Below are positions 1-64,000 of a stretch of DNA of 64,000 nt, piece after piece. This DNA comes from Ureibacillus massiliensis 4400831 = CIP 108448 = CCUG 49529. Lineage in GTDB: Bacteria; Bacillota; Bacilli; Bacillales_A; Planococcaceae. Within the stretch, counting starts at the first letter, position 1. Each line of letters opens with the position of its first letter. The DNA lies in NCBI RefSeq assembly GCF_000772965.1, contig NZ_JPVQ01000013.1:1-64000 (forward strand), given 5' to 3'. The translations under genes and the position numbers were made by a program. The notes beneath the pieces are model-generated. The model was not told where the DNA came from. It did no database searches and saw only the letters and a program-made list of their open reading frames with translations.

Positions 1-51
1 CTGTACAAATTCTTTGCACTAGTCTGCACTTTTATTTTGCAATAAACAGCA

Positions 52-406
52 GTGTCACCACTTGTAAATCAGTTAAAGGAAAGCCGTTCTGAAAGAACGT
101 TACGTTCATTTGAATTGAGGTTTGAAAAGTATTTATTTAGTGATTATAGATGAGCTAGGTTATATTTCTTTTGATAAAGAAAGTGCAAAATTATTATTTA
201 CTCATCTTTCCCTACGTGCAGGGAGAGCATCTACAATAGTTACGAGTAATTCATCATTTGATCGCTGGGAAGAAGTAATTCATGATTTAGTTTTAACAGC
301 AGCTTTAACAGACCGATTAACACATAGAGCTTATATGATAGACACGGTTGGACCATCTTATCGAATATTAGATACAAAAGAATGGCTTGAAAATAGTTCG
401 GTTTAA
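52..406 (+). pseudogene. IS21-family istB helper ATPase remnant, frameshifted
   Basis: The frame from about 64 reads like the middle of IstB (VNQLKESRSERTLRSFEL) and stops at about 151. The next frame, from about 122, continues the same protein with LVIIDELGYISFDKE (Walker B), STIVTSNSSFDRW and TDRLTHRAYMID to the normal C-terminus at 406. An extra base near 130 explains the split. The N-terminal half of IstB, including Walker A, and the istA transposase are absent, so this is a dead transposon end. Family recognition is firm; the exact left boundary is not resolved. Confidence 0.8.
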
Positions 407-407
407 G

Positions 408-450
408 TGGCTCAGTTTTTAATTAATAAATGGCTCAATTTTTACTTGCG
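408..450 (+). repeat. IS21-type terminal repeats (IS end)
   Basis: Two copies of a repeat beginning TGGCTCA, followed by a T-run and AATT- or ACTTG-like sequence, start at 408 and 431, directly after the istB stop. Multiple short terminal repeats of this kind are typical of the istB-proximal end of IS21-family elements. The element boundary is probably near 450, where coding sequence of a different gene begins. Confidence 0.55.
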
Positions 451-704
451 AAATACAAACAATTAATCAAGCTCTTGATTGTTTGGTTATTGAAGATAAA
501 AAAGAGAAGAAGCATCTGAAAAAACAACATGTCCACACACTAAAAACTAATCTTAGAAGTCAAAAAGTAAAAGAAACAGAAAATATCAAGCAAAACTCGT
601 GTTCTAAATGTGGTGGAGAACTAATTCTTAAGAGGGGGAAGTATGGTTCGTTTTATGGGTGTAAAAATTATCCGAGTTGTAGGTATACAAAGAAAGTTTC
701 TTAA
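450..704 (+). pseudogene. C-terminal fragment of a NERD / topoisomerase zinc-ribbon protein
   Basis: This open frame carries no obvious start of its own. A TTG at 483 could be used but lacks a clear ribosome site. It encodes a lysine-rich linker followed by CSKCGGELILKRGKYGSFYGC and CKNYPSC, the four-cysteine zinc ribbon found at the C-terminus of topoisomerase I and of many NERD-domain proteins. The linker segment INQAL...KKQHV resembles the equivalent part of the NERD protein encoded at 1716-2546 (IESIYNTL...RKQHVENIK). The simplest reading is that the IS21-like element at 52-450 removed the N-terminal NERD domain. The cysteine motif is seen directly; the truncation is inferred. Confidence 0.65.
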
Positions 705-733
705 AATAATAAATGTCAATTGTGGGGGAAGAG

Positions 734-1483
734 ATGGAAACAAACAGTGGTAAGAATTTTCGAGATTCACTAATAATTGATCGATATAGTACAGAATTCA
801 AACATTGGCGTGGCTTGAAACTAGAACACCTAAAAAGTGAAAATAGTGAAGATGCAATAACTTGGAATGTGTTCCGTAGTTTAAAACAAATCGATCCGAA
901 AAGTTGGTTACCGAACATCTTTGTTGAAACTTTTCAAAAAGAATTTGGATATAAATTGGATTTCATTGATATCCATCTATGGAGAAAATTGAATCCATCT
1001 TCCAACTATAAAACTCCTGAAGGTACATCTGAAATTGATATTATTATAGAATCAGATGAGTTTGTATGGATAATTGAAGCAAAATATAAGAGCGATATTA
1101 GCATGAGTACTACCCATGATGTAAATAGAAACCAAGTTATCCGGAATATTGATGTAGGTTTGGAATATGTAAATGAAAGAGATTTTTATTTTTCATTACT
1201 CATTCTTGATGGAAAACATTCGTCAAAAGGTGTAGCTGTTACAAATGAATATAAACATTCTATCAATAGAATTATGGATGAGCTACCACATCGAAATCAT
1301 GAATTATCAAAACTTCTTGGTATCGGTATATTAACCTGGGATAATTTTTTAGAACTGTTCGATGAAATAAGTAATAATACTAACAATGAGTTAGAAAGAG
1401 TTATTGCTGGCAGTGCTTATTCCTGGTTAAATGGGAAAATAAATATCAAAACACGTAAGCATAATAATGGTGTTAAAATGTAA
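734..1483 (+). CDS. PD-(D/E)XK nuclease-like protein
   Basis: This 249-residue protein has no close family I can name. Around residues 100-122 it carries EIDIIIESDEF followed by WIIEAKYKS, the D...E-x-K arrangement of PD-(D/E)XK nuclease folds, preceded by a conserved-looking GTSE turn. The C-terminal half is helical with no other recognisable motif. I chose the ATG at 734 because GGGGGAAG lies just upstream; the in-frame ATG at 713 has no ribosome site. It lies between two NERD-type genes, in a region of decayed mobile DNA, so a role in DNA processing or defence is plausible but inferred. Confidence 0.55.
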   Translation: METNSGKNFRDSLIIDRYSTEFKHWRGLKLEHLKSENSEDAITWNVFRSLKQIDPKSWLPNIFVETFQKEFGYKLDFIDIHLWRKLNPSSNYKTPEGTSEIDIIIESDEFVWIIEAKYKSDISMSTTHDVNRNQVIRNIDVGLEYVNERDFYFSLLILDGKHSSKGVAVTNEYKHSINRIMDELPHRNHELSKLLGIGILTWDNFLELFDEISNNTNNELERVIAGSAYSWLNGKINIKTRKHNNGVKM

Positions 1484-1488
1484 CATGA

Positions 1489-1674
1489 GAAGAGAATGGA
1501 TTTTATAAAAAACAAGATAAGGAAATTCTTAAATTGCTAAGTATATCAGACATTAAACCTTTTTGTTTAGAGGTTTTAAACCATGGGCAACCAAATCACC
1601 CTTTATTTCGTAATTCAACCTCATACCAAGGCCTTATGTCTGCTATAAATAAGGAAGCAGGAACACTCACATAG
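1489..1674 (+). pseudogene. Unidentified short coding remnant
   Basis: After an in-frame TGA at 1486, this frame stays open for 61 codons and has protein-like composition (DIKPFCLEVLNHGQPNHPLF, then YQGLMSAINKEAGTLT). There is no ATG or GTG start; only a weak TTG at 1534. It ends inside the terminator at 1648-1693. It looks like the C-terminal end of a lost gene. I do not recognise the family. Confidence 0.35.
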
Positions 1675-1693
1675 TTGTCTCTGCTTCTTTATT
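1648..1693. terminator. Rho-independent terminator, bidirectional
   Basis: A 13-bp inverted repeat (AATAAGGAAGCAG at 1648, its complement ending at 1693, with one G-T pair) surrounds a 20-base loop between two converging genes. The A/T-rich stem base could serve both strands. Confidence 0.6.
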
Positions 1694-1715
1694 AATGTAA
1701 CCAGTAGTGTATTTT

Positions 1716-2546
1716 CTAAATATTTTTCTGATGCTCAAAACAGTAGATATTTCCACTAAATTTTTTATTGGACAAGCAAAATGTCTTCACTTTATCAGAA
1801 ACGGGCTTTTGACATACGAAACATTTATTATCTTCTGACTTTTTTGCACTTTCATATTTCTTATTCTTTATATTCTCAACATGTTGTTTTCGAATTTCTG
1901 AATCAGAAATATTGGCATCTAACAAAGTGTTGTAAATGGATTCAATATCTTGATCTGATAAGATGGGTTTTTTATGTACTAGCTTATTGATTGCAACTTT
2001 CCGATTGATAAACTCAGTCAATTCAATATCATAAACGACTAATTCATTAGATTGGATTTTTCTTAATTCCTCATCAATCTTAAATGTGCAGCGTTTTGTG
2101 AAAGAAACCATGGATATAAAGAATTCATGATATTTCAAATCTATACTATTTTTAATAGCCTGTATATGACCGTAGTTTTGAACTAGGGGACTCATCATTT
2201 TAAACTTCCCATTCACTAACCACGTTTTTCGATTTTTCCCTCCATAAATCGTTCCCTGATAATTTTTTGTTTCAATAACAAATATGCCATATGGTGTGAT
2301 CATCATATGGTCAATTTGAGAATAACCTGTAGATGAATATGTATTCTGAATCATCAAGTCACTAATATGTTTATAGTTTTTGGGAAACTGATCGAGCTGT
2401 ATATCAATTTTATACTCACCAAGTTCACCTTTGCGGTTTGCCCAATACTCATCATCCATTTTCGACTGATTGGTATTTATTGTAGTTGCTACTGCAGTAT
2501 CTTTTAGTTCTTGTTTCTTTTTACCGAAGGGAAAGAAAAAGTACAT
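1716..2546 (-). CDS. NERD-domain protein with C-terminal Cys cluster
   Basis: This 276-residue protein carries a NERD (nuclease-related) domain over roughly residues 35-150. GELGEYKIDIQL, then YSQIDHMMITPYGIFVIETK and the following aromatic YQGTIYG match the family core, with D and E-x-K as the predicted active-site residues. The C-terminus has a putative metal-binding cluster (CFVCQKP, then TFC, IYCFEH), unlike the topoisomerase ribbon of the fragment at 450-704. NERD proteins are thought to act in DNA processing, but their roles are poorly defined. The gene starts with ATG about 10 bases after GAGGTGATTT-type sequence and stands alone on the minus strand. Confidence 0.85.
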   Translation of the reverse strand: MYFFFPFGKKKQELKDTAVATTINTNQSKMDDEYWANRKGELGEYKIDIQLDQFPKNYKHISDLMIQNTYSSTGYSQIDHMMITPYGIFVIETKNYQGTIYGGKNRKTWLVNGKFKMMSPLVQNYGHIQAIKNSIDLKYHEFFISMVSFTKRCTFKIDEELRKIQSNELVVYDIELTEFINRKVAINKLVHKKPILSDQDIESIYNTLLDANISDSEIRKQHVENIKNKKYESAKKSEDNKCFVCQKPVSDKVKTFCLSNKKFSGNIYCFEHQKNI

Positions 2547-2980
2547 TAAATCACCTCATTTTCTAATGTTTGCATTGAGTTATGTAATATATAACTAATC
2601 TCCGACCAAAAGCCTAAGCTCCCAACCATTTGATTTCAATTTTAGCAATGAGTGAAGCATCAAGCTTAATATAGGCGATAGAAGGGATCATTATAGCATA
2701 CCCAAATTTTAACATAAAAAGTTAGTAAGGTGCCTCTTTATGATAAGAAATACTAGTAATATTTTCTAGTAAAAGTATATTTATATAAAAAAAGTATTAC
2801 TCATTATTCAAGGAATTTTCATCTTGTATGCAGGGATACGAGAAGAGTTTTATAAGCTTCAAAGAAGTGAGGTGCAAAATATTAAATACCGCAAATAAGA
2901 AATTAAAAAAAGCTACTAGTTCAAAAACTAGTAGCAATGTAAAACATTCAATTTGGAAGCTATCAATAACAATCCATTAA
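2547..2980. other. Gene-free stretch
   Basis: This 434-base AT-rich gap holds the promoter side of the minus-strand NERD gene and, at its right end, the terminator of the next minus-strand gene (2900-2935). I see no coding sequence with a start and ribosome site in the remainder. Confidence 0.6.
2900..2935 (-). terminator. Terminator of the HsdR_N-type gene
   Basis: A perfect 9-bp stem (GCTACTAGT at 2912-2920 with ACTAGTAGC at 2927-2935) is followed, on the minus strand, by a T-run (A-run at 2904-2911 on the plus strand). It lies 46 bases past the stop of the minus-strand gene at 2981. Confidence 0.85.
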
Positions 2981-4087
2981 TCAAGTATACTGTTTAGCTG
3001 TTTCTAAAATTTGTTCTTGATAATCAATTAAATCAATAGGTTGATTAAATTCGATTGTTGTCCGCTCCTTATCATTAGGACCGTTATTTAATACAATATA
3101 GTTTCGGTTTTCATTGAAATATGCTCGAAGTATCCATTTACGGATACTGTCGTCAATTAAAATATTGAAATAGCTTCGGTTATCACGATAGAAAACCCGA
3201 TCTGGCGAGATTACGTCTTTCAAAATCACCTTAACTACGGAATAGGTTTCTAATTCTTCTATTGTCGTAACTATTGTATTTGTTTCCTCATGTTCTTTTT
3301 CGTTTTCCTTTTCATTTTCACTAGGCGTTACTTCCTTTGAATCCGGTAATGTAATATTAATTTTATTATCACCCGTCGATTTTAAAGCTGCGTTCAATTT
3401 ATCATTTACTTTTTCGTTAATAATTTGTTTTAATCCTTTTGAAATGATTGGGGTAAACTTCTCAATTGTATTTTTTGTTTTTACACCATCATAAATTTGG
3501 TTAACTAGATATCTAATGAAATCTTCACTAGGGTTCTCAAACTGCTCAGATAAATAAGTTTTTAAAGCATTTAAATATTTAAGTTCTGATGCAGCACTAG
3601 CAATGTTATCAACATCGAATGTTTCTTTCCTAAATTTAGCAATTTCCTGAACTTGGCTATCACGTAATTCATGAATATTGAATACAAAGAATGGTGTCGT
3701 ATCCATTTTGTTTGTTTCTTCTAAATCAGTGAAAAATTTATATTCTACACCATTAGTTAAAATCCCGAATTTGGCTGAGGTTGTACCGAAATAACGGAAG
3801 AGTTGAGAGTCGTGTTTCGTAAGTTTTTCGCTGATACTCTTACATTCAATTAAGATGATAGGTTCTCCATCCATTAAGATGGCATAGTCAACTTTTTCAC
3901 CTTTTTTAATACCTACATCTGCAGTAAATTCCGGGCAGAATTCTAATGGGTTGAACACATCATATCCTAAAAGTTGAAAGAAAGGCATAACGATAGCCGT
4001 TTTTGTTGCTTCCTCAGTTGCAATTGAATCTCTTAATGTTCCAATACGTTTTGCTAAACTTTTTAACTGCTCCGTAAATTGCTCCAC
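2981..4087 (-). CDS. Type I restriction HsdR N-terminal-like endonuclease protein
   Basis: This 368-residue protein begins with the HSDR_N-type nuclease domain. TEEATKTAIVMPFFQLLGYD is followed by an E-rich strand, then KVDYAILMDGEPIILIECKS (about residues 65-84), the D...E-x-K active-site pattern. Residues 85-200 continue the domain (RYFGTTSAKFGILTNG). A helical segment and an acidic Glu/Asn-rich linker (about 245-275) lead to a C-terminal beta-rich domain of unknown role. No helicase motor is present, so this is not HsdR itself but the common stand-alone form found in defence islands. It is divergent from mcrB, and the start is supported by GGAGG-like sequence just upstream. Confidence 0.85.
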   Translation of the reverse strand: MEQFTEQLKSLAKRIGTLRDSIATEEATKTAIVMPFFQLLGYDVFNPLEFCPEFTADVGIKKGEKVDYAILMDGEPIILIECKSISEKLTKHDSQLFRYFGTTSAKFGILTNGVEYKFFTDLEETNKMDTTPFFVFNIHELRDSQVQEIAKFRKETFDVDNIASAASELKYLNALKTYLSEQFENPSEDFIRYLVNQIYDGVKTKNTIEKFTPIISKGLKQIINEKVNDKLNAALKSTGDNKINITLPDSKEVTPSENEKENEKEHEETNTIVTTIEELETYSVVKVILKDVISPDRVFYRDNRSYFNILIDDSIRKWILRAYFNENRNYIVLNNGPNDKERTTIEFNQPIDLIDYQEQILETAKQYT

Positions 4088-4356
4088 TCAAAATACCTCC
4101 ATAATCATTATGTAATATAACCTGATTTAGAATTAAAAATTTGTTTATAACTCGTTATTAATAGCTTCTACATCTTAAGGAAAATGTATTCTCCTTTTAC
4201 AAACTTTAGAACTATCTCCAAGGACTTTTGAATAGGTACAGTGTGTTTAAGTACGGGTATAGAACATCATATTTTCTACATTTTCTAGTTGGTTTTAGTC
4301 CACAATAGAAAAGTTGATTATAATTATAATAATAAGTCTAAATCTGAGGTGGAATG

Positions 4357-6909
4357 ATGAATCGAGATTTTATACAAGCATGTATATTAAAAGATAAATA
4401 TTTGGATATCTCTTTCTCAAAATATCTAAAGTTCAAAAACCATGAGGAATACGATGAAGGGTACAAATATGATATTTTAACTAGTTTAAATAACTACTTT
4501 AAAGAAATTGAATTATCTACAGATACAGTGGTGGAAGCTGCAAAAAAGTTACAGAAAGAAAACCCATCATCAGGTAGTTTCGTTCACTGGAGCAATACAC
4601 AAGATTTAGTTCGCTTTGCTGAAGCTCGTCCGGATGAGGTAGCTATACTTTGGAACAAGCTTATTGATAAAACAGAATCTCTTGAAAAACGAATTGAAGC
4701 ATTTCGACAAGCGGGACGTGAATATGATGCCAATCTATCACTAGGGGCACCGCTTTTTGGGTATATGTTAGCAGCCTATGACCTGAAGAAATATCCTTTA
4801 TATAAAGAGGAAGTTTTTAAAGAAGTAAAGAAAAACTTTGGAATCAATATGAAATTGGGTTTAGTTCACGAAAATTACTCTACGTATGTAGAAATCTGTG
4901 AGGTCATTCTTGAAAAAATGCAAGAAAATCACCCAAATATCTTTATGCTCGATGTCCAAGATTACCTTTTCTGTAGTACGCAATATGATGAAATCATTGT
5001 TGAAAGTGCTGTCGTTTATTTGAGTGGCTTAGCAAAAAAATTGAGAGAGTATCAACAGAATCCAGGGGAGATGTTACAAGCTCTAAAGGATATCCCACTA
5101 GAAGTGCTCAAATCAACACGTGAAAAATACCGCGGGGAAGAAAAGGTGAAAAAGATTCGCTTTCACGTGTTAGATCAATTAATTGAAACAGGGAACCTTA
5201 CAATTGATGAATTAGAAAAAGTTAAGGATCAGGTGAAGGGAAATTACGATACAAACATTTTGCAGGCGTGGAACAATTTCTCTATTATCTTCGAATTATT
5301 CTATATCGATAAAAAAGAAAAGGTTAAGCTAGAACAACAGAAGATTCATGAAGCCATTCAACGATTTGACGTATGTTCAGACATCGTGTTTGTAAAAGGG
5401 AAGGTTCTAAATGGGTTCAATTGGAATCAATACTTTGGAGGTTCGGAATGCTGGTTAGCATTGTATGAAGATAAATATGTGAATCATCGGGTAGCACCTC
5501 AATTATTCGTAAAAATCGATGGGGAACGGATTCGATATGGATTAGCATATGGTGACCAACATCCACTACGAGGCACTGAAGATATTGATAGTGTATACCA
5601 GATAAATCAATTTACATTAGAACAGCTAAACCAAAAGATAGTAGATGTTATTGAATTGTTTAAAGAAACTAGTAATACAGAAAGGTCATCCAGTATGAAT
5701 GATTCTGAAATTAGTATAGAAGTGTGGAAAACACTCGTTCATAATAAAACCATTTTTACGGTGAGTGACCTTGAATACTTAAAGGTTATGCTGAATCTAG
5801 GTGGTGCAGCTACTGCTAGTCAGCTAGGCCAAGCATTAAACAGGCATTACTCTTCATTTATTCCAGCAGTAGTAAACCTAGCGAAACGAATTTTAAAAGA
5901 ACTCGGTCAGCATCCTGAGCAAAATAAAGAAGGGGGAAATTCATATTGGTCTGTATTGTTTAATGGAGAATATGTTGAAAACAGCCACTTTTCTTGGATC
6001 TTAAAGCCCAATTTAAAAGTTGCATTAGAGGAGTATTTTGCATCCACTGATAATATTGAAAACACCATTTATACAAAAGAGAATTTTCTTCGTGATGTAT
6101 TTATTGATGAAGCTAAGTACGATAAAATTGCAAACTTACTTCGATATAAGAAAAACATCATTTTACAAGGACCACCCGGTGTAGGGAAAACCTTTGTATC
6201 TAAGCGTTTAGCATATTCTTTAATTGGCGAGATAGATCCGAATCGCGTTGAACTTGTTCAGTTTCATCAAAATTATGCCTATGAAGATTTCGTGATGGGG
6301 TATCGTCCAAGCAACAATGGTTTTTCATTACAATACGGTATCTTCTACGATTTTTGTAAGAAAGCAGGGGAGAACCCTGAAAAGGACTACTACTTTATTA
6401 TAGATGAAATAAATAGAGGGAATGTTTCAAAAGTATTTGGTGAGCTATTCATGCTGATAGAAAAGGACAAGCGTGATGATTTTGTAACGATGGGATACTC
6501 GAAAGAATTATTTACTGTCCCTAGTAATGTTTATTTAATAGGTACAATGAATACAGCTGACCGTTCATTGGCACAGTTAGATGTAGCTTTAAGACGTCGA
6601 TTTGGTTTTGTTACATTAAATCCAACATTTAATGAAAAATGGCAGAACCATTTGCTTCAAAATGGAGTATCAGACTTACTAATGAACCGTATATTAGCAG
6701 CGGTTACCAAATGGAATAACGAAATTATAAGTGACTTTCAATTGGGAACAGGCTTTGCAATTGGACATTCATTTTTCACGAGCTCTTTAGATGAGATGGA
6801 AGAGACTGTTTGGTTTGAAAACGTAATCGAATTTGAGATTCGCCCATTGTTAGAAGAGTATTTCTTCGATCGATTGGAAGTAGTAGATCGGTTGTTAGAG
6901 GGTGTCTAA
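4357..6909 (+). CDS. mcrB: McrB-type 5-methylcytosine restriction GTPase
   Basis: The N-terminal ~580 residues are variable and probably hold the DNA-recognition part. The AAA+ motor follows: Walker A GPPGVGKT at about residue 605, Walker B FIIDEINRGNVSK at about 680, and the McrB signature GTMNTADRSLAQLD at about 730, followed by LRRRF. In this family the motor hydrolyses GTP and drives the McrC nuclease to cut modified DNA. ATG codons at 4354 and 4357 are both possible; the second sits 7 bases from GAGG. The stop overlaps the mcrC start, so the two are translationally coupled. The length of about 850 residues is long for McrB because of the N-terminal region. Confidence 0.92.
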   Translation: MNRDFIQACILKDKYLDISFSKYLKFKNHEEYDEGYKYDILTSLNNYFKEIELSTDTVVEAAKKLQKENPSSGSFVHWSNTQDLVRFAEARPDEVAILWNKLIDKTESLEKRIEAFRQAGREYDANLSLGAPLFGYMLAAYDLKKYPLYKEEVFKEVKKNFGINMKLGLVHENYSTYVEICEVILEKMQENHPNIFMLDVQDYLFCSTQYDEIIVESAVVYLSGLAKKLREYQQNPGEMLQALKDIPLEVLKSTREKYRGEEKVKKIRFHVLDQLIETGNLTIDELEKVKDQVKGNYDTNILQAWNNFSIIFELFYIDKKEKVKLEQQKIHEAIQRFDVCSDIVFVKGKVLNGFNWNQYFGGSECWLALYEDKYVNHRVAPQLFVKIDGERIRYGLAYGDQHPLRGTEDIDSVYQINQFTLEQLNQKIVDVIELFKETSNTERSSSMNDSEISIEVWKTLVHNKTIFTVSDLEYLKVMLNLGGAATASQLGQALNRHYSSFIPAVVNLAKRILKELGQHPEQNKEGGNSYWSVLFNGEYVENSHFSWILKPNLKVALEEYFASTDNIENTIYTKENFLRDVFIDEAKYDKIANLLRYKKNIILQGPPGVGKTFVSKRLAYSLIGEIDPNRVELVQFHQNYAYEDFVMGYRPSNNGFSLQYGIFYDFCKKAGENPEKDYYFIIDEINRGNVSKVFGELFMLIEKDKRDDFVTMGYSKELFTVPSNVYLIGTMNTADRSLAQLDVALRRRFGFVTLNPTFNEKWQNHLLQNGVSDLLMNRILAAVTKWNNEIISDFQLGTGFAIGHSFFTSSLDEMEETVWFENVIEFEIRPLLEEYFFDRLEVVDRLLEGV

Positions 6910-7939
6910 AATGTCCCAAACATTTAAAGTACCGATTCGCAATTTGTTTTGCCTTCTCAGCTATGTCAATGAAATGCCTGAGTTGATCAAAAGTTTTAAT
7001 GATGTAGATGAAGATCTGATATCCTATGACTTTATTGCAAAACGATTTTTGAAAGAGGTAGAGTTCCTTCATCAAAAAGGATTCATAAAAAATTATGTAC
7101 CATTGGTGGAGCAGACCGATAAGCTAGCAGGACGGATTTTAATGAACGAATCGCTCAATCTTTTATTGGCTAAACGCCCAATCATGGTCTGTGAAAAAGA
7201 TGAGTATTCAATGAACATTCTTTTTAATCAGGTCATGAAAGCCACATTAACAATGCTTTCACGAAATCGACTAATTAAAGAAGAGACACGGATACGTTGT
7301 TATAAGTGGGTTGAACATCTTGCACAAGTCGAGGATATCAAGCTAACAAAGCAAATGTTTTTAAGAATCTCCTATCATCGCAATAATATCTACTATAAAA
7401 AAATGATGCATATCGCGTTAATGCTATATGAGTTAGTGTTGCTTTCGCACAAGAGTGGTAATTGGAGTTTATTTACCGCAGAACTTGATGATGGGGCTTT
7501 AAACCAATTGTTCGAGAAGTTTTTATTCTATTTTTATCGTATTGAGCAACAGGACTACCGAGTTTCCGTAGAACAAATGCAATGGAAACTAGAAGGGAAT
7601 CAAAGCCTTTTACCTACGATGCGTACGGATATTTCACTTACACATAAGTATGAGAAACGAAAAATCATCATGGACGCAAAGTTTTATAAAAACGTCTTCC
7701 AAGAATATTATGGCAAAGCCTCTTTTCATAGCCACAATATGTATCAATTATTTACGTACTTGATGCATCAGGAAGATGATATTCAGGTGCGTGGAATTCT
7801 CATTTATCCGTTCAATGGTAAGGAGGTAAAAGAGTCGTATCGTTGGAGTGAGAGGGTTTCATTAGAGGTTTTAACAGTTAATTTGGATGAATCTTGGCGG
7901 AGTATTTATGGGAAGTTGATTTTTTGTTTGCTAAAATGA
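6902..7939 (+). CDS. mcrC: McrC-type nuclease subunit
   Basis: This 345-residue partner of McrB overlaps its stop codon by 8 bases if the GTG at 6902 is used; an in-frame ATG at 6911 is the alternative. The N-terminus (VPIRNLFCLLSYVNE) is the usual McrC lead-in. The C-terminal half carries the PD-(D/E)XK nuclease core: TMRTDISL, then KIIMDAKFYKN (D-x-K), followed by NMYQLFTYL. McrC stimulates GTP hydrolysis by McrB and cuts DNA between modified recognition sites. No methylase or specificity gene lies nearby, as expected for a type IV modification-dependent system. Confidence 0.92.
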   Translation: MSKMSQTFKVPIRNLFCLLSYVNEMPELIKSFNDVDEDLISYDFIAKRFLKEVEFLHQKGFIKNYVPLVEQTDKLAGRILMNESLNLLLAKRPIMVCEKDEYSMNILFNQVMKATLTMLSRNRLIKEETRIRCYKWVEHLAQVEDIKLTKQMFLRISYHRNNIYYKKMMHIALMLYELVLLSHKSGNWSLFTAELDDGALNQLFEKFLFYFYRIEQQDYRVSVEQMQWKLEGNQSLLPTMRTDISLTHKYEKRKIIMDAKFYKNVFQEYYGKASFHSHNMYQLFTYLMHQEDDIQVRGILIYPFNGKEVKESYRWSERVSLEVLTVNLDESWRSIYGKLIFCLLK

Positions 7940-8007
7940 GAGTTGTTAAATGGGGATTGAGGAATTTGTGTTTGGGTGTTAAGTTAAGATTACAACAGGA
8001 AAGATTC

Positions 8008-8036
8008 TTGTTATAGGAATAAATATTTTGTATAAT
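8008..8036 (+). promoter_or_regulatory. Promoter of antisense antitoxin RNA
   Basis: TTGTTA at 8008-8013 and a perfect TATAAT at 8031-8036 are separated by 17 bases. There is no open reading frame with a ribosome site downstream. The predicted transcript starts near 8043 and ends at the hairpin 8142-8183, about 140 nucleotides long. Confidence 0.7.
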
Positions 8037-8042
8037 ATAGGA

Positions 8043-8183
8043 AGTAAAAGTGGAACTTAAAAGAGACTACTTGATGCTGTAACATCAAGCGGTCAATATA
8101 ATAGTCGGTCCCTACAAGGGGATTGGCTGCATTAGGTATCGATAACCCATCTGAGCCGTTAACTCAAGGATGGGTTATTTTTT
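8043..8183 (+). ncRNA. Predicted antisense antitoxin RNA (RatA-like)
   Basis: This non-coding interval runs from a consensus promoter to a strong terminator and lies opposite the 3' end of the toxin gene encoded at 8175-8258 on the minus strand. It would be complementary to the last toxin codons and the whole 3' untranslated region. Convergent, 3'-overlapping antisense RNAs of this design control the TxpA/RatA and BsrE/SR5 type I pairs of Bacillus. A small hairpin (CTTGATG at 8070, CATCAAG at 8083) could, read on the minus strand, serve as the toxin mRNA terminator. Assignment is from layout, not sequence identity to a known RNA. Confidence 0.6.
8142..8183 (+). terminator. Terminator of the antisense RNA
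   Basis: A perfect 10-bp stem (ATAACCCATC at 8142-8151 with GATGGGTTAT at 8169-8178) is followed by TTTTT to 8183. The T-run is only on the plus strand, so it ends the antisense RNA. Confidence 0.85.
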
Positions 8184-8258
8184 ATGGTTTGATGATAGTA
8201 TTGATACAATCAATGCTGCGAATGCGACTGCAAACATTAGTGTTTCAAATACTGTCAC
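8175..8258 (-). CDS. Type I toxin, holin-like small membrane peptide
   Basis: This 27-codon gene starts with GTG at 8258 and stops at 8175. The peptide starts MTVFETLMFAVAFAALIV and ends SSNHKK: a short N-terminal helix, one membrane segment and a positively charged tail. This pattern, with the T-V-F/Y-E-x-L-M start, is that of the TxpA/BsrG and 'putative holin-like toxin' family, which depolarises the cell membrane. A GGGGGTGG ribosome site lies 4-5 bases upstream. The extended -10 sequence TGCTATAAT (8326-8334, minus strand) supplies a promoter and leaves a 5' leader of about 65 bases. It is paired with the antisense RNA at 8043-8183. Confidence 0.8.
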   Translation of the reverse strand: MTVFETLMFAVAFAALIVSILSSNHKK

Positions 8259-8325
8259 AGGACCACCCCCTTTCAAACGTGGGGAGTAGCCAACCACCCT
8301 CGAGCTACCAAACTATTACAAATAA

Positions 8326-8334
8326 ATTATAGCA
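8326..8334 (-). promoter_or_regulatory. Toxin promoter (extended -10)
   Basis: On the minus strand, TGCTATAAT is an extended -10 element with a perfect TATAAT. No good -35 is visible (TTTTCC at 17 bases). It lies about 70 bases before the toxin start codon. Confidence 0.55.
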
Positions 8335-8469
8335 CGTATGTTCTTATTGGAAAACTATCTATACTACTACTAGTAAAATGTAAAATAGAGTAAATTAACA
8401 TTTTCCAAATGTTTATACGGGGAGATTAACCTTATGTAAAAACAACTATTTATTATGTCCATAAAACCG

Positions 8470-8970
8470 TTAATTAGTCTCGTATATAATGTTTAATATC
8501 CCAATTATCTCATCACCCGACAGTTCATATGCAGTACCGTCAATAATAGCACCACCATCTATAGTAGTAAAAACTCCGGCGTTAGCAAGCGAAATACCGC
8601 TACCTTCATCAAACGGAAAGTCTAGTATGATCTCCTCTAAGCCATTGTATTGAGCTAAGTCTACCGAAGTTGGTTTTAGTTTTCCTTGCAATGTTACATA
8701 TGTATCTGTTTCACTTGTCCATTGTGGGTTTTCTACTGTAGTAGCAATTAATTCTTTGAAGGTATAATCTTCATCGTAAACATTTGAATTTTGAATTTCA
8801 CGGATGTTCCCATCAAAAAGAGAAGTTACTTCGTTTACTTTTGAACTAGCCACGTTAACTACTTCTTCTCCTTTCTCTAATAAATCCTGTCCTTTTTCAA
8901 ATGTTTCTTCTACAGAACAACCATATAAAGTAGTTGTTAGAGTAGAGAATAGTATTATTCTTTTAAACAC
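8470..8970 (-). CDS. Putative lipoprotein of unknown function
   Basis: The product has an N-terminal hydrophobic signal and a lipobox (LYGC) at about residue 18, so it is predicted to be a membrane-anchored lipoprotein. I chose the GTG at 8970 because GGAGGT lies 9 bases upstream and overlaps the earlier in-frame ATG at 8979, which is too close to it. The mature part is acidic; near its C-terminus ILDFPFDEGSGISL is followed by GGAIIDGTAYELSGDEI. I do not recognise a family. It lies between the toxin pair and the GHKL operon, transcribed away from the latter. Confidence 0.6.
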   Translation of the reverse strand: MFKRIILFSTLTTTLYGCSVEETFEKGQDLLEKGEEVVNVASSKVNEVTSLFDGNIREIQNSNVYDEDYTFKELIATTVENPQWTSETDTYVTLQGKLKPTSVDLAQYNGLEEIILDFPFDEGSGISLANAGVFTTIDGGAIIDGTAYELSGDEIIGILNIIYETN

Positions 8971-9218
8971 TAGGTGCATACCTCCGATTGTTTTTTCACG
9001 AATATGGATAATTATAGTAAATAATATACAAATCTGTATATATCTTATTAGCTTTAAGATTCCCTAGTTTAATTAGTTAAAAGATAAGCCTAGAACCATT
9101 TCTAAAGTAATTCACCAGAAAAATCCTCACTTAATAGATAGAATGGTATTGTTCAAGTTCTTATTATTTCTAACAACACTGGCAATCTATCCCTAATTAC
9201 TACCAGATCTAATTTTGT

Positions 9219-9224
9219 TATAAT
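9219..9224 (+). promoter_or_regulatory. Likely promoter of the GHKL-ATPase operon
   Basis: TGTTATAAT (extended -10, TATAAT at 9219-9224) lies about 43 bases before the ATG at 9267. A weak ATTACT-like -35 sits 17 bases upstream. The next strong promoter-like sequence is not seen until after 12801. Confidence 0.45.
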
Positions 9225-9266
9225 ATTACAATAGTCATAGTACGATAGTATGGAAAGGGGATCGAC

Positions 9267-11198
9267 ATGCAACCTTATTGGAACTTCCCCGCAGCAGCTG
9301 GTGGGACGATTAATTCCATCAATAATGCAGGGATTGAGACGTTTAAAGGGAATGAGTTGGATTCGTTGACGCGTGAGATTTGTCAAAATTCACTGGACGC
9401 TATAAAGGATGAAACCAAACCAGTAGTAGTGGAGTTCAAAAGTTTCAAACTCTCGAACAATCAGTTCCCACAACGAGCGGAATTATTAGAAGCATTCAAT
9501 AAATGCGAAATCACTTGGGAAAACAAAAATCCAAAAACAGAACAGTTCGTTGAGCAAGCAAAATACATATTAAACGATACCAAAATACCGTTCTTAAGAA
9601 TTAGCGACTTTAACACGAAAGGATTAGAAGGGGCACAAACAGGGGAACTTGGTACACCATGGAGTTCATTAATAAGAGAAGCAGGTTCTTCAAACAAAGG
9701 AGATAGCTCAGGTGGAAGTTTCGGAATTGGAAAGTCCGCTCCTTTTGCCAATTCGAAGCTCCGAATTTTATTTTACTCGTCACAAGATCAATCAAACTAT
9801 CAATCTCACATTGGTGTAGCTAACATCATGTCATTTGAAAAACAACCTGGCCAAATTACTTTAGGAACGGGTTATTTTACGAACAATGAAAACTCGAATG
9901 CTATACCAGGTCTGATTAATTTAGATTCAGGCTTTAATCGCCAAGAATCAGGAACGGACATTTTCGTCTCTGCCTTCCAACCAAAAGATCAAAATTGGAT
10001 AGAAGCAGTTCGTAACTCTGTGATTTTCAACTTCTTCATTACAATCTGGCAAAACAAACTGGTTGTGAAAGTGGAAGATGAAATCATTTCACACGAAAAC
10101 ATTGGCTCACTCATTGCACAGCTAGATGGTACAAAAGAAGATTACCGCCATGTGAAGAACTACTTTAGACTATTAACTTCTGAAGATAGTATTCAAATTT
10201 CGTATCCGGCGAAATCTTATAAAAAGATTGGTAACTTTGATGAAGGCGAAGCAACCCTGTATATCATGAAAGGTGAAGATCTGAATCGGCGTGTGCTCAT
10301 GACGCGTAAAGCGGGGATGCGTTTGTTCGAACAAAATCGTATCAGTGGAAGTATCTCCTTTACTGGAATCCTTATTATCACAGGTAAGCACATGAACCAA
10401 GTGTTTAAGAAAATGGAAAACCCAGCCCACACAGGTTGGGAGCCGAACCGTTTTGAAGAAGCGCCGAAAGAAGCAGATACAGCCTTTAAAGACTTACGCA
10501 GATTCGTTCGCGAAACAGTGCAGCAAACATTCCAGGCTGAAACGACAGACACAATGGATGCCTTTGGTTTAAGCGACTTCCTACCTGACACGACAACAGT
10601 GGAAGGTGAAGGGGATGATAAGAAAGAATCTCTAACGCTGAAAATCAAATCTATTGCTCAAAAGAAAAAGGAAAAATCAAAAAAGAAACTAAAGAAAAAA
10701 CAACGAAAAGAAGACTTCGAAGACACGCTTGCTGAAGCGGGCATCACTCCAGAAGGCGATCAAGCAGGCCATTCCGATGATGAACGTGATGAAGGTCTTG
10801 GTCAAGGTGGCGGAACTGGCAATACTCACGGTGAGCAAGGCCCTTCTGATGAAGGTACTGGTGGAGCACAAGAAGGTAAAGGCGAAAAGGAAAAAAATAA
10901 ACCAATTGATGTGGAAAAACGTTACGTATGCCTTCAGAAGAATGAAGGGTTATATCGTGTAAACATCAAACCTGAGAAGAAATTCGAAAAAGGGAAACTT
11001 GAATTCAAAGTATCAGGTGAACAAAGTGATTACATCTTGCCAATCCTTGATGTTCAATCACCTGACATCCAAGTGACAAGCATTGATAAAAATGTAGTAC
11101 GTTTTATCAACTTAACAGGTAAGAAACCAAAAAATATTAAAGTAAAAGTAGATTACGAGCAATACTGCGTGATGGAGGTGGACCTATATGAAATTTAA
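9267..11198 (+). CDS. GHKL-fold ATPase, first gene of a three-gene cassette
   Basis: This 643-residue protein has the motifs of GHKL (Hsp90/MutL/histidine-kinase) ATPases: an N-box TREICQNSLDA at about residues 38-48, LRISDFNTKGLEG at about 111-123, and a glycine lid SSGGSFGIGKSAPF at about 150-163. The middle region is probably a transducer-like domain. Residues 455-550 are a low-complexity Lys/Gly/Glu stretch (KKKEKSKKKLKKKQRKE, then GQGGGTGNTHGEQG), followed by a small C-terminal beta domain. A strong GGAAAGGGG ribosome site lies upstream. It overlaps the next gene by 11 bases. Its placement in a defence island and lack of kinase or mismatch-repair domains suggest an anti-phage ATPase, but this is inference. 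Confidence 0.75.
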   Translation: MQPYWNFPAAAGGTINSINNAGIETFKGNELDSLTREICQNSLDAIKDETKPVVVEFKSFKLSNNQFPQRAELLEAFNKCEITWENKNPKTEQFVEQAKYILNDTKIPFLRISDFNTKGLEGAQTGELGTPWSSLIREAGSSNKGDSSGGSFGIGKSAPFANSKLRILFYSSQDQSNYQSHIGVANIMSFEKQPGQITLGTGYFTNNENSNAIPGLINLDSGFNRQESGTDIFVSAFQPKDQNWIEAVRNSVIFNFFITIWQNKLVVKVEDEIISHENIGSLIAQLDGTKEDYRHVKNYFRLLTSEDSIQISYPAKSYKKIGNFDEGEATLYIMKGEDLNRRVLMTRKAGMRLFEQNRISGSISFTGILIITGKHMNQVFKKMENPAHTGWEPNRFEEAPKEADTAFKDLRRFVRETVQQTFQAETTDTMDAFGLSDFLPDTTTVEGEGDDKKESLTLKIKSIAQKKKEKSKKKLKKKQRKEDFEDTLAEAGITPEGDQAGHSDDERDEGLGQGGGTGNTHGEQGPSDEGTGGAQEGKGEKEKNKPIDVEKRYVCLQKNEGLYRVNIKPEKKFEKGKLEFKVSGEQSDYILPILDVQSPDIQVTSIDKNVVRFINLTGKKPKNIKVKVDYEQYCVMEVDLYEI

Positions 11199-12033
11199 TA
11201 ATTCATTCCCATACCCAGTGCTCTCCGTAGAGAACGATGATTATATTGGCTCGAAGTTTGAAACAACAGTTGAAGCACAGAAAACATTTGGCCAACTTTA
11301 TATCAATCTAAACTGTAATCTTCAAGACAGTAAGATTGCGAGTCTTATTAATGAAGGAAAAGCAAAATACGCTTTACACGTGGAGTGCCCACAAACAAGT
11401 TTCCGTAAAATCTATCAATCGGATGAAACAAAAATTGTGGCAAACATTCCTGAAAATCTGTTGCGCGGAAAAATCGATGTGCATCCATTTATCTTGGCCA
11501 ATGAAACAATTGAAGAATATACAAATCCAAACTTGAATGATTTCTATTCTGATGCAACGATCACCTATGAGAAGGGGAACATTCTAGCACTTGGTGAAGC
11601 AGTTGAGGTCACTCTATTTGAAGAAGACTTGGAATCACAAAACTTGCCTTCCATTGTAACGGTTCGCCGATCAGAAAGCGCGAAGGAATTGGTCGTTTCA
11701 CTCAACTCACCACAAATTATTATTGAGTTACCAAAAGCGATTTACGATCAATACGCAATCAATTCAGGTTCGCGATTAAAGGAAACGATCCTTTCCGTGG
11801 TGATTTTGCCGAGCCTAATGGAAGTGTTTTACACATTAAAAGAAGATAGCGCGGACTACAGCGAATACAAATGGTACCAAGTCCTTGAGCAAATCTTCAA
11901 AAAGAACAACATTCCATTAACACAAGTCATTGATGGAACGATTCCTGTTCTTCGCGCAGCTCAAATGGTCCTACAAAACCCATTAGAAAAAGCATTCAAC
12001 GAAATCCAAAAACTAAACGAAGGGATGGAATAA
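11188..12033 (+). CDS. Conserved protein of the GHKL cassette, unknown function
   Basis: This 281-residue protein is translated from an ATG that overlaps the end of the GHKL gene, preceded by GGAGGTGG, so the two are coupled. It looks like a beta-rich N-terminal half (FPYPVLSVENDDYIGSKFE) and a helical C-terminal half (VVILPSLMEVFYTLKED). There is no catalytic motif I recognise. Its tight coupling suggests a structural or substrate-recognition partner of the ATPase. Confidence 0.7.
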   Translation: MKFNNSFPYPVLSVENDDYIGSKFETTVEAQKTFGQLYINLNCNLQDSKIASLINEGKAKYALHVECPQTSFRKIYQSDETKIVANIPENLLRGKIDVHPFILANETIEEYTNPNLNDFYSDATITYEKGNILALGEAVEVTLFEEDLESQNLPSIVTVRRSESAKELVVSLNSPQIIIELPKAIYDQYAINSGSRLKETILSVVILPSLMEVFYTLKEDSADYSEYKWYQVLEQIFKKNNIPLTQVIDGTIPVLRAAQMVLQNPLEKAFNEIQKLNEGME

Positions 12034-12036
12034 TCA

Positions 12037-12801
12037 ATGAAAATCAAATTTTTATCTGAAGACGCCCTACAAGACCTTCGTGTAAATTTTGAAACCTATA
12101 AAGAGCACTACTATAAGCGGGACGATGCTTGGTTTGATGAGTACTTTGGTCAAGAGGGGCGATTACTAGAGTCGAAGATTGAGTTTGAGAAGCCTGAACT
12201 ACATATGGGGGGAGATTACTTAGTTAGAGATTATGAAAATGTGAAAATCGTCTATGAATCATTGAAAGATCTACCAGTTTCTTTGGCAACACAAGAAAAG
12301 CTCTGGTCTGGCCTTGCCCATGTGTATTTCCGCGACTACATCTATTACCGAATTGCGAAAGACATTGAAAAGAAAAACGATACACGTATCAAATCTGCCA
12401 TGTTCTTTGAAAACGGTGCGAAACGTTCGTTGTTCGTCCACGCACTAGCTCGTCTATGGTGGGTAGGATACATGACATATGATGAAAACAATCAAGAAAA
12501 CCCATATTGGTTAACAGAATTCTTCTGCTCAGCGGACTTCTCAGCACGTTGTGTCGTGTTCTTTTCAAGTAACTTCACATCAAACCGTGCGATTACTAAA
12601 GGGATTTTACGAGCACTGATTGCTCTGCGTGATGAGGGTGTTGTTATTAAGCGTGATCATTTTGTTGAATCGACTAAGTACCTTAACATATCCGGTGGGG
12701 CCTTGGTGCTTGATCTTCTAGAAGAAGATGAGGTGAAAGAGATGGTAGAGAAGAGAATAAAAAAAGTATTTGATGTAAAAAAAGTAGTTGTAATTAGTTA
12801 A
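12037..12801 (+). CDS. DUF6339-like protein, third gene of the GHKL cassette
   Basis: This 254-residue protein starts 3 bases after the previous stop. Its middle (LWSGLAHVYFRDYIYYRI, then NGAKRSLFVHALARLWWVGY) and the following SADFSARCVVFFSSNFTSN resemble the family I know as DUF6339, which I recall near ATP-binding proteins in bacterial islands. The family name is from memory and should be confirmed. No nuclease motif is evident. With the two preceding genes it forms a compact, equally composed operon that is richer in GC than the genes after 12939. Confidence 0.55.
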   Translation: MKIKFLSEDALQDLRVNFETYKEHYYKRDDAWFDEYFGQEGRLLESKIEFEKPELHMGGDYLVRDYENVKIVYESLKDLPVSLATQEKLWSGLAHVYFRDYIYYRIAKDIEKKNDTRIKSAMFFENGAKRSLFVHALARLWWVGYMTYDENNQENPYWLTEFFCSADFSARCVVFFSSNFTSNRAITKGILRALIALRDEGVVIKRDHFVESTKYLNISGGALVLDLLEEDEVKEMVEKRIKKVFDVKKVVVIS

Positions 12802-12962
12802 ATCACTAAATAAGTGGTCTGTAATGATATGAGCTTTTAAAGGGTTTTTAGATATGTATCAAAACAACAATAAGTGAATAATGATTTTTAATGTAAATTG
12901 CTTACAATTTCTTAGGATGATATCCTGGAAATGAAGACATGCAAATAAGGAGGAGGCAATTT

Positions 12963-14225
12963 TTGAATGAATTTGATTGGTTCTTATCCATATTAGAAAA
13001 ACAGGATATGGCAACTATAGCGAGTAGATTCAATGTGCAGATACAAGGATTTGATAAAAATATTCAAAATGCACCTGTAATAAGGTTAAGAAATGCTATT
13101 AAAGAATATCTAAACAATGGTCTATTACGCAAGAAAAAAAGAGCATTAAATTATCAGCAAATGCTTAACACAATTGCTGATGAATTGAATTTAAAGAGTA
13201 ATACATTAGAGGAATTTATTATGCAAATAGAACTAGATAACGAAATTAGGCCGTATCAAGCGTTTGCATATCTATACATTAATTTTCAAAAGATCTTTGA
13301 AGAAAAGAAAGATCTTTTGAAGGGAAATATGGAGAATAATGATTTTATATTCAAAGGTTTAATAGAGGAACGAACAACAAAAGATAAAATTCAATCTCTA
13401 ATAAATACACAATTAGGTAAAGATGAAATATACAGAAATTTAAAGAGCTATGAAAATCTATTAGAAAAAGGGGAATTAAAAAATGATTATTACTTATTTA
13501 GAGAAAAAATAAAAGGTGATGTAGAGATTCTTTTCAAAGAATTAATTAAATGTCCAAAAGAAAAGCTCCTCTTGGTACTATTTGCTTTTATTATTGAAAA
13601 TGAAAACTATATTAATCCCGAGTATTACTATATTCTCAAAGAAGTAAAATATAGTTTCGAAAATTTAAAATATAAAAGGGAAGCATCGGAAAAAGAGAAG
13701 ATAATAGAAAATAATAAGATGCTACAATTAGAAAATGATGAGTTGATAACCTATAAAAATAGGTTTATTTCATTAAAAGAAGATAATGATAATTTGAAAA
13801 TTAAAATTTCATTATTACAGAGTAATATTAAACTTTTAGAAGAAGAACAAAATACTTTAAAATTAGCAAGTAAAAATTCTGAGATATTAAGTACATTAAT
13901 AAACAATTTAATAAAAGAAAAAAATTTCTTAATCATTACAAGTGAAATTGCTGAATTTAAAAATACTCCATTAGATGTATATGTGAGAGAAATAAAAGAT
14001 TTTACTGAAGATAAAAAAATAAAGAATTTACAACCATATAGGGATAAAATTTTATTCTTTACTAGAGTATCCTTTGAGACTAGAGAATGGGGAAAGATTA
14101 AAATTTATTTAGAAAAGAATAAGTTGAAATATTATGAACTAGGTCATTTTGATATTGCGTCGTATATGGCAGAAATAATTCAATTTATATATAGAGAGGA
14201 GTTAGAATATGAGTTTGAATACTAA
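12963..14225 (+). CDS. Helical/coiled-coil protein, first gene of an McrBC-like module
   Basis: This protein is about 420 residues long, strongly helical, with a clear coiled coil at about residues 225-310 (heptads of E, K, N and L). An ATG at 12939 is in frame, but the following three AGG codons are part of an AAGGAGGAGG ribosome site. That site places the true start at the TTG at 12963. The C-terminal part contains LQPYRDKILFFTRVSF and a YELGHFDIASYMAEI segment. It overlaps the next gene by 17 bases. Coiled-coil partners of McrB/McrC-type nucleases are known from coiled-coil nuclease tandems; I infer a sensor or scaffold role. Confidence 0.6.
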   Translation: MNEFDWFLSILEKQDMATIASRFNVQIQGFDKNIQNAPVIRLRNAIKEYLNNGLLRKKKRALNYQQMLNTIADELNLKSNTLEEFIMQIELDNEIRPYQAFAYLYINFQKIFEEKKDLLKGNMENNDFIFKGLIEERTTKDKIQSLINTQLGKDEIYRNLKSYENLLEKGELKNDYYLFREKIKGDVEILFKELIKCPKEKLLLVLFAFIIENENYINPEYYYILKEVKYSFENLKYKREASEKEKIIENNKMLQLENDELITYKNRFISLKEDNDNLKIKISLLQSNIKLLEEEQNTLKLASKNSEILSTLINNLIKEKNFLIITSEIAEFKNTPLDVYVREIKDFTEDKKIKNLQPYRDKILFFTRVSFETREWGKIKIYLEKNKLKYYELGHFDIASYMAEIIQFIYREELEYEFEY

Positions 14226-16260
14226 ACCTGGCGAAGAGGTTCTCACAGAAAAGGAAAAGCGAAAAATAGAAGATTGTTATATTTTAGGTAAATTAGCTGA
14301 AGATAGTTATAGTCTACCGACATTGGGAAGAGATCTTGGTCGTTCTGTAAGTTTAACTGACTTTTCAGGGCCAGATAAAGTTGTGTTTTATATTAAAAGT
14401 CTTTCTACTGAACCACTCTTATTAGGTGAAAGATTAGGTAAGACATCAAGTGATGTTTATGTTACATTTGATAACCGAAACAGAAGATATTTACAGAGAT
14501 TTGAATATATGGATTTAAGTGATGAAGAAAAAGTAGATTTTATTCGTAACCACTTTGAAGGAAAACTTATATTATTTAAACCTAAAATTACGTATGAAAG
14601 AAATAGAGATAAATATCACTACAATTTAGAAATAGTAATGGTGGAACCAGATGAAGATATGGGGGTTTTAAGTTATATACCTATCCCATCTATCAAACAA
14701 GGTATCACTCACAACAGATTTGAGAAGTTTCTGTTAGATGAAAAGCCATTAGAATTAACAATGTACAATCATGAATTGGATATTCCTCAATTTATTGTGT
14801 GTGATAAGTATCTATATCAAATTGGTGATGATGCACTAGAAAAATACCAAGCGCGTGAAACTCTCTATATTTGTAGAAAACCAGAAGAAATTAGAAGAAT
14901 TCCACTACCTGAAAATTGGTCATTTGAGTACGCTAGAGCTCTATATAATGATATTCAATTTATCTCTACGAATCATAAAATGGAATTATTAAATGAATTT
15001 GATGAAAAGGGAGAATTAATTGTAGATTCTTATAAACAAAGTGAAAAGATAGAGGTTAAAAAGATAAGTGAAAATAATGATGATTTTAGTAGCACTCCTG
15101 AAAGTTTCGATAACCATAATGCAATAATATCTGAAAGTAAGTTTATAGAATGGATTGAGTTTTTGGCCCAAAAACGAGGCTTAATTTACGAATTCAATGA
15201 CATTATTAATTTTCACACTTCATTAAAAACCGCTAACTTCTCCATACTAGGTGGAATGAGTGGAACAGGAAAAAGTGAACTCGCTCGACTATATGCTGAT
15301 GCACTGGGTCTAAAAGAAGGAGATAATTTACTTTTTGTACCTGTTAGTCCGTCGTATACAGAACCATCAGATGTGCTGGGTTTTTTAAACCCTCAAACAG
15401 GTATATTCTTAGAGAGTGAAGTAGGTCTGGTTAATTTTATACTTGAGGCTGAGAGAAATCCTAAAAAAATGCACATGGTTGTATTTGATGAAATGAATCT
15501 AGGGCAAGTAGAACATTATTTCAGTCCATTTATCTCTCTACTAGAAGGTAAAAAGGAAGAAAGAAAACTAAAACTCTTTGGCCCAAAAAACATTACACAT
15601 CAGCCTGAATTGAGAGAAATTTCAATTGGATCGAATTTGTTATTTGTTGGAACAGCTAATTTCGATGAAACAACACGTGATTTTTCAAATAGAATGCTAG
15701 ATAGAAGTAATGTTATTTTACTAGAAAAGAAAAATTTTATAGATTCAAAACGGGAAGAAGAGGAAGCATCAAAGGACATAGATGAATATCAAAGTAAAAC
15801 AAAAAATGAATTGCATGAAATAGGAGGAATTAGTGCGGAAAACTTTTTAAGTTGGATTAAGGAACCTCTGGGATTAAGAGCTTTAGATGATTCCGAGTTA
15901 TTAATACTAGATAAGATCCATGAGGAAATTAGTAACTTTGACAGCCAGACTGGAGTAAGTTTCAGAATTGTGAAAAGTATTGGTCATTATCTGGATAATA
16001 TACCAAAAGATGAAGATGGTAATGATTTGTTATCTCGCGAAATGGCATTTGATTACCAAATTAAACAACGAATCCTAACAAAAGTACGTGGACATAGAGA
16101 GCAGATAGAATCTTTAGTAGGTTGGATAGATGAAGAAGAAAATTATAAAAATGGTAAACTAGGAAACATCCTAACAGAAGAAGAAAATAAATTTGCAATT
16201 TCACGTAAATATCTTAAACAAAAAAGTAAAGAGTTGATGAGAAATGGTTTTACATTATAA
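14209..16260 (+). CDS. McrB-like AAA+ ATPase
   Basis: The first ~330 residues of this 683-residue protein are variable. The AAA+ motor then shows Walker A GGMSGTGKSELARLY at about residue 350, Walker B VVFDEMNLGQVEHYFS at about 425, and VGTANFDETTRDFSNRMLDR at about 480. The last takes the place of the NTADRS signature of true McrB. The motif GTxN-x-DET is typical of AAA proteins paired with DUF2357 nucleases. The ATG is preceded by GAGGAG and overlaps the upstream gene. The following nuclease gene again overlaps by 17 bases, so all three are co-translated. Confidence 0.8.
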   Translation: MSLNTKPGEEVLTEKEKRKIEDCYILGKLAEDSYSLPTLGRDLGRSVSLTDFSGPDKVVFYIKSLSTEPLLLGERLGKTSSDVYVTFDNRNRRYLQRFEYMDLSDEEKVDFIRNHFEGKLILFKPKITYERNRDKYHYNLEIVMVEPDEDMGVLSYIPIPSIKQGITHNRFEKFLLDEKPLELTMYNHELDIPQFIVCDKYLYQIGDDALEKYQARETLYICRKPEEIRRIPLPENWSFEYARALYNDIQFISTNHKMELLNEFDEKGELIVDSYKQSEKIEVKKISENNDDFSSTPESFDNHNAIISESKFIEWIEFLAQKRGLIYEFNDIINFHTSLKTANFSILGGMSGTGKSELARLYADALGLKEGDNLLFVPVSPSYTEPSDVLGFLNPQTGIFLESEVGLVNFILEAERNPKKMHMVVFDEMNLGQVEHYFSPFISLLEGKKEERKLKLFGPKNITHQPELREISIGSNLLFVGTANFDETTRDFSNRMLDRSNVILLEKKNFIDSKREEEEASKDIDEYQSKTKNELHEIGGISAENFLSWIKEPLGLRALDDSELLILDKIHEEISNFDSQTGVSFRIVKSIGHYLDNIPKDEDGNDLLSREMAFDYQIKQRILTKVRGHREQIESLVGWIDEEENYKNGKLGNILTEEENKFAISRKYLKQKSKELMRNGFTL

Positions 16261-18100
16261 TGGAACCAAACTTCCTTTTTGTGTAAAATTCGCATACTCA
16301 CTTGCAGATAATGTTGAAATTACCCAAGTATGGAAATATGAACAGATACCCAACAACTCTGAATTTATTACTATTAAAGAAAATTGGAAAATAGGATTAC
16401 AATTTTATGTTGTTGATGAAGAATCCTGGGATAGTGAGTCTTACATTGAAATTCAAACTTCTCTATTCGATGAAGCAGATAACCAAACTACATTGTCATA
16501 TAAATTGACAACTGATGATAATGAAATTCAATGGATATATAGTGATATAAATGAAGGGGTATATCCATGGAGAATGGGAAGTTATTTAATAGATATATAT
16601 TACAAAGGTGAAAAGTATACAACAGCCATAAAAGTTGCACCAACTCATTTAAATAGTAAACAAATAGAACAAATACACTCATACTTACAGGGGGTAGCAG
16701 AAGGAATAATTTATGATTATGTATTAAGTAATCAATCCTACTCTCAAATAACTTCTGAAGAACTAAAAACAAAATGGTTTTATGAATACGCAAGATTCAT
16801 TACCGATACTCAAAATTTGATAGTATATGCTTTGTCTAAAATAGAGAAAAATCCCTACACCCAAATAACAAACGAATATAAGCAGTCAAAACAAATAGGC
16901 AAGATTGGAATTAAGAGCGTTAAGTGGGAACTAATGAATGGTTATTCAGATAGTGGTAAGTACTTTAATAAAGTTAAGAGTAACGTTTACAATACTTTGG
17001 AAAATAAATGGATAAAATATGTTGTATATAATTGGAAAAGTGAAATTTCTAAAGCTTTAACCCTAATAAGAAGAAATCATCAAATTTTACAAGAGGAAAC
17101 ACTTACACTTGAGCAGAAGCGTAGAGAATTAGAGTCAGAAAAAAATAGACTCAATAAAAAGTGGAATATCGCAAAAACTGTTATTCTTAATTTAAATAGT
17201 CAAATATTGATTAAAGAAAAAGAAATTAAAGAAAAGATGGGTATTTTAAACCAACATGAAAGATGGATTAATTCTTTAGATTCAATTAAAAATAGAATGG
17301 TTCATTTATTAGCTAATAGCTTTTTAAGTGATATTCAGATTGGACAAAAGAAACCTCTTTTAAAACAAAATGTTTATTTTTTATTAGATGAACTTTATCA
17401 GGAGAGCAAGAAAATTAAAGAGAATGAGGGAAATAAAAAGCGATTAATTAAAATTTATAAACCTACGTGGCTGATATTTGAATATTATTGTCTTTTCACT
17501 ACTCTCAATATTCTCAAAGAGTTAGGTTTTGATTCGACAGAAGGTTTTCATCCACAAATGCTTGATCAGTTTTATGAAAATAAAATCCCTAGTGGACATA
17601 AATTTACACTTGAAAATAGTAATTCCATAATTCATGTATGGTATGACAAATATCATGCTCATTCAAATAATGAGGCGTCCGAAAAAGGAGAACTATTCTT
17701 TACAAACTTATTGAAAAAGAGACCAGATATAAAAATGGATGTTTATAAAAAGGTTGATAATGGGGATCTGTTATTCAAAGATAGCATAGTAATTGATGCA
17801 AAATTCAGAAAGCTCCAAAGCATTTATAGTAAAGATTATGTAAAAGATACATTTGATCAATTAATATCTTATAACCAGTTCTTTTATAGTGGAGAGAATA
17901 GAATGTATAATAGTCGTGGCTCTATTGTCAATCGTGTAATCTGTCTGTATGCAAGTGAAGATGGGACTGCAGTGAAACAAGTGGAACAACCTATAACATT
18001 TATTAAATTATTTCCTGAAATAAAAGATGAATCTGTCATTGAGGTTGGAAAAAAAGAATTAAAAGAAGAGTTTATTGAATGGTTGGATGGTGTAATCTAA
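16244..18100 (+). CDS. McrC-like nuclease (DUF2357-type), partner of the AAA ATPase
   Basis: This 618-residue protein has an N-terminal beta-rich domain, a long central coiled coil (about residues 275-340, LEQKRRELESEKNRLNKKW) and a C-terminal PD-(D/E)XK domain. The visible catalytic segment is DLLFKDSIVIDAKFRKLQ at about residues 505-520, preceded by the usual nuclease-associated KPTWLIFEYYC. The overall plan fits DUF2357/McrC-like nucleases. It ends at a strong bidirectional terminator. It is AT-rich like the two preceding genes, and distinct from the GHKL cassette. Confidence 0.75.
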   Translation: MVLHYNGTKLPFCVKFAYSLADNVEITQVWKYEQIPNNSEFITIKENWKIGLQFYVVDEESWDSESYIEIQTSLFDEADNQTTLSYKLTTDDNEIQWIYSDINEGVYPWRMGSYLIDIYYKGEKYTTAIKVAPTHLNSKQIEQIHSYLQGVAEGIIYDYVLSNQSYSQITSEELKTKWFYEYARFITDTQNLIVYALSKIEKNPYTQITNEYKQSKQIGKIGIKSVKWELMNGYSDSGKYFNKVKSNVYNTLENKWIKYVVYNWKSEISKALTLIRRNHQILQEETLTLEQKRRELESEKNRLNKKWNIAKTVILNLNSQILIKEKEIKEKMGILNQHERWINSLDSIKNRMVHLLANSFLSDIQIGQKKPLLKQNVYFLLDELYQESKKIKENEGNKKRLIKIYKPTWLIFEYYCLFTTLNILKELGFDSTEGFHPQMLDQFYENKIPSGHKFTLENSNSIIHVWYDKYHAHSNNEASEKGELFFTNLLKKRPDIKMDVYKKVDNGDLLFKDSIVIDAKFRKLQSIYSKDYVKDTFDQLISYNQFFYSGENRMYNSRGSIVNRVICLYASEDGTAVKQVEQPITFIKLFPEIKDESVIEVGKKELKEEFIEWLDGVI

Positions 18101-18115
18101 GCTATAAAAAGAAGA

Positions 18116-18148
18116 GGACTGTTTCCATAATTCCCCGGAAAACAGTCC
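18116..18148. terminator. Bidirectional terminator between convergent genes
   Basis: GGACTGTTTCC at 18116-18126 pairs with GGAAAACAGTCC at 18137-18148, with one bulged A. It is flanked by A-rich sequence on the left and T/C-rich sequence on the right. Confidence 0.75.
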
Positions 18149-18155
18149 CTTTCTC

Positions 18156-18473
18156 TTATTCATACACTAAATAATGGTAAATATCATACTGCACAGGCTG
18201 CTCTAACACCAAATTCATCATAACTACTGAAAGATCTTTACCTTTTCCATCCGGCATCATTTCGTTTTTCGCACTATCTTCTGCAATTTCAACTTCCTCT
18301 AAATAATAGAAGTTGCTACCTTTACCGTCATCTTTTTTCGTAAACAAGTGGATTTTTAGTCCAGAATCTTTATAAGGTAGAATTGTTTTTACTTCATTCG
18401 AATCTAGTGTTAAACAGTTACGAGTGAACCATCTAAATAGTTTTTGATTTCTCTTTAAAAATGACCCGGCCAT
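18156..18473 (-). pseudogene. Detached C-terminal module of a DUF3427-type helicase
   Basis: This frame reproduces the C-terminal end of the helicase encoded just upstream (18735-21617). KLFRWFTRNCLTLDSNE matches LFQWCSTKKRTVDAKD, LKIHLFTKKDDGKGSNFYYL matches VHLFVKKHNGEGKDFYYL, and NLVLEQPVQYDIYHYLV is nearly identical to the end of the helicase. No helicase motor or PLD domain is present. The frame opens inside the preceding small ORF (18433-18657) and is offset from it, so either a frameshift or a loss of the rest of the gene has occurred. It is probably a decayed duplicate, although a small functional protein cannot be excluded. Confidence 0.65.
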
Positions 18474-18657
18474 CTTCCCAAGTATCTTTTGTTATGACAA
18501 TTGTGTAGATAAAATCTGCACATTCTAAAATTACTTTTTCTTTATCCCATAAAGCAATTTTTAAATCAATGTCTATATTTCGTTCCTTATCTCTTAGTAC
18601 AACAAGGCTATTTTGTGATAAATCATGCCAACTTATCGTTTTATCCATCATAACCAT
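18433..18657 (-). CDS. Small protein or N-terminal part of the broken module
   Basis: This 74-residue frame starts with ATG behind AAAGGATG. It has protein-like beta-strand composition (SLVVLRDKERNIDIDLKIAL, then CADFIYTIVITKD). It ends 41 bases into the overlapping frame of the helicase C-terminal duplicate. The two could be one gene split by a frameshift near 18460, or two overlapping small genes. No family is recognised. Confidence 0.4.
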   Translation of the reverse strand: MVMMDKTISWHDLSQNSLVVLRDKERNIDIDLKIALWDKEKVILECADFIYTIVITKDTWEDGRVIFKEKSKTI

Positions 18658-18734
18658 CCTTTCTTAAAAGGAAAAAATTCATTCTATGAAATTATCTAGA
18701 GACGGATAGCTAAATTACATACAGCTCCGTATTA

Positions 18735-21617
18735 CTATTCCTCCACCAAATAATGATAAACATCATACTGCACAGGTTGTTCTAAAACCATATTCATTGT
18801 TACAACCTTATGTTCACCATCTTCGTCTACCAATTTCTCATTTGTTGCTGTTTGGCTATCAACAGTAACTGGGCCAAGATAGTAGAAATCTTTACCTTCT
18901 CCGTTATGTTTCTTAACAAATAAATGTACTGTAATTCCTTTTTCAGCCGAATGAATGATAAGGGAGATATCTTTAGCGTCCACTGTACGTTTTTTAGTAG
19001 AGCACCATTGGAATAAGTCATTTGATAAAAACTCATCTAAATATTTAGCAGTAGTATCATCATTTTTGTGATAATTTACAAAGATAGGACAAACATTATC
19101 TTTAACTCTTCCCCCATTAAGCGTACCTTCTTCGTTCTTAGTGTAATTAAGTAGTCTACAAGCATCTTTTCTGGAGTACTTTTCATATAGTGTCATAGCT
19201 TTTGTTTTATCATATTTTGCATTCTTGATGTACGCGCATTTTATAATATCCTCGATATATCCTCTGAAATTAGAGTCCCGAAGACTTTCTTGGATTTCCT
19301 CATTGAATTGATAGTTTCCATTAACGTTTTCAATAATTGGTTTAAATCCATACTTTTTAATATCAGTTTGAACGAAGAATTGTAATGAAAAGATATTTTC
19401 AACTGATGTAATTGTATCCTCATCTACATAAGTACCGAAATCTTGAAGCTTTTGAATGTAATCCTCTTTATTAATAGAATCATTATTTAACATCGATTCA
19501 ATTAATATTATTTCATGAATTCTTTTCCCGTTTAAAAATTCCTTGGAAACCATAGTTATTATTGATTGTTCGTAATCAGTAAGTGACGGAATATCCTCGT
19601 TTATTTTTAATAGAAACTTGTAGTAATTATCCGCGTATCCAATAATTACTTCTGGATCTAGCGAGTTTTGAGTCATGAAATCATGTAGTGTAGGGATTCT
19701 ACCTAAACGATTTTTCACTTCTGTATAAGCTTCTTTCAATGTCTTCAAAGTTGATAAATTAGTATTGTTAATTGCATCGAAAATTCGTTTCTTTGCAATT
19801 TCTTCAAAGTTAATAGTAGAAACGCCGCTAATATAATCCGTATTTACTGTTCTACGGCGAACATTATCTTTATTCATTGATTGGTCCCCAGATAATGCAA
19901 TTGGGATTAAATAATTGTTTTTATAGTTTCCTATAAAATCGATGATCGTTACATAATCTTTTGAATCATGCTTTCGTAACCCACGTCCAAGTTGTTGAAT
20001 GAAGATGATGCTCGATTGTGTTTGGCGAAGCATGACAATTTGGTTTAAGAAGGGGATATCAATACCTTCGTTAAATATATCAACTGTTAGAATATACTGA
20101 AGTTCTCCATTCTCCAATTTCCGTATTGCATCTTCACGTTCTTCCTGTGAACTATCACCTGTTAAAGCAATTGTTCGAAGTCCTTCACGATTTAAAGCGG
20201 TAGAAAGTTCATATGTTTCATCTTTTCGACTACAGAAAATTAAGCCTTTAACTTGATCACCTGAATGTCCATAATAGTTAATTTTTTCAATAATATGATG
20301 AACACGTTCATAAGAAACGAGATTTCTTAATTCAGTAGCATCATCTATTAGTTCGCCATCTTTTTCATAATCTAAAACTCCAAAGTAATGGAAAGGGCAG
20401 AGCATATCCTCTTCAAGTGCTGCTTGCAAACGGATTTCATAGGCAATATTGTAATCGAATAATTCATAGATATTGAAGCTGTCTGTACGTTCAGGTGTTG
20501 CAGTCATACCTAATAGAAACTTTGGTGTGAAGTAGTTTATTACTTTTAGGTAAGAATCTGCACCAGCTTTATGGACTTCATCTATTAAGATGTAATCAAA
20601 TTGATCTTCTGCAAATTGTTGAAGATAGTTATCTTTTGAAACAGTTTGTATTGTTGCAAACAAATATTTCGCATTGACTTCCTTTGAATTTCCAGAAAGG
20701 ATGCCGAAATCTTCTTCATGCCCTCCGAGAATTTTTCTATAATCCTGCATAGCTTTCTTCAAAATTTGTTCGCGGTGAACGATAAACAACATCTTTTTCG
20801 GTCCAAAGTTACGAACATCAAAGGCAGACAAATATGTTTTCCCGGTACCAGTCGCGGAAATAATTAAACCTTTTTCTGCACCAGTTGCACGAAGTTCTTT
20901 TAATTGTTCTAAAGCGACAGACTGCATTTTATTTGGTTTGATAGATAGACTTTCAGCTAGTGAATTGGTTAAATACTTTGTATTAAGCTCTAGTGCATTT
21001 GAAGAAACAGTATTTACAAAAGGTTGTAACACGTGAACTTGCTTGTAATCAGCAATCCATTCCTCTGTTAAAACAATCCCTTCATCCCAAGCAGTTTCAA
21101 ATTGGTTTTTAAAATGTTGGATGATTTCGCCGTTCTCTAATGAGGTTAAAAAGACATTCCACTCATAGTTTGCTTTAAGTGCACTATCTGTTAGATTCGA
21201 ACTACCTACAATAAGGGAATAATAGTCTTCGTGTTCAAAAATATAACCCTTAGCATGGAAGCCCTTCTCTCCAGTTAGTCGGACTTCAACGTTATCTAAC
21301 TTCAATAGCTCTTTAAACATTTTAGGTTGATTAAAGTTTAAAAATGTTGAAGTCAAAATACGCCCTTTAACGCCTTTTTGTTTCAAATCATAGAGCATTG
21401 TTTTTAGTGTAGCTAGTCCACCTTCAGTAATAAAGGCAACAGAAAAGTAAAATGTCTTACAAGTTTTTAATTCTTGAAGTAATGTCGATAAGACGGATTC
21501 ATGGTGTTTGTTTGTAAGTAATTTGGGTTTAAATGTTGCAGAAACTGGTTTGTTTTGATCAATAAATCCCTTATGTAAGGAGTTCTCAATTTTCTGGATC
21601 AGTTGCTGTTGATTCAT
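18735..21617 (-). CDS. PLD-nuclease / superfamily 2 helicase / DUF3427 protein
   Basis: This 960-residue protein has three parts. A phospholipase-D-type nuclease domain is at about residues 40-170, with HAKGYIF and GSSNLTDSAL forming its HxK...N active site. An SF2 helicase follows, with Walker A SATGTGKTYLSAF at about 255, DEVH box ILIDEVHKAG, motif III GMTATPERTD, and motif VI QQLGRGLRKH at about 545. The C-terminal part is a DUF3427-like region ending in LEQPVQYDVYHYLVEE. Proteins of this build are common in defence islands, often beside a NUDIX gene as here. It is the second gene of a minus-strand operon, 7 bases after the NUDIX stop. Confidence 0.85.
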   Translation of the reverse strand: MNQQQLIQKIENSLHKGFIDQNKPVSATFKPKLLTNKHHESVLSTLLQELKTCKTFYFSVAFITEGGLATLKTMLYDLKQKGVKGRILTSTFLNFNQPKMFKELLKLDNVEVRLTGEKGFHAKGYIFEHEDYYSLIVGSSNLTDSALKANYEWNVFLTSLENGEIIQHFKNQFETAWDEGIVLTEEWIADYKQVHVLQPFVNTVSSNALELNTKYLTNSLAESLSIKPNKMQSVALEQLKELRATGAEKGLIISATGTGKTYLSAFDVRNFGPKKMLFIVHREQILKKAMQDYRKILGGHEEDFGILSGNSKEVNAKYLFATIQTVSKDNYLQQFAEDQFDYILIDEVHKAGADSYLKVINYFTPKFLLGMTATPERTDSFNIYELFDYNIAYEIRLQAALEEDMLCPFHYFGVLDYEKDGELIDDATELRNLVSYERVHHIIEKINYYGHSGDQVKGLIFCSRKDETYELSTALNREGLRTIALTGDSSQEEREDAIRKLENGELQYILTVDIFNEGIDIPFLNQIVMLRQTQSSIIFIQQLGRGLRKHDSKDYVTIIDFIGNYKNNYLIPIALSGDQSMNKDNVRRRTVNTDYISGVSTINFEEIAKKRIFDAINNTNLSTLKTLKEAYTEVKNRLGRIPTLHDFMTQNSLDPEVIIGYADNYYKFLLKINEDIPSLTDYEQSIITMVSKEFLNGKRIHEIILIESMLNNDSINKEDYIQKLQDFGTYVDEDTITSVENIFSLQFFVQTDIKKYGFKPIIENVNGNYQFNEEIQESLRDSNFRGYIEDIIKCAYIKNAKYDKTKAMTLYEKYSRKDACRLLNYTKNEEGTLNGGRVKDNVCPIFVNYHKNDDTTAKYLDEFLSNDLFQWCSTKKRTVDAKDISLIIHSAEKGITVHLFVKKHNGEGKDFYYLGPVTVDSQTATNEKLVDEDGEHKVVTMNMVLEQPVQYDVYHYLVEE

Positions 21618-21624
21618 TTAATAA

Positions 21625-22035
21625 TCACCATTTCTTCAAATTATTTTGGTTTGCAATTTTTTCTACCGCAGGAATATCCGCAGGCGCAAAGTCCAATTTA
21701 GTAATCTCCTCACGCGACACCCATTTCGCCTCAGCATGCTCCAGAGCAACTGGCTCTCCATCAACAAGTTTAGCCATATACGTTTCAAGGCGAACAGTCA
21801 CTTTTTCGTATTCATAAGTCGTATCTTCAACTTTAGCTCCAACTTCTATCGAGCAGTTGAACTCTTCTTTAATTTCGCGAGCTAGTGCCCGTTCAGGAGT
21901 CTCTCCATCTTCAATTTTCCCACCTGGAAACTCCCAATAGTTTGGTAGAGACATCTCAGGACCTCTTAGTGCACAGAAGATTTCATTCTTTTCATTTTCA
22001 ATAATTGCGCCAACAACGTGGACTGTTTTTTTCAA
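21625..22035 (-). CDS. NUDIX hydrolase, MutT-like, partner of the PLD helicase
   Basis: This 136-residue protein carries a complete NUDIX box (GGKIEDGETPERALAREIKEE at about residues 38-58), with the substrate-pocket strand YWEFPG just before it and the usual EHAEAKWVSREE near the C-terminus. The sequence is of the 8-oxo-dGTP or (deoxy)nucleoside triphosphate pyrophosphohydrolase type. It starts behind AAAGGTGG and is followed 7 bases later by the helicase, so the two are almost certainly co-transcribed. A nucleotide-sanitising or signalling role in defence is inferred from this pairing. Confidence 0.88.
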   Translation of the reverse strand: MKKTVHVVGAIIENEKNEIFCALRGPEMSLPNYWEFPGGKIEDGETPERALAREIKEEFNCSIEVGAKVEDTTYEYEKVTVRLETYMAKLVDGEPVALEHAEAKWVSREEITKLDFAPADIPAVEKIANQNNLKKW

Positions 22036-22218
22036 TGTAAAACCACCTTTACTTTATATTACCTTATTTCGACAAATGATATTAAATATTCTAACTAATT
22101 GATTATAATTATACTAAAGGAAAAGTTCCTCTTTAAACAATGAAGGGAATTGCTCTATTGATGTTGGTTTAAAGGACATGTTATCGCGGTATAAGAATAT
22201 ATAAAGGTGTGTTATTTA

Positions 22219-22452
22219 ATGGGAAAAAGTGATCTTAATTTTAAAGATAGCAAGTTTTTCAAATCAAATCCGAAAGACCATAAGATAAAAATTAAATATA
22301 ATGAAAACAAACAATACCTAAAAGTAGAAGTTCCTCTAGAAAATTTGAAAGAAGAAAATCTAACATTATCGGAAGATGGAAAATATTATTTGCTATACAT
22401 AAAACCAACATTAACACTCCCGGATAAGCCAGATATCCAATTTGAGTTTTGA
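22219..22452 (+). CDS. Small hypothetical protein
   Basis: This frame encodes 77 residues from the ATG at 22219 (a GTG at 22207 lies upstream without a ribosome site). It is lysine-rich at the start (KSDLNFKDSKFFKSNPKD) with short strands later. The stop lies 8 bases past a TTG that opens a second short frame (22442-22612), so either the two overlap or one gene has been split. I do not recognise a family. Confidence 0.45.
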   Translation: MGKSDLNFKDSKFFKSNPKDHKIKIKYNENKQYLKVEVPLENLKEENLTLSEDGKYYLLYIKPTLTLPDKPDIQFEF

Positions 22453-22612
22453 TTTTAAGCTTGCTATTGAAAAAGAAACGCATGATCAGAAGAAAGTAAA
22501 ACTCGAAGAAATAGTAAGAAAAGCTTTTATTGAAGGGGATATGTTTAGAAGTTATTACAATCAAAATAGTGATGGAAGAATGAGAGGGGTTTATTATGGG
22601 AGTTCTTTTTGA
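22442..22612 (+). CDS. Small overlapping frame, possible continuation of the previous gene
   Basis: This frame of 56 residues begins at a TTG overlapping the end of the preceding small gene. It reads as a charged helical protein (KETHDQKKVKLEEIVRKAF, then YYNQNSDGRMRGVYY). It has no independent ribosome site, but overlapping stop-start pairs can be translated by coupling. The alternative is a frameshift that split a single protein of about 130 residues. Confidence 0.4.
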   Translation: MSFDFKLAIEKETHDQKKVKLEEIVRKAFIEGDMFRSYYNQNSDGRMRGVYYGSSF

Positions 22613-22724
22613 CATCATTTATCAATATAGAAATACAAATGAAGAGAGAATCAATAACTCAAATAATTTATGGCTTTTAGTACATTAAAGGGTGTGTAAC
22701 TTATAATAGCCAAAGGAGGCTTCC

Positions 22725-23810
22725 ATGAACAAAGATCTCGAAAAATTCAAACGTGCGTATGAACGGTTATGTAAACAGTTCAATATTGAACCAAATGAAG
22801 CTCAACATCCATTTCAAGAGGTTATGAGTGAACTTGAAGTGGCGTCGAAAGAAAGTGATGCGAAGCAAGCCGAAGAGAGGATGCGAAGATTACAGCGTTC
22901 GAAGCAGGAGTATTTCAGAAAAGTGGACCCGCAAAGTCGACCTTTACGTGAACGGATTTTTCTCCATGATTCACGAACTCAGGATAGACCAATCATTGAG
23001 AAAAAGCGCAAAGAACTAGAACAGCAATTTCGCGAGATTTTAAGAACTGAGCCGAATAATGCTGTTGTCCGCTACCGTTATGGATATTTTCTTATGGAAG
23101 AGATGAACTTTTCCCGAGCCATCCGTTATTTTGAAGAGGCGTTACGAGTACATAACAAGCGCAATTGTACAGTTCCCTTAGAAGAGGCGCAAAAGGTGAA
23201 AGCCCATATGTATATTGGTTTTTGTGGTGGGCAGTTGCTGAAAGAGAGTTTGGATCAGTTAGGGCAGATTGAGGTGGATTTTGAGTCATTTGATACTGAG
23301 GGGCGAACGATGACAAAAGCTTTACTAATGGTAATGAATGAGCGCGAGCAATATTATGCCATTGTGAATGGAGAAAAACGGGCTATCTCCTTAACGGAAT
23401 ATTTGCGATACAAAGAAGTTTTAGAAGAGGATTGTTTGTTCATTAGTGAAGTAGAAGGTGCGACATTTATTAAATTAGGCGAGTGGAGAACGAAAGACTT
23501 TCCATCTGCGTTATCGAGGCTAATCCATGTCATTATGCAGGAAATAACTAGTGATGGCTATGTAACGGTTGAAAGGCTGCAGGAGTTGTTGGATGGTCGA
23601 AATACAGCTGATTCAATAAGAAGAAACATTGATCGCATTCACGAACAATGCAAGGTTCTTAAAGATGAACATGATATTGAATTATTTAAATTAGACCGTT
23701 CCAACCCAGAAGCCCCAAAAGTAAAGCTTGTCCTCGAAAATTATATATACGTCTATCGGGAAACTGAAAAATTTGATTTTACCCAATTAAATATTGATGA
23801 AGAAGAATAA
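22725..23810 (+). CDS. TPR-like protein with N-terminal helical region
   Basis: This 361-residue protein is mostly helical. At about residues 100-145 it has a TPR-like pair (ILRTEPNNAVVRYRYGYFLM, then NFSRAIRYFEEALRVHNKR). After it come a beta-rich middle (YYAIVNGEKRAISLTEYL) and a C-terminal helical part that may include a winged-helix (RLQELLDGRNTADSIRRNI). A clean AAAGGAGG ribosome site precedes the ATG. It is followed by its own terminator. The TPR suggests protein-protein contacts; the role is unknown. Confidence 0.65.
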   Translation: MNKDLEKFKRAYERLCKQFNIEPNEAQHPFQEVMSELEVASKESDAKQAEERMRRLQRSKQEYFRKVDPQSRPLRERIFLHDSRTQDRPIIEKKRKELEQQFREILRTEPNNAVVRYRYGYFLMEEMNFSRAIRYFEEALRVHNKRNCTVPLEEAQKVKAHMYIGFCGGQLLKESLDQLGQIEVDFESFDTEGRTMTKALLMVMNEREQYYAIVNGEKRAISLTEYLRYKEVLEEDCLFISEVEGATFIKLGEWRTKDFPSALSRLIHVIMQEITSDGYVTVERLQELLDGRNTADSIRRNIDRIHEQCKVLKDEHDIELFKLDRSNPEAPKVKLVLENYIYVYRETEKFDFTQLNIDEEE

Positions 23811-23818
23811 CAGGTTAG

Positions 23819-23850
23819 CAGCAAACGAGTGAAGGTTTGCTGTTTTTTTT
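23819..23850 (+). terminator. Terminator of the TPR-like gene
   Basis: CAGCAAAC at 23819-23826 pairs with GTTTGCTG at 23835-23842 and is followed by eight T residues. Confidence 0.9.
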
Positions 23851-23903
23851 GCATTAGGTAAAGTATTTATCTTACTTTGCGTTTGCCAACATTCAGGCGA
23901 GTT

Positions 23904-24021
23904 CTAATAATTTTTGAATTTTGGCTAATAAGTCCTGTAGATTGTCTGATAACTCTATGATTTTGACTAATAAGTCCCGTAGATTGTCCGATAACTCTAT
24001 AATTTTGTCTAATAACAGCCG
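23904..24021. repeat. 42-bp tandem repeats
   Basis: Near-identical 42-base units starting CTAATAAGTCC begin at 23925 and 23967; a third, truncated copy begins at 24009 and a half-length copy lies at 23904. Units differ by a few transitions (for example CCTGTAG versus CCCGTAG). The period of 14 codons keeps a minus-strand frame open (GLISQNHRVIRQST), but there is no convincing start or ribosome site for a gene there. The repeat lies just before the peptidase gene and could vary in copy number. Confidence 0.75.
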
Positions 24022-24149
24022 TGGGGATCGCGGAATTTTCAATAAGTAATTCTATACCGTCGTTGGACAAAGTTGTCCGGCGCACCATGCTATAACTTTC
24101 ATATACCGTTAAACAAAGCGGACACAATAGTTGAAGGAGCGGATTGTTT

Positions 24150-25481
24150 ATGAACAAAACATCAATTATCGAATTAATGATGCGTTACGGAATTATGGTA
24201 GAGGCAAATGAAATTGGCATTAATTGCACGGATTCAAACAAAGATAATCAACAACACTTTGTAAAAGTGACTGAAATGTTACATCAACAAGGCATCGATC
24301 TAAATGATGAAATGGTGGAAGCGGAGTTTATTAACATACTAGAAGAACTTTATGAGTCAACAGGAGAAAATTTATTTTCACCAGAAACTCTTGCCATCCA
24401 CACAATAGACATTTATGTGCGTGGATTAGTGATGCAGCTGAATCGCCTACTTTGTACGACTACAAATAGCTGTGATGGACATGATCGTCGCAGAGCGCAT
24501 ATTTATTTTGCAACAGTTAGAGAGGCAAGAAGAGCAAAACTTTTTTTAGAACATGTAGGTTTATCATGTCGTATGGGCAATTATGAACTGAAGTTTCAAC
24601 CAAACCGCTATGAACTACCGAAGTTCGCTACTGCTTTATCCAAATTAACAATCGCAGAGGCTGAAGAGATTGTGACAGAGAACAGTCCATTACTGGTAGA
24701 GGAAAAGTACTACGCATTATTAGAAGAATTACTTTCGATTTATGGTGTTAGTGGGGAAGAAGGGGAGATTCGTGATACTGTTGTACATTCCTTAAGACCA
24801 CACGTTGACCACCTTGAAGTTGACCATTACGGCAATGTGCTGGCACAAATAAAAAAAGGAAATGGGCCAACGATTTTAATCAATGCCCATTTGGATACCG
24901 TTCATGATTTTGTAGAAGGCCGTGAAATTTTAAAAAACGGTAATATTTGTTCATCAAGTGAAGGTGTTTTAGGAGCGGATGATAGAGCGGGAGTATGTGT
25001 TGCATTGGCAGTTGCAAAAACACTTCATAAGACGAATTTCAATGGGACAATTAAGTTTATTTTCACAGTGGAAGAAGAAATCGGTTTGCGTGGTGCAAAA
25101 CAAGTAGCGAAATCATTTTTATGGGATGTGGATATGGCATTTGTCATTGATCGTCGTGGCACGGGTGATATCGTAACATCTTGCGGGGGCTACCTTCCTT
25201 TCTGTTCAGATGAGTTTGCAAGAGAAGTGGAAAGCATTGGTCGCATCATGCAATGGGGACGTTGGCAAACGGTCGCTGGTGGTAGTAGCGATACACGTAT
25301 TTGGGCAGAGCAAGGCATCAACAGCGTCAATTTATCAGCTGGTTACAATAACGAACACACATCTGATGAATTCTTGATACCTGAGGCAAATTACGAAACA
25401 TATGAATTTGTCATGCTGCTCATAGAAAAGAGCAGAAGATTAACGGAAAGAAGCTTGAAACGAAGAAGAAATCAACTTTAA
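24150..25481 (+). CDS. M20/M42-type zinc metallopeptidase with extra N-terminal domain
   Basis: The C-terminal ~265 residues are a di-zinc aminopeptidase/deacylase fold. The visible motifs are INAHLDTVHDF (first metal ligand), GVLGADDRAGVC (bridging Asp), FIFTVEEEIGLRGAK (catalytic Glu pair), AFVIDRRGTGD, and a late histidine in NNEHTSDEF. The first ~175 residues are an additional domain (RRAHIYFATVREARRAKLF) not found in the standard enzymes. AAGGAG lies 10 bases before the ATG at 24150; a TTG at 24144 is less well placed. The last 66 bases are duplicated at 27570-27636 around the inserted cassette; the resident C-terminus now reads KRRRNQL instead of the old KRRNRAEVV tail. Confidence 0.8.
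   Translation: MNKTSIIELMMRYGIMVEANEIGINCTDSNKDNQQHFVKVTEMLHQQGIDLNDEMVEAEFINILEELYESTGENLFSPETLAIHTIDIYVRGLVMQLNRLLCTTTNSCDGHDRRRAHIYFATVREARRAKLFLEHVGLSCRMGNYELKFQPNRYELPKFATALSKLTIAEAEEIVTENSPLLVEEKYYALLEELLSIYGVSGEEGEIRDTVVHSLRPHVDHLEVDHYGNVLAQIKKGNGPTILINAHLDTVHDFVEGREILKNGNICSSSEGVLGADDRAGVCVALAVAKTLHKTNFNGTIKFIFTVEEEIGLRGAKQVAKSFLWDVDMAFVIDRRGTGDIVTSCGGYLPFCSDEFAREVESIGRIMQWGRWQTVAGGSSDTRIWAEQGINSVNLSAGYNNEHTSDEFLIPEANYETYEFVMLLIEKSRRLTERSLKRRRNQL
25401..25467 (+). repeat. Left 67-bp direct repeat (DR-L), inside the peptidase 3' end
   Basis: This sequence is repeated at 27570-27636 in the same orientation with 66 of 67 identical bases (G at 25410, A at 27579). It codes for the peptidase C-terminus and marks the left edge of the inserted cassette. 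Confidence 0.9.
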
Positions 25482-25701
25482 GTACTAAATCGGGAAGTAA
25501 TAAAATATAAGGAAACTTTATAAACCTACGAAAAATAGAAAATAGTGATAATAAGTCGAAAAACCACAATTACAAGTAATACGAAATAAATCAGATTATC
25601 AAGTAATTTAGGGAATTATAAATAGATTTAAACAAATATACCAAAAGCATCATATAACACGTATGCCTCTCATAAATTTTGGAGATGATAGTTAGAAATA
25701 G

Positions 25702-25731
25702 TTTACTAAAATAATCCAAATATGGTATTAT
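25702..25731 (+). promoter_or_regulatory. Promoter of the SecB-like cassette
   Basis: TTTACT at 25702-25707 and TATTAT at 25726-25731 are 18 bases apart, with a TG extended -10 at 25724-25725. The predicted transcript start, near 25739, lies after the in-frame ATG at 25722. This is one reason to prefer the ATG at 25767 as the true start of the first gene. Confidence 0.5.
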
Positions 25732-25766
25732 GGGAGGGCGATAATTTGTTAAAGGGAGTTGTGATT

Positions 25767-26351
25767 ATGAAAAATATTAATATTCAAAAACAAAATTCTT
25801 TAATCTATTCCCACTTAACAATTAACCAGCAACAGTATGACAACAATGAAGACCATGTTAAGTTAATTCAATTTCGTTTAAATTTGTTTAAAGAAGTAGT
25901 TGAAACTGGAATTATAAAAGTGAAAAATTATCTACTTCAATATATTAAACAGAATAAAAATAATTATAAAGAGAATAATGAGTTGCTTCATATCGTACAA
26001 GATTTCTTACGTTCAGAAGAAGAGTTTAAAATTCATGGTATTTCTACATTGAACAAAATTTCAAATGAGATTGAACTAAAGAATGTTAATATTGATATTT
26101 ATAAAGAACTAACAAGAATCATAAATAACCATATTAAAATTGCAAATGAACTAATAAATAAAGAAATTGATTTACTAAGAGTAGAATACATTTCAAATTA
26201 TATTCGAGAAATTGGCACTTATATAGGACTAGATCTTAATGTTGAAAAAATACCTGGTCTAAAAAATATTGAAATCACTTTAAATGTTAAGAAAAAAGAA
26301 ACTCTTATAATTAAAGATTTATATTATCTCCATAAAAAGGATATTGCATAG
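25767..26351 (+). CDS. Unknown helical protein, first gene of the inserted cassette
   Basis: This 194-residue protein starts at ATG 25767, preceded by AAAGGGAG. It is AT-rich and strongly helical (FRLNLFKEVVETGIIKVKNY, NELLHIVQDFLRSEEEFKI). The C-terminus switches to a short beta-like, lysine-rich end (ITLNVKKKETLIIKDLYYL). I do not recognise a family. It is 10 bases from the SecB-like gene and shares its promoter. As the gene upstream of a dedicated SecB-like chaperone, it or the third gene is a candidate client (antitoxin or nuclease regulator), by analogy with toxin-antitoxin-chaperone systems. Confidence 0.6.
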   Translation: MKNINIQKQNSLIYSHLTINQQQYDNNEDHVKLIQFRLNLFKEVVETGIIKVKNYLLQYIKQNKNNYKENNELLHIVQDFLRSEEEFKIHGISTLNKISNEIELKNVNIDIYKELTRIINNHIKIANELINKEIDLLRVEYISNYIREIGTYIGLDLNVEKIPGLKNIEITLNVKKKETLIIKDLYYLHKKDIA

Positions 26352-26361
26352 GTGAGATTTT

Positions 26362-26835
26362 ATGAATAATGAAAAATACAATAAACTCATAGAAAAAATA
26401 TCCCTTGATAAAATCGAGTTAAATTCTTTGAACTGTGCACAAAACGAAAATTTCAATGAAAAGGGAAACTTAGATATTGTACTAAATCATGATATTATTA
26501 ACACCATAGTACATGGTGTGGAACTTTCGACATTAATTTCTTTTAAAATATTAGCTGTAAATAATAATGAAATAGAAATAGAGAATAATAAATCTTTAAA
26601 TAAAGATAGCATATTGTTTAAAATTGAATTTATTTTAAATTTAGAATATTCCCTTCAAATCGAGAGTGAAGAAGATTTTTTAGTAGATTATAAAAAAGAA
26701 ATCGAGACGTTTGTTGAAAATAATGTACCTTTCAATGCTTGGCCGTATGCAAGAGAAATTGTTAGTTCAATAACGACTAGAATGGGATTTCCAGCTTTAA
26801 TTATGCCAACATATAAACTTATTCCAAAGTATTAG
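26362..26835 (+). CDS. SecB-like chaperone
   Basis: This 157-residue protein matches the SecB fold in its recognisable C-terminal motif, NVPFNAWPYAREIVSSIT then MGFPALIMP, which corresponds to the PYAREL...TRGGFP signature of SecB. The preceding strands (SILFKIEFILNLEYSLQIES) fit the SecB beta sheet. Housekeeping SecB is not normally present in Bacillus relatives, so this is more likely a system-specific chaperone, as in toxin-antitoxin-chaperone modules. It starts with ATG behind GGTGAGATTT, 10 bases after the previous stop. Confidence 0.7.
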   Translation: MNNEKYNKLIEKISLDKIELNSLNCAQNENFNEKGNLDIVLNHDIINTIVHGVELSTLISFKILAVNNNEIEIENNKSLNKDSILFKIEFILNLEYSLQIESEEDFLVDYKKEIETFVENNVPFNAWPYAREIVSSITTRMGFPALIMPTYKLIPKY

Positions 26836-26845
26836 GTGTGTTCGA

Positions 26846-27553
26846 ATGTCTTTAACATTTCATGAAAGTAAAAATATTAGTAATCAACATTTAGTTACCG
26901 CAATTGTTGATGAAATAAAACAATATCCTAAACTATTTTTATGGATTGCTAGACTCTTTTCAATATATAAAAAGAATCCTAATAATATACTATCTGAAAT
27001 TTATGAGCAGGCAAAATCATTTCTATCGTTGGAAAAAAATTTGACTGAGGAAAAAATTGAATATCTTGCAGGAAAATTGAAGAGTATCTATGAGTTAGTA
27101 CCAGATAAATTCAGTGACACTCGTTCAAAAATTTTAGAAAGTGTAACTTATTATTTTGGACCTGTAACCAAAGGGTTAAAACATGAAAAGTGTTTTGTTG
27201 AACCGGTCATTAAAGATAATAATTTGATTGTTGGAAATTCAGAAATAAAATGTGACCTTGTTTATTATTATAATGATTTTAACCCTTTAGAATTCGTTGA
27301 ATGCAAAGCAGATATTGGGAATGTAATACCGAAAACATACGCTTTTGAAAAAGCAAAGAAAAGCCATCAAGATAAGTTAAAGTATTTAGAGTGCGCTTAT
27401 CAATATCTAACAAAAAGATATTGCGAACCAAAGATATATTTTGCATGTTACAATATGAATTATGCAGAAGAATTAAATAACCTTCAAAATAATTGGGGCT
27501 TTAACTATATAAATTTTGTCAATCCTGTTGAAATATTAAATGGGAAGATATAA
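26846..27553 (+). CDS. PD-(D/E)XK nuclease-like protein, third gene of the cassette
   Basis: This 235-residue protein ends in a nuclease-like core: the acidic strand IKCDLVYYY, then PLEFVECKADIGN (D...E-x-K) at about residues 137-162, followed by a helix with KAKKSHQDKLKYLE. The first 100 residues are helical (VTAIVDEIKQYPKLFLWIAR). Starting 10 bases after the SecB-like stop, behind TAGGTGTG, it completes the three-gene operon. I infer DNA cutting; which family is not clear. Confidence 0.6.
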   Translation: MSLTFHESKNISNQHLVTAIVDEIKQYPKLFLWIARLFSIYKKNPNNILSEIYEQAKSFLSLEKNLTEEKIEYLAGKLKSIYELVPDKFSDTRSKILESVTYYFGPVTKGLKHEKCFVEPVIKDNNLIVGNSEIKCDLVYYYNDFNPLEFVECKADIGNVIPKTYAFEKAKKSHQDKLKYLECAYQYLTKRYCEPKIYFACYNMNYAEELNNLQNNWGFNYINFVNPVEILNGKI

Positions 27554-27569
27554 GTTATTTAAAAAAATT

Positions 27570-27636
27570 TATGAATTTATCATGCTGCTCATAGAAAAGA
27601 GCAGAAGATTAACGGAAAGAAGCTTGAAACGAAGAA
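27570..27636 (+). repeat. Right 67-bp direct repeat (DR-R)
   Basis: Same sequence as 25401-25467, one mismatch. Its continuation restores the original peptidase frame: after CGAAGAA the sequence reads on as AAC CGG GCT GAA GTA to a stop at 27678-27680. Confidence 0.9.
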
Positions 27637-27680
27637 ACCGGGCTGAAGTAGTTATAACGAGAAATAAAATGTTAGGATAA
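27570..27680 (+). pseudogene. Displaced original 3' end of the peptidase gene
   Basis: The frame after the right repeat reads SLKRRNRAEVVITRNKMLG then stop, and is followed at once by a terminator. This is best read as the former C-terminus of the peptidase encoded at 24150-25481, pushed downstream by insertion of the cassette. It has no start of its own. Confidence 0.75.
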
Positions 27681-27703
27681 TATTTCTTTAATTTCATAAC
27701 CTT

Positions 27704-27741
27704 AAAAAGCCGGCAGATAATACTTAGTTGCTGGCTTTTCT
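27704..27741 (+). terminator. Terminator, originally of the peptidase gene
   Basis: AAAAGCCGGCAG at 27705-27716 pairs, with two G-T pairs, with TTGCTGGCTTTT at 27728-27739. It lies directly downstream of the old peptidase stop and now ends the inserted operon. Confidence 0.8.
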
Positions 27742-27982
27742 AATAATTACCAACCACCTCCCAAATGCTTAAAGTCAAGAAACCCCCGAACTCTAAAGAA
27801 TCCCATCTTTTTAGATTTTATAATATGTGATATACAAGCAGGCTCTTACTCCCATGAGAGTTGAAAAATATAACATACCTGTGATGATTTGATAAAATAT
27901 ATTTATATATGAAAGGTTTCTAATATAACTTTTCCATAGTTTCGTATAATTAGGGTAGTATTTAAGAGAGGATGAGCCAAAA

Positions 27983-28669
27983 ATGGATCAGTTAGAGTTC
28001 CAGAAGAAAGTAAAGGAGAATCCCTTCGGAGTTTTAGGAGATTTGGTGTATGACTATTTGTTTGAAAAAATTATTACGATGCAAATCTTTCCTGGCGCAA
28101 GACTTCATGAGGCTCAAATTGCAAACGAATTGGGCATTAGTCGATCTCCTATTCGTGCTGCGATTGACCGACTTATTGAAGAAAAATTAGTTCTAAAGCA
28201 ATCAAGTAAATACCCTTACATAGCTCCAGTGACACCAGAAGACTGGATTCAAATGACGCATGCGCGGATAATCATCGAAAGTAAAGCGGGTTACTTCGCT
28301 GCACAAAACATAGATGATAGTACATTAGAACGTTTAAAAACGTTAGCTGCTCAATATGATGCGATATGTGAAACACCTGATTTAAAGGGGTTCGAGCAAT
28401 GTGATCATGACTTCCACCAAACCATTGTCAATGCTTGTGGAAATCCTTATATCATTGAAATGTATAATACAATCGATTATCGAGTGCTACGGTATCGTTA
28501 TAATTTAAGGCATCGTATCCCAATCGAACAACTACAAGGCATTATTCAAAAAAGCTCCAAATCCCATTGGACCCTGATTTTTCTATTAGAAAAAGGACTT
28601 AGTATGTTAGTTAGAGATGAAATAGAAACCCATTTAGATGTAATGAGAGATATCTTTGCAAAATGGTAG
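27983..28669 (+). CDS. GntR-family regulator, FadR subfamily
   Basis: This 228-residue protein has an N-terminal winged helix-turn-helix (PGARLHEAQIANELGISRSP, then IRAAIDRLIEEKLV) and a helical FCD effector domain with the metal-ligand-like DHDFHQTIVNACGNP. FCD regulators bind carboxylic acids or amino-acid-derived signals. The gene lies about 320 bases upstream of an aminotransferase gene in the same direction, with a terminator between them, so control of that gene is possible but inferred. The ATG is preceded by AGAGAGGATGAG. Confidence 0.88.
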   Translation: MDQLEFQKKVKENPFGVLGDLVYDYLFEKIITMQIFPGARLHEAQIANELGISRSPIRAAIDRLIEEKLVLKQSSKYPYIAPVTPEDWIQMTHARIIIESKAGYFAAQNIDDSTLERLKTLAAQYDAICETPDLKGFEQCDHDFHQTIVNACGNPYIIEMYNTIDYRVLRYRYNLRHRIPIEQLQGIIQKSSKSHWTLIFLLEKGLSMLVRDEIETHLDVMRDIFAKW

Positions 28670-28678
28670 TTTAGTAGA

Positions 28679-28710
28679 ACTTACGGAACCACAAGTTTCG
28701 TAAGTTTTTT
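28679..28710 (+). terminator. Terminator of the GntR-type gene
   Basis: ACTTACGGAA at 28679-28688 pairs with TTTCGTAAGT at 28696-28705, followed by T residues to 28710. Confidence 0.85.
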
Positions 28711-28990
28711 GCATTTAAGGAGCCCATATCATTGAAAACCTCTAAAAATGTTTATAGTTCAAGACCAAAAAATAGGAAAAGAAATGAAAATGTTCAAATT
28801 TTAATACTTTTGAAGAGTGGAAATCAAATAAATGTCCATATATTGACACCTTTTTTTATCGGTGATTATAATTCTTTTACAGTTAACTGAATTTTCATGC
28901 TATTTTTATGTTGTGTGAATATGATAACCTGTAATCTTTATAGGGTAAAGGGTACTTATATTTTAAATTAAAATTATGGGGAGTGTAGAT

Positions 28991-30181
28991 ATGTACAGCT
29001 TTTCTAATCGTATGAATGAAGTTTCGGCAAGAGCGGTTCGTGAGATTTTAAAACTGACGGCCGATCCAAACGTGATTGCTTTTAGTGCTGGTAGTCCTGC
29101 AAATGAAGCTTTTCCGATTGAAACTATTCAAGAAATCATGAATGAAGCTATGGAAAAAAACGGAACTAAAGTTTTGCAATATGGTATTACAGAAGGATTA
29201 GATTTATTACGTGAAGCTTATTTAAATCATCTTGCAGTTCCTAAAGGATTGAGTGTAAGTATAGATAATATTATGACCACTACTGGAGCTACACAGGGGA
29301 TTCATTTAGCATGTGATGTTTTCTTAGACCCAGGAGATGTTGTTTTAGTAGAGTCTCCATCATTTTTAAGTACGTTAATGCTTTTTAAGAAGTATTTTGT
29401 AAAATGTATCCCATTAGAAATGGATGAAGATGGTATTATGATCGAAGATTTAGAAGAGAAAATTCGATTACATCAACCAAAAATGCTTTATACCATACCA
29501 ACATTTCAAAATCCAACAGGGAAAACATTGCCAGAGGAAAGAAGAAAGAAGATTGCAGAACTTGCCTCTGAAAACAATGTCATTGTTTTAGAAGATGACC
29601 CATATGGTGACCTCCGTTACAGAGGAGAAGAAATTTCACCTATTAAAAAGTTTGATCAAAGTGGACATGTTATTTTAATCAATAGCTTTTCAAAAATTAT
29701 TTCCCCAGGTTTACGTGTAGGAGCAATTGTAGCGGATGAGAAAATTTTAGGAAAAATGACCGTTTCAAAACAATTTGCGGATACACATACAACCACGCTG
29801 GCTCAATATGTATGTGCAGAATTTTTAAACCGTAATCTTCTCCCTGAACATTTAATATCAATCCGTCAATTGTATAAGGAAAGAATGGAAACGATGTTAA
29901 ATTGGATGGAAGTTTATTTTCCAAAGGGCACCAACTATACAAAACCGGATGGTGGATTATTTATTTGGGCAGAATTGCCGGGCGAATGTAATACACAGGA
30001 ATTATTGAAAAAAGCAGTAGCCGATTATCAAGTCGCTTTTGTTCCAGGCGCTCCATATTATATAAATCCACAAGATGGGCGCAACTTCATGCGTCTAAAT
30101 TTTTCGGCAAATACTCCGGAAAAAATTCAAGAAGGTATGAAACGTTTAAGTGATTTATTTTCTGAAAATCATAAGTTTTAA
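28991..30181 (+). CDS. PLP-dependent aminotransferase, class I/II (2-aminoadipate/MocR type)
   Basis: This 396-residue fold-type I PLP enzyme shows FSAGSPANEAFP near the N-terminus, YGITEG, the TTGATQGIHLA cofactor loop, FQNPTGKTLP, DDPYGDLRY, and the Schiff-base lysine in NSFSKIISPGLRVG. The C-terminus has FMRLNFSA, the carboxylate-binding arginine. I chose the ATG at 28991 because GGGGAG lies 6 bases upstream; the ATG at 28976 overlaps that site. The family includes 2-aminoadipate, kynurenine and valine-type enzymes, so the substrate is not assigned. Confidence 0.9.
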   Translation: MYSFSNRMNEVSARAVREILKLTADPNVIAFSAGSPANEAFPIETIQEIMNEAMEKNGTKVLQYGITEGLDLLREAYLNHLAVPKGLSVSIDNIMTTTGATQGIHLACDVFLDPGDVVLVESPSFLSTLMLFKKYFVKCIPLEMDEDGIMIEDLEEKIRLHQPKMLYTIPTFQNPTGKTLPEERRKKIAELASENNVIVLEDDPYGDLRYRGEEISPIKKFDQSGHVILINSFSKIISPGLRVGAIVADEKILGKMTVSKQFADTHTTTLAQYVCAEFLNRNLLPEHLISIRQLYKERMETMLNWMEVYFPKGTNYTKPDGGLFIWAELPGECNTQELLKKAVADYQVAFVPGAPYYINPQDGRNFMRLNFSANTPEKIQEGMKRLSDLFSENHKF

Positions 30182-30217
30182 GAGGTTTAATTGTACTTTA
30201 AATAAAGGAAGAATTAT

Positions 30218-30350
30218 ATGAATCGTGAACATTGGGACTCCCGATACCATATCACATCCGCATGCTCAAATGCAGTAGCACTCTTTTCAACAATCTCGGA
30301 ACATCTAGAGGAGCGTAAAGCTTCTCTCCACTTGGATTTGGGCAATTCCT
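30218..30350 (+). pseudogene. Possible N-terminal remnant of a sodium:neurotransmitter symporter
   Basis: Behind AAAGGAAG, an ATG opens a 43-codon frame starting MNREHWDSRYHITSACSNAV, which recalls the start of NSS transporters (MNREHWGSRFGF...). The rest of a transporter is absent and membrane segments do not continue. I read it as a decayed gene start. The resemblance rests on the first dozen residues only. The remaining DNA to the terminator at 30445-30482 contains nothing else I can support. Confidence 0.35.
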
Positions 30351-30444
30351 AGACAATACCGAGGATGACAGCTACTTCCTTCTAAATAAACGACTTCAAT
30401 TATATGTAATATGTAGTATAAAGAAATAAGTCACTACACGAAAA

Positions 30445-30482
30445 AAAAACGCAAACCCAATTACTCAAGGATTTGCGTTTTT
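30445..30482. terminator. Bidirectional terminator
   Basis: AAAAACGCAAA pairs with TTTGCGTTTTT around a 14-base loop. The A-run on its left end gives a T-run on the minus strand, so it terminates the gltS transcript. It could also end plus-strand transcripts. Confidence 0.85.
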
Positions 30483-30505
30483 AAAGTCCTTTTTTAACAC
30501 GTCAA

Positions 30506-31684
30506 CTAATTAAACAAATTAATAGTCGTAATAATAATCGGCATCCCGAATACGTCAATCAAGAAGGCACCCACGATTGGCACGACGAGGTAGGCTTTAC
30601 GAGATGGGCCAAATTTGTCTACAGCTGCTGCCATGTTGGCCATCGCGTTTGGTGTAGCACCTAGACCGTGACCAAGGAAACCGGACACCATAATCGCTGC
30701 ATCGTAGTTTTTCCCAAGTGCGCGAAAAAGAATAAACATCGCAAATAATACGATAAAGATAACTTGAGCTAATACGATTACTAGTAATGGTAAAGCTAAG
30801 CCTGCAATTTCCCATAACTTAATGCTCATTAATGCCATTGATAAGAAAATACCAAGGGAAATATCACCGATTAGGCTGATTTCTTTCATATTAATTGCTT
30901 GCGGTTTGATGCGATCAACAATGTTACGTACAATAACAGCTACGAACATAGCACCAACATAACCTGGTAATGCGAAGCTTGTTAAATTAGAAAACAGTTC
31001 TCCCACAAATGTCCCAGCAGCCATACAGAAAGTAATTAAAAATACTTGTAACATAAATGATTTTTCAGTCACTGGACGTTCGTCTTTTTCAACATACTCT
31101 TCAGTTTCATCGGTTGATGGCTTTAAATTAAATTTACGAACTAAATATTGTACGACTGGTCCACCGACTAGTCCTCCAGCAACTAAACCGCATGTGGCAG
31201 CAGCCATACCAACTGATAGGGCAGAAGAGACACCGAAGCCTTCAATTGTTTCTCCGTAAGCAGCAGCGGCACCATGTCCACCTTCCATAGAAACCGCCCC
31301 TGTCATTACACCAAGTAATGGATGAAGACCAAGTACTTGAGCTAATGAAACACCAATGACATTTTGCATTAACGCTAAAAATCCACATGCTATCCAGTAG
31401 ATAATTAGTAATTTGCCCCCTAATTTAACAAGTTTAAAACTTGCTCCAAGACCAACAGTCGTAAAGAACGTAATCATGAAAATAGACTGTAATGAAGTAT
31501 CTAATGTAAATTCAATTATCCCAAAACTTTTTAAAGCCGTTGCAATAATCGCAAATAATAACCCTCCAACTACAGGTGCTGGAATACAGTATCGATTTAA
31601 AAAATTGACCCTTTTTACTAAAAATGAACCGATTAAAAATAATGTAACAGCTAAACATAATGTTGTAATCTGATTTAATTCCAT
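30506..31684 (-). CDS. gltS: Sodium/glutamate symporter GltS
   Basis: This 392-residue integral membrane protein has about 10-12 hydrophobic segments. Signature stretches are YCIPAPVVGGLLFAI, FFTTVGLGASFKL, VSMEGGHGAAAAYG and GFLGHGLGATPNAMANM, the two inverted pore repeats of GltS-type Na+-coupled glutamate carriers. It lies 12 bases downstream of hutG, in the same operon. This fits a histidine-degradation context, since the pathway ends in glutamate. The ATG is preceded by AAAGGGGG. Confidence 0.93.
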   Translation of the reverse strand: MELNQITTLCLAVTLFLIGSFLVKRVNFLNRYCIPAPVVGGLLFAIIATALKSFGIIEFTLDTSLQSIFMITFFTTVGLGASFKLVKLGGKLLIIYWIACGFLALMQNVIGVSLAQVLGLHPLLGVMTGAVSMEGGHGAAAAYGETIEGFGVSSALSVGMAAATCGLVAGGLVGGPVVQYLVRKFNLKPSTDETEEYVEKDERPVTEKSFMLQVFLITFCMAAGTFVGELFSNLTSFALPGYVGAMFVAVIVRNIVDRIKPQAINMKEISLIGDISLGIFLSMALMSIKLWEIAGLALPLLVIVLAQVIFIVLFAMFILFRALGKNYDAAIMVSGFLGHGLGATPNAMANMAAAVDKFGPSRKAYLVVPIVGAFLIDVFGMPIIITTINLFN

Positions 31685-31696
31685 ATATATCCCCCT

Positions 31697-32638
31697 TTAA
31701 TTATTTATATACTGCATTACAACCTCATTTATAAAGTAAGCTCCTAATTTTGTAGTTTGATTGTTTACATCCAATGAAGGGTTGATTTCACATATACTAA
31801 AGCTTACTGTTTTTTTTGACGAAACCATTTTACGTAAAATTTCACGTACCTTTATTGCAGATAAACCAAACGGTGAGGGTGCACTAACCCCAGGTGCTTC
31901 CGCTGCACTTAAAACATCCATACAAAGGGTAACGAGTAAAACATCATGTGTCCTCATAAAGTGATCTAGCGCTTCAGTAAACTTAACGGAATTCAATTGC
32001 TCATCTAAAAAGTATTGGACCTTATAATGATCCGCGGTATTAAATAATGCAGTGGTGTTTCCATACTGTTGGATACCGCACACGAAATAGTTCGTATTGG
32101 GATCCTCATCTAAAATTTGCCTGAACATTGTCCCTGATGAGGTTTGCTTGTCATATTCTCGTAAATCAAAATGCGCATCAATATTTAATAAACCAATTGA
32201 AGCTTCTGGACCTACTGCTTTTCGTACACCTAAATACTGGCCATATAGCGTTTCATGTCCGCCTCCAAGGATAATGGCTTTTCCGTATTTTAAAATATCG
32301 GAAACTTTATCACCTAGCTCTTGTTGAGCACTCTTCAAATCATGACCTTCACAAATGACATTTCCAAAATCTATTAGTGATTTATCATTGGTATGATGAC
32401 GCCACGGTAGTGATGCTAGTTGTTTTCGTATTGCAAAGGGTGCTTCTTTTGCACCTGTTCGACCTTGGTTGCGCCTTACTCCTTCATCACAAGCAAAACC
32501 GATTAATACTATCGAATCTTGCTCCATTGTCGTAGTTGTTTTAACAACCTGGTGATAACGAAAGTAAGTATGATCTGTTTTATGATCGATTCGACCTTGC
32601 CAAATCTCTGAATCTGCTTTTCTATACATAGAGGTCAC
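31697..32638 (-). CDS. hutG: Formimidoylglutamase HutG
   Basis: This 313-residue ureohydrolase-fold protein carries metal-binding signatures LGGGHETLYG, NIDAHFDLREY and CMDVLSAAEAPGVSAPSPFG, the last being typical of HutG rather than arginase. It hydrolyses N-formimidoyl-glutamate to glutamate and formamide, a late step of histidine breakdown. The other hut genes are not in this window. It is the first gene of an operon with gltS, transcribed divergently from a LysR-type regulator, which is the likely controller. A GAAGGTGAC ribosome site precedes the ATG. Confidence 0.88.
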   Translation of the reverse strand: MTSMYRKADSEIWQGRIDHKTDHTYFRYHQVVKTTTTMEQDSIVLIGFACDEGVRRNQGRTGAKEAPFAIRKQLASLPWRHHTNDKSLIDFGNVICEGHDLKSAQQELGDKVSDILKYGKAIILGGGHETLYGQYLGVRKAVGPEASIGLLNIDAHFDLREYDKQTSSGTMFRQILDEDPNTNYFVCGIQQYGNTTALFNTADHYKVQYFLDEQLNSVKFTEALDHFMRTHDVLLVTLCMDVLSAAEAPGVSAPSPFGLSAIKVREILRKMVSSKKTVSFSICEINPSLDVNNQTTKLGAYFINEVVMQYINN

Positions 32639-32667
32639 CTTCTGAAAACTGAAAATTTTATATATTC

Positions 32668-32697
32668 ATTATATTTTCTGATCATTTATAATATCAA
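32668..32697 (-). promoter_or_regulatory. Promoter of hutG-gltS
   Basis: On the minus strand TTGATA (32697-32692) and TATAAT (32673-32668) are 18 bases apart, about 30 bases before hutG. The region overlaps the LysR-gene promoter region, as expected for a divergent pair under LysR control. Confidence 0.5.
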
Positions 32698-32748
32698 ATA
32701 CTTATTTTTTATAATATAATAGCTTCAAACTATAAATGGGGTGGGAAG

Positions 32749-33627
32749 ATGGATTTACGGAAGATGTATTACTTCGATGCAACAGTGAAGTACCGAAGTT
32801 TTTCAAGAGCTGCAAAAGCCTTGCATATTTCACAGCCATCATTAAGTAATGCAATTAAAACATTGGAAGGGGAAATTGGTGCTCCGCTCATTGAACGAAC
32901 GACAAAACAATTTCAATTAACAGAATTAGGCCTTCAATTTTATGAGCGATCGAAAAACTTAATTTCACAATTTGAGTTAGTGGAGCTGGAGCTAAAAGAA
33001 TTAGCAAAAGGGGAAAATATAGAAATTCGTTTAGGTATGATTGAATCAGCGAATTATTTATTTTCACAGGTTATCATTGAATATCGAAAACTATTCCCAC
33101 ACAATCAAATTACATTAATTGATACATTATATAATCAAACTGTACGCCAAGCATTATTAGATTTAGATGTACATGGTGTCATTACGAACCAGCATATTGT
33201 AGATGCTGAAATTAAGAGCGAATTATTATATAACGAGCCATATGTCGTCCTAATAAATAGAGATCATCCATTTGCTATAAAGGATCAGATAACACTTGTA
33301 GATTTTACGGAAGAATCATTAATAATTGGTATGCCAGAATTTCAAACGAGTGCACAAATATTAAAAGTATTCAAACAGGAAAATGTGAAGCCAAATATTC
33401 AATATAAAATTGAACGATTTGAAATGATAAAGGTATTAGTAGAGGAAGGTTTAGGAATTGCTATCCTACCAAAACATTATGTTTCACAGCATTTATCGGA
33501 AAACCTACTAACACGTCCAGTGCATAACGAGTTTCTAAATCGTAATGTATACTTGTGTACGATGAAAGATCGTACATTTCCAGAAAGCATACTAAAGTTA
33601 TTTGAGTTAATTAGGGCAATGGGGTGA
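32749..33627 (+). CDS. LysR-family transcriptional regulator
   Basis: This 292-residue protein has the N-terminal LysR helix-turn-helix (YFDATVKYRSFSRAAKALHI, then SQPSLSNAIKTLEGEIGAPL) and a two-lobe effector domain (VEEGLGIAILPKHYVSQHL). It is transcribed divergently from hutG-gltS, with about 110 bases between, the usual arrangement for control of the neighbour and itself. The effector is unknown; glutamate or a histidine-pathway intermediate is a guess from context. The gene starts with ATG behind GGGGTGGG. Confidence 0.9.
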   Translation: MDLRKMYYFDATVKYRSFSRAAKALHISQPSLSNAIKTLEGEIGAPLIERTTKQFQLTELGLQFYERSKNLISQFELVELELKELAKGENIEIRLGMIESANYLFSQVIIEYRKLFPHNQITLIDTLYNQTVRQALLDLDVHGVITNQHIVDAEIKSELLYNEPYVVLINRDHPFAIKDQITLVDFTEESLIIGMPEFQTSAQILKVFKQENVKPNIQYKIERFEMIKVLVEEGLGIAILPKHYVSQHLSENLLTRPVHNEFLNRNVYLCTMKDRTFPESILKLFELIRAMG

Positions 33628-33727
33628 GAGAGGTTGAGTTTCTTAGTATCGGAAAGATTTAAATGGGTAATCATTTTTATCATTTATTGAAGTTTATACC
33701 GGTTATGGAACTAGGAAACTACAAAAA

Positions 33728-33759
33728 AATTCCACGAGAACTTAGAGCCTCGTGGAATT
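33728..33759 (-). terminator. Terminator of the SLH gene
   Basis: An 11-bp stem, AATTCCACGAG at 33728-33738 with CTCGTGGAATT at 33749-33759, has an A-run to its left, which is a T-run on the minus strand. Confidence 0.9.
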
Positions 33760-33801
33760 ATTCTCAATCTGTACAGAATCTGTGAAAAACTACTATTGGG
33801 T

Positions 33802-34914
33802 CTAAAGATTCTCTGGAATATCTTTCAACCTCTCTAGCATCTCTTCTATCTGTTCGGGTGTTAGTTCGACGTGAGGTGAAGAAGTATTGACTGGTTCTAG
33901 TTTATTAAAAGATAATTTAAATTCGCCATTTTCTTCCGTTACATTCACTTCAACAGGAATGGTAACCATACCACTGTATATAACCAGGTTAAGTTTTGTT
34001 TTCCCCACTTTATGCGGCTGAAGTATAGCATAATCATGGAAAGTTTTTATCAATAGTATATCTGCATCAGGAGGTTGTGACGTTTTTTCATATCCTGAAG
34101 AAGAAACATTGATAACGTCAACTACAGAAATAATGGACGGATCTTCTGACTCGAATTGCGTACCTTGTTCATAGCTCATCATATCGTCAAATTGAGTATA
34201 ACTTGTTAAATCATAATCTTTAAAATAAAAGTACTCATACTGATCAACAGACTTTTGAACCTTTTCAATCATTAATGCAAGCTGAGAACGAGTAAGTGGG
34301 TTATTCATTTTAAATGTTTTATCTGCATAACCCGAAACATAACCATAATAATCCATCGTATATACATATTGTCCAAAAGGTTGATTAAAAGCTAAATATG
34401 ATCGACCATAATCACTCTGGTCATAGTATTTTCTATCAAGATCATTATATTTGTCTAAATTGGCATTATAAATTCCAATCAATGGTATTTGAAAACCATC
34501 AACTAAAATTTTTGCCATTTGCCCACGTCTAAGAGGATCATTGACACCAAACCGTCCATCAGAATATCCTCCGACAATTCCTTTATTCGCAAGTGCTGCA
34601 ATGTATGGATAAAACTGATGTGACGGGGGAACATCTTTAAAACCAGGGTCTTTTACATTACTAATATCCAGTCCTAAAACCTTCACAATAATACTAGCCG
34701 CTTGTCCACGAGACACAGTCTCATGTGGACGAAAGTTTGGTAATGTCCGACTAATCGCTTTTTGTTCTAATAGATTTTCAACTGCCTTGTAAAAGTTATC
34801 TGTTTCTTTCACGTCTTTGTAATGAACAGTTGCTGCAGATGCGCCACCTACTGAAGAGAACATAAGACATGCAGCAAGTCCAACATAGGTTAATAGTTTA
34901 GTTAGTTTTCCCAT
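33802..34914 (-). CDS. S-layer-homology (SLH) surface protein
   Basis: A 370-residue protein with a typical signal peptide ending in GGASA-AT. SLH domains follow: SRGQAASIIVKVLGL and GFKDVPPSHQFYPYIAAL then GIVGGYSDGRFGVNDPLRR, with a further GYVSGYADKTFKMNNPLTRS. This gives three repeats over about residues 30-240 that bind pyruvylated cell-wall polymer. The C-terminal ~130 residues form a beta-rich domain that I do not recognise. The protein is predicted to be held at the cell surface. Confidence 0.88.
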   Translation of the reverse strand: MGKLTKLLTYVGLAACLMFSSVGGASAATVHYKDVKETDNFYKAVENLLEQKAISRTLPNFRPHETVSRGQAASIIVKVLGLDISNVKDPGFKDVPPSHQFYPYIAALANKGIVGGYSDGRFGVNDPLRRGQMAKILVDGFQIPLIGIYNANLDKYNDLDRKYYDQSDYGRSYLAFNQPFGQYVYTMDYYGYVSGYADKTFKMNNPLTRSQLALMIEKVQKSVDQYEYFYFKDYDLTSYTQFDDMMSYEQGTQFESEDPSIISVVDVINVSSSGYEKTSQPPDADILLIKTFHDYAILQPHKVGKTKLNLVIYSGMVTIPVEVNVTEENGEFKLSFNKLEPVNTSSPHVELTPEQIEEMLERLKDIPENL

Positions 34915-35121
34915 TTTATCGCCTCCTATAAATAACGATATAGGATAGATTTTTCCTAAACAATGGGCATTTGTTATTATTTTGAAATGATGGAATTGAC
35001 GAGAGTATATTAGATTGAAAGCTTTTTAATACCATCTCATTCTTAGAAAGACATTACAAAAAACTGAACCAAAATATGTTAAAATCTACCAAAACAGTAT
35101 AGGAGAAAGTCATTTTAAATC

Positions 35122-35358
35122 ATGAAAACAGTAATGGTTTTTGGAGCGTCTGGTGTTCTTGGACAACTCGTATGTACAGAGTTATTGAGGATATTTGAAA
35201 ATGAAATTAAGCTAATCGTAACGGATTATAAATGGACTGGGGTGAACAACTAGCAAACTCACTTGACGGAAATGTGGAATTTAAATATAAATGATGATGA
35301 AAATATTAGCAAGGCGATTCAAAACATGGATATCGTCATCGTTGTATTGAAATATAAA
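35122..35358 (+). pseudogene. NAD(P)-binding (saccharopine-dehydrogenase-like) gene remnant
   Basis: An ATG behind AGGAGA opens KTVMVFGASGVLGQLVCTEL, a GxSGxxGQ Rossmann nucleotide-binding start, but the frame stops at TAG (35251). Shifted sequence after it (EQLANSLDGNVEFKYIN, then KAIQNMDIVIVVLK) reads as the next part of the same fold. A frameshift and loss of the rest leave a dead gene that runs into a terminator. Confidence 0.6.
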
Positions 35359-35409
35359 ACCCGAACTAATACGAACCAGAAAATAACTTCGTATATAGCT
35401 CGGGTTTTT
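35356..35409. terminator. Terminator downstream of the dehydrogenase remnant
   Basis: AAAACCCGA at 35356-35364 pairs with TCGGGTTTTT at 35400-35409; the inner TACGA/TCGTA pairs extend the structure. Confidence 0.75.
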
Positions 35410-35574
35410 CTTCGGCTAAATATTGTAACCAGGATATTTCATTTCGTCTAAATAATAGCGAAAATAAAAGGATATCCCTGTTGAGACATCCCATTCGATA
35501 GTGCTTTTCTTCTATTATATATGTCCTGCTCTGTTTAACCCAATACGTATTACCTAATTGAAGGAGACTAATGT

Positions 35575-35913
35575 TTAATCATCGTCAGCTTCAAGCCGGG
35601 CAATCGTTGCGCGGATAGACTCGATTTCTTGTTTAATTTGTTGGATTTTATCACTTAAGATCGAAAATACATTGTTGAACTGTGTTGTTTGAATTTCTTT
35701 GTAGCTAGCGAGGATGCCGTCGATTCGAATGTCATCGAACCTTGTGGCTAAAGTCCCTTTCCAAGTCGTTGCTGTAAGCTCTGGCTGAGTCATGAGATAC
35801 TGATTGCTTGAGAACTCCCCTTGCTTCCCGGTTAACTGACCATTGCACGTTTGTAAGCGACTGAGATCACTTTGTTTTTTGCGTAAAAGCGCATACCAAT
35901 ATGCTAAAGACAT
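35575..35913 (-). CDS. YwqH-like (DUF5082) type VII secretion helper
   Basis: This 112-residue, two-helix-plus-coiled-coil protein (YWYALLRKKQSDLSRLQTC, then VFSILSDKIQQIKQEIESI) resembles Bacillus YwqH, family DUF5082. Members sit next to LXG toxins and helper proteins in type VII loci. Here it stands alone on the minus strand, about 340 bases before esxA, rather than next to the YwqI-like helper at 46242. Start ATG follows AGAGGTGAT. Confidence 0.75.
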   Translation of the reverse strand: MSLAYWYALLRKKQSDLSRLQTCNGQLTGKQGEFSSNQYLMTQPELTATTWKGTLATRFDDIRIDGILASYKEIQTTQFNNVFSILSDKIQQIKQEIESIRATIARLEADDD

Positions 35914-36258
35914 GAAATCACCTCTATATCACTAATTTTCCTCTTCAAAAGTTCGTTCAGAATAGCCATTCAGTACAACATTCTTAGCTGAATGAAATGA
36001 AATTAGATCTTTAATGCCCCTCTAATATATCACAATAAAAAATACTTAAAATGGTAAAGTTTGCTTATTTTTTGATAAATAAATTGGGAATAAATAACTC
36101 TTTTAATGTATTTTAGCAGATAATTATTGACCGTTCTAATTTATGTTCTTTAGAATAAAACTGAATTATTTGAATAAAGGCAAAGTGTATAAATTTACGA
36201 GCAAAATGAAGTATATTTTCGAATTTATATTCTTAGCCTAGAAAAAGGAGAGAAGTTC
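35914..36258. other. Divergent intergenic region between YwqH-like and esxA genes
   Basis: This 345-base region contains a candidate esxA promoter at 36127-36156 and the ribosome site of the YwqH-like gene. No open frame of coding character is seen. Confidence 0.5.
36127..36156 (+). promoter_or_regulatory. Candidate promoter of the type VII secretion operon
   Basis: TTGACC at 36127-36132 and TAGAAT at 36151-36156 are 18 bases apart, about 100 bases before the esxA ATG. Confidence 0.4.
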
Positions 36259-36552
36259 ATGTCAGGAATTATTCGTGTTACCCCAGCTGAATTAGAAGGT
36301 ATGTCTAACCGTTACGGAAGTGAAAGTGCACAAGTTGAAGAACAAATCTCACGTTTGGATAGTATGATTCAAGAGTTACAAGGTATGTGGGAAGGTGAAT
36401 CCAGCCGAGCATTCGCTGAGCAATATGATTCACTTAGACCCTCCATTGTGGATATGCAACGACTATTACAAGACGTTTCAACACAATTGAAAAATACAGC
36501 ACATGCCCTTGATGATGCAGATCGTCAAATTGCGAGCCAAATTCGCGGATAA
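36259..36552 (+). CDS. esxA: WXG100 protein EsxA/YukE
   Basis: This 97-residue helical hairpin has the central WEG turn (GMWEGESSRAFAEQYD) of WXG100 proteins and a charged C-terminal helix that would carry the YxxxD/E-like secretion signal. It is the small secreted substrate and co-activator of Gram-positive type VII systems. It is the first gene of the locus, behind AAAAGGAGAG, with its own terminator before yukD. That lets it be expressed at higher level than the machinery genes. Confidence 0.95.
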   Translation: MSGIIRVTPAELEGMSNRYGSESAQVEEQISRLDSMIQELQGMWEGESSRAFAEQYDSLRPSIVDMQRLLQDVSTQLKNTAHALDDADRQIASQIRG

Positions 36553-36581
36553 CATTATAACTTCATCTTAGAATTAATATC

Positions 36582-36615
36582 AAAGAGCGTCATTATACGA
36601 TGAAGACGCTCTTTT
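36582..36615 (+). terminator. Terminator after esxA
   Basis: AAAGAGCGTC at 36582-36591 pairs with GACGCTCTTT at 36605-36614. Confidence 0.85.
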
Positions 36616-36748
36616 CCTTTATGTAGTGGAATACAAAGATTGTTGTCCATAAAAAATAAGAGGAATCCATAAAGTCACATTGGTTTATGAGGAAGTTTAC
36701 CTTTTATAAAAAATACAAGTGTAATAGATTTTCCCTGAGGTGATGAAG

Positions 36749-36988
36749 GTGTACATAGAAATATCAATCGACTTAAAACATTATAACGGGGACTGTTTTG
36801 ACCTACGTCTATCAGACTACTATACCGTCAAAGAATTAATCGATATCGTTTGGCAAGCAAAATCTATTTCCTATCCACCAAAGGAAGGGTTTTGGGTTCG
36901 AGTGCCAAACAAACAAAAGGTTTTATCAGGGAATGAACAACTAGCGGGAAGTGGTATCACAACTGGTGATCGACTAGAAATTTTGTGA
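36749..36988 (+). CDS. esaB: Ubiquitin-like EsaB/YukD
   Basis: The start is the GTG at 36749, which gives a protein beginning MYIEISIDLKHYNGDCFDLR, as in Bacillus YukD, and is placed 8 bases after GAGGTGAT; the in-frame GTG at 36740 overlaps that ribosome site. The 79-residue ubiquitin-like fold (ITTGDRLEIL at the end) is an accessory component of type VII secretion. The next gene starts 13 bases later. Confidence 0.92.
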   Translation: MYIEISIDLKHYNGDCFDLRLSDYYTVKELIDIVWQAKSISYPPKEGFWVRVPNKQKVLSGNEQLAGSGITTGDRLEIL

Positions 36989-37001
36989 GGGAGTCATAGA
37001 G

Positions 37002-38402
37002 ATGTTAGAGAAAAAACAGTCTTATTTAGAAAAACAGTTAGATGCGACCCTTAAGTTTCAGTCAGAACAAATTACACTTACTTTTCAAAATGAGAAAGTG
37101 AAATTAGAAGATGAGCTAGAAATCGCACTTCTACGTGAAGTGAATCCCTTTATTCAGAAAGAAATTACATTAACGGAAGATGAATTAATCTTTACATACA
37201 AAAAAGAACCCAACTTTATCACCTTTGAGAAATTACGGTCGTTTGATGAAAAAAGTCGCTGGATGTTTGCTTCTAACATTGTGAAATCAATTATAATGCA
37301 TTCATCCAATCGACTTCACATCTTTCTTTGCCCTGAAAATATTTTGATTGACGAGAGCCTAACACCATATTTTTTGCATTATGGAGTGAAAGAAAGTATT
37401 CCACCTTATGAACGAGATGAAAAACGGCTTTGGCAAGAAACGAGGGCGACCATTGCAGCTGTAGTTGAACCCCAATTTACCTTTGAGCAATACATTCAGT
37501 TTTCAAAGTCGATTGAACTGAGTGCTATGGCTGAAAATGTTATGGGAGCGAAGGATGAAACAGAGCTGCTGGATATTATTAAAAAACAGCTTCGGGTGAT
37601 AGAGAAACAAGAGAAAAGCTTCACAAAAATCAAGTTAACGAAATGGAATTGGTTGCGTTACAGTCTGTTTGGGCTCATTTTAGTATTGCTTCCGCTTAGC
37701 ATTTATACTGCCTATTCAGCGGTAATACTGCAGCCGAGACAAGAGGCATACATTGCGGTGCAAGGGCCATTTATTCAAAAAAACTATAGTGAGATCATCA
37801 ATAAGCTTACTAAGTATGACGTGGAAGATATGCCGGTAGTGATTCAGTATGAGCTATCTCTTGCGTATATTGTCAATGAAACGTTAATGGAGGAGCAAAG
37901 AGAAAACGTATTAAAGACTATCACACTACAAACGGATCCACGTTATTACAAATACTGGATATATATTGGAAGAGGGCAAGCTGAGGAAGCACTAAGCTTG
38001 GCAAGGCAGCTAGAAGATTTGGATTACATCATGCTTGCGTTATTACACTACGAGGAATCTGTAAAGGCTAACCTGAAAATAGAGGATGAAGAGCGAGAGC
38101 GACTGCTTGATAACATCAATACGGAAAAAGAAGAAATACAAAAACAACTCGAGGAAATAGCAGAAACCTTAGAGGAAGAGGAAGGAGGTAATCAAAAAGC
38201 TACAAGTTCGGTAGATGAAAACCCGTCTACAGATGAAATTGAAGCTGATGTGAATGATGATACTCCAGAAAATACGGAAACCGAAGAGAAATCAGTAACA
38301 GAACCTGTTGAGAGACCTACAACAAATTCAGACGAAAACCCAGTGACAGAATCGGCGGATAACCCAGTGGAAACTTCGGGTAATCAAACAACGAATGAAT
38401 AA
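37002..38402 (+). CDS. essB: Type VII secretion membrane protein EssB/YukC
   Basis: This 466-residue protein has a cytoplasmic pseudokinase-like domain (about residues 1-210), one membrane segment at about 220-243 (SLFGLILVLLPLSIYTAYSA) and an extracytoplasmic helical part. The C-terminal ~70 residues are a low-complexity Glu/Thr/Asn tail (NPVTESADNPVETSGN), longer than I would expect for the family. It forms the membrane core with EssC. Confidence 0.9.
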   Translation: MLEKKQSYLEKQLDATLKFQSEQITLTFQNEKVKLEDELEIALLREVNPFIQKEITLTEDELIFTYKKEPNFITFEKLRSFDEKSRWMFASNIVKSIIMHSSNRLHIFLCPENILIDESLTPYFLHYGVKESIPPYERDEKRLWQETRATIAAVVEPQFTFEQYIQFSKSIELSAMAENVMGAKDETELLDIIKKQLRVIEKQEKSFTKIKLTKWNWLRYSLFGLILVLLPLSIYTAYSAVILQPRQEAYIAVQGPFIQKNYSEIINKLTKYDVEDMPVVIQYELSLAYIVNETLMEEQRENVLKTITLQTDPRYYKYWIYIGRGQAEEALSLARQLEDLDYIMLALLHYEESVKANLKIEDEERERLLDNINTEKEEIQKQLEEIAETLEEEEGGNQKATSSVDENPSTDEIEADVNDDTPENTETEEKSVTEPVERPTTNSDENPVTESADNPVETSGNQTTNE

Positions 38403-38427
38403 TAAATCCCTATTAGAAGGTGATTTG

Positions 38428-41400
38428 ATGAGTACGCTTTTATTTTTTTATGACAACTATTATCAGTCCATTCAATTGGATCAACGAAATAAAGATACAG
38501 TTACAGTTGGAAATGATTTTTCCCATACAGTGACCATCCGAAGCCTCTCCTTTACCAATGGATTTCTAACAATCACCGAGGACCCATTTGGCTTTAGAGT
38601 TGAACAAAATAAAAAATTCCTCGGAAAAGTGAATCCGAAGCAGTTTTTTGAATGGAAGGATGCTAACAACGAGAAAATATTAAAAATTATCCTTTTCCAA
38701 ACCATTACGAGGCACGAAACCTATTTCCTCGGAAAGAAACAGGAAATCTATTTTTCAACTGAGAGTAATGAGGCCGATATTGTATGGAAATCGAATGTTC
38801 ATAAAGAGCCTCGAATCTTCTCACTTTTGAAAGTCGGTCAACAATGGATGCTCGAAAATCATAGCAATAGCCCACTCTATATTAATGGTCAGAAAAAACT
38901 GTCTCGTAAAGCAATTGAACTGGGAGATATTATTTTTGTACCATTCATGCTCATTCGTCTCGTTGAAGAAGATGTGCTTGAAATCATTAGTTTTGAAGAT
39001 TACGAGTCTTGTCTTCCACTTTTAAAAGAGCCTGAATCGGAAATGAAAAAGAAATACCCAATATACAGACGAACTCCGAGAATGGTCTATGACTTACCGA
39101 AAGAAAAGGTTTCATTATCATTTCCTTCACAGGAGCATGATCCATCGAATAGAGGTCTTTGGTTAATTCTCTTACCGCCACTTGTCATGTTGATTGTGAT
39201 GGGGATTGTCGCGATGATTCAGCCACGAGGTATTTTTATCATCATCACGATGGTAATGTTCGTCATGACACTAATCACATCCTCGGTACAATATGTTAAA
39301 GATAGAGCCAATGAAAAACGAAAACGAGAAAAACGAGTGCGCGTTTATTCAGCGTATCTAGAATATAAGCGACAAGAACTTCAAGCGTTATTGGAAAAAC
39401 AACGATTGGCTATGGAATTTCACTTTCCGACCTTCGAACGGATGAAATATTTAACGAGTCAAATTTCAGATCGCATTTGGGAACGGACACTTGAAAGTGA
39501 AGACTTCCTCCAATTCCGTTTAGGGACAGGGACAGTGCCGTCGAGCTATTCCATTACACTCAATACAAATGATATGGCCAATCGTGAAATGGATGACTTA
39601 ATTGAACAATCGCAGAAGCTTGAGAAAGTGTATAAAGAAAGCAGCGATACCCCGGTAGTCGCAAATTTAGCGAACGGACCAATTGGACTTATTGGGAAAG
39701 AACGTGTCGTCAAAAGGGAAATTCACCAAATTATGGGGCAGCTCGCGTTTTTCCATAGCTATCATGACTTACGGTTTGTCTTTATTTTTGACGAAGCAGA
39801 TTACAAACAAATCGAATGGATGAAATGGCTTCCTCATTTCAACATTCCAAATATGTACGCTAAAGGTTTAATTTATAACGAAAAAACACGTGACCAACTA
39901 CTTTCAAGAATCTATGAAATGATTCGTGAACGTGATTTAGAGGAAGAGAAGGATAAACTTCGCTTTACACCACATCTTGTATTCGTCATCACGAACCAAA
40001 AGCTAATTGAAGATCATGTCATCCTCGAGTATTTAGAAGGGGATCATCAACAGCTTGGAATATCAGTAATTTTTGCGAGCGATGCAAAGGAGAGTCTGGC
40101 GGATAATATACACACACTCGTACGCTTACTCAATGATTCTGAAGGAGATATTTTAATTCAAAATAAAAAAGCAGTGAGCATCCCATTTACGCTAGATCTC
40201 CATAAAAAAGATGATAATGAGCGATTTGCGCGGATGTTACGCACATTAAACCATCAAACGGGCATCACGAACTCTATTCCAGAAAGTACGTCATTCCTTG
40301 AAATGTTGAATGTGAAAGAAGTAGATGATTTGAACATTCCACAAAAATGGTCGGAAAATGAGTCATCCAAATCACTCGCTGTTCCAATTGGATTGAAGGG
40401 GAAAGATGACCTTGTCTATTTAAACCTTCATGAGAAAGCCCATGGTCCCCACGGATTATTAGCCGGGACAACAGGTTCAGGGAAAAGTGAATTTTTGCAA
40501 ACTTATATATTATCGCTATCTGTGCATTTTCACCCTCATGAAGTGGCCTTTTTGTTAATCGACTACAAAGGCGGAGGGATGGCTCAGCCATTTAGAACAT
40601 TGCCACATCTTCTAGGAACGATTACGAATATTGAAGGCAGTGTGAACTTTACAAATCGAGCGCTTGCTTCCATCCGAAGTGAGTTGAAGCGCCGTCAACG
40701 ATTATTTGACCGAAATAACGTTACCCACATTCATGATTACACGCAACTTTATAAACAACAGCTAGTAGATGAACCGCTACCGCATCTATTTTTAATTTCC
40801 GATGAGTTTGCGGAATTGAAAAATGAAGAGCCAGATTTCATCCGAGAGCTAGTAAGCGCGGCTCGAATCGGTCGTAGTTTAGGTGTCCATTTAATTTTAG
40901 CAACCCAAAAACCAGGTGGCGTTATTGATGATCAAATTTGGAGTAATGCTCGATTTAAAGTGGCGTTAAAGGTTCAGGATGCAAACGATAGTAAAGAGAT
41001 TTTGAAAAATGCGGATGCTGCTTCTATCACCGTAACGGGTAGAGGATACTTGCAAGTTGGTAACAACGAAGTATATGAACTTTTCCAATCGGCATGGAGT
41101 GGAGCGCCTTATCTTTCAGAGCATTCGGATGGAGAAGATGAAATCGCCATCGTTACGGATTTGGGTTTGATTCCTTTATCGAATATTTCTGCGAAGGAAA
41201 GTAAACGCAAAGGTATCACAGAAATCGAGGCCATTGTGACAAAAATAGAAGAGACGCAAAAAGAATTTGGTATCCAAAAGCTGAAAAGTCCATGGCTACC
41301 ACCACTTGAAGAACGACTATTTAAACAAGGACTTACATCGACTGAGCAAGACCATATCGCCATTGCATTAATAGATGAACCTGAAAAACAAAGTCAAACA

Positions 41401-42903
41401 CCATATCATTATCACGTAATGGAGGATGGTAATCTCGGTATTTTTGGTTCAACTGGTTATGGAAAGTCAACAACGGTATTAACGATTTTATTAAACATAG
41501 CGGAACAATATAGCCCAGAAGAAGTGCATTATTACTTGATGGATTTTGGAAATGGATCGATGCTACCACTCAAGCAGTTACCTCATACGGCGGATTTCTT
41601 CTTAGCGGAGGAAGTTCGCAAAATGGAGAAATTTTTGCGGATGATTCGTGAGGAAATTGTTCGTAGAAAGCAGCAGCTTCAGTTAATGGAAGTAAGTAGC
41701 ATCAAGCTATACAACAATATTTCTGATAAAAAGCTGCCATTACTATTTGTAGTTGTTGAAAACTATGACTTTATTAAAGAAGAATTGCCAGATTTTGAGC
41801 CTAGCTTTAATCAGTTTGTTCGAGATGGCCAATCATTAGGTATTTACATGATCTTTACAGCAACGCGCATTTCATCCATTCGCCAAGCAGTGATGAACAA
41901 CTTAAAAACGAAAATTGTCCATTATTTATTAGATCAAAGTGAGGCATATACAGTATTAGGGAAAATGACGTTATCCCCTGAGCCGATTCCAGGTCGGGCA
42001 ATTATTAAAAAAGATGAAGCCCATTTCTCACAAATTTTCTTACCGGCTAATGGTGCGAATGATTTTGAAATACTTGAAGCTGTAAAAGAAACAGTGAAAT
42101 CGTTGAAGATAAAATATGCAGGTCACGCTATTCCTAACAAAATCCCAATGCTTCCAAGTGATTTAACATTGATGCAATTTGAGAATTATGTGGGGCAAAT
42201 GCAACAGCCGCATTTATTCCCGATTGGGCTAGATGAAGAATTTGTTCAGCCAGTTGCGATTAACCTCTTAAACAATAAGCATTGTATCGTATTAGGGCAA
42301 GCGCAAAAAGGGAAAACAAATTTGTTGAAAGTAATCTTGAACACTGCGCTCCAAAAGGATATTAGGTATATCGGTTTGTTTGATTCATTTGAAAGAGGAT
42401 TAGCAAGCTTTAGTGAGGAAGAGGCAGTTTCTTATTTGGATTCAAAAGAACGTATTGAAGAATGGTTAACGGAAATAGAAGCAGAGCTCTCATCCCGTGA
42501 AGTCGCATATGTCAATAGAAGCCTAAATGATACGACCGGACTGCAATTCACGCCAATTTTACTTGTGGTGGATGATTATGCACGCTTTCTCTCAAACCTT
42601 GATGTCAAATTGCAAGAACGCATCGTGAAATTTATGAAGCACGCAAACTATCTCGGATTTAATGTGATTGTAACAGGAAATTCGAATGATTTAACAAAGG
42701 GCTATGATGCCTTAACGACAGAAGTGAAACAAATTCGCCAAGCGATTCTTTTAATGAAAAAATCCGAACAAACTCTTTTCAGCCTTCCTTATGATCGGAA
42801 GGAGGAGGAAATTCAAGCTGGATTTGGTTATTACGTAGTAAACAATAAAGAAGTCAAAATACAAATCCCATTATGTGATATTGAAAGGAAGATTTATTCA
42901 TGA
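38428..42903 (+). CDS. essC: FtsK/SpoIIIE-type ATPase EssC/YukBA
   Basis: The start is the ATG at 38428 (GAAGGTGAT upstream, N-terminus MSTLLFFYDNYYQSIQLDQ); an in-frame ATG at 38395 lies inside essB. Two FHA-like domains cover about residues 1-190, membrane segments lie at about 230-275 (LWLILLPPLVMLIVMG), and three RecA-like ATPase domains follow. Walker A motifs are GTTGSGKSEFLQ (about 683), GSTGYGKSTTV (about 1008) and GQAQKGKTNLL (about 1290, degenerate). It is the motor that drives secretion. It overlaps esaA by 4 bases. Confidence 0.95.
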   Translation: MSTLLFFYDNYYQSIQLDQRNKDTVTVGNDFSHTVTIRSLSFTNGFLTITEDPFGFRVEQNKKFLGKVNPKQFFEWKDANNEKILKIILFQTITRHETYFLGKKQEIYFSTESNEADIVWKSNVHKEPRIFSLLKVGQQWMLENHSNSPLYINGQKKLSRKAIELGDIIFVPFMLIRLVEEDVLEIISFEDYESCLPLLKEPESEMKKKYPIYRRTPRMVYDLPKEKVSLSFPSQEHDPSNRGLWLILLPPLVMLIVMGIVAMIQPRGIFIIITMVMFVMTLITSSVQYVKDRANEKRKREKRVRVYSAYLEYKRQELQALLEKQRLAMEFHFPTFERMKYLTSQISDRIWERTLESEDFLQFRLGTGTVPSSYSITLNTNDMANREMDDLIEQSQKLEKVYKESSDTPVVANLANGPIGLIGKERVVKREIHQIMGQLAFFHSYHDLRFVFIFDEADYKQIEWMKWLPHFNIPNMYAKGLIYNEKTRDQLLSRIYEMIRERDLEEEKDKLRFTPHLVFVITNQKLIEDHVILEYLEGDHQQLGISVIFASDAKESLADNIHTLVRLLNDSEGDILIQNKKAVSIPFTLDLHKKDDNERFARMLRTLNHQTGITNSIPESTSFLEMLNVKEVDDLNIPQKWSENESSKSLAVPIGLKGKDDLVYLNLHEKAHGPHGLLAGTTGSGKSEFLQTYILSLSVHFHPHEVAFLLIDYKGGGMAQPFRTLPHLLGTITNIEGSVNFTNRALASIRSELKRRQRLFDRNNVTHIHDYTQLYKQQLVDEPLPHLFLISDEFAELKNEEPDFIRELVSAARIGRSLGVHLILATQKPGGVIDDQIWSNARFKVALKVQDANDSKEILKNADAASITVTGRGYLQVGNNEVYELFQSAWSGAPYLSEHSDGEDEIAIVTDLGLIPLSNISAKESKRKGITEIEAIVTKIEETQKEFGIQKLKSPWLPPLEERLFKQGLTSTEQDHIAIALIDEPEKQSQTPYHYHVMEDGNLGIFGSTGYGKSTTVLTILLNIAEQYSPEEVHYYLMDFGNGSMLPLKQLPHTADFFLAEEVRKMEKFLRMIREEIVRRKQQLQLMEVSSIKLYNNISDKKLPLLFVVVENYDFIKEELPDFEPSFNQFVRDGQSLGIYMIFTATRISSIRQAVMNNLKTKIVHYLLDQSEAYTVLGKMTLSPEPIPGRAIIKKDEAHFSQIFLPANGANDFEILEAVKETVKSLKIKYAGHAIPNKIPMLPSDLTLMQFENYVGQMQQPHLFPIGLDEEFVQPVAINLLNNKHCIVLGQAQKGKTNLLKVILNTALQKDIRYIGLFDSFERGLASFSEEEAVSYLDSKERIEEWLTEIEAELSSREVAYVNRSLNDTTGLQFTPILLVVDDYARFLSNLDVKLQERIVKFMKHANYLGFNVIVTGNSNDLTKGYDALTTEVKQIRQAILLMKKSEQTLFSLPYDRKEEEIQAGFGYYVVNNKEVKIQIPLCDIERKIYS

Positions 42904-45707
42904 CGACCCAAAAGAAGCTGATTATAAAGATTGCCATCGTCATGATTTTGATTGTTGGAGCCCCGATTCTTTACTTCCTTAGTCTAGGCAATAATCCGTT
43001 ATCAGGTGAGGCAGGCGGAACGAAACAAATTGCCGTTGTTAATGAGGATGCAGGTGCAGAGATGCTAGATGATCCACTTGATTTTGGGAAAGAAGTGGTG
43101 CCACTACTATCGGATGAATCTAATTATGAATGGTCTGTCGTCAGTAGAAGCACCGCAGAAAACGGGTTAGCAAATCAAGATTATGATGCGATTCTTTACA
43201 TCCCATCCAATTTTTCAGAAAATATTATGACTTATGAAGAGCTACAGCCGGTAAAAGCTGAATTTAAATATACTGTTTCAGGTCAATTAAATACAGCAAA
43301 CCGTGAAAAAGTACTGCGAGAAATTGACAATGCAGCAGCACGAGTGAACGGGAAAATCTCAACGTTATATTGGAGCTACGTATCCCAAGATTTAGAAAAG
43401 GTACGCCAGGAATTCGATAATATTTTACAAAAAGAAATGGAGTTTCTTGAAACAATTTCTGAATATTATCGCCCAGATTTAGAAAGTGTCACCTATGATA
43501 TTGAAAACCAAAAAGGTATGTTAGAGAATCTTTTGTCTTCCATCAATAGCACGCCATTTGAAGAAAATGTCCAGCAGACACAAGAATTCCAGGAGAATCT
43601 AGCGCAATTCGTTAGTTACGTAAATCAATATCAGGAATATCAAATGTCACAGCAACAGCTTTTAAAAACATTACAAGGTGAAAATATCACAGCAGTCATG
43701 AACTTAGTAAATGGCTATGATCCAACCTATTCAAACATGAAGACTTACCTAGAAGAGCAAAATGTCAAGCTTTCTGAGAATTTGCAAGCTCTAAGTGAAC
43801 AATTGGCAAAAAATCATCAAAACATTGCTAATTTATCTGATTTGGTTGTGGAACAACGGGATGAAATTATCAAGCTACTAATGGAAGTTGAAGGAGAAAA
43901 GCTTGTTCAATATGAAACAGAAGTCATTGATTTAAAAAACAAAATTACGGGAAGCTTACCCGTAGATCCTACAAAGCAAGTAAATAACGGTGGAGAAAAC
44001 GAGCAAGTCAACAACACAAAGGACTTTGTTGCGTCCTCTAAAATTGCTGCACTAGAAACTGAGCGTGAAAAACTGTTGGCTTTGGTACAGGAAATCAGCA
44101 CAGTGAAAGAACAGCTTGCTCAGCCAGAAATTAAGTCAGAAGAAACGGTTGATCCAGAAAAAGCTATGGAGGAAGCAACTAATTCTTCCACTGAAGCGGT
44201 AAATTCAATGATGAATGACCAATTAAATCAATTGTCAGAACTAATTAATAATGTTGATTCAACCATTAAACAACTACAAGAATCACAGTTACAACAACAG
44301 TTGGATCAATCCCAATCAGAAGTAGAGAAAGAAGTTGAGGAGAACATTCCTTCAACGCAAGAAATTAACGATTCGATTATTAGGGAAATCGAACGTAAAG
44401 AAACTGAAATTATAAATTACGAACTTTTGAATAATGAGAAAAAGGAGCGCTTAGAAAAGGCGTTTTCCAAATCGATAGGCAGTAAAGATGCAGATTTATT
44501 GTTGAACTATTACGGAGCATTAGCGCGATATGAATCTGCGTTGAAGACAAGTATGAGTTCGGGTTCAACTTCTCAAGAATTGGCTTCAAGTGTGAACAAA
44601 ATACTAGGGATAAACGAAGATGGCAATACCTATCTTCATCAATTGCAAGATGGAATTCCTACATCACAAGAACAGTTTGCATCATTAGAAGAGGGGATAC
44701 AATTATTCTTCACAGAGTACATGGAAGATCTCGATACAGAATATGATGCCATGTCCAAACAGTTAGATGCTGTTAAGACGAGTGCAGGTCATGTGCAGGA
44801 AAGTTTGGATATTCTAATTGCAGGGACGCCAAGAGCATCTGGGGAAGCATTGGACGGTAACGCACTTCTTTCGAACCAACAAAGCATTAGCCAAAGCTTA
44901 CAATCGATGAGTAATGCCATGAACAACATAACTCAAAACCAACAAAATATCATGTCAGTAACAGAGGAACTCCACAACAAAGCTGCAAACGTGAATGCAG
45001 ATACAAACGAACTGTCCTTTAAGTGGAGTGAAAACGTAGGAACAACAGAGAAATACCGTGATGACATTCATGATGTGTTAGAAAATGCGTTTGTTGACGG
45101 GCAAAAGAACGGTCAAATATATGAGCATTTATCTAATCCACTTTCAGTAAATAGTTTAGATCCAACAGTTCAAGAGGATAAAATGCCACCAGTAATCGTG
45201 TTGGTAATTGTGCTAATCAGTAGCTTATTGATCGGTTATTTCTGTTACTATTTCAAAACGAATAAAACAAATTTGCGAATTGCGCTATTTGTCTTATTGA
45301 ACTTAATCGTAGGGTTAATCATAAGTATTTATGGAATGGATATTTATCCGTTAACTGGAATAGGTTCGATAGAATGGACAATTTTCACCGTTCTTTTATT
45401 AACTGCTGTTTCGACTGTCATCTTTGCAGGCTTCACGATTGGTCAACTTGTCGGATGGTTTGTAAATGTAGCGGTCATTGCGTTCTTCGTAACACCGATG
45501 CTTACATTATTAGCATCGAACATTGATTATGAGGATCCGATGTCAAAGGTGTACTTATCGATTCAATACGGTCCAGAATCCTTGATACTCCCAGCGAGTA
45601 TTATACTTATCGTGATTATCGGGATTGCTGCAATAGTGCCATATATAGTAAATCGAATGAAAAATCGTGCGACCAATTTAGATGAGGAAGCGACTTATGA
45701 AGGATAA
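42900..45707 (+). CDS. esaA: Type VII secretion protein EsaA (YueB-like)
   Basis: This 935-residue protein has an N-terminal membrane anchor (IAIVMILIVGAPILYFLSLG), a Pip/YhgE-like segment (IAVVNEDAGAEMLDDPLDFG), a long coiled-coil extracellular region rich in Gln, Asn and Glu, and about five C-terminal membrane spans (from about residue 765). The same architecture is seen in Bacillus YueB, the SPP1 phage receptor. It overlaps essC by the ATGA codons, so translation is coupled. Confidence 0.92.
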   Translation: MTTQKKLIIKIAIVMILIVGAPILYFLSLGNNPLSGEAGGTKQIAVVNEDAGAEMLDDPLDFGKEVVPLLSDESNYEWSVVSRSTAENGLANQDYDAILYIPSNFSENIMTYEELQPVKAEFKYTVSGQLNTANREKVLREIDNAAARVNGKISTLYWSYVSQDLEKVRQEFDNILQKEMEFLETISEYYRPDLESVTYDIENQKGMLENLLSSINSTPFEENVQQTQEFQENLAQFVSYVNQYQEYQMSQQQLLKTLQGENITAVMNLVNGYDPTYSNMKTYLEEQNVKLSENLQALSEQLAKNHQNIANLSDLVVEQRDEIIKLLMEVEGEKLVQYETEVIDLKNKITGSLPVDPTKQVNNGGENEQVNNTKDFVASSKIAALETEREKLLALVQEISTVKEQLAQPEIKSEETVDPEKAMEEATNSSTEAVNSMMNDQLNQLSELINNVDSTIKQLQESQLQQQLDQSQSEVEKEVEENIPSTQEINDSIIREIERKETEIINYELLNNEKKERLEKAFSKSIGSKDADLLLNYYGALARYESALKTSMSSGSTSQELASSVNKILGINEDGNTYLHQLQDGIPTSQEQFASLEEGIQLFFTEYMEDLDTEYDAMSKQLDAVKTSAGHVQESLDILIAGTPRASGEALDGNALLSNQQSISQSLQSMSNAMNNITQNQQNIMSVTEELHNKAANVNADTNELSFKWSENVGTTEKYRDDIHDVLENAFVDGQKNGQIYEHLSNPLSVNSLDPTVQEDKMPPVIVLVIVLISSLLIGYFCYYFKTNKTNLRIALFVLLNLIVGLIISIYGMDIYPLTGIGSIEWTIFTVLLLTAVSTVIFAGFTIGQLVGWFVNVAVIAFFVTPMLTLLASNIDYEDPMSKVYLSIQYGPESLILPASIILIVIIGIAAIVPYIVNRMKNRATNLDEEATYEG

Positions 45708-46191
45708 AGTAGGCTTAGTGTTTGGGTTAGCGTTAAGTTTATGGCTTATGGTCGGATCTGGCAACGGATCCGGCTATGCTATGACAAATGATATTAACTC
45801 CTTGAATCCTAATGAATACAAAGAAAATGACTTTAAGGATAATAAAGAATTCCTTCACAATAATTCATTGCTAGAGAATAAAAAAGGGATTCCAGACGAG
45901 CAAAAGCAGCTCGACTTTATTCCTAAAGATGTTGATCTAAATGAAAAAATGAAGGCAGAGCTTTTCGTAAAAAATTTCCAAGATCGAAAAACGGTTGCAT
46001 ATGAATCTATGAAACTTGGTTTGTTTTCAGATGATATAGAAACAGCGAAGGTTGCAGTGAGTCAGTCAATTTCAAAAAACGACGGTGGAAATAAAGGATT
46101 ACAGTATATATATATTGGGTTGTTATTCGTGTGTATCATCATTGTTCTAATTTGGCTTGTTCCAAAAATGGTTCAAGGAGAGAAAGTGTAA
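45697..46191 (+). CDS. essA: Type VII secretion protein EssA
   Basis: The ATG at 45697, preceded by GAGGAAG, gives a signal-like N-terminus (LVFGLALSLWLMVGSGN). An ATG at 45682 is in frame but nearer the upstream stop region. The protein ends with a single membrane span (GLLFVCIIIVLIWLVPKM) and a short cytoplasmic tail, the EssA plan. It is the last of the machinery genes and overlaps the end of esaA. Confidence 0.85.
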   Translation: MKDKVGLVFGLALSLWLMVGSGNGSGYAMTNDINSLNPNEYKENDFKDNKEFLHNNSLLENKKGIPDEQKQLDFIPKDVDLNEKMKAELFVKNFQDRKTVAYESMKLGLFSDDIETAKVAVSQSISKNDGGNKGLQYIYIGLLFVCIIIVLIWLVPKMVQGEKV

Positions 46192-46241
46192 GCAGGAAAA
46201 GCAATTATAAAAAAACAATAAAAGGAAAGGGGAGGAGTCAA

Positions 46242-46544
46242 ATGTCAGGAGAAGTAAAAATGGTGTATGCGGATGTGGAGGAGCAGCTAGGTGTGATGGA
46301 GAATGCGACGACATCGCTAAATCCAACTGCCGAACCCGCTATCGAAGGAAATACATTAGATGTTGTCACAAAACTGAATGAGCTCGCTTTGGAGTTGGAC
46401 CGAATCTTAATAAGCTATCAAACGGTATTACTGAAAAATATCGAAACTACTAGAAATTCTGTACAGTATATGCGTGAACAGGATCAAAGCATTTCAACAA
46501 ATATTAGTGGTGCAGCTACAGGTCCTAGGAGGCTGATGTACTAA
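46242..46544 (+). CDS. YwqI-like (DUF5344) helper of LXG toxin
   Basis: This 100-residue helical protein starts at the ATG behind GGGGAGGAG (upstream in-frame ATGs have no ribosome site). It begins MSGEVKMVYADVEEQLGVME and its length matches the YwqI family, which is encoded with LXG proteins and probably forms the targeting complex for their export. Its stop overlaps the LXG gene start (ATGA-type). Confidence 0.8.
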   Translation: MSGEVKMVYADVEEQLGVMENATTSLNPTAEPAIEGNTLDVVTKLNELALELDRILISYQTVLLKNIETTRNSVQYMREQDQSISTNISGAATGPRRLMY

Positions 46545-48115
46545 TGAAAGTGTTAGATGCTTCAAGTTTCTATGATGGTCTTGGACGCAATTTAAACTTA
46601 CTAACAAGACTAGAGACGGAAATGAAAACTATTGAAACGGCCATTCAAGGACTCACACAGTTAGAAGAATCTTTAAAGGGGCAAGGTGGCAATGCGATAC
46701 GTGCATTTTATACAGATTGCCACCTGCCCTTTTTGCAATTTTTCTATTTGTTTAAAAATAGTTTTCATGATGTGCTCACACAAATGGAAGCTGCACTTGA
46801 TACGCTAGAGCCTGATGCAACTGGTTATATTCATCAAGGGTATTTAGAGGGCGAGGTCGAACAAGGCCTAAGTAACGCGAAAGATGTGACAGAAACACTA
46901 ACAAGTGAAACGAATAGCATTATGAGGGAAGTTTCGGATATTGTGCCTTTGCCGAATTTAGATGACAGCGAGGTACAATCGGAAATTCAAGCAGCAAAAC
47001 TTCATCGTGATACGACGATTGATGATTTAATAGCTTTTGATAGTAGTCAAACGAGCGCACTTTCAATTGTGGAAAGTGACTTAATTGCAATGAATGCATG
47101 GATTCGTGATCTTGAAACGATGATTACAGAGGGTTTAACCGACGTGAATTTCCCAGCCGAGCACTGGGCGCAATATGCTAGTACAACGGCACTTCAAACC
47201 GCATTAACAAGCAGAACAAATGAAATGGATGATGTCACAGGAGAGAGCCGAGAAGAAACTACTGGAGATGTCACTTCTGCGGATGAAACCGTTCTAGAAC
47301 ATAAGCAAGATGTTGCAAATATGAAGCGATTTAGCACGGCTGTCAATGGTGCGGTAGAAAGCTTCGGACTGTTTATGGCAGGAAAAAATGCAGGACTTAA
47401 AATGGAATTGGTTCGAGACACGAAAACGGGGCGGAACGTTTATCGCCTTGTAGCTAGTGAAAAGGCACTGCAATATTTAAGAGTGACGCCTGATGCGATA
47501 GCACAACGTCAGTTAAACTACAAGCTGCCTAAAGGAAATAAACCATGGAAACCAAAACATCATCAGCAACAGGCAAACAATCGCGCAATCCTGAAATACG
47601 GTACAAGAAAACCAGGTACCTCTGGATGGTCAACAGTTGGTGAAGCAGCATTAAAAGATCACTCATCCCTCGCTTATTGGAATGACAAAGCAACAATTAC
47701 TGAAAAAGCTAAAACAGTTGGGAAAGCAACTCTCTCAGGGACTGGGAAAGCATTCAAAGATATCGTCGATGTAAAAGGAATCTTTACAAATGGATACGCA
47801 AAAGGCTTTACGAAAGCGTTAGGTCCTGTATCTGCAGGGTTGAATTATTATAGTAATTATCATAATGCTGTCGATGATGGGGTAACAGGTGCAAAGGCGC
47901 ATGCTAGGGCAACGGTGGATACAGCCATTGATACAGCAGTTGGTGGGGCCGTTCAAGCAGCAAGTGTTGCATTATTTACCGCTGCCGTTCCAATCCCTGG
48001 AGTCGGTACGGCAATTGGGATTGGAGTAGGGCTCTTCGTAAACGGTATGTTAAACAAGAAAAATAAGAAAACAGGGAAATCAGCCATGGATAAAATTAAA
48101 GGTTGGTTCCACTAA
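46544..48115 (+). CDS. LXG polymorphic toxin 1, membrane-active-type C-terminus
   Basis: The N-terminal ~210 residues are an LXG delivery domain (VLDASSFYDGLGRNLNLLTR, then TQLEESLKGQGGNAIRAFY). A variable linker follows, then a C-terminal ~200-residue region that ends in a glycine-rich hydrophobic segment (TAIDTAVGGAVQAASVALF, then IPGVGTAIGIGVGLFVNG). No nuclease or deaminase motif is seen. The glycine-zipper-like end suggests membrane insertion, as in the LXG toxin TelE, but this is inference. The next gene, a 6-span membrane protein, would be a fitting immunity protein. Confidence 0.8.
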   Translation: MKVLDASSFYDGLGRNLNLLTRLETEMKTIETAIQGLTQLEESLKGQGGNAIRAFYTDCHLPFLQFFYLFKNSFHDVLTQMEAALDTLEPDATGYIHQGYLEGEVEQGLSNAKDVTETLTSETNSIMREVSDIVPLPNLDDSEVQSEIQAAKLHRDTTIDDLIAFDSSQTSALSIVESDLIAMNAWIRDLETMITEGLTDVNFPAEHWAQYASTTALQTALTSRTNEMDDVTGESREETTGDVTSADETVLEHKQDVANMKRFSTAVNGAVESFGLFMAGKNAGLKMELVRDTKTGRNVYRLVASEKALQYLRVTPDAIAQRQLNYKLPKGNKPWKPKHHQQQANNRAILKYGTRKPGTSGWSTVGEAALKDHSSLAYWNDKATITEKAKTVGKATLSGTGKAFKDIVDVKGIFTNGYAKGFTKALGPVSAGLNYYSNYHNAVDDGVTGAKAHARATVDTAIDTAVGGAVQAASVALFTAAVPIPGVGTAIGIGVGLFVNGMLNKKNKKTGKSAMDKIKGWFH

Positions 48116-48135
48116 CAGATGGAGGCACGAATTCC

Positions 48136-48927
48136 ATGATTAAAAAATTAACTGAAGAAGATTTTGCCGTCTTACGAGGGCCTCTAGAATCTGGTAGACA
48201 AAGCCCGAATTCCCTAGCTACAACATTAATTTTGGGGATTTTCCTACAAGCACTTATTTTTTACTTAACTTATTACGTGGCAGCAGAGTACACTGTCTAT
48301 CCAAATGTGGACACCATTTTCAAGATTCATTTCTGGTTAACGGCGGCATTCATACTATTATCGCTACTCTTTGGGATTCCCACAGTATTTAAAATGCACG
48401 AAAAGTTTCAATATTTTTTGTCCATTGTCGTTTCTCAAAACCTATCTGTCCTTATTTATTTAGCTGCACTGTTTATGTTAGGGGAAGAGGAGGGGGCGTC
48501 AATTGAGTCACTACTATCGTTCACATGGATTACCCTTCTCATTGGAGCGTTATTATTTATCTCAACGTTTACCCGATTCTTTGTTCTACTAAAGAAAGGG
48601 CACTATCGTAAAGGTACAAGAGCGGACGAATTGCGCGGAAAGTTTGAAACGACGTCTTATATCCCCATTGCCATTATTGGTGGAATTGGTCTTGTGTTTT
48701 TAATCCAATTTGTGATGAAAATGGGTAGCTCCGATTTTTTTGATACATTGATGTTTGTCTTTTTACCGCTTGCTATTTTTTACACAATGATCTTCGTGTT
48801 ACCTGAGCAGCTTGTGATGCTGTATTGTAAGTTCCGATTTAAAAGCTTCAACTTTGATGAACGTGGATACCTTTATACAAGCGCCTCAACTAATAGGGAG
48901 CACGGGAAAGTGATAAAGCAAAAGTGA
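48136..48927 (+). CDS. Polytopic membrane protein, putative immunity to LXG toxin 1
   Basis: The ATG at 48136 follows GATGGAGG, and the product of 263 residues has about six membrane segments (TTLILGIFLQALIFYLTYYV, then IAIIGGIGLVFLIQFVMKM). I do not recognise a family. It immediately follows the putative membrane-acting toxin, the usual place for an immunity gene, and membrane immunity proteins are known for pore-forming type VII toxins. The role is inferred from position and topology. Confidence 0.6.
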   Translation: MIKKLTEEDFAVLRGPLESGRQSPNSLATTLILGIFLQALIFYLTYYVAAEYTVYPNVDTIFKIHFWLTAAFILLSLLFGIPTVFKMHEKFQYFLSIVVSQNLSVLIYLAALFMLGEEEGASIESLLSFTWITLLIGALLFISTFTRFFVLLKKGHYRKGTRADELRGKFETTSYIPIAIIGGIGLVFLIQFVMKMGSSDFFDTLMFVFLPLAIFYTMIFVLPEQLVMLYCKFRFKSFNFDERGYLYTSASTNREHGKVIKQK

Positions 48928-48958
48928 ATAAAAAATAATGGAAGTTAGGGTGACTAAA

Positions 48959-49414
48959 ATGGAAACACGCTCATTGCAATTCGATCATTTAATTACGTTC
49001 CAAATGAGAGATGTCAAAGAAAACTGGCTTGAAGGGGTTAAATTATTGGAGGATTTCCCTTTAAATCATGAAATCTATAAAAATGGTCCAGTGTTTTTCT
49101 CCTATGAAGCCGATTCAAATCAAGAAAATGAAGGGATCTTCACCTACTATTTACCGATAAATGAGGAAGTAGAATTTGAAGAAGACGTTACGGATTTCGC
49201 TTATTTAAATCAATTTCGATTAGAGAGGGCTTTGTTATTACGTCAAGCACAGGATGAAGTTGATTTTAATGCAGCTTACAACAAAATACAAACGTATGCG
49301 AAGGCGCAAAATTTACCGACAGAGGATTCCTTTATTTGTGTGTTACTCGAGGTTTATGGGGAATACATGATTGATTTATATGTTCCATTGAAAGACCGGA
49401 GCGGTGTCCAATGA
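48959..49414 (+). CDS. DUF5085-like protein A
   Basis: The ATG at 48959, after an AGGGTG-type site, gives a 151-residue protein (ETRSLQFDHLITFQMRDVKE) with a single alpha/beta fold. I know DUF5085 proteins from type VII/LXG loci in Bacillus; the assignment is from memory. The next gene encodes a similar-sized protein of the same kind, overlapping it by 4 bases. Confidence 0.5.
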   Translation: METRSLQFDHLITFQMRDVKENWLEGVKLLEDFPLNHEIYKNGPVFFSYEADSNQENEGIFTYYLPINEEVEFEEDVTDFAYLNQFRLERALLLRQAQDEVDFNAAYNKIQTYAKAQNLPTEDSFICVLLEVYGEYMIDLYVPLKDRSGVQ

Positions 49415-49887
49415 TTGTAGAAAACCATCAGATTACTTATCGGAACGTGGCTTCGAAATACTATAATTTTGTACCAGAAGAAATTGAACTCGCTTTCGCA
49501 GACTTTGATCAAACCCTAGAGGAATATGGATTTCATGTGGAGGATCATTTATTTTTTGCAATCATCAGTGATCCAACTGCAACCGTAATGACGGCAGAAA
49601 TTTTCCGTCCTATTGAAGAAAGTGATTTTTCTGCGATGCCAAATTCGGAAGACATCCGCTTTAGAAGTTATTTTACTGTGAATCGTATGATTACTACGAG
49701 AATTAAGGATCAGTTTGATGAACAATCACAAGTGAAATATTGGGAACTTGTCCAGTATATACAGGAGCATAAATTAGTTCAAAGTAGCCCTGTTTTCGTA
49801 GAATTCAAACGTAGCCATTCTGGAGTTGCTTATGTGGAAATGAGTGTCGGAGTATCGGAAGGATTACGTTCTCCGTCTATTCCTTAG
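49411..49887 (+). CDS. DUF5085-like protein B
   Basis: This 158-residue protein is a likely paralogue of the preceding one, with a matching layout (NHQITYRNVASKYYNFVPEE, then an IEEDFS-like middle and a helical VKYWELVQYIQEHKLVQ near the C-terminus). Its ATG overlaps the previous stop, so the two are coupled. A role as chaperone or adaptor for the second LXG toxin is possible; not shown by the sequence. Confidence 0.45.
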   Translation: MIVENHQITYRNVASKYYNFVPEEIELAFADFDQTLEEYGFHVEDHLFFAIISDPTATVMTAEIFRPIEESDFSAMPNSEDIRFRSYFTVNRMITTRIKDQFDEQSQVKYWELVQYIQEHKLVQSSPVFVEFKRSHSGVAYVEMSVGVSEGLRSPSIP

Positions 49888-49909
49888 TCTGAAAATAGAA
49901 GGTGATGCA

Positions 49910-51469
49910 ATGAAGGTATTAGATGTAAATACGTTTCAAGAGGGACTCGAAAGAAATCTAAATCGATTAACTCGACTCGAAAGTGAAATGAAACAGATTG
50001 AAATTACCATACAAGGCCTCACAAACTTAGAAGAGTCACTCAAAGGGCAGGGAGGGGAAGCGTTACGTGGATATTACGAAAACTGCCACTTACCCTTTCT
50101 CGAATTTTTCAACACATTTAAGGCTAGTTTTTCAACTGTACTTCAAGAGATGGCATCCGCCCTTTCAACACTTGAACCAGATTTATCCGGCTTCATCCGT
50201 CAAGAAGCTTTAGAAGGTGAAGTTGAGCAAGGATTAAACCATGCGAAACAAGTAACAGAAGAGCTGACGAATGAAACAAACCAAATTATGAATCAAGTTT
50301 GCGATATTGTGAGTTTACCAAATTTAGATGATAGTGAAGTGCAAGCTGAGGTGCTTAAAGCGAAATCTCATCGTGATCAAACTGTCGAACATTTAAATAC
50401 CTTTGATCTAACGCAAACAATGGCTTTAGCGACCATTCAAAATGATCTTTTACTGATGCAAACATGGATTACAAACATTGAATCGATGTTGACTGAAGAT
50501 GTGACGGATGTGAACTTCCCTGCTGAGCAGTGGAAGGCATTTGCAAGCCAAAATCCACTTATGATTCAACTTGCTGCACGAACCCAGTCTATGGACAGCT
50601 TAATCGCCATGAATTCGCTGTTAGCACTAGGTATGGTTGGCGGGACAAATCCGTATTCATTATCAAGCCTTCAGTTAAATGGCCAACAGCCCCTATTCAA
50701 CTTCGGCATCCAAGGAGCAACAGTATCGACGAATTTTGTTTCATTTATGAAGAAACGTGAAGAAGAAGTCGCAAAGGATCTATCTTGCCCTGCGCCAACA
50801 GATGTGGATGAGGTCAAAGAAGAAGAAAATAAATTATTAGCATTCTTAGGGGATGTTGGAAACGGTGCCGTCGAATTAGGAAAAGGCGCTCTAAATGTAG
50901 GAAAAGAAGTAGCGGATTTTTTAATTTTGGATGATATCAATACCATAATGGATGCCGATGCATCAGGTGTTGATAAAGGAATTGCCATAGCTTCCATTAT
51001 TCCTGTTGGAAAAGTTTTGAAAGGTGCCAAACTAGTTGATAATATTATAGATAGTAATGTAGATGATGTCGTTAAGAAAAGTAATGTGGATGAGGTAGTT
51101 GGTAAGGGTACGGGTAATGTTTTAGGTGATGGTACAGTGTGGGAAAATATAAAAATTACTCAACCACTTTATGAAGGTACAAAAATTCCAAAATCATTTG
51201 AATTAGTAGCAGATGGAAAAAAATTCTGGGTACATCCAAATGGGACAAAACATATGGTCGAGTATATAACAAGAGATGCAACTACACATGGTATGCCGAT
51301 AAATAGTCAAACTTTATTGTCAAGTTTCCAAAACTCTGTTAAAAATGCTGTTAAGGAAGGCATTAAATATGAAGAAATCATGAACATAGGCAATTGGGAG
51401 TTAATATTTAGTAAACCCCGTGGAGACGGATTACTACCGGTAATAAAGCACGCTGTGTATAGGCCTTAG
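49910..51469 (+). CDS. LXG polymorphic toxin 2
   Basis: The ATG at 49910, behind AGAAGGTGATG, gives a 519-residue protein. The first ~210 residues are an LXG domain closely matching toxin 1 (KVLDVNTFQEGLERNLNRL, then TNLEESLKGQGGEALRGYY). A pre-toxin region follows (GIAIASIIPVGKVLKGAKLV), then a C-terminal ~125-residue domain (ELVADGKKFWVHPNGTKHM, NWELIFSKPRGDGLLPVIKH) that is quite different from toxin 1. The C-terminal domain is the probable effector; I have a weak memory of SAR2788-type putative toxins but do not rely on it. The gene after it is a likely immunity gene. Confidence 0.8.
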   Translation: MKVLDVNTFQEGLERNLNRLTRLESEMKQIEITIQGLTNLEESLKGQGGEALRGYYENCHLPFLEFFNTFKASFSTVLQEMASALSTLEPDLSGFIRQEALEGEVEQGLNHAKQVTEELTNETNQIMNQVCDIVSLPNLDDSEVQAEVLKAKSHRDQTVEHLNTFDLTQTMALATIQNDLLLMQTWITNIESMLTEDVTDVNFPAEQWKAFASQNPLMIQLAARTQSMDSLIAMNSLLALGMVGGTNPYSLSSLQLNGQQPLFNFGIQGATVSTNFVSFMKKREEEVAKDLSCPAPTDVDEVKEEENKLLAFLGDVGNGAVELGKGALNVGKEVADFLILDDINTIMDADASGVDKGIAIASIIPVGKVLKGAKLVDNIIDSNVDDVVKKSNVDEVVGKGTGNVLGDGTVWENIKITQPLYEGTKIPKSFELVADGKKFWVHPNGTKHMVEYITRDATTHGMPINSQTLLSSFQNSVKNAVKEGIKYEEIMNIGNWELIFSKPRGDGLLPVIKHAVYRP

Positions 51470-51483
51470 AAGGAGAAATGATT

Positions 51484-51993
51484 ATGTTAAAAGTAACAGA
51501 ATATAAAGAAAGTCAGACTGTAAATATTGAATATGATGTTTATACACCGATTAATATTGAATTCGGTTCTTGGAATATATCAAAGGAACCAACGATATAT
51601 TGGAGAACTGGGGATTTCAGGAAATCTTTAATTGAAGTAGGCATAGGGAAATATACAGGTAATATTCGTTCTATTACACTAACTTTAAGTGAGAATGTAC
51701 ACAAAATGGAAAGTTTAAACTTGGATATGAATAATATGACTTTGATTAAAGGTGTACCTATTTTTCAGATTGAAGAATATAATGATCAGACATATATAGA
51801 CGAAAATGGTGAATTGAACGTTTATATAGGAATTGATAAGGTGTTAATTTCATTTTCGAAAAATGATACTGTGTCTATTGTACAAAATGATACTGTGGGA
51901 TTTGCTTTAGATAAAAATAAAATGGTTTGTGGCATTATAGTAAGTGGTATGTTAGAACATGAAAAGAAGACATTAGAAGATGCATTGAAATAA
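51484..51993 (+). CDS. Putative immunity protein for LXG toxin 2
   Basis: The ATG at 51484 is 8 bases from AAGGAG; the ATG at 51478 is too close to that site. The 169-residue soluble protein is beta-rich (SQTVNIEYDVYTPINIEFGS, then GIGKYTGNIRSITLTLSEN) with a short helical end. It is unlike any family I recognise. Its position directly after a toxin with a unique C-terminus is the usual place for the cognate immunity gene. Confidence 0.5.
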   Translation: MLKVTEYKESQTVNIEYDVYTPINIEFGSWNISKEPTIYWRTGDFRKSLIEVGIGKYTGNIRSITLTLSENVHKMESLNLDMNNMTLIKGVPIFQIEEYNDQTYIDENGELNVYIGIDKVLISFSKNDTVSIVQNDTVGFALDKNKMVCGIIVSGMLEHEKKTLEDALK

Positions 51994-52020
51994 AGTATTG
52001 TTAATTACAAAAAATTACTA

Positions 52021-52055
52021 AACCTTGATTGGCTAAATGCCTTTCAAGGTTTTTT
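52021..52055 (+). terminator. Terminator after the second LXG cassette
   Basis: AACCTTGA at 52021-52028 pairs with TCAAGGTT at 52044-52051, followed by T residues. The loop contains TTGGCTAAA, which is shared by the terminator at 52948. Confidence 0.85.
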
Positions 52056-52117
52056 ACCTTAATTTAGCTGATAAACAAGTGGGATAAAATGAATATGATT
52101 TATTTGAGAATTCATAA

Positions 52118-52288
52118 CTCATGAAGGTAGTACCCTCATGGAGTTAATATTTGGATTTTGTGAGAAGTACGATAAACAGGCGAGATGACATTTTAAGTGG
52201 CAGGAAGACTTATGTACTGCAAAACCCACAAACTAAAGATAATGACAAAGCTCGTAATGTTAAAGATGGTAAAGACACAGATACATAA
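52118..52288 (+). pseudogene. Degenerate cassette remnant, copy 1
   Basis: Sequence starting CTCATGAAGG encodes M-K-V-V-P-S-W-S then a stop; further on, a frame gives RRDDILSGRKTYVLQNPQTK before decaying. Copy 2 at 52361-52530 has the same order of short conserved stretches. Neither copy forms an intact gene. They look like remains of the same unknown gene, in a place where toxin or immunity cassettes would be expected. Confidence 0.4.
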
Positions 52289-52360
52289 ATCTAGTGAATA
52301 AAAAGAAAGTGAGGATTTTAGAGTGAGACAAAAAGAAAATTATTTAATTGAAAATCGAGA

Positions 52361-52530
52361 GCTCATGATGGTTGTACCATCATGGAGTATCGTGTTAACA
52401 GTTGGATGAACTGAACAATAACGAGAATTAGGCGAGATGACATTTTACATAGTAGGGGTAGTTATTGTATGGAATGGCTAAAAAACTAAAGAGATTGACA
52501 AAGGTCGTGGCGATAAACAATGGATAACGT
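52361..52530 (+). pseudogene. Degenerate cassette remnant, copy 2
   Basis: CTCATGATGG encodes M-M-V-V-P-S-W-S-I-V-L-T-V-G, then a stop. Sequence AGGCGAGATGACATTTTA gives RRDDIL as in copy 1, and a TKEID-like end aligns with the first copy's TKDND. The spacing and base matches show that the two segments are homologous. Confidence 0.4.
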
Positions 52531-52571
52531 AAAAAGGTGTTCTTACTCTGCGTTCTATTTTAAATTTTAGG

Positions 52572-52943
52572 TTGTATCTTTACAAGAGATGGTCGTATAA
52601 TACTCGCTATTCGTTTAAAAAGCGTTACGATGATACAGAACAATATGAAATAATGTTTGGATTAGTACATGGCATAGAGCATCTTTATAAAGAAAATATA
52701 GAAGAAGGATTATATTTAGTCGCTTTAGCTGTCCCTAGTGTTATTGATAGGGCAAGAGAATGGATGGAAGTTTTACATTATAGAATTTTAAATCATGAAC
52801 AAGTAAGAAGAATATACGGTAGTGTACTATCTAAGCTAGACGACAAGACAAAAGAGATAATAATAAACTTATTAAGAGACATAAAAAGTGAAGACCCAAA
52901 TATGTTTAGCAATTCTGTAGATGAAGTATTAAAAGCAATATAA
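52572..52943 (+). CDS. Hypothetical protein, possible orphan immunity gene
   Basis: A TTG at 52572 opens a 123-residue, helical frame (YEIMFGLVHGIEHLYKENIE, then REWMEVLHYRILNHEQVRRI) with no ribosome site I can support; the true start may be an internal ATG near 52650. It ends at a terminator shared in design with the preceding cassette. Its place after degraded cassette remnants fits an orphan immunity gene, but no family is recognised. Confidence 0.45.
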   Translation: MYLYKRWSYNTRYSFKKRYDDTEQYEIMFGLVHGIEHLYKENIEEGLYLVALAVPSVIDRAREWMEVLHYRILNHEQVRRIYGSVLSKLDDKTKEIIINLLRDIKSEDPNMFSNSVDEVLKAI

Positions 52944-52947
52944 TTAA

Positions 52948-52986
52948 AACCACCTTAATTGGCTAAAGACCATTTAAGATGGTTTT
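52948..52986 (+). terminator. Terminator of the hypothetical gene
   Basis: AACCACCTTAA at 52948-52958 pairs with TTAAGATGGTT (one G-T pair) ending at 52984, followed by TTTT. The loop again contains TTGGCTAAA. Confidence 0.8.
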
Positions 52987-53172
52987 TTAATCTATTACTA
53001 CCTAGTACCGAATAAATTGTTTATCAATATGAGGTTAAATATAACTGATGTAATACCCATATAATGTATTAACAAATTTTTTAGTAAGTACAACACCTTT
53101 ATAAAACAGTTTAAGAGGGAAATATCGAATTGAAAAAATCGGAGATAAATTGAAAAAATGATTCGTTTGAAA

Positions 53173-53215
53173 AAAACTCCTTGAAGGAAATAGGGTAATT
53201 CCATCAAGGAGTTTT
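53173..53215. terminator. Bidirectional terminator
   Basis: AAAACTCCTTGA at 53173-53184 pairs with TCAAGGAGTTTT at 53204-53215. It separates the type VII locus from the minus-strand lipoprotein gene that follows. Confidence 0.85.
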
Positions 53216-53287
53216 ATTTTATTCTAAGATAATGTAAAAGTGACATTTACATTCCTCTAAACACTGACTGCTTTTAAAATTGTAACG

Positions 53288-53716
53288 TTATTTTAAAAAT
53301 TCATCTTTACTTAAATCATCGCCACTAACTACGTAATAGTTTCCATCTAATTCATGTAATACCCAAACGAAATACACTTCATCACCAAGATCAGCTGAAA
53401 CTACATGCCAGTTTTCACCGTATTCGTCCGTTAGAAATTCTGATGCCTCATCGATAATATTATTTTTGTTTACTTCTGTAATGTTCATTTTATCGATTCC
53501 GCCAGCATCAATGACCATTGATGCAATGTCATCCATGGCTTCTTCTTCATAACCAATGACATCTTCTTCAAAATGAGACATGATTTTTACAAATGATTCT
53601 GTATCATGGTCAACTGCTGCTTTATACAAATTAGCTACCGTTTGAGCTGGTCCAGATCCAGAGCAACCTACTAATAACAATAATGATAGAAATAAGACTG
53701 GTATTAACTTTTTCAT
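53288..53716 (-). CDS. Small lipoprotein (DUF4878-like)
   Basis: The ATG at 53716 gives a strong lipoprotein signal (KKLIPVLFLSLLLLVGCSGS). The mature ~120 residues have a cystatin/NTF2-like plan (AQTVANLYKAAVDHDTESF, then WVLHELDGNYYVVSGDD). I recall DUF4878 for such proteins. An upstream ATG at 53722 overlaps the GGAG site. It is probably a membrane-attached extracellular protein of unknown function. Confidence 0.7.
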   Translation of the reverse strand: MKKLIPVLFLSLLLLVGCSGSGPAQTVANLYKAAVDHDTESFVKIMSHFEEDVIGYEEEAMDDIASMVIDAGGIDKMNITEVNKNNIIDEASEFLTDEYGENWHVVSADLGDEVYFVWVLHELDGNYYVVSGDDLSKDEFLK

Positions 53717-54083
53717 CAACATAAACTCCTAACTAAATTTTATAGAGTAGAAGAGAAAATTCTCGTGATTTTGTAATTAATTTTATTTCCATAATATGTT
53801 TTTGATAAAATGAATTGGAAACTAATCGAAAAACACTACTCCTTTACCTATTATAAGAATTAATTCGAAAGAAAAAAGTCCTATTTCTACAACAATCATC
53901 ATTAATTGTGCATATATTTCTTTAATTATTGTGATAGGGAAATAATGTCTTAACGGTGGGAATTAATAAAGAATTGCTAGTATTTAAAACGGAGAAATAA
54001 AAAAGATGGGACTTTTAAAAAAGAGGATTTCTACATAAGAAAAAACAAGAGCCATGATGAAATGGCTCTTGTCATAGTAATGA
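53717..54083. other. Intergenic region
   Basis: This 367-base region holds the promoter side of the lipoprotein gene and, at 54045-54072, the terminator of the YhgE-like gene. I see no other coding or regulatory feature. Confidence 0.5.
54045..54072 (-). terminator. Terminator of the YhgE-like gene
   Basis: ACAAGAGCCA at 54045-54054 pairs with TGGCTCTTGT at 54063-54072, with an A-run to its left that is a T-run on the minus strand. Confidence 0.9.
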
Positions 54084-56315
54084 TTATTTAGTTTCTGTAG
54101 CAACGCGACTATAACGTTTCATACTAACTTTAAAGTATCCTATTGTCATTAGGATAAAGGCAGCCATATAACATAATAAAATCGCATTGTTATGCCACAT
54201 ATATGAAATATCTCCACTTGAAATAACCGCTTTAAATGAGTGAACTGAATATGTCATTGGCAATAAAGCGCTAAATGGTTGTAATGCATTTGGTATTAAT
54301 TCTAATGGGAATGTACCAGCGCTTGTTGTCAGTTGCAAAATTAAAACTATAATTGCAATGAAACGGCCAGGGTCTCCCATCATTGTTACAAGCATTTGTA
54401 CGAGTGTTAAAAATACAAAACTAGTAATAATGGATGTAATAATAAATAATGGAAGGTTTGTAATTTCCATTTTCAAGCCAACTAAAAGAATAAGGTCGAC
54501 TAATAGAGCCTGAATAATCCCAATAATCGCTAACACGCCAAATTTACTAATAAACCATTGTAGAGCGTTTTTAGGTTTCACTACTGGTTCTTTTAATGGG
54601 AAGACAATGGAAATCAGTAGGGCACCAACGAATAAACCTAATGAGATAAAGTATGGTGCAAAACCAGTTCCGTAGTTTGGTACGGCATTAATTTCTTGTT
54701 TGTTTACTAGAACAGGTTCACCCATCATATCGTAAGTGTCTTCATCTGCATGAACAGAGTTTGCTTGTTCTGCACCATCAGCTAGTTTTGTGGCTAATTC
54801 ATTTGAACCGTCCAATAGCTTATCTGTACCGGTTTCTAATTCTTTAGATCCTTCAGCTAGTTGGCCTGCTCCGTCATGTAATTGATCTGCGCCTGAAGAT
54901 AATTGTTTTAGTCCTTTATTCAAGTTACCTGCACCTGTATTTAGGTCAACAGATCCTTTATAAAGCTCGTTTACACCTTGTTGTAAGCTAAGCTGACCTT
55001 CATTAATTTTTCCTAGTCCTGCAAGCATTTGATCGAAGGAAGGAGCAACTTGTTCAGCAAGTTGTTCATCTAAATTTGCTGTAGATGAAAGCAACTGGTC
55101 ACTTAGAGATGTTTTTAATTGTGTAAATCCTTGATCTAATCCATTTTCAATACCAGCAGTAATTTGAGGCTGTAATTGATTTGTCAACTGAGTCTCATAT
55201 TGTTGTTGAATTTGTTCTTTAGTAGGTGAATTACTTACTAACTGAGTGATAAAGGAATTAGCTTGTTCTTCACTCATGACCTGATTTGCAACAAGTGCAG
55301 CTTTAATTTGTTCCATTTGTGTTGACTGCGTAGTAACCATTTGTTCGGCTAACTCATTTGACAAGCCATTTACGATTCCTTCTGTCAGCTGTGATGATAA
55401 ATTTGCTGATAACTGAGTATCCATTTGGTCAATACCAGCATTTATATTATCTACACTTCCTGCAAGCTGCTCGGATATGCCGTTTGCAACCTGTGATGGA
55501 AGTTGTTCTTTCATTAGCTCTAGTCCGTTTTGTACAGTATTTGTGCCATCAATCAGTGCAGGTAAGTTTGCATTTACTTCTTTAAGACCTGCTGATAGTT
55601 GATCAGTTCCTACTGCGATTTGGCTAGCACCTGAAGTTGCACTATTAATACCATTAGTAAATTCAATAGATTTAGATGCTAATAGTTCAAGATTTTCATG
55701 CAATGTTTTTGAACCATCACTAAGCTCGATGACACCATCTGCAAGTTTGCTTGAGCCTTCGCTTGCTTGGTCTAGTCCGCTTGCTAAATCAGTTACTTTA
55801 CTGAACATTGTTTCTGCATAAGTTGAAGTAATGTTTTTAGAGATTTCTGCTTTGATTTCTTTTATAGCTGTTTCACCAATTTGCGATGAAAGAAAGTTTG
55901 TACTTTCGTTTGGAACATAGGTAATTTCTAATTTTTTTGGATCGTTGTCGAGAATAGTTGTCGCATTTGCTGAGAAATCTTTTGGAATTTCAATAAGCAA
56001 GTAATATTCTCGATTTTCTAATCCTTCATAGCCTTCTTCTTTAGATACAATTTGAAAATTAAACTGCTCGCTATTTTCTAGCTTATTGGCGAGTTCATTG
56101 CCGAGGTGTAATGCTTCGCCTTCAAAATCAGCACCTGTATCTTCGTTGACAATCGCTACGGGTAAGTCTTCCATATGAGCATAGGGATCCCAGAACGCCC
56201 ATAAAAACATTCCAGCATACAGTACAGGAACAAAAGCGACTGCTAAAATTGGAATAAGTATTTTACGGTTTAAGAGGATAGATTTAAGTTCTGCTAAAAA
56301 GGCTGACCTTTTCAT
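54084..56315 (-). CDS. YhgE/Pip-family membrane protein (ABC-2 type)
   Basis: This 743-residue protein has an N-terminal membrane segment (ILIPILAVAFVPVLYAGMFL), an extracellular Pip-like domain (PVAIVNEDTGADFEGEAL), and a long region of repeated LxxG/GA helices (LASGLDQASEGSSKLADGV, QLSSGADQLHDGAGQLAEG). About six C-terminal membrane spans of the ABC-2 transporter type start near residue 545. It resembles EsaA in plan but has the YhgE length and order. The TetR-family gene upstream shares an operator with it. Confidence 0.9.
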   Translation of the reverse strand: MKRSAFLAELKSILLNRKILIPILAVAFVPVLYAGMFLWAFWDPYAHMEDLPVAIVNEDTGADFEGEALHLGNELANKLENSEQFNFQIVSKEEGYEGLENREYYLLIEIPKDFSANATTILDNDPKKLEITYVPNESTNFLSSQIGETAIKEIKAEISKNITSTYAETMFSKVTDLASGLDQASEGSSKLADGVIELSDGSKTLHENLELLASKSIEFTNGINSATSGASQIAVGTDQLSAGLKEVNANLPALIDGTNTVQNGLELMKEQLPSQVANGISEQLAGSVDNINAGIDQMDTQLSANLSSQLTEGIVNGLSNELAEQMVTTQSTQMEQIKAALVANQVMSEEQANSFITQLVSNSPTKEQIQQQYETQLTNQLQPQITAGIENGLDQGFTQLKTSLSDQLLSSTANLDEQLAEQVAPSFDQMLAGLGKINEGQLSLQQGVNELYKGSVDLNTGAGNLNKGLKQLSSGADQLHDGAGQLAEGSKELETGTDKLLDGSNELATKLADGAEQANSVHADEDTYDMMGEPVLVNKQEINAVPNYGTGFAPYFISLGLFVGALLISIVFPLKEPVVKPKNALQWFISKFGVLAIIGIIQALLVDLILLVGLKMEITNLPLFIITSIITSFVFLTLVQMLVTMMGDPGRFIAIIVLILQLTTSAGTFPLELIPNALQPFSALLPMTYSVHSFKAVISSGDISYMWHNNAILLCYMAAFILMTIGYFKVSMKRYSRVATETK

Positions 56316-56335
56316 ATAATAACCTCCTAGATGTA

Positions 56336-56362
56336 TTGACCATTTTGTTCAATTGGTCATTT
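56336..56362 (-). promoter_or_regulatory. TetR operator upstream of the YhgE-like gene
   Basis: TTGACCATTTTGTTCAATTGGTCATTT contains the inverted repeat TGACCA...TGGTCA, matching the repeat upstream of the TetR gene at 57008-57034. It lies between the gene start and its likely promoter. Confidence 0.65.
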
Positions 56363-56399
56363 TGGTGCAAATGAGTAGGGTACTCTAATGTTGAGAACC

Positions 56400-56987
56400 C
56401 TAAGGATGTAAAGGTTTATTGGATAATCCATCAAAAAAATATAATCGGAATAACTTTGATATTTCTTCCTTGTCAAGAGGCGTATGTTGTTGCTCCCAAT
56501 CAAATATCAATGAAACATACATTTTAAGCATTACAAACGCGGTTATTTCTGGATTACATGGCTTAATTTCACCGCGGTCGATTGCTTCTTGTATGATTCC
56601 TTTCATATAGTTAATGATGGCTTGCTCCACACGGTTTACTACATCAACTACTGCTTGTGTACCAATTTCACGTTCTTCTTGGAAAAGCTTAATGGTTAGC
56701 TGATGAGATTTACGGAATTCTAATAGCCTGAATAAAACACGATTTACGTTTTCATCAATTGTGCTATCATGTTTTATTTCCTGTTCCGCTACTGCTTTCA
56801 TATCTTTGATAAGAGAACTGATGATTTCATCAAATAATTCCTCTTTGTTTTTAAAGAAGGTATAGATTGTCCCTTTACCGACATTAGCAAGCTTTGAAAC
56901 TTGATCCATTGTTGTTGCTTTATAACCAAATAAAGAGAATGATTTTGTTGCAGCTTCGAGTATTAATTGTCTTCGATCAATCGCCAC
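56400..56987 (-). CDS. TetR-family repressor
   Basis: The GTG at 56987 follows GAGGTGA by 5-6 bases and gives AIDRRQLILEAATKSFSLFG, the TetR helix-turn-helix start (then YKATTMDQVSKLANVGKGTI). Upstream in-frame codons lack a ribosome site. The C-terminal ligand domain is helical. The gene lies upstream of the YhgE-like gene on the same strand, and both have the same operator sequence, so it most likely represses itself and the transporter-like gene. Confidence 0.85.
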   Translation of the reverse strand: MAIDRRQLILEAATKSFSLFGYKATTMDQVSKLANVGKGTIYTFFKNKEELFDEIISSLIKDMKAVAEQEIKHDSTIDENVNRVLFRLLEFRKSHQLTIKLFQEEREIGTQAVVDVVNRVEQAIINYMKGIIQEAIDRGEIKPCNPEITAFVMLKMYVSLIFDWEQQHTPLDKEEISKLFRLYFFDGLSNKPLHP

Positions 56988-57007
56988 CCAACTCACCTCA
57001 CTCAAAA

Positions 57008-57034
57008 TTGACCAAATGAGAAAATTGGTCATTT
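57008..57034 (-). promoter_or_regulatory. TetR operator upstream of the TetR gene
   Basis: TTGACCAAATGAGAAAATTGGTCATTT contains TGACCAA...TTGGTCA with a 9-base spacer, aligning base for base at both ends with 56336-56362. Confidence 0.7.
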
Positions 57035-57183
57035 GTTTCGCATAAAGTAATGTATCATAGAATTTTAGTATTTGCAATAGATGAAATTTAATTTTGTGAA
57101 AGAGGTAAAATTACAAAATAGGTTATAAGGTTACATGAAAATGATGAAATTCAAGAATATGTATATCCTATCTTTCATTCGAA

Positions 57184-58056
57184 TTAAACATGTTCTTTTC
57201 TATAAGGTAAATAATCCATAAATTTCTTAGCCGAAAGTGAGAGGGATTTTTGTTCTCTCATAGCGATTCCGATATTTCTAAAAGCAGGAACCTCAAGCTC
57301 CTTTGCAATTATTTTGTAGGGAATACGTTGCAATATTAATTCGGGCAATATACTAATCCCAAGCCCGTTTTCTACCATGGACATAATGGCATAGTCATCC
57401 CATGTCGTAAAAGAAATTCGCGGAGAAATTTGGTGGTGCTCAAAAATTTCAGAGATTTCAGCTTTTGCACCTTTCTCCAATAGCATAAATGGGCTGTTTA
57501 ATAATTCTTTTATAGGAAACTTATCGCAATCTGCATAGTGATGATCTTCGGGAATCACTACGAGGAGACGGTCTTGCTCCAAAAAAATCGTTTCAAATTG
57601 TGCTTTGGTAGGAAGCCGCAAAAATCCAAAGTCAACCCTACCTTCTAAAATCCAACTTTCAATTTCTGTATAATCGCCTAACAGCAGCTCAAAATCAATA
57701 TTTGGGTAATCTTTTTTAAAAGATTTAATCATATTTGGAAGCCAATGAGTTGCTACACTTGAAAATGTGCCAATCCGAATCATCCCAGACTGCATATCAT
57801 GTAAGTCTTCGAGCTGCCTCACTAGCATTTCATGTTCATTGCATATGCGCTTTAGTTGAGGAAATAACTTTAAACCATCAGAAGTTAGACTGATTCCAGT
57901 TCTTCCTCTTTCAAAAAGAGAAACACCCCATTCAGTTTCTAAATCCTGTATCATACGACTGATTCCAGATTGTGTATAGTTTAAGATCTCCGCTGCTTTT
58001 GTGAAGCTGCCATATTCCGCTGCTTTTACAAAGGCCATATATTTCTGGATATTCAT
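57184..58056 (-). CDS. LysR-family transcriptional regulator
   Basis: The ATG at 58056, behind GAAAGGAGCG, gives an LysR helix-turn-helix (NIQKYMAFVKAAEYGSFTKA, then AEILNYTQSGISRMIQDLE) and effector domain (IGTFSSVATHWLPNMIKSF). An earlier ATG in the same frame has no ribosome site. It is divergent from an EamA-type transporter gene, the usual place for its target. Confidence 0.9.
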   Translation of the reverse strand: MNIQKYMAFVKAAEYGSFTKAAEILNYTQSGISRMIQDLETEWGVSLFERGRTGISLTSDGLKLFPQLKRICNEHEMLVRQLEDLHDMQSGMIRIGTFSSVATHWLPNMIKSFKKDYPNIDFELLLGDYTEIESWILEGRVDFGFLRLPTKAQFETIFLEQDRLLVVIPEDHHYADCDKFPIKELLNSPFMLLEKGAKAEISEIFEHHQISPRISFTTWDDYAIMSMVENGLGISILPELILQRIPYKIIAKELEVPAFRNIGIAMREQKSLSLSAKKFMDYLPYRKEHV

Positions 58057-58177
58057 TGTTTCGCTCCTTTCATTCCGTTTTATCATATTAAACATGAAAA
58101 ACATTCAATATTGTAATGTCAGTACATATGCTATGCTTTTGCTATTGATAAATCAAGCATTGAAAGGAACGACTCTC

Positions 58178-59053
58178 ATGAAAAATGCATATGTCAAATA
58201 TATTGTTGCATTGCTATTGTTTGGCTCCAATGGAATTGTTGCTAGTTATATATTATTGAACAGCTACGAAATTGTTTATTTACGTACTTTAATTGGAAGC
58301 ATATTTTTAATTATTGTGTTTGTATTGATGAAGCAAAAACTCCAATTCTGGAAAAATAAATTACATCTTCTTTATTTAATGATTTCTGGTATTGCGATGG
58401 GGGCAAGCTGGATATTGTTGTTCGAAGCATATGCACAAGTCGGTGTGAGTATTGCTGTTCTTACTTATTATTGTGGACCTGTAATTGTCATGATTCTTTC
58501 ACCATTTCTATTTAAAGAAAAGATGACAAGTGCTAAAATGATAGGATTTTTGGCGGTAATAATCGGGATGTTTTGTTTAAACTGGCACGATTTAATATCG
58601 GGTAAAGTCACATGGGGGTTAATTTTAGGAATATTAGCGGCGGGAATGTATGCATTGATGGTAATTTTTAATAAGAAGGCAAAAAGCATTATAGGACTTG
58701 AAAATGCTACATGCCAGTTAGTTGTAAGCTTTCTAACAGTATCCACCTTTATAGGTTTTAAGCAAGGCTTTTCAGTGAACGTTATAGAAGGTAATTGGAT
58801 CCCTATCTTAATACTAGGTATAGTGAATACTGGAATCGGCTGCTATTTCTATTTTTCTTCTATTGGTCGTCTTCCAGTTCAATCTGTATCGATTCTTGGT
58901 TATCTAGAACCTCTTTCGGCTTTAGTTTTTTCCTTTATCATATTAGGAGAACTGTTAAATCCTATGCAAATCGTGGGAGCTATGCTGATTTTAGGTGGTG
59001 CTGCCTACGGGGAATTATATAGAGTAAATAAACATGAATTAAAGACAGAATAA
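58178..59053 (+). CDS. EamA/DMT-family membrane transporter
   Basis: The ATG at 58178 follows GAAAGGAA and gives a 291-residue, ten-span protein with two EamA repeats (SIAVLTYYCGPVIVMILSPF, then SVSILGYLEPLSALVFSFII). Such drug/metabolite exporters move amino acids, threonine, sugars or purines. The regulator on the other strand probably controls it. The upstream in-frame frame overlaps the LysR gene and has no start site. Confidence 0.9.
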   Translation: MKNAYVKYIVALLLFGSNGIVASYILLNSYEIVYLRTLIGSIFLIIVFVLMKQKLQFWKNKLHLLYLMISGIAMGASWILLFEAYAQVGVSIAVLTYYCGPVIVMILSPFLFKEKMTSAKMIGFLAVIIGMFCLNWHDLISGKVTWGLILGILAAGMYALMVIFNKKAKSIIGLENATCQLVVSFLTVSTFIGFKQGFSVNVIEGNWIPILILGIVNTGIGCYFYFSSIGRLPVQSVSILGYLEPLSALVFSFIILGELLNPMQIVGAMLILGGAAYGELYRVNKHELKTE

Positions 59054-59058
59054 ATCGT

Positions 59059-59104
59059 GCAAATATTAGCTACAAGATAGGAATATATCCCGCCTAATAT
59101 TTGC
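59059..59104 (+). terminator. Possible terminator or attenuator after the EamA gene
   Basis: A perfect 10-bp stem, GCAAATATTA at 59059-59068 with TAATATTTGC at 59095-59104, lies after the EamA stop. No T-run follows, so it may not be a true terminator. Confidence 0.4.
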
Positions 59105-59116
59105 TATCAATTATTA

Positions 59117-59130
59117 AGAACGCTTGTTCT
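59117..59130 (+). promoter_or_regulatory. LexA/SOS-box-like site over the promoter of the Rpn-type gene
   Basis: AGAACGCTTGTTCT is close to the Bacillus SOS box CGAACRNRYGTTYC (both GAAC and GTTC halves present, three positions differ). TTGTTC at 59124-59129 acts as a -35, and a TATACT -10 at 59147-59152 is 17 bases away. A LexA-like protein bound here would block the promoter. Confidence 0.5.
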
Positions 59131-59152
59131 TTTTTCGGGTATTTGGTATACT
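59124..59152 (+). promoter_or_regulatory. Promoter of the Rpn-type gene
   Basis: TTGTTC and TATACT, spacer 17 bases, lie about 60 bases before the ATG at 59212. Confidence 0.55.
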
Positions 59153-59211
59153 ACTAGTAGATATACTCCATGTTTTAACATCTTTATTTCTTTTTGTAAG
59201 GATGTGGTTAA

Positions 59212-60153
59212 ATGCAAGAACTACTTTTTGTCAAAGAAAATGAAGAAACTTCAAACTACCCGAATAATCAAACTACCAATTATACCCATCATGATCAATT
59301 ATTTAAAGAACTCATTCAGACATTTTTTGAAGAATTTATTGAAATTTTTTTTCCAGATATATATGTCCATATTGATTTTTTAACAATTCATCCATTATCA
59401 GAAGAGATGTTTACGGATCTTTTTGAGGGTGAAAGTAGAAGAGCAGATATTGTCATCGAGACGAAACTAAAGGGGCAAGAAACGTTTTTGATAATCCATG
59501 TTGAGGCACAAAGCTATTATCAGGAAAATTTCCATGAACGTATGTATCATTATTTCAGCCTACTTTATAATAAATATAGAAAGCCAATTTTACCTATCGC
59601 TGTTTTTTCCTATGATGAAAAGCGAGTGGAAAAGAATGAATACACATTGGAATTTCCTTTTTTCAGAGTGATGAACTTTCGATATCTTACTTTGAATTTA
59701 AGAAAACTTCACTGGAAAGATTATATCACTTCCGATAATCCCGTAGCTGCTTCACTGCTAAGTAAGATGGGCTATCGTGATGAAGAGAAAATCGAAGTAA
59801 AGAAGGAATTTTTACGTATGCTAGTTCGTATGAATTTAGATCCAGCAAGAGAGCGCTACATCTATGGTTTCTTTGAACAGTACTTAACATTATCAAATGA
59901 AGAGGAGGAAATCTTGATGCAAGAAGTAAAAAGACTCGATCCATCTGAACGTGTTAAAATCATGGAACTCCCGATTTCGTATGAAGAACGTGGAATTGAG
60001 AAAGGTAAAGAAATAGGTAAAGAGATAGGTAAAGAAGAAGCGACTCATAAAATAGCAAAAGAGTTGCTGAAAAAAGGACTACCGTTAGAGTTAATTGAAG
60101 AAGTAACTGGTTTAAACACGAAAGAGCTTGAGCAAATAAAAGACTTACCTTAA
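59212..60153 (+). CDS. Rpn-family recombination-promoting nuclease / putative transposase
   Basis: This 313-residue protein has the PD-(D/E)XK core of the Rpn family: HHDQLFKELIQTFFEEF, then SRRADIVIETKLKGQETF and IIHVEAQSYYQENF, with the D...E-x-Q catalytic pattern, and YHYFSLLYNKYRKPILPIAV. The C-terminal end has short Lys/Glu repeats (EKGKEIGKEIGKEIGKEEA-like, varied) before a small helical motif. Rpn proteins are RecA-independent recombination-promoting nucleases. The promoter carries a LexA-like box, which would tie expression to DNA damage. Confidence 0.88.
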   Translation: MQELLFVKENEETSNYPNNQTTNYTHHDQLFKELIQTFFEEFIEIFFPDIYVHIDFLTIHPLSEEMFTDLFEGESRRADIVIETKLKGQETFLIIHVEAQSYYQENFHERMYHYFSLLYNKYRKPILPIAVFSYDEKRVEKNEYTLEFPFFRVMNFRYLTLNLRKLHWKDYITSDNPVAASLLSKMGYRDEEKIEVKKEFLRMLVRMNLDPARERYIYGFFEQYLTLSNEEEEILMQEVKRLDPSERVKIMELPISYEERGIEKGKEIGKEIGKEEATHKIAKELLKKGLPLELIEEVTGLNTKELEQIKDLP

Positions 60154-60197
60154 TCTTTAAGAAAATGAAAATGGCTATTATGATGAATTGAAATCAA

Positions 60198-60797
60198 TTA
60201 TTCAACAGCAAAAACCTTCTCAAATAAAGGATAAATTAAATAACCAAGTAATACACCGAGGACGTTTAGTATTAGATCATCAATATCTAGGCTTCCTCTT
60301 TTTGTGCTGAATTGTAAGCATTCTATCATGCTTATCGAAATTACAGTGATAAGCATCAATCGCTTCCAAGAGGAGACCCCATTTAAATATCGATAATACA
60401 ATCCGTAAGGAACAAATAACCCAATATTTGCGGCTAGATTATAAAGTGCAATGAAAAAATTTACGTTTCCAGACAGATAAAAGGAGATTGTATCAAACGG
60501 AATCAGACTGACTCCTCCGTAACTCGCCCCATTTGGTCTGAAAAATAATAAAATAAGCAACCCAAAAGAATAAAGAACTATGAATATATGAAGAAAAGCT
60601 TTTGGTAATCGGATTGTTTCCTTTTTTATCCAACAAACCCCAAATAAAAAAGCAAAAGTAATACAAAACCAAACAACGCCAATGACAATTGGATGAAGAT
60701 ATTTCGTCAGCTCAATCCATATAGGCAATAAAATGAAGAATAAAATTTGTGAATAGTAAAAGCTAAGTTTAATGTTTTTCGTCATGTTCTCGGCCAT
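60198..60797 (-). CDS. VanZ-like membrane protein
   Basis: This 199-residue protein has five or six membrane spans (SFYYSQILFFILLPIWIELT, VIGVVWFCITFAFLFGVCW) and the VanZ-type C-terminal stretch (GSLDIDDLILNVLGVLLGYL). VanZ-family proteins occur outside glycopeptide-resistance operons in many Firmicutes; no resistance genes are nearby. The start could be the ATG at 60797 or an in-frame ATG at 60785. Confidence 0.8.
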   Translation of the reverse strand: MAENMTKNIKLSFYYSQILFFILLPIWIELTKYLHPIVIGVVWFCITFAFLFGVCWIKKETIRLPKAFLHIFIVLYSFGLLILLFFRPNGASYGGVSLIPFDTISFYLSGNVNFFIALYNLAANIGLFVPYGLYYRYLNGVSSWKRLMLITVISISMIECLQFSTKRGSLDIDDLILNVLGVLLGYLIYPLFEKVFAVE

Positions 60798-60982
60798 CTC
60801 TTCAGTGGGATTTACTCTGATGATTGATAAACAATTTACGAATGAATTATAACAAGATTACTTACGAATAGATAATTTAGAAGTCCGAATTCAAAAAATT
60901 CCTCTAATCCATTACAAGTAACCAAACCGTAATTATTTTCAACCATACAATGTAACTAGTTGAAATAACAGGAGGTGAAAAT

Positions 60983-61117
60983 ATGGGAGGATACGTTGGA
61001 TCAGGCGGATATGGTAACAACGGTTCAGGTTTTGCATTACTTGTTGTTTTATTTATCCTATTAATTATTGTAGGTGCTGCTTATTTTAACAATGGCGGAT
61101 TCGGTGGTGGTTATTAA
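60983..61117 (+). CDS. YjcZ-family sporulation-type small membrane peptide
   Basis: A 44-codon gene, too short for most automatic tracks, with a consensus AGGAGGTG ribosome site 5-6 bases before the ATG. The peptide is [15 protein letters not shown] at the start, one membrane span of about 18 residues in the middle ([12 protein letters not shown]), and a [11 protein letters not shown] tail. Glycine- and tyrosine-rich ends around one span match the YjcZ sporulation-protein family seen in spore-formers. Confidence 0.85.
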
Positions 61118-61191
61118 TCTTTAACGAATAAATATAGTAATTCTCTCCGCTAGCCCAAAATAATTAAGAAAACACGCCGACACCTTCATAG

Positions 61192-61220
61192 AAGACCTGG
61201 ATATTGCTCAGGTCTTTTAT
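61192..61220 (+). terminator. Terminator of the YjcZ-like gene
   Basis: AGACCTG at 61193-61199 pairs with CAGGTCT at 61209-61215 and is followed by a T-rich run. Confidence 0.8.
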
Positions 61221-61357
61221 TTTATAGTTTGATCTTACTTTAAAATAAAATGCTGGAGGAAGCTTTTCATCAATACGTAAGGCTTTGGAGAGAGAATAGT
61301 ATATGAAGTTTCAAATTATGTTTGATTAATAATCTATAAATACAACCACAATAGAAA

Positions 61358-61389
61358 AACCTAGTGATATTTACTGAATCACTAGGTTT
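61358..61389 (-). terminator. Terminator of ywbE
   Basis: AACCTAGTGAT at 61358-61368 pairs with ATCACTAGGTT at 61378-61388. On the minus strand the A-run at its left gives a T-run. Confidence 0.85.
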
Positions 61390-61393
61390 CATT

Positions 61394-61591
61394 TTATTCC
61401 GAATATACCTTCTTCACTCGACCAATTTGTCCATCCGTTAGTCTTACCTTTATTCCATGAGGATGAGTGGCTGAATTGGTGAGTATGTCTTTTACGACAC
61501 CTCTTGTAAGCTTACCAGTTTGTTGATCTTGCTTTAATACAATATCAACGGTCATTCCTGGTTGTATATCTTTACGATTTTGTCCGTTCAT
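61394..61591 (-). CDS. ywbE: YwbE-family protein
   Basis: This 65-residue protein matches the YwbE family closely (RKDIQPGMTVDIVLKQDQQT, then LTRGVVKDILTNSATHPHGI, ending VRLTDGQIGRVKKV). Its function is unknown; the fold is a small beta barrel. It overlaps the preceding small gene's stop by one base, so the two are coupled. Confidence 0.9.
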   Translation of the reverse strand: MNGQNRKDIQPGMTVDIVLKQDQQTGKLTRGVVKDILTNSATHPHGIKVRLTDGQIGRVKKVYSE

Positions 61592-61785
61592 TATGAGCCC
61601 ATTTTTCTACGAGTGGTGCTTGCCTTTTTCGTTTGCTGGCTTTTCATTTTTTTCGCTGAAAGATCGACATTCGTTTTTCCTTTACCGCCAGAGGACTGAT
61701 TCTTTTTGTTTTCAAGCAATTGTTTTGCTGCTTCTTGTAGACTCATTTTCTTTTTTGGTGCTTCAGATTGCTGATTTTCGCTCAT
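61591..61785 (-). CDS. Small basic protein upstream of ywbE
   Basis: This 64-residue, lysine-rich protein (SENQQSEAPKKKMSLQEAAK, then AKKMKSQQTKKASTTRRK) has an AAGGAGAC ribosome site. No family is recognised. Its stop overlaps the ywbE start, which makes it a likely real gene. Confidence 0.65.
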   Translation of the reverse strand: MSENQQSEAPKKKMSLQEAAKQLLENKKNQSSGGKGKTNVDLSAKKMKSQQTKKASTTRRKMGS

Positions 61786-62058
61786 AGGAAGTCTCCTTTT
61801 TGAATATGTTAGTCATTCAAGTATAATCTATTTTTCCTTATTTGTGAAAGCATGTCCCTATACGAGGAAATGTAATCTTGTCGTCATTAGTACAAATGAG
61901 TTTCTTCAGGAAGAAAGTAACCCAAAAGCATATAAAACAGAATTGATACAGGGGTAAAAATGAAAATTATCTGGAATCATCATTCATTTACATATAACCG
62001 GAACTTTTACCGTTACCAATCGTATGAAAGATAAATGTCTTAAAAGGGTGATGGGGAA

Positions 62059-62361
62059 ATGTATAGCAAAAAAGAGTTAGAAAGACTTCGTATTGAAGGC
62101 CAAAAAATTGCAGATGAAATGGCACGGGAAAGAGAAGAAGCAAAAATTGGTCGAGAATACAAAGTCAATGATGTTGAAATTACATGTGTTCAATGTAAAC
62201 ATAACAAATTTGAACAAAGTAAAGCCCTTCTCAATACAAGAGGTTTAACTTTCTTTGATATAGAATGGCTAAATGATTCCGCCACGACCTTAATATGTAA
62301 GCGTTGCGGTTTTATCCATTGGTTTGCTCGTGAGGTAGAAGAGATAAAGAGTGATGAATAG
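62059..62361 (+). CDS. Zinc-ribbon protein, unknown function
   Basis: This 100-residue protein has a charged N-terminal helix (SKKELERLRIEGQKIADEM) and a zinc ribbon made of two CxxC pairs (ITCVQCKHNKF and LICKRCGFIHW). The LLNTRGLTFFDIEWLNDSAT stretch between the pairs is characteristic of a small family whose name I do not recall. The start is behind AAAAGGGTGATGG. It could bind nucleic acid or metal; role unknown. Confidence 0.65.
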   Translation: MYSKKELERLRIEGQKIADEMAREREEAKIGREYKVNDVEITCVQCKHNKFEQSKALLNTRGLTFFDIEWLNDSATTLICKRCGFIHWFAREVEEIKSDE

Positions 62362-62441
62362 CTAGTAAATTGGATGTTCGTTATTATCAAGAAATAATAC
62401 AATCTGAACAATGTCAAAAATTACAAAGGGAGAAAGAATTT

Positions 62442-63002
62442 ATGTCTAATACCGAAGAAAGAAAAATAATATTAGATTTAGCAGTTACTTTAGATGGACT
62501 TATTGAGGGAGTAAATGGAGAAATTGATTGGTGCATAATGGATGCTGAGATGGAGTTTACTAATTTTCTTAATCAAATTGATACGATTTTTTATGGAAGA
62601 AAAAGCTATGATTTATGGGGACAATATATTCCGGAAGATGTAATTTCTGATGATGAAAAAGAAATGTGGAAATTAATTGATAGTAAAAATAAATACGTGT
62701 TTTCTAGAACTCAAAAAAGTGATGATAATAAGGCAACTTTCATCAACGATAATCTAATTGAAGAAGTAAAGAAATTAAAGAGAAAACCGGGAAAAGACAT
62801 CTGGCTATATGGTGGAGCAAGTCTAATTACCACCTTTATCAATTTAGGGCTTGTAGATGAATTTAGATTATCAGTACATCCAATTATTCTAGGAGAGGGA
62901 AAACCTTTATTTATCGATATAAAACAGAGGTTGAATTTAAAGCTAGTTAATACAAGAAAATTCCCCTCAGGTGTTATTCAATTAATATACCATTTAGAGT
63001 AA
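62442..63002 (+). CDS. Dihydrofolate-reductase-family protein (RibD-C/DHFR-like)
   Basis: The ATG at 62442 is 10 bases from AAAGGGAG and gives a 186-residue protein. It starts with a beta strand and LDLAVTLDGLIEGVNGEIDW, then FYGRKSYDLWGQYIPE and WLYGGASLITTFINLGLVDE, ending HPIILGEGKPLF. This is the RibD-C-type DHFR fold, and the substrate is unknown. An in-frame upstream ATG at 62370 overlaps the previous gene's end and lacks a ribosome site. Confidence 0.88.
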   Translation: MSNTEERKIILDLAVTLDGLIEGVNGEIDWCIMDAEMEFTNFLNQIDTIFYGRKSYDLWGQYIPEDVISDDEKEMWKLIDSKNKYVFSRTQKSDDNKATFINDNLIEEVKKLKRKPGKDIWLYGGASLITTFINLGLVDEFRLSVHPIILGEGKPLFIDIKQRLNLKLVNTRKFPSGVIQLIYHLE

Positions 63003-63083
63003 CTGAAAAACTTGACCTGATCTTAGATGTACCTACTCAATTGAGATTTTGAAAAAAATATCCCTGATACTATACTAAATTTA

Positions 63084-63117
63084 TGCGTTAATTCACAAGG
63101 ATTAACGCAATTTTTTT
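63084..63117 (+). terminator. Terminator of the DHFR-like gene
   Basis: TGCGTTAA at 63084-63091 pairs with TTAACGCA at 63102-63109, followed by seven T residues. Confidence 0.9.
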
Positions 63118-63211
63118 AGAATTATATATTTAATAACTGTTTGCGGGTTATTTAGTGAGTAAAAATTAATAAAATATAAAGATAATATTTTTAGTAAAAG
63201 GGGGATTTTAT

Positions 63212-64000
63212 ATGCGTATTCTAGTTTTAGGCGCTGGAGGGATTGGTGGATATTTTGGAGGTCGTTTAGCAGAAAAAGGAGAAGACGTTACGTTTCTCGT
63301 ACGAAATAGACGAAAACAACAGATTGAACAAAAGGGTTTAAACATTAGAAGTATAAACGGAGATTTTACATTTACACCAAAATTAATTACTAAAACAGAT
63401 AATGAAATACCTTTTGATGTTGTGTTATTTTCAACAAAAGCGTATCACTTAGATGCAGCCATTAACGATTTAAAACCATTTGTAGGTGAAGATACGGTAA
63501 TCATTCCACTATTAAATGGCATCGCCCATGTACCGCCATTAAAAGAAGCTTTTGGAGACGAACAAGTGATTGGAGGGCTATGCTTTATTGAAACAACGTT
63601 AAATGAGGATGGTGACGTTGTTCAAACAAGCAAGGCTCACAGACTTGTATTTGGTGAATTCAATCAGGAGAAGACAGAGCGAGTACAAAAAATTGCGGAT
63701 GTGTTCAGTGATACTAAAGCAAGCTTTGTATTAAGCGAACATATTGTGCAAGATATGTGGCATAAATATATGTTTATCACTGCTTTGTCAGGGGTGACTA
63801 CATTAACACGTGCGCCAATCGGGCCTATTCGTGAAAGTGAAGGAGGACAAGCCTTTATCCGCCAATTATTTGAAGAAATCGCTCAAATTATGAGAGTACA
63901 TGGCGCACCAATTGCTGAGCATATTGTCGATACTCATATGCAGACAATAGATACTCTTTCTTACGACATGAAAGCATCTATGCAACGGGATATGGAAAAA
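63212..64000 (+). CDS. panE: 2-dehydropantoate 2-reductase, 3' end outside the window
   Basis: An ATG after AAAAGGGGG opens a frame that stays open to the window edge (263 codons). The N-terminus is a Rossmann fold (RILVLGAGGIGGYFGGRLAE), followed by FLVRNRRKQQIEQKGLNI, VVLFSTKAYHLDAAI and IIPLLNGIAHV, then the catalytic lysine helix (HIVQDMWHKYMFITALSGV). This is the ketopantoate reductase that makes pantoate for coenzyme A synthesis. About 40 residues are expected beyond position 64000. Confidence 0.92.
   Translation, partial: MRILVLGAGGIGGYFGGRLAEKGEDVTFLVRNRRKQQIEQKGLNIRSINGDFTFTPKLITKTDNEIPFDVVLFSTKAYHLDAAINDLKPFVGEDTVIIPLLNGIAHVPPLKEAFGDEQVIGGLCFIETTLNEDGDVVQTSKAHRLVFGEFNQEKTERVQKIADVFSDTKASFVLSEHIVQDMWHKYMFITALSGVTTLTRAPIGPIRESEGGQAFIRQLFEEIAQIMRVHGAPIAEHIVDTHMQTIDTLSYDMKASMQRDMEK

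What the first reader, a model, noticed from the sequence alone, without database searches (positions are those of the whole stretch)
25401..27636. Mobile cassette bounded by 67-bp direct repeats in the 3' end of a peptidase gene
The last ~66 bases of the M20/M42-type gene are duplicated at 27570-27636 in direct orientation with one mismatch. Read through the right copy, the frame continues to an older C-terminus (…KRRNRAEVV…) and then meets the gene's own terminator, while the left copy leads to a new short tail (KRRRNQL). So about 2.2 kb carrying three AT-rich genes and their promoter was placed into the 3' end of a gene while leaving the gene functional. Elements that use gene 3' ends as attachment sites normally encode an integrase; none is here. 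This points to movement by a trans-acting recombinase or by homologous exchange, a 'defence islet' pattern.
Basis: partly seen in the sequence, partly recalled or inferred. Interest (0 to 1): 0.85.

Follow-up and report, generated by a model that had tools for sequence, protein, structure and literature searches.

The report
Defence cassette inserted without an integrase
A three-gene cassette, probably a chaperone-guarded anti-phage toxin system, has landed in the tail of a peptidase gene with no integrase found nearby, leaving a duplicated piece of that gene as a footprint that some related cassettes in other bacteria also show.

Summary
In detail: 67 nt of the peptidase gene's 3' end (25401-25467) recur at 27570-27636 with one mismatch, and only there in the genome. 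The right copy reads into an old C-terminus (...KMLG*) shared with two related genomes that lack the cassette; none of the 24 other genomes of the genus has genes 2 or 3. So this is an insertion.

The cargo is a rare conserved operon: variable helical protein, SecB-like chaperone, putative PD-(D/E)xK nuclease. The chaperone profile matches the M. tuberculosis TAC chaperone best; gene 1 ends in alanine in 7 of 10 lineages, as degraded TAC antitoxins do. I read it as a toxin-antitoxin-chaperone-like defence module.

Movement: no tyrosine recombinase lies on this contig. In 4 of 10 cassette lineages the operon lies between a host gene's end and a direct copy of it. In manC arrays holding Zorya, Druantia-like and Shango-like genes, 18 five-prime-truncated manC copies, all ending at the stop, punctuate the cassettes; no copy holds only the 5' part. 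Truncation points vary, which argues against a fixed attachment core and for host homologous or one-sided illegitimate recombination, as proposed for Vibrio T6SS immunity arrays. Function and mechanism are inferred, not tested.

The parts
24150..25481 (+). Anchor gene: M42/M28/M20-like peptidase, left (complete) copy with replaced tail KRRRNQL
   Evidence: Pfam Peptidase_M42 1e-15, M28 1.1e-14, M20 4.4e-10; orthologues in relatives
25401..25467 (+). Left copy of the 67-nt direct repeat, inside the peptidase gene's 3' end
25702..25731 (+). Promoter-like site of the cassette (TTTACT-18-TATTAT, TG before the second hexamer); weak evidence
   Evidence: consensus match only: 29 sites found against 18.6 expected in the region
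25767..26351 (+). g1: variable, mostly helical 194-aa protein ending in Ala; candidate antitoxin
   Evidence: no firm family
26362..26835 (+). g2: SecB-like chaperone of TAC type, 157 aa
   Evidence: Pfam SecB 4.9e-5, under Pfam's cut-off; PD-T4-9_C in 9 of 9 members; profile best matches Rv1957, PDB 5mtw, 2e-5
26846..27553 (+). g3: putative PD-(D/E)xK nuclease, 235 aa; candidate toxin/effector
   Evidence: D137 and E152-x-K154 in 10 of 10 aligned homologues; HSDR_N_2 in 3 of 10, best E 0.0033; fold not obtained
27570..27636 (+). Right copy of the 67-nt direct repeat: 5'-truncated piece of the peptidase gene
27637..27680 (+). Old peptidase C-terminus (NRAEVVITRNKMLG*) in frame with the right copy
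   Evidence: resembles tails of G022 and U. acetophenoni
27705..27739 (+). Hairpin, probable old terminator of the peptidase gene, now downstream of g3
   Evidence: similar hairpin in U. acetophenoni (L047), not predicted in the G022 stretch folded; not flagged by the scan

Best explanation
A 2.1-kb cassette g1-g2-g3 entered just before the end of the peptidase gene. Shown: the gene stays open with a replaced tail, and a 5'-truncated piece of the same gene, the old tail and a hairpin sit on the far side in direct orientation. Inferred: the cassette came on incoming DNA that also carried peptidase sequence, so that RecA-type pairing in that gene anchored one side; the other side closed by a short-homology (illegitimate) joint, or the whole came in by a single crossover, leaving the truncated copy. 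No dedicated integrase is needed. Repetition at one anchor gene would build arrays of cassettes punctuated by 5'-truncated gene copies, as seen at manC in other genomes. Inferred cargo function: a toxin-antitoxin-chaperone-like module in which the SecB-like g2 protects g1, an antitoxin with a C-terminal degron, and g1 holds the nuclease g3 inactive; a phage protein that captures g2 would let g1 be degraded and free g3.
For: Unique 67-nt repeat. Right copy continues into the old tail. Cassette absent from the 24 other genus genomes. No PF00589 recombinase on the contig. Same gene in relatives: relic and other cargo in U. manganicus, repeated 3' end in Paenisporosarcina TG20. In 4 of 10 lineages the operon lies between a gene end and a direct copy of it. 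manC: 18 five-prime-truncated copies ending within 4 nt of the stop, none with only the 5' part, 5 internal, 8 complete, in 10 loci of 8 genomes, with variable truncation points. Repeats of 428 nt and 3,854 nt around other cassettes. Cargo: conserved order; TAC-type SecB; g1 ends in Ala in 7 of 10 lineages against 15 of 187 long ORFs, a background that includes the g1 genes.
Against: Six of 10 lineages show no bracketing copy (two of these, L074 and L077, have under 1 kb of flank on one side). In G199 about 10 kb of other DNA also lies between the copies, and in TG20 the relic is upstream of the gene. At least four of the 18 manC copies are shared by descent, and the manC loci were chosen because they showed several pieces. 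Two peptidase breaks at about the same codon (window, U. manganicus) could also mean a preferred site. An integrase-bearing element lies beside one intact manC of G914. Serine recombinases were looked for only by a motif script in three loci. g3 has no firm family or fold; g1 ends in V or G in three lineages. No experiment; competence genes of the host were not searched.
Confidence: 0.5

Rival explanations
1. Site-specific integration: the 67-nt repeats are attL and attR of a small element that uses the peptidase 3' end; its integrase was lost or acts from elsewhere (CIME-, SCC- or satellite-like).
For: Short direct repeats at a gene's 3' end. U. manganicus and the window break at about the same codon. 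The genome holds 11 PF00589 matches on other contigs. One relative of the operon lies on a 52.8-kb viral contig, 5 kb from an endolysin gene. A 6-bp inverted repeat with an 8-bp spacer lies in the repeat (read by eye), not conserved in relatives.
Against: No recombinase in the cassette, on the contig or in the comparable arrays. Truncation points at manC run from nt 221 to nt 1027. Repeats of 0.9 and 3.9 kb in other loci are far longer than att cores.
Confidence: 0.27
2. Transposition with a long target duplication: the 67 bp are a target-site duplication made by a transposase acting in trans.
For: An IS-like gene in G488 is flanked by a perfect 137-nt direct repeat, so long duplications may occur in such genomes; IS1634-type elements are recalled to make long ones.
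Against: No transposase in the cassette; no inverted repeat of 16 nt or more joins the two ends in the list shown. A target duplication would not favour gene 3' ends at manC.
Confidence: 0.07
3. Duplication of the peptidase gene with later decay of one copy, the cassette having been there before or having come separately.
For: Peptidase relics exist in U. manganicus and TG20, so extra copies come and go.
Against: Copies are 98.5% identical while no homology is left outside the 67-72 nt; the old tail lies only on the right; the pattern recurs around the same operon family.
Confidence: 0.1

Closest known systems
T6SS orphan-immunity gene arrays of Vibrio cholerae, proposed to grow by homology-facilitated illegitimate recombination (PMC5361080; passages read)
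   Same: One conserved gene region as homology anchor, new module behind it, older modules pushed downstream, no integrase evidence
   Different: There the anchor is the secretion cluster and effectors are displaced; here ordinary genes (peptidase, manC) anchor defence cassettes and leave 5'-truncated gene copies
CmdTAC (PD-T4-9), anti-phage toxin-antitoxin-chaperone system (PMC11618068 and PMC9519451; passages read)
   Same: SecB-like chaperone in a three-gene operon; antitoxin highly variable and ending in a ClpXP-type signal
   Different: No ADP-ribosyltransferase toxin found; a putative PD-(D/E)xK nuclease instead; gene order g1-chaperone-nuclease rather than toxin-antitoxin-chaperone
TAC of M. 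tuberculosis, HigB1-HigA1-Rv1957 (PMC5105189 and PMC4257090; passages read)
   Same: g2 profile matches Rv1957 best among solved structures
   Different: g1 and g3 show no match to HigA or HigB families
CIME / composite SCC-type accretion at gene 3' ends (recalled; one search gave a search listing only)
   Same: Direct repeats at a gene 3' end, accretion, cargo without its own integrase
   Different: Those have a fixed att core and a known recombinase; neither was found here

Membership tests
Toxin-antitoxin-chaperone (TAC) systems | SecB-like chaperone encoded in the operon | tested here: met
Toxin-antitoxin-chaperone (TAC) systems | Antitoxin with C-terminal chaperone-addiction region or degron | tested here: inconclusive
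   g1 ends in Ala in 7 of 10 lineages; the rest end in V or G
Toxin-antitoxin-chaperone (TAC) systems | Toxin in the operon | tested here: inconclusive
   g3 has a PD-(D/E)xK-like motif but no firm family; toxicity not testable here
Toxin-antitoxin-chaperone (TAC) systems | Neutralisation of the toxin depends on the chaperone | not testable with these tools
   needs co-expression assays
CmdTAC (PD-T4-9) | CmdT-type ADP-ribosyltransferase | tested here: not met
   no PADLOC match for g1 or g3 up to E 5
CmdTAC (PD-T4-9) | CmdC-type SecB-like chaperone | tested here: met
   PD-T4-9_C matches 9 of 9 members, best E 8.4e-8; for the window protein 2.4e-5
Integrase-type integrative element or CIME | Direct repeats at a gene 3' end | tested here: met
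Integrase-type integrative element or CIME | Integrase in the element or nearby | tested here: not met
   PF00589: none on the window's contig; serine recombinases not searched by profile
Integrase-type integrative element or CIME | Fixed recombination core | tested here: inconclusive
   manC truncation points vary, but the window and U. manganicus break at about the same codon
Integrase-type integrative element or CIME | Excision as a circle | not testable with these tools
   needs PCR on live cultures
Transposon with target duplication | Transposase and terminal inverted repeats | tested here: not met
   no transposase among g1-g3; no end-to-end inverted repeat of 16 nt or more in the list; shorter ones not tested
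Arrays made by homology-facilitated illegitimate recombination | Anchor gene complete, truncated remainders downstream in direct orientation, no integrase | tested here: met
   window; manC loci, although G380 and G488 show no complete manC in the fetched loci
Arrays made by homology-facilitated illegitimate recombination | Microhomology at the illegitimate joint against the known donor | not testable with these tools
   donor sequence unknown

The most novel reading that the evidence does not exclude
Defence islands can grow without integrases as 3'-end-anchored arrays. A cassette travels together with the 3' part of an ordinary chromosomal gene, uses it as a homology arm, lands behind the intact gene and leaves a 5'-truncated copy. 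Each new arrival can reuse the anchor, so the copies record the order of acquisition. The window's peptidase, manC, an amidase and an aminotransferase would be four anchors of one process, which carries a new nuclease-type toxin-antitoxin-chaperone module among other systems.
Probability: 0.4. Interest if true: 0.8.

Novelty: new variant of a known kind. Interest (0 to 1): 0.62.

Why it matters
How chromosomal defence genes move when they are not on phages, plasmids or integrase-bearing islands is poorly understood. A footprint that can be read from sequence alone (5'-truncated copies of an anchor gene in direct orientation) would allow a genome-wide census of integrase-free acquisitions and of their order. 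The cargo adds a candidate nuclease version of the chaperone-guarded anti-phage systems.

Tried and rejected
Homology beyond the 67-72-nt repeat on either side: none better than shuffles (p = 0.17 downstream, 0.13 upstream). A displaced peptidase tail further along the U. manganicus contig: about 113 kb searched, nothing convincing. Empty site of the G246 cassette: only chemoreceptor-region matches. Empty site of the G265 cassette: only partial matches, in 4 of 25 other genomes. Plasmid and phage collections: no g3; g2 finds 32 plasmid records, all below 60% identity. Viral contigs gave one contig for g3 and the same one for g2. The G450 hit (L081) was dropped as spurious (other gene family); G515 (L080) sits at a contig edge and was left out of the operon and flank counts; G380, G488, G915 and G923 were counted as one lineage. 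Profile comparison of g3 with the window's own HSDR_N protein: no relation. Solved structures related to g3: none credible. Structural RNA in the region: none up to E 0.5. Structure prediction of g3 was accepted but not finished; that of g1 was never accepted. Literature: all 10 searches used; their listings showed no description of such peptidase or manC arrays or of a SecB/nuclease TAC, in this open-licence library only.
Full report
Observation. The repeat is real and unique in the genome. The interval of 2,102 bp has 25.4% G+C against 34.9% for the rest of the window and holds three co-directional ORFs. The left copy runs into KRRRNQL*, the right copy into NRAEVVITRNKMLG*, followed by a stable hairpin that the simple terminator scan did not flag.

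Empty arrangement. The named relatives of the peptidase point to Ureibacillus. Of 24 other genomes of the genus, seven hold a 59-80% identical peptidase and one a 46% identical one. G022 and U. acetophenoni end in ...KLG* and continue with sequence that aligns to the window's right copy and hairpin region, with no cassette. The hairpin is predicted in U. acetophenoni but not in the G022 stretch that I folded. In the other orthologues the tail has diverged. Gene 2 has no match in the 24; among 261 family genomes five match at E <= 0.001, two of them weakly and with stops. Gene 3 is found in 3 of 261, this genome included. No other genome of the same species was available, so the exact empty site was not seen.

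Same gene, other events. In U. manganicus the peptidase stops at about the codon where the window's repeat ends (...LMRR*). It is followed by 7.5 kb of other genes and then by a relic of the peptidase (155 nt, 82%) in direct orientation. In Paenisporosarcina sp. TG20 the last 65 nt of the peptidase gene recur 7.5 kb upstream (90.8%), next to a second piece of the gene. The other nine relative loci show no second peptidase piece.

Context. Left of the peptidase lies a defence island: a McrBC pair (4354-7939), PDC-M33A/B/C (9267-12801), a PDC-M26A-like ATPase (14209-16260) and a type IV restriction gene (18735-21617). The neighbouring TPR gene region is 94-100% identical in DNA to G022 from about 22,800 to 24,100, while the peptidase next to it is 76-91%, about 82% on average. 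This suggests that homologous exchange between species has acted here.

Cargo. Profiles of gene 3 found the operon g1-g2-g3 in further Bacillota genomes. A phylum sample gave 8 of 398, this genome included; one was rejected (G450) and one lay at a contig edge (G515). A class sample gave 3 of 299, this genome included; both others hold all three genes. One 52.8-kb IMG/VR contig also has it, 5 kb from an endolysin gene. g2 is SecB-like: 9 of 9 members match PD-T4-9_C, and the profile's best solved relative is the M. tuberculosis TAC chaperone Rv1957. g3 keeps G105-P106, D137 and E152-x-K154 in 10 of 10 aligned rows but matches no family firmly. The name PD-(D/E)xK rests on this motif, recalled, and on weak HSDR_N_2 matches in 3 of 10. 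g1 is the most variable; a tyrosine near its end is conserved in 9 of 9 rows and the last residue is alanine in 7 of 10 lineages, against 15 of 187 long ORFs, which include the g1 genes. [quoted passage not shown] Hence the TAC-like reading, which is inference.

Footprint in other lineages. I examined 10 cassette lineages, counting the manC group once and leaving out G515. In four the operon lies between a host gene end and a direct copy of it: the window; G265, where a 905-nt repeat at 97% spans a whole amidase gene; G199, where a 5'-truncated aminotransferase end with its stop lies about 10 kb away at 75%, with other DNA also between; and the manC group. Six show none (L057, L074, L075, L077, L099, L100); L074 has only 307 nt and L077 only 845 nt of flank on one side.

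manC arrays. One search covered 21 genomes and 16 matched; I then read 10 loci of 8 genomes, most of them chosen because they showed several pieces. A full-length manC query maps 8 complete copies, 18 copies truncated at the 5' side that all end within 4 nt of the stop, no copy holding only the 5' part, and 5 internal pieces (E <= 1e-4 and 1e-3). At least four of the 18 are repeats by descent: three shared by G380 and G488, and one inside the G916 duplication. Within each locus all copies point the same way. The DNA between copies holds Zorya, Druantia-like and Shango-like genes and, by eye, type III CRISPR and McrBC genes, besides the operon of this report. In G380, G488, G915 and G923 the operon follows a manC end after a conserved spacer of about 117 nt; in G923 g2 and g3 are incomplete, and in the G915 locus the g3 reading frame listed is shorter than elsewhere. 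Direct repeats include 428 nt at 96% around a block that looks like CRISPR-III and 3,854 nt at 98.8% around an 8.3-kb block. The shortest manC copies, 48 and 53 nt as aligned, are close to the window's 67.

Mechanism. A site-specific element should show a constant core; the manC truncation points run from nt 221 to nt 1027. PF00589 was searched in 10 genomes (not in G199 or G917). No match lies on the window's contig, on G265:C23 or inside the array stretches of G380, G488, G914, G915, G916, G920 and G923; the nearest is about 43 kb from the fetched array stretch of G914. A second G914 locus has an integrase-bearing element beside a complete manC, but no second manC copy within the 18 kb fetched. 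Serine recombinases were looked for only by a motif script in three loci, without a flag. A one-sided homologous anchor with an illegitimate joint on the other side gives what is seen: the complete gene first, new cargo behind it, and a variably truncated remainder of the old gene. This was proposed for T6SS immunity arrays (PMC5361080, passages). A single crossover of a circle gives much the same picture and is not separated from it here.

Second case in the window. A 105-aa ORF at 18156-18473 is a 46% identical 3' fragment of the type IV restriction gene, in the same orientation. Its downstream sequence resembles the native downstream sequence of that gene in U. manganicus.

Noticed in passing
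window 18141-18797: A 105-aa ORF is a 3' fragment (46% aa identity) of the neighbouring type IV restriction gene in direct orientation, with a 74-aa ORF between them: a second, older gene-end remnant in the same island.
   Followed up: partly
window 22712-24100: The TPR gene region is 94-100% identical in DNA to G022 while the adjacent peptidase is about 82%, which points to recent exchange between species.
   Followed up: partly
L125-L138 and L148 (manC loci of other genomes): Defence arrays punctuated by 5'-truncated manC copies; in G916 a 3.9-kb block with manC is duplicated around an 8.3-kb block.
   Followed up: partly
L079 3196-3332 and 5303-5439: An IS-like 556-aa gene sits between perfect 137-nt direct repeats.
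   Followed up: no
L078 9333-9941 and the G923 counterpart: The N-terminal part of g1 in the manC group has a GxSLK-type motif that recalls CRISPR RAMP proteins (recalled resemblance, not tested).
   Followed up: no
window 36259-51469: Genes that look by eye like a type VII secretion locus, with two similar large ORFs that share a 630-nt repeat at 66%.
   Followed up: no
window 22725-25481 and relatives: The TPR gene and the peptidase stay together across Ureibacillus, Psychrobacillus, Sporosarcina and Paenisporosarcina loci, several with restriction-type genes nearby; the pair's own role is unknown.
   Followed up: no
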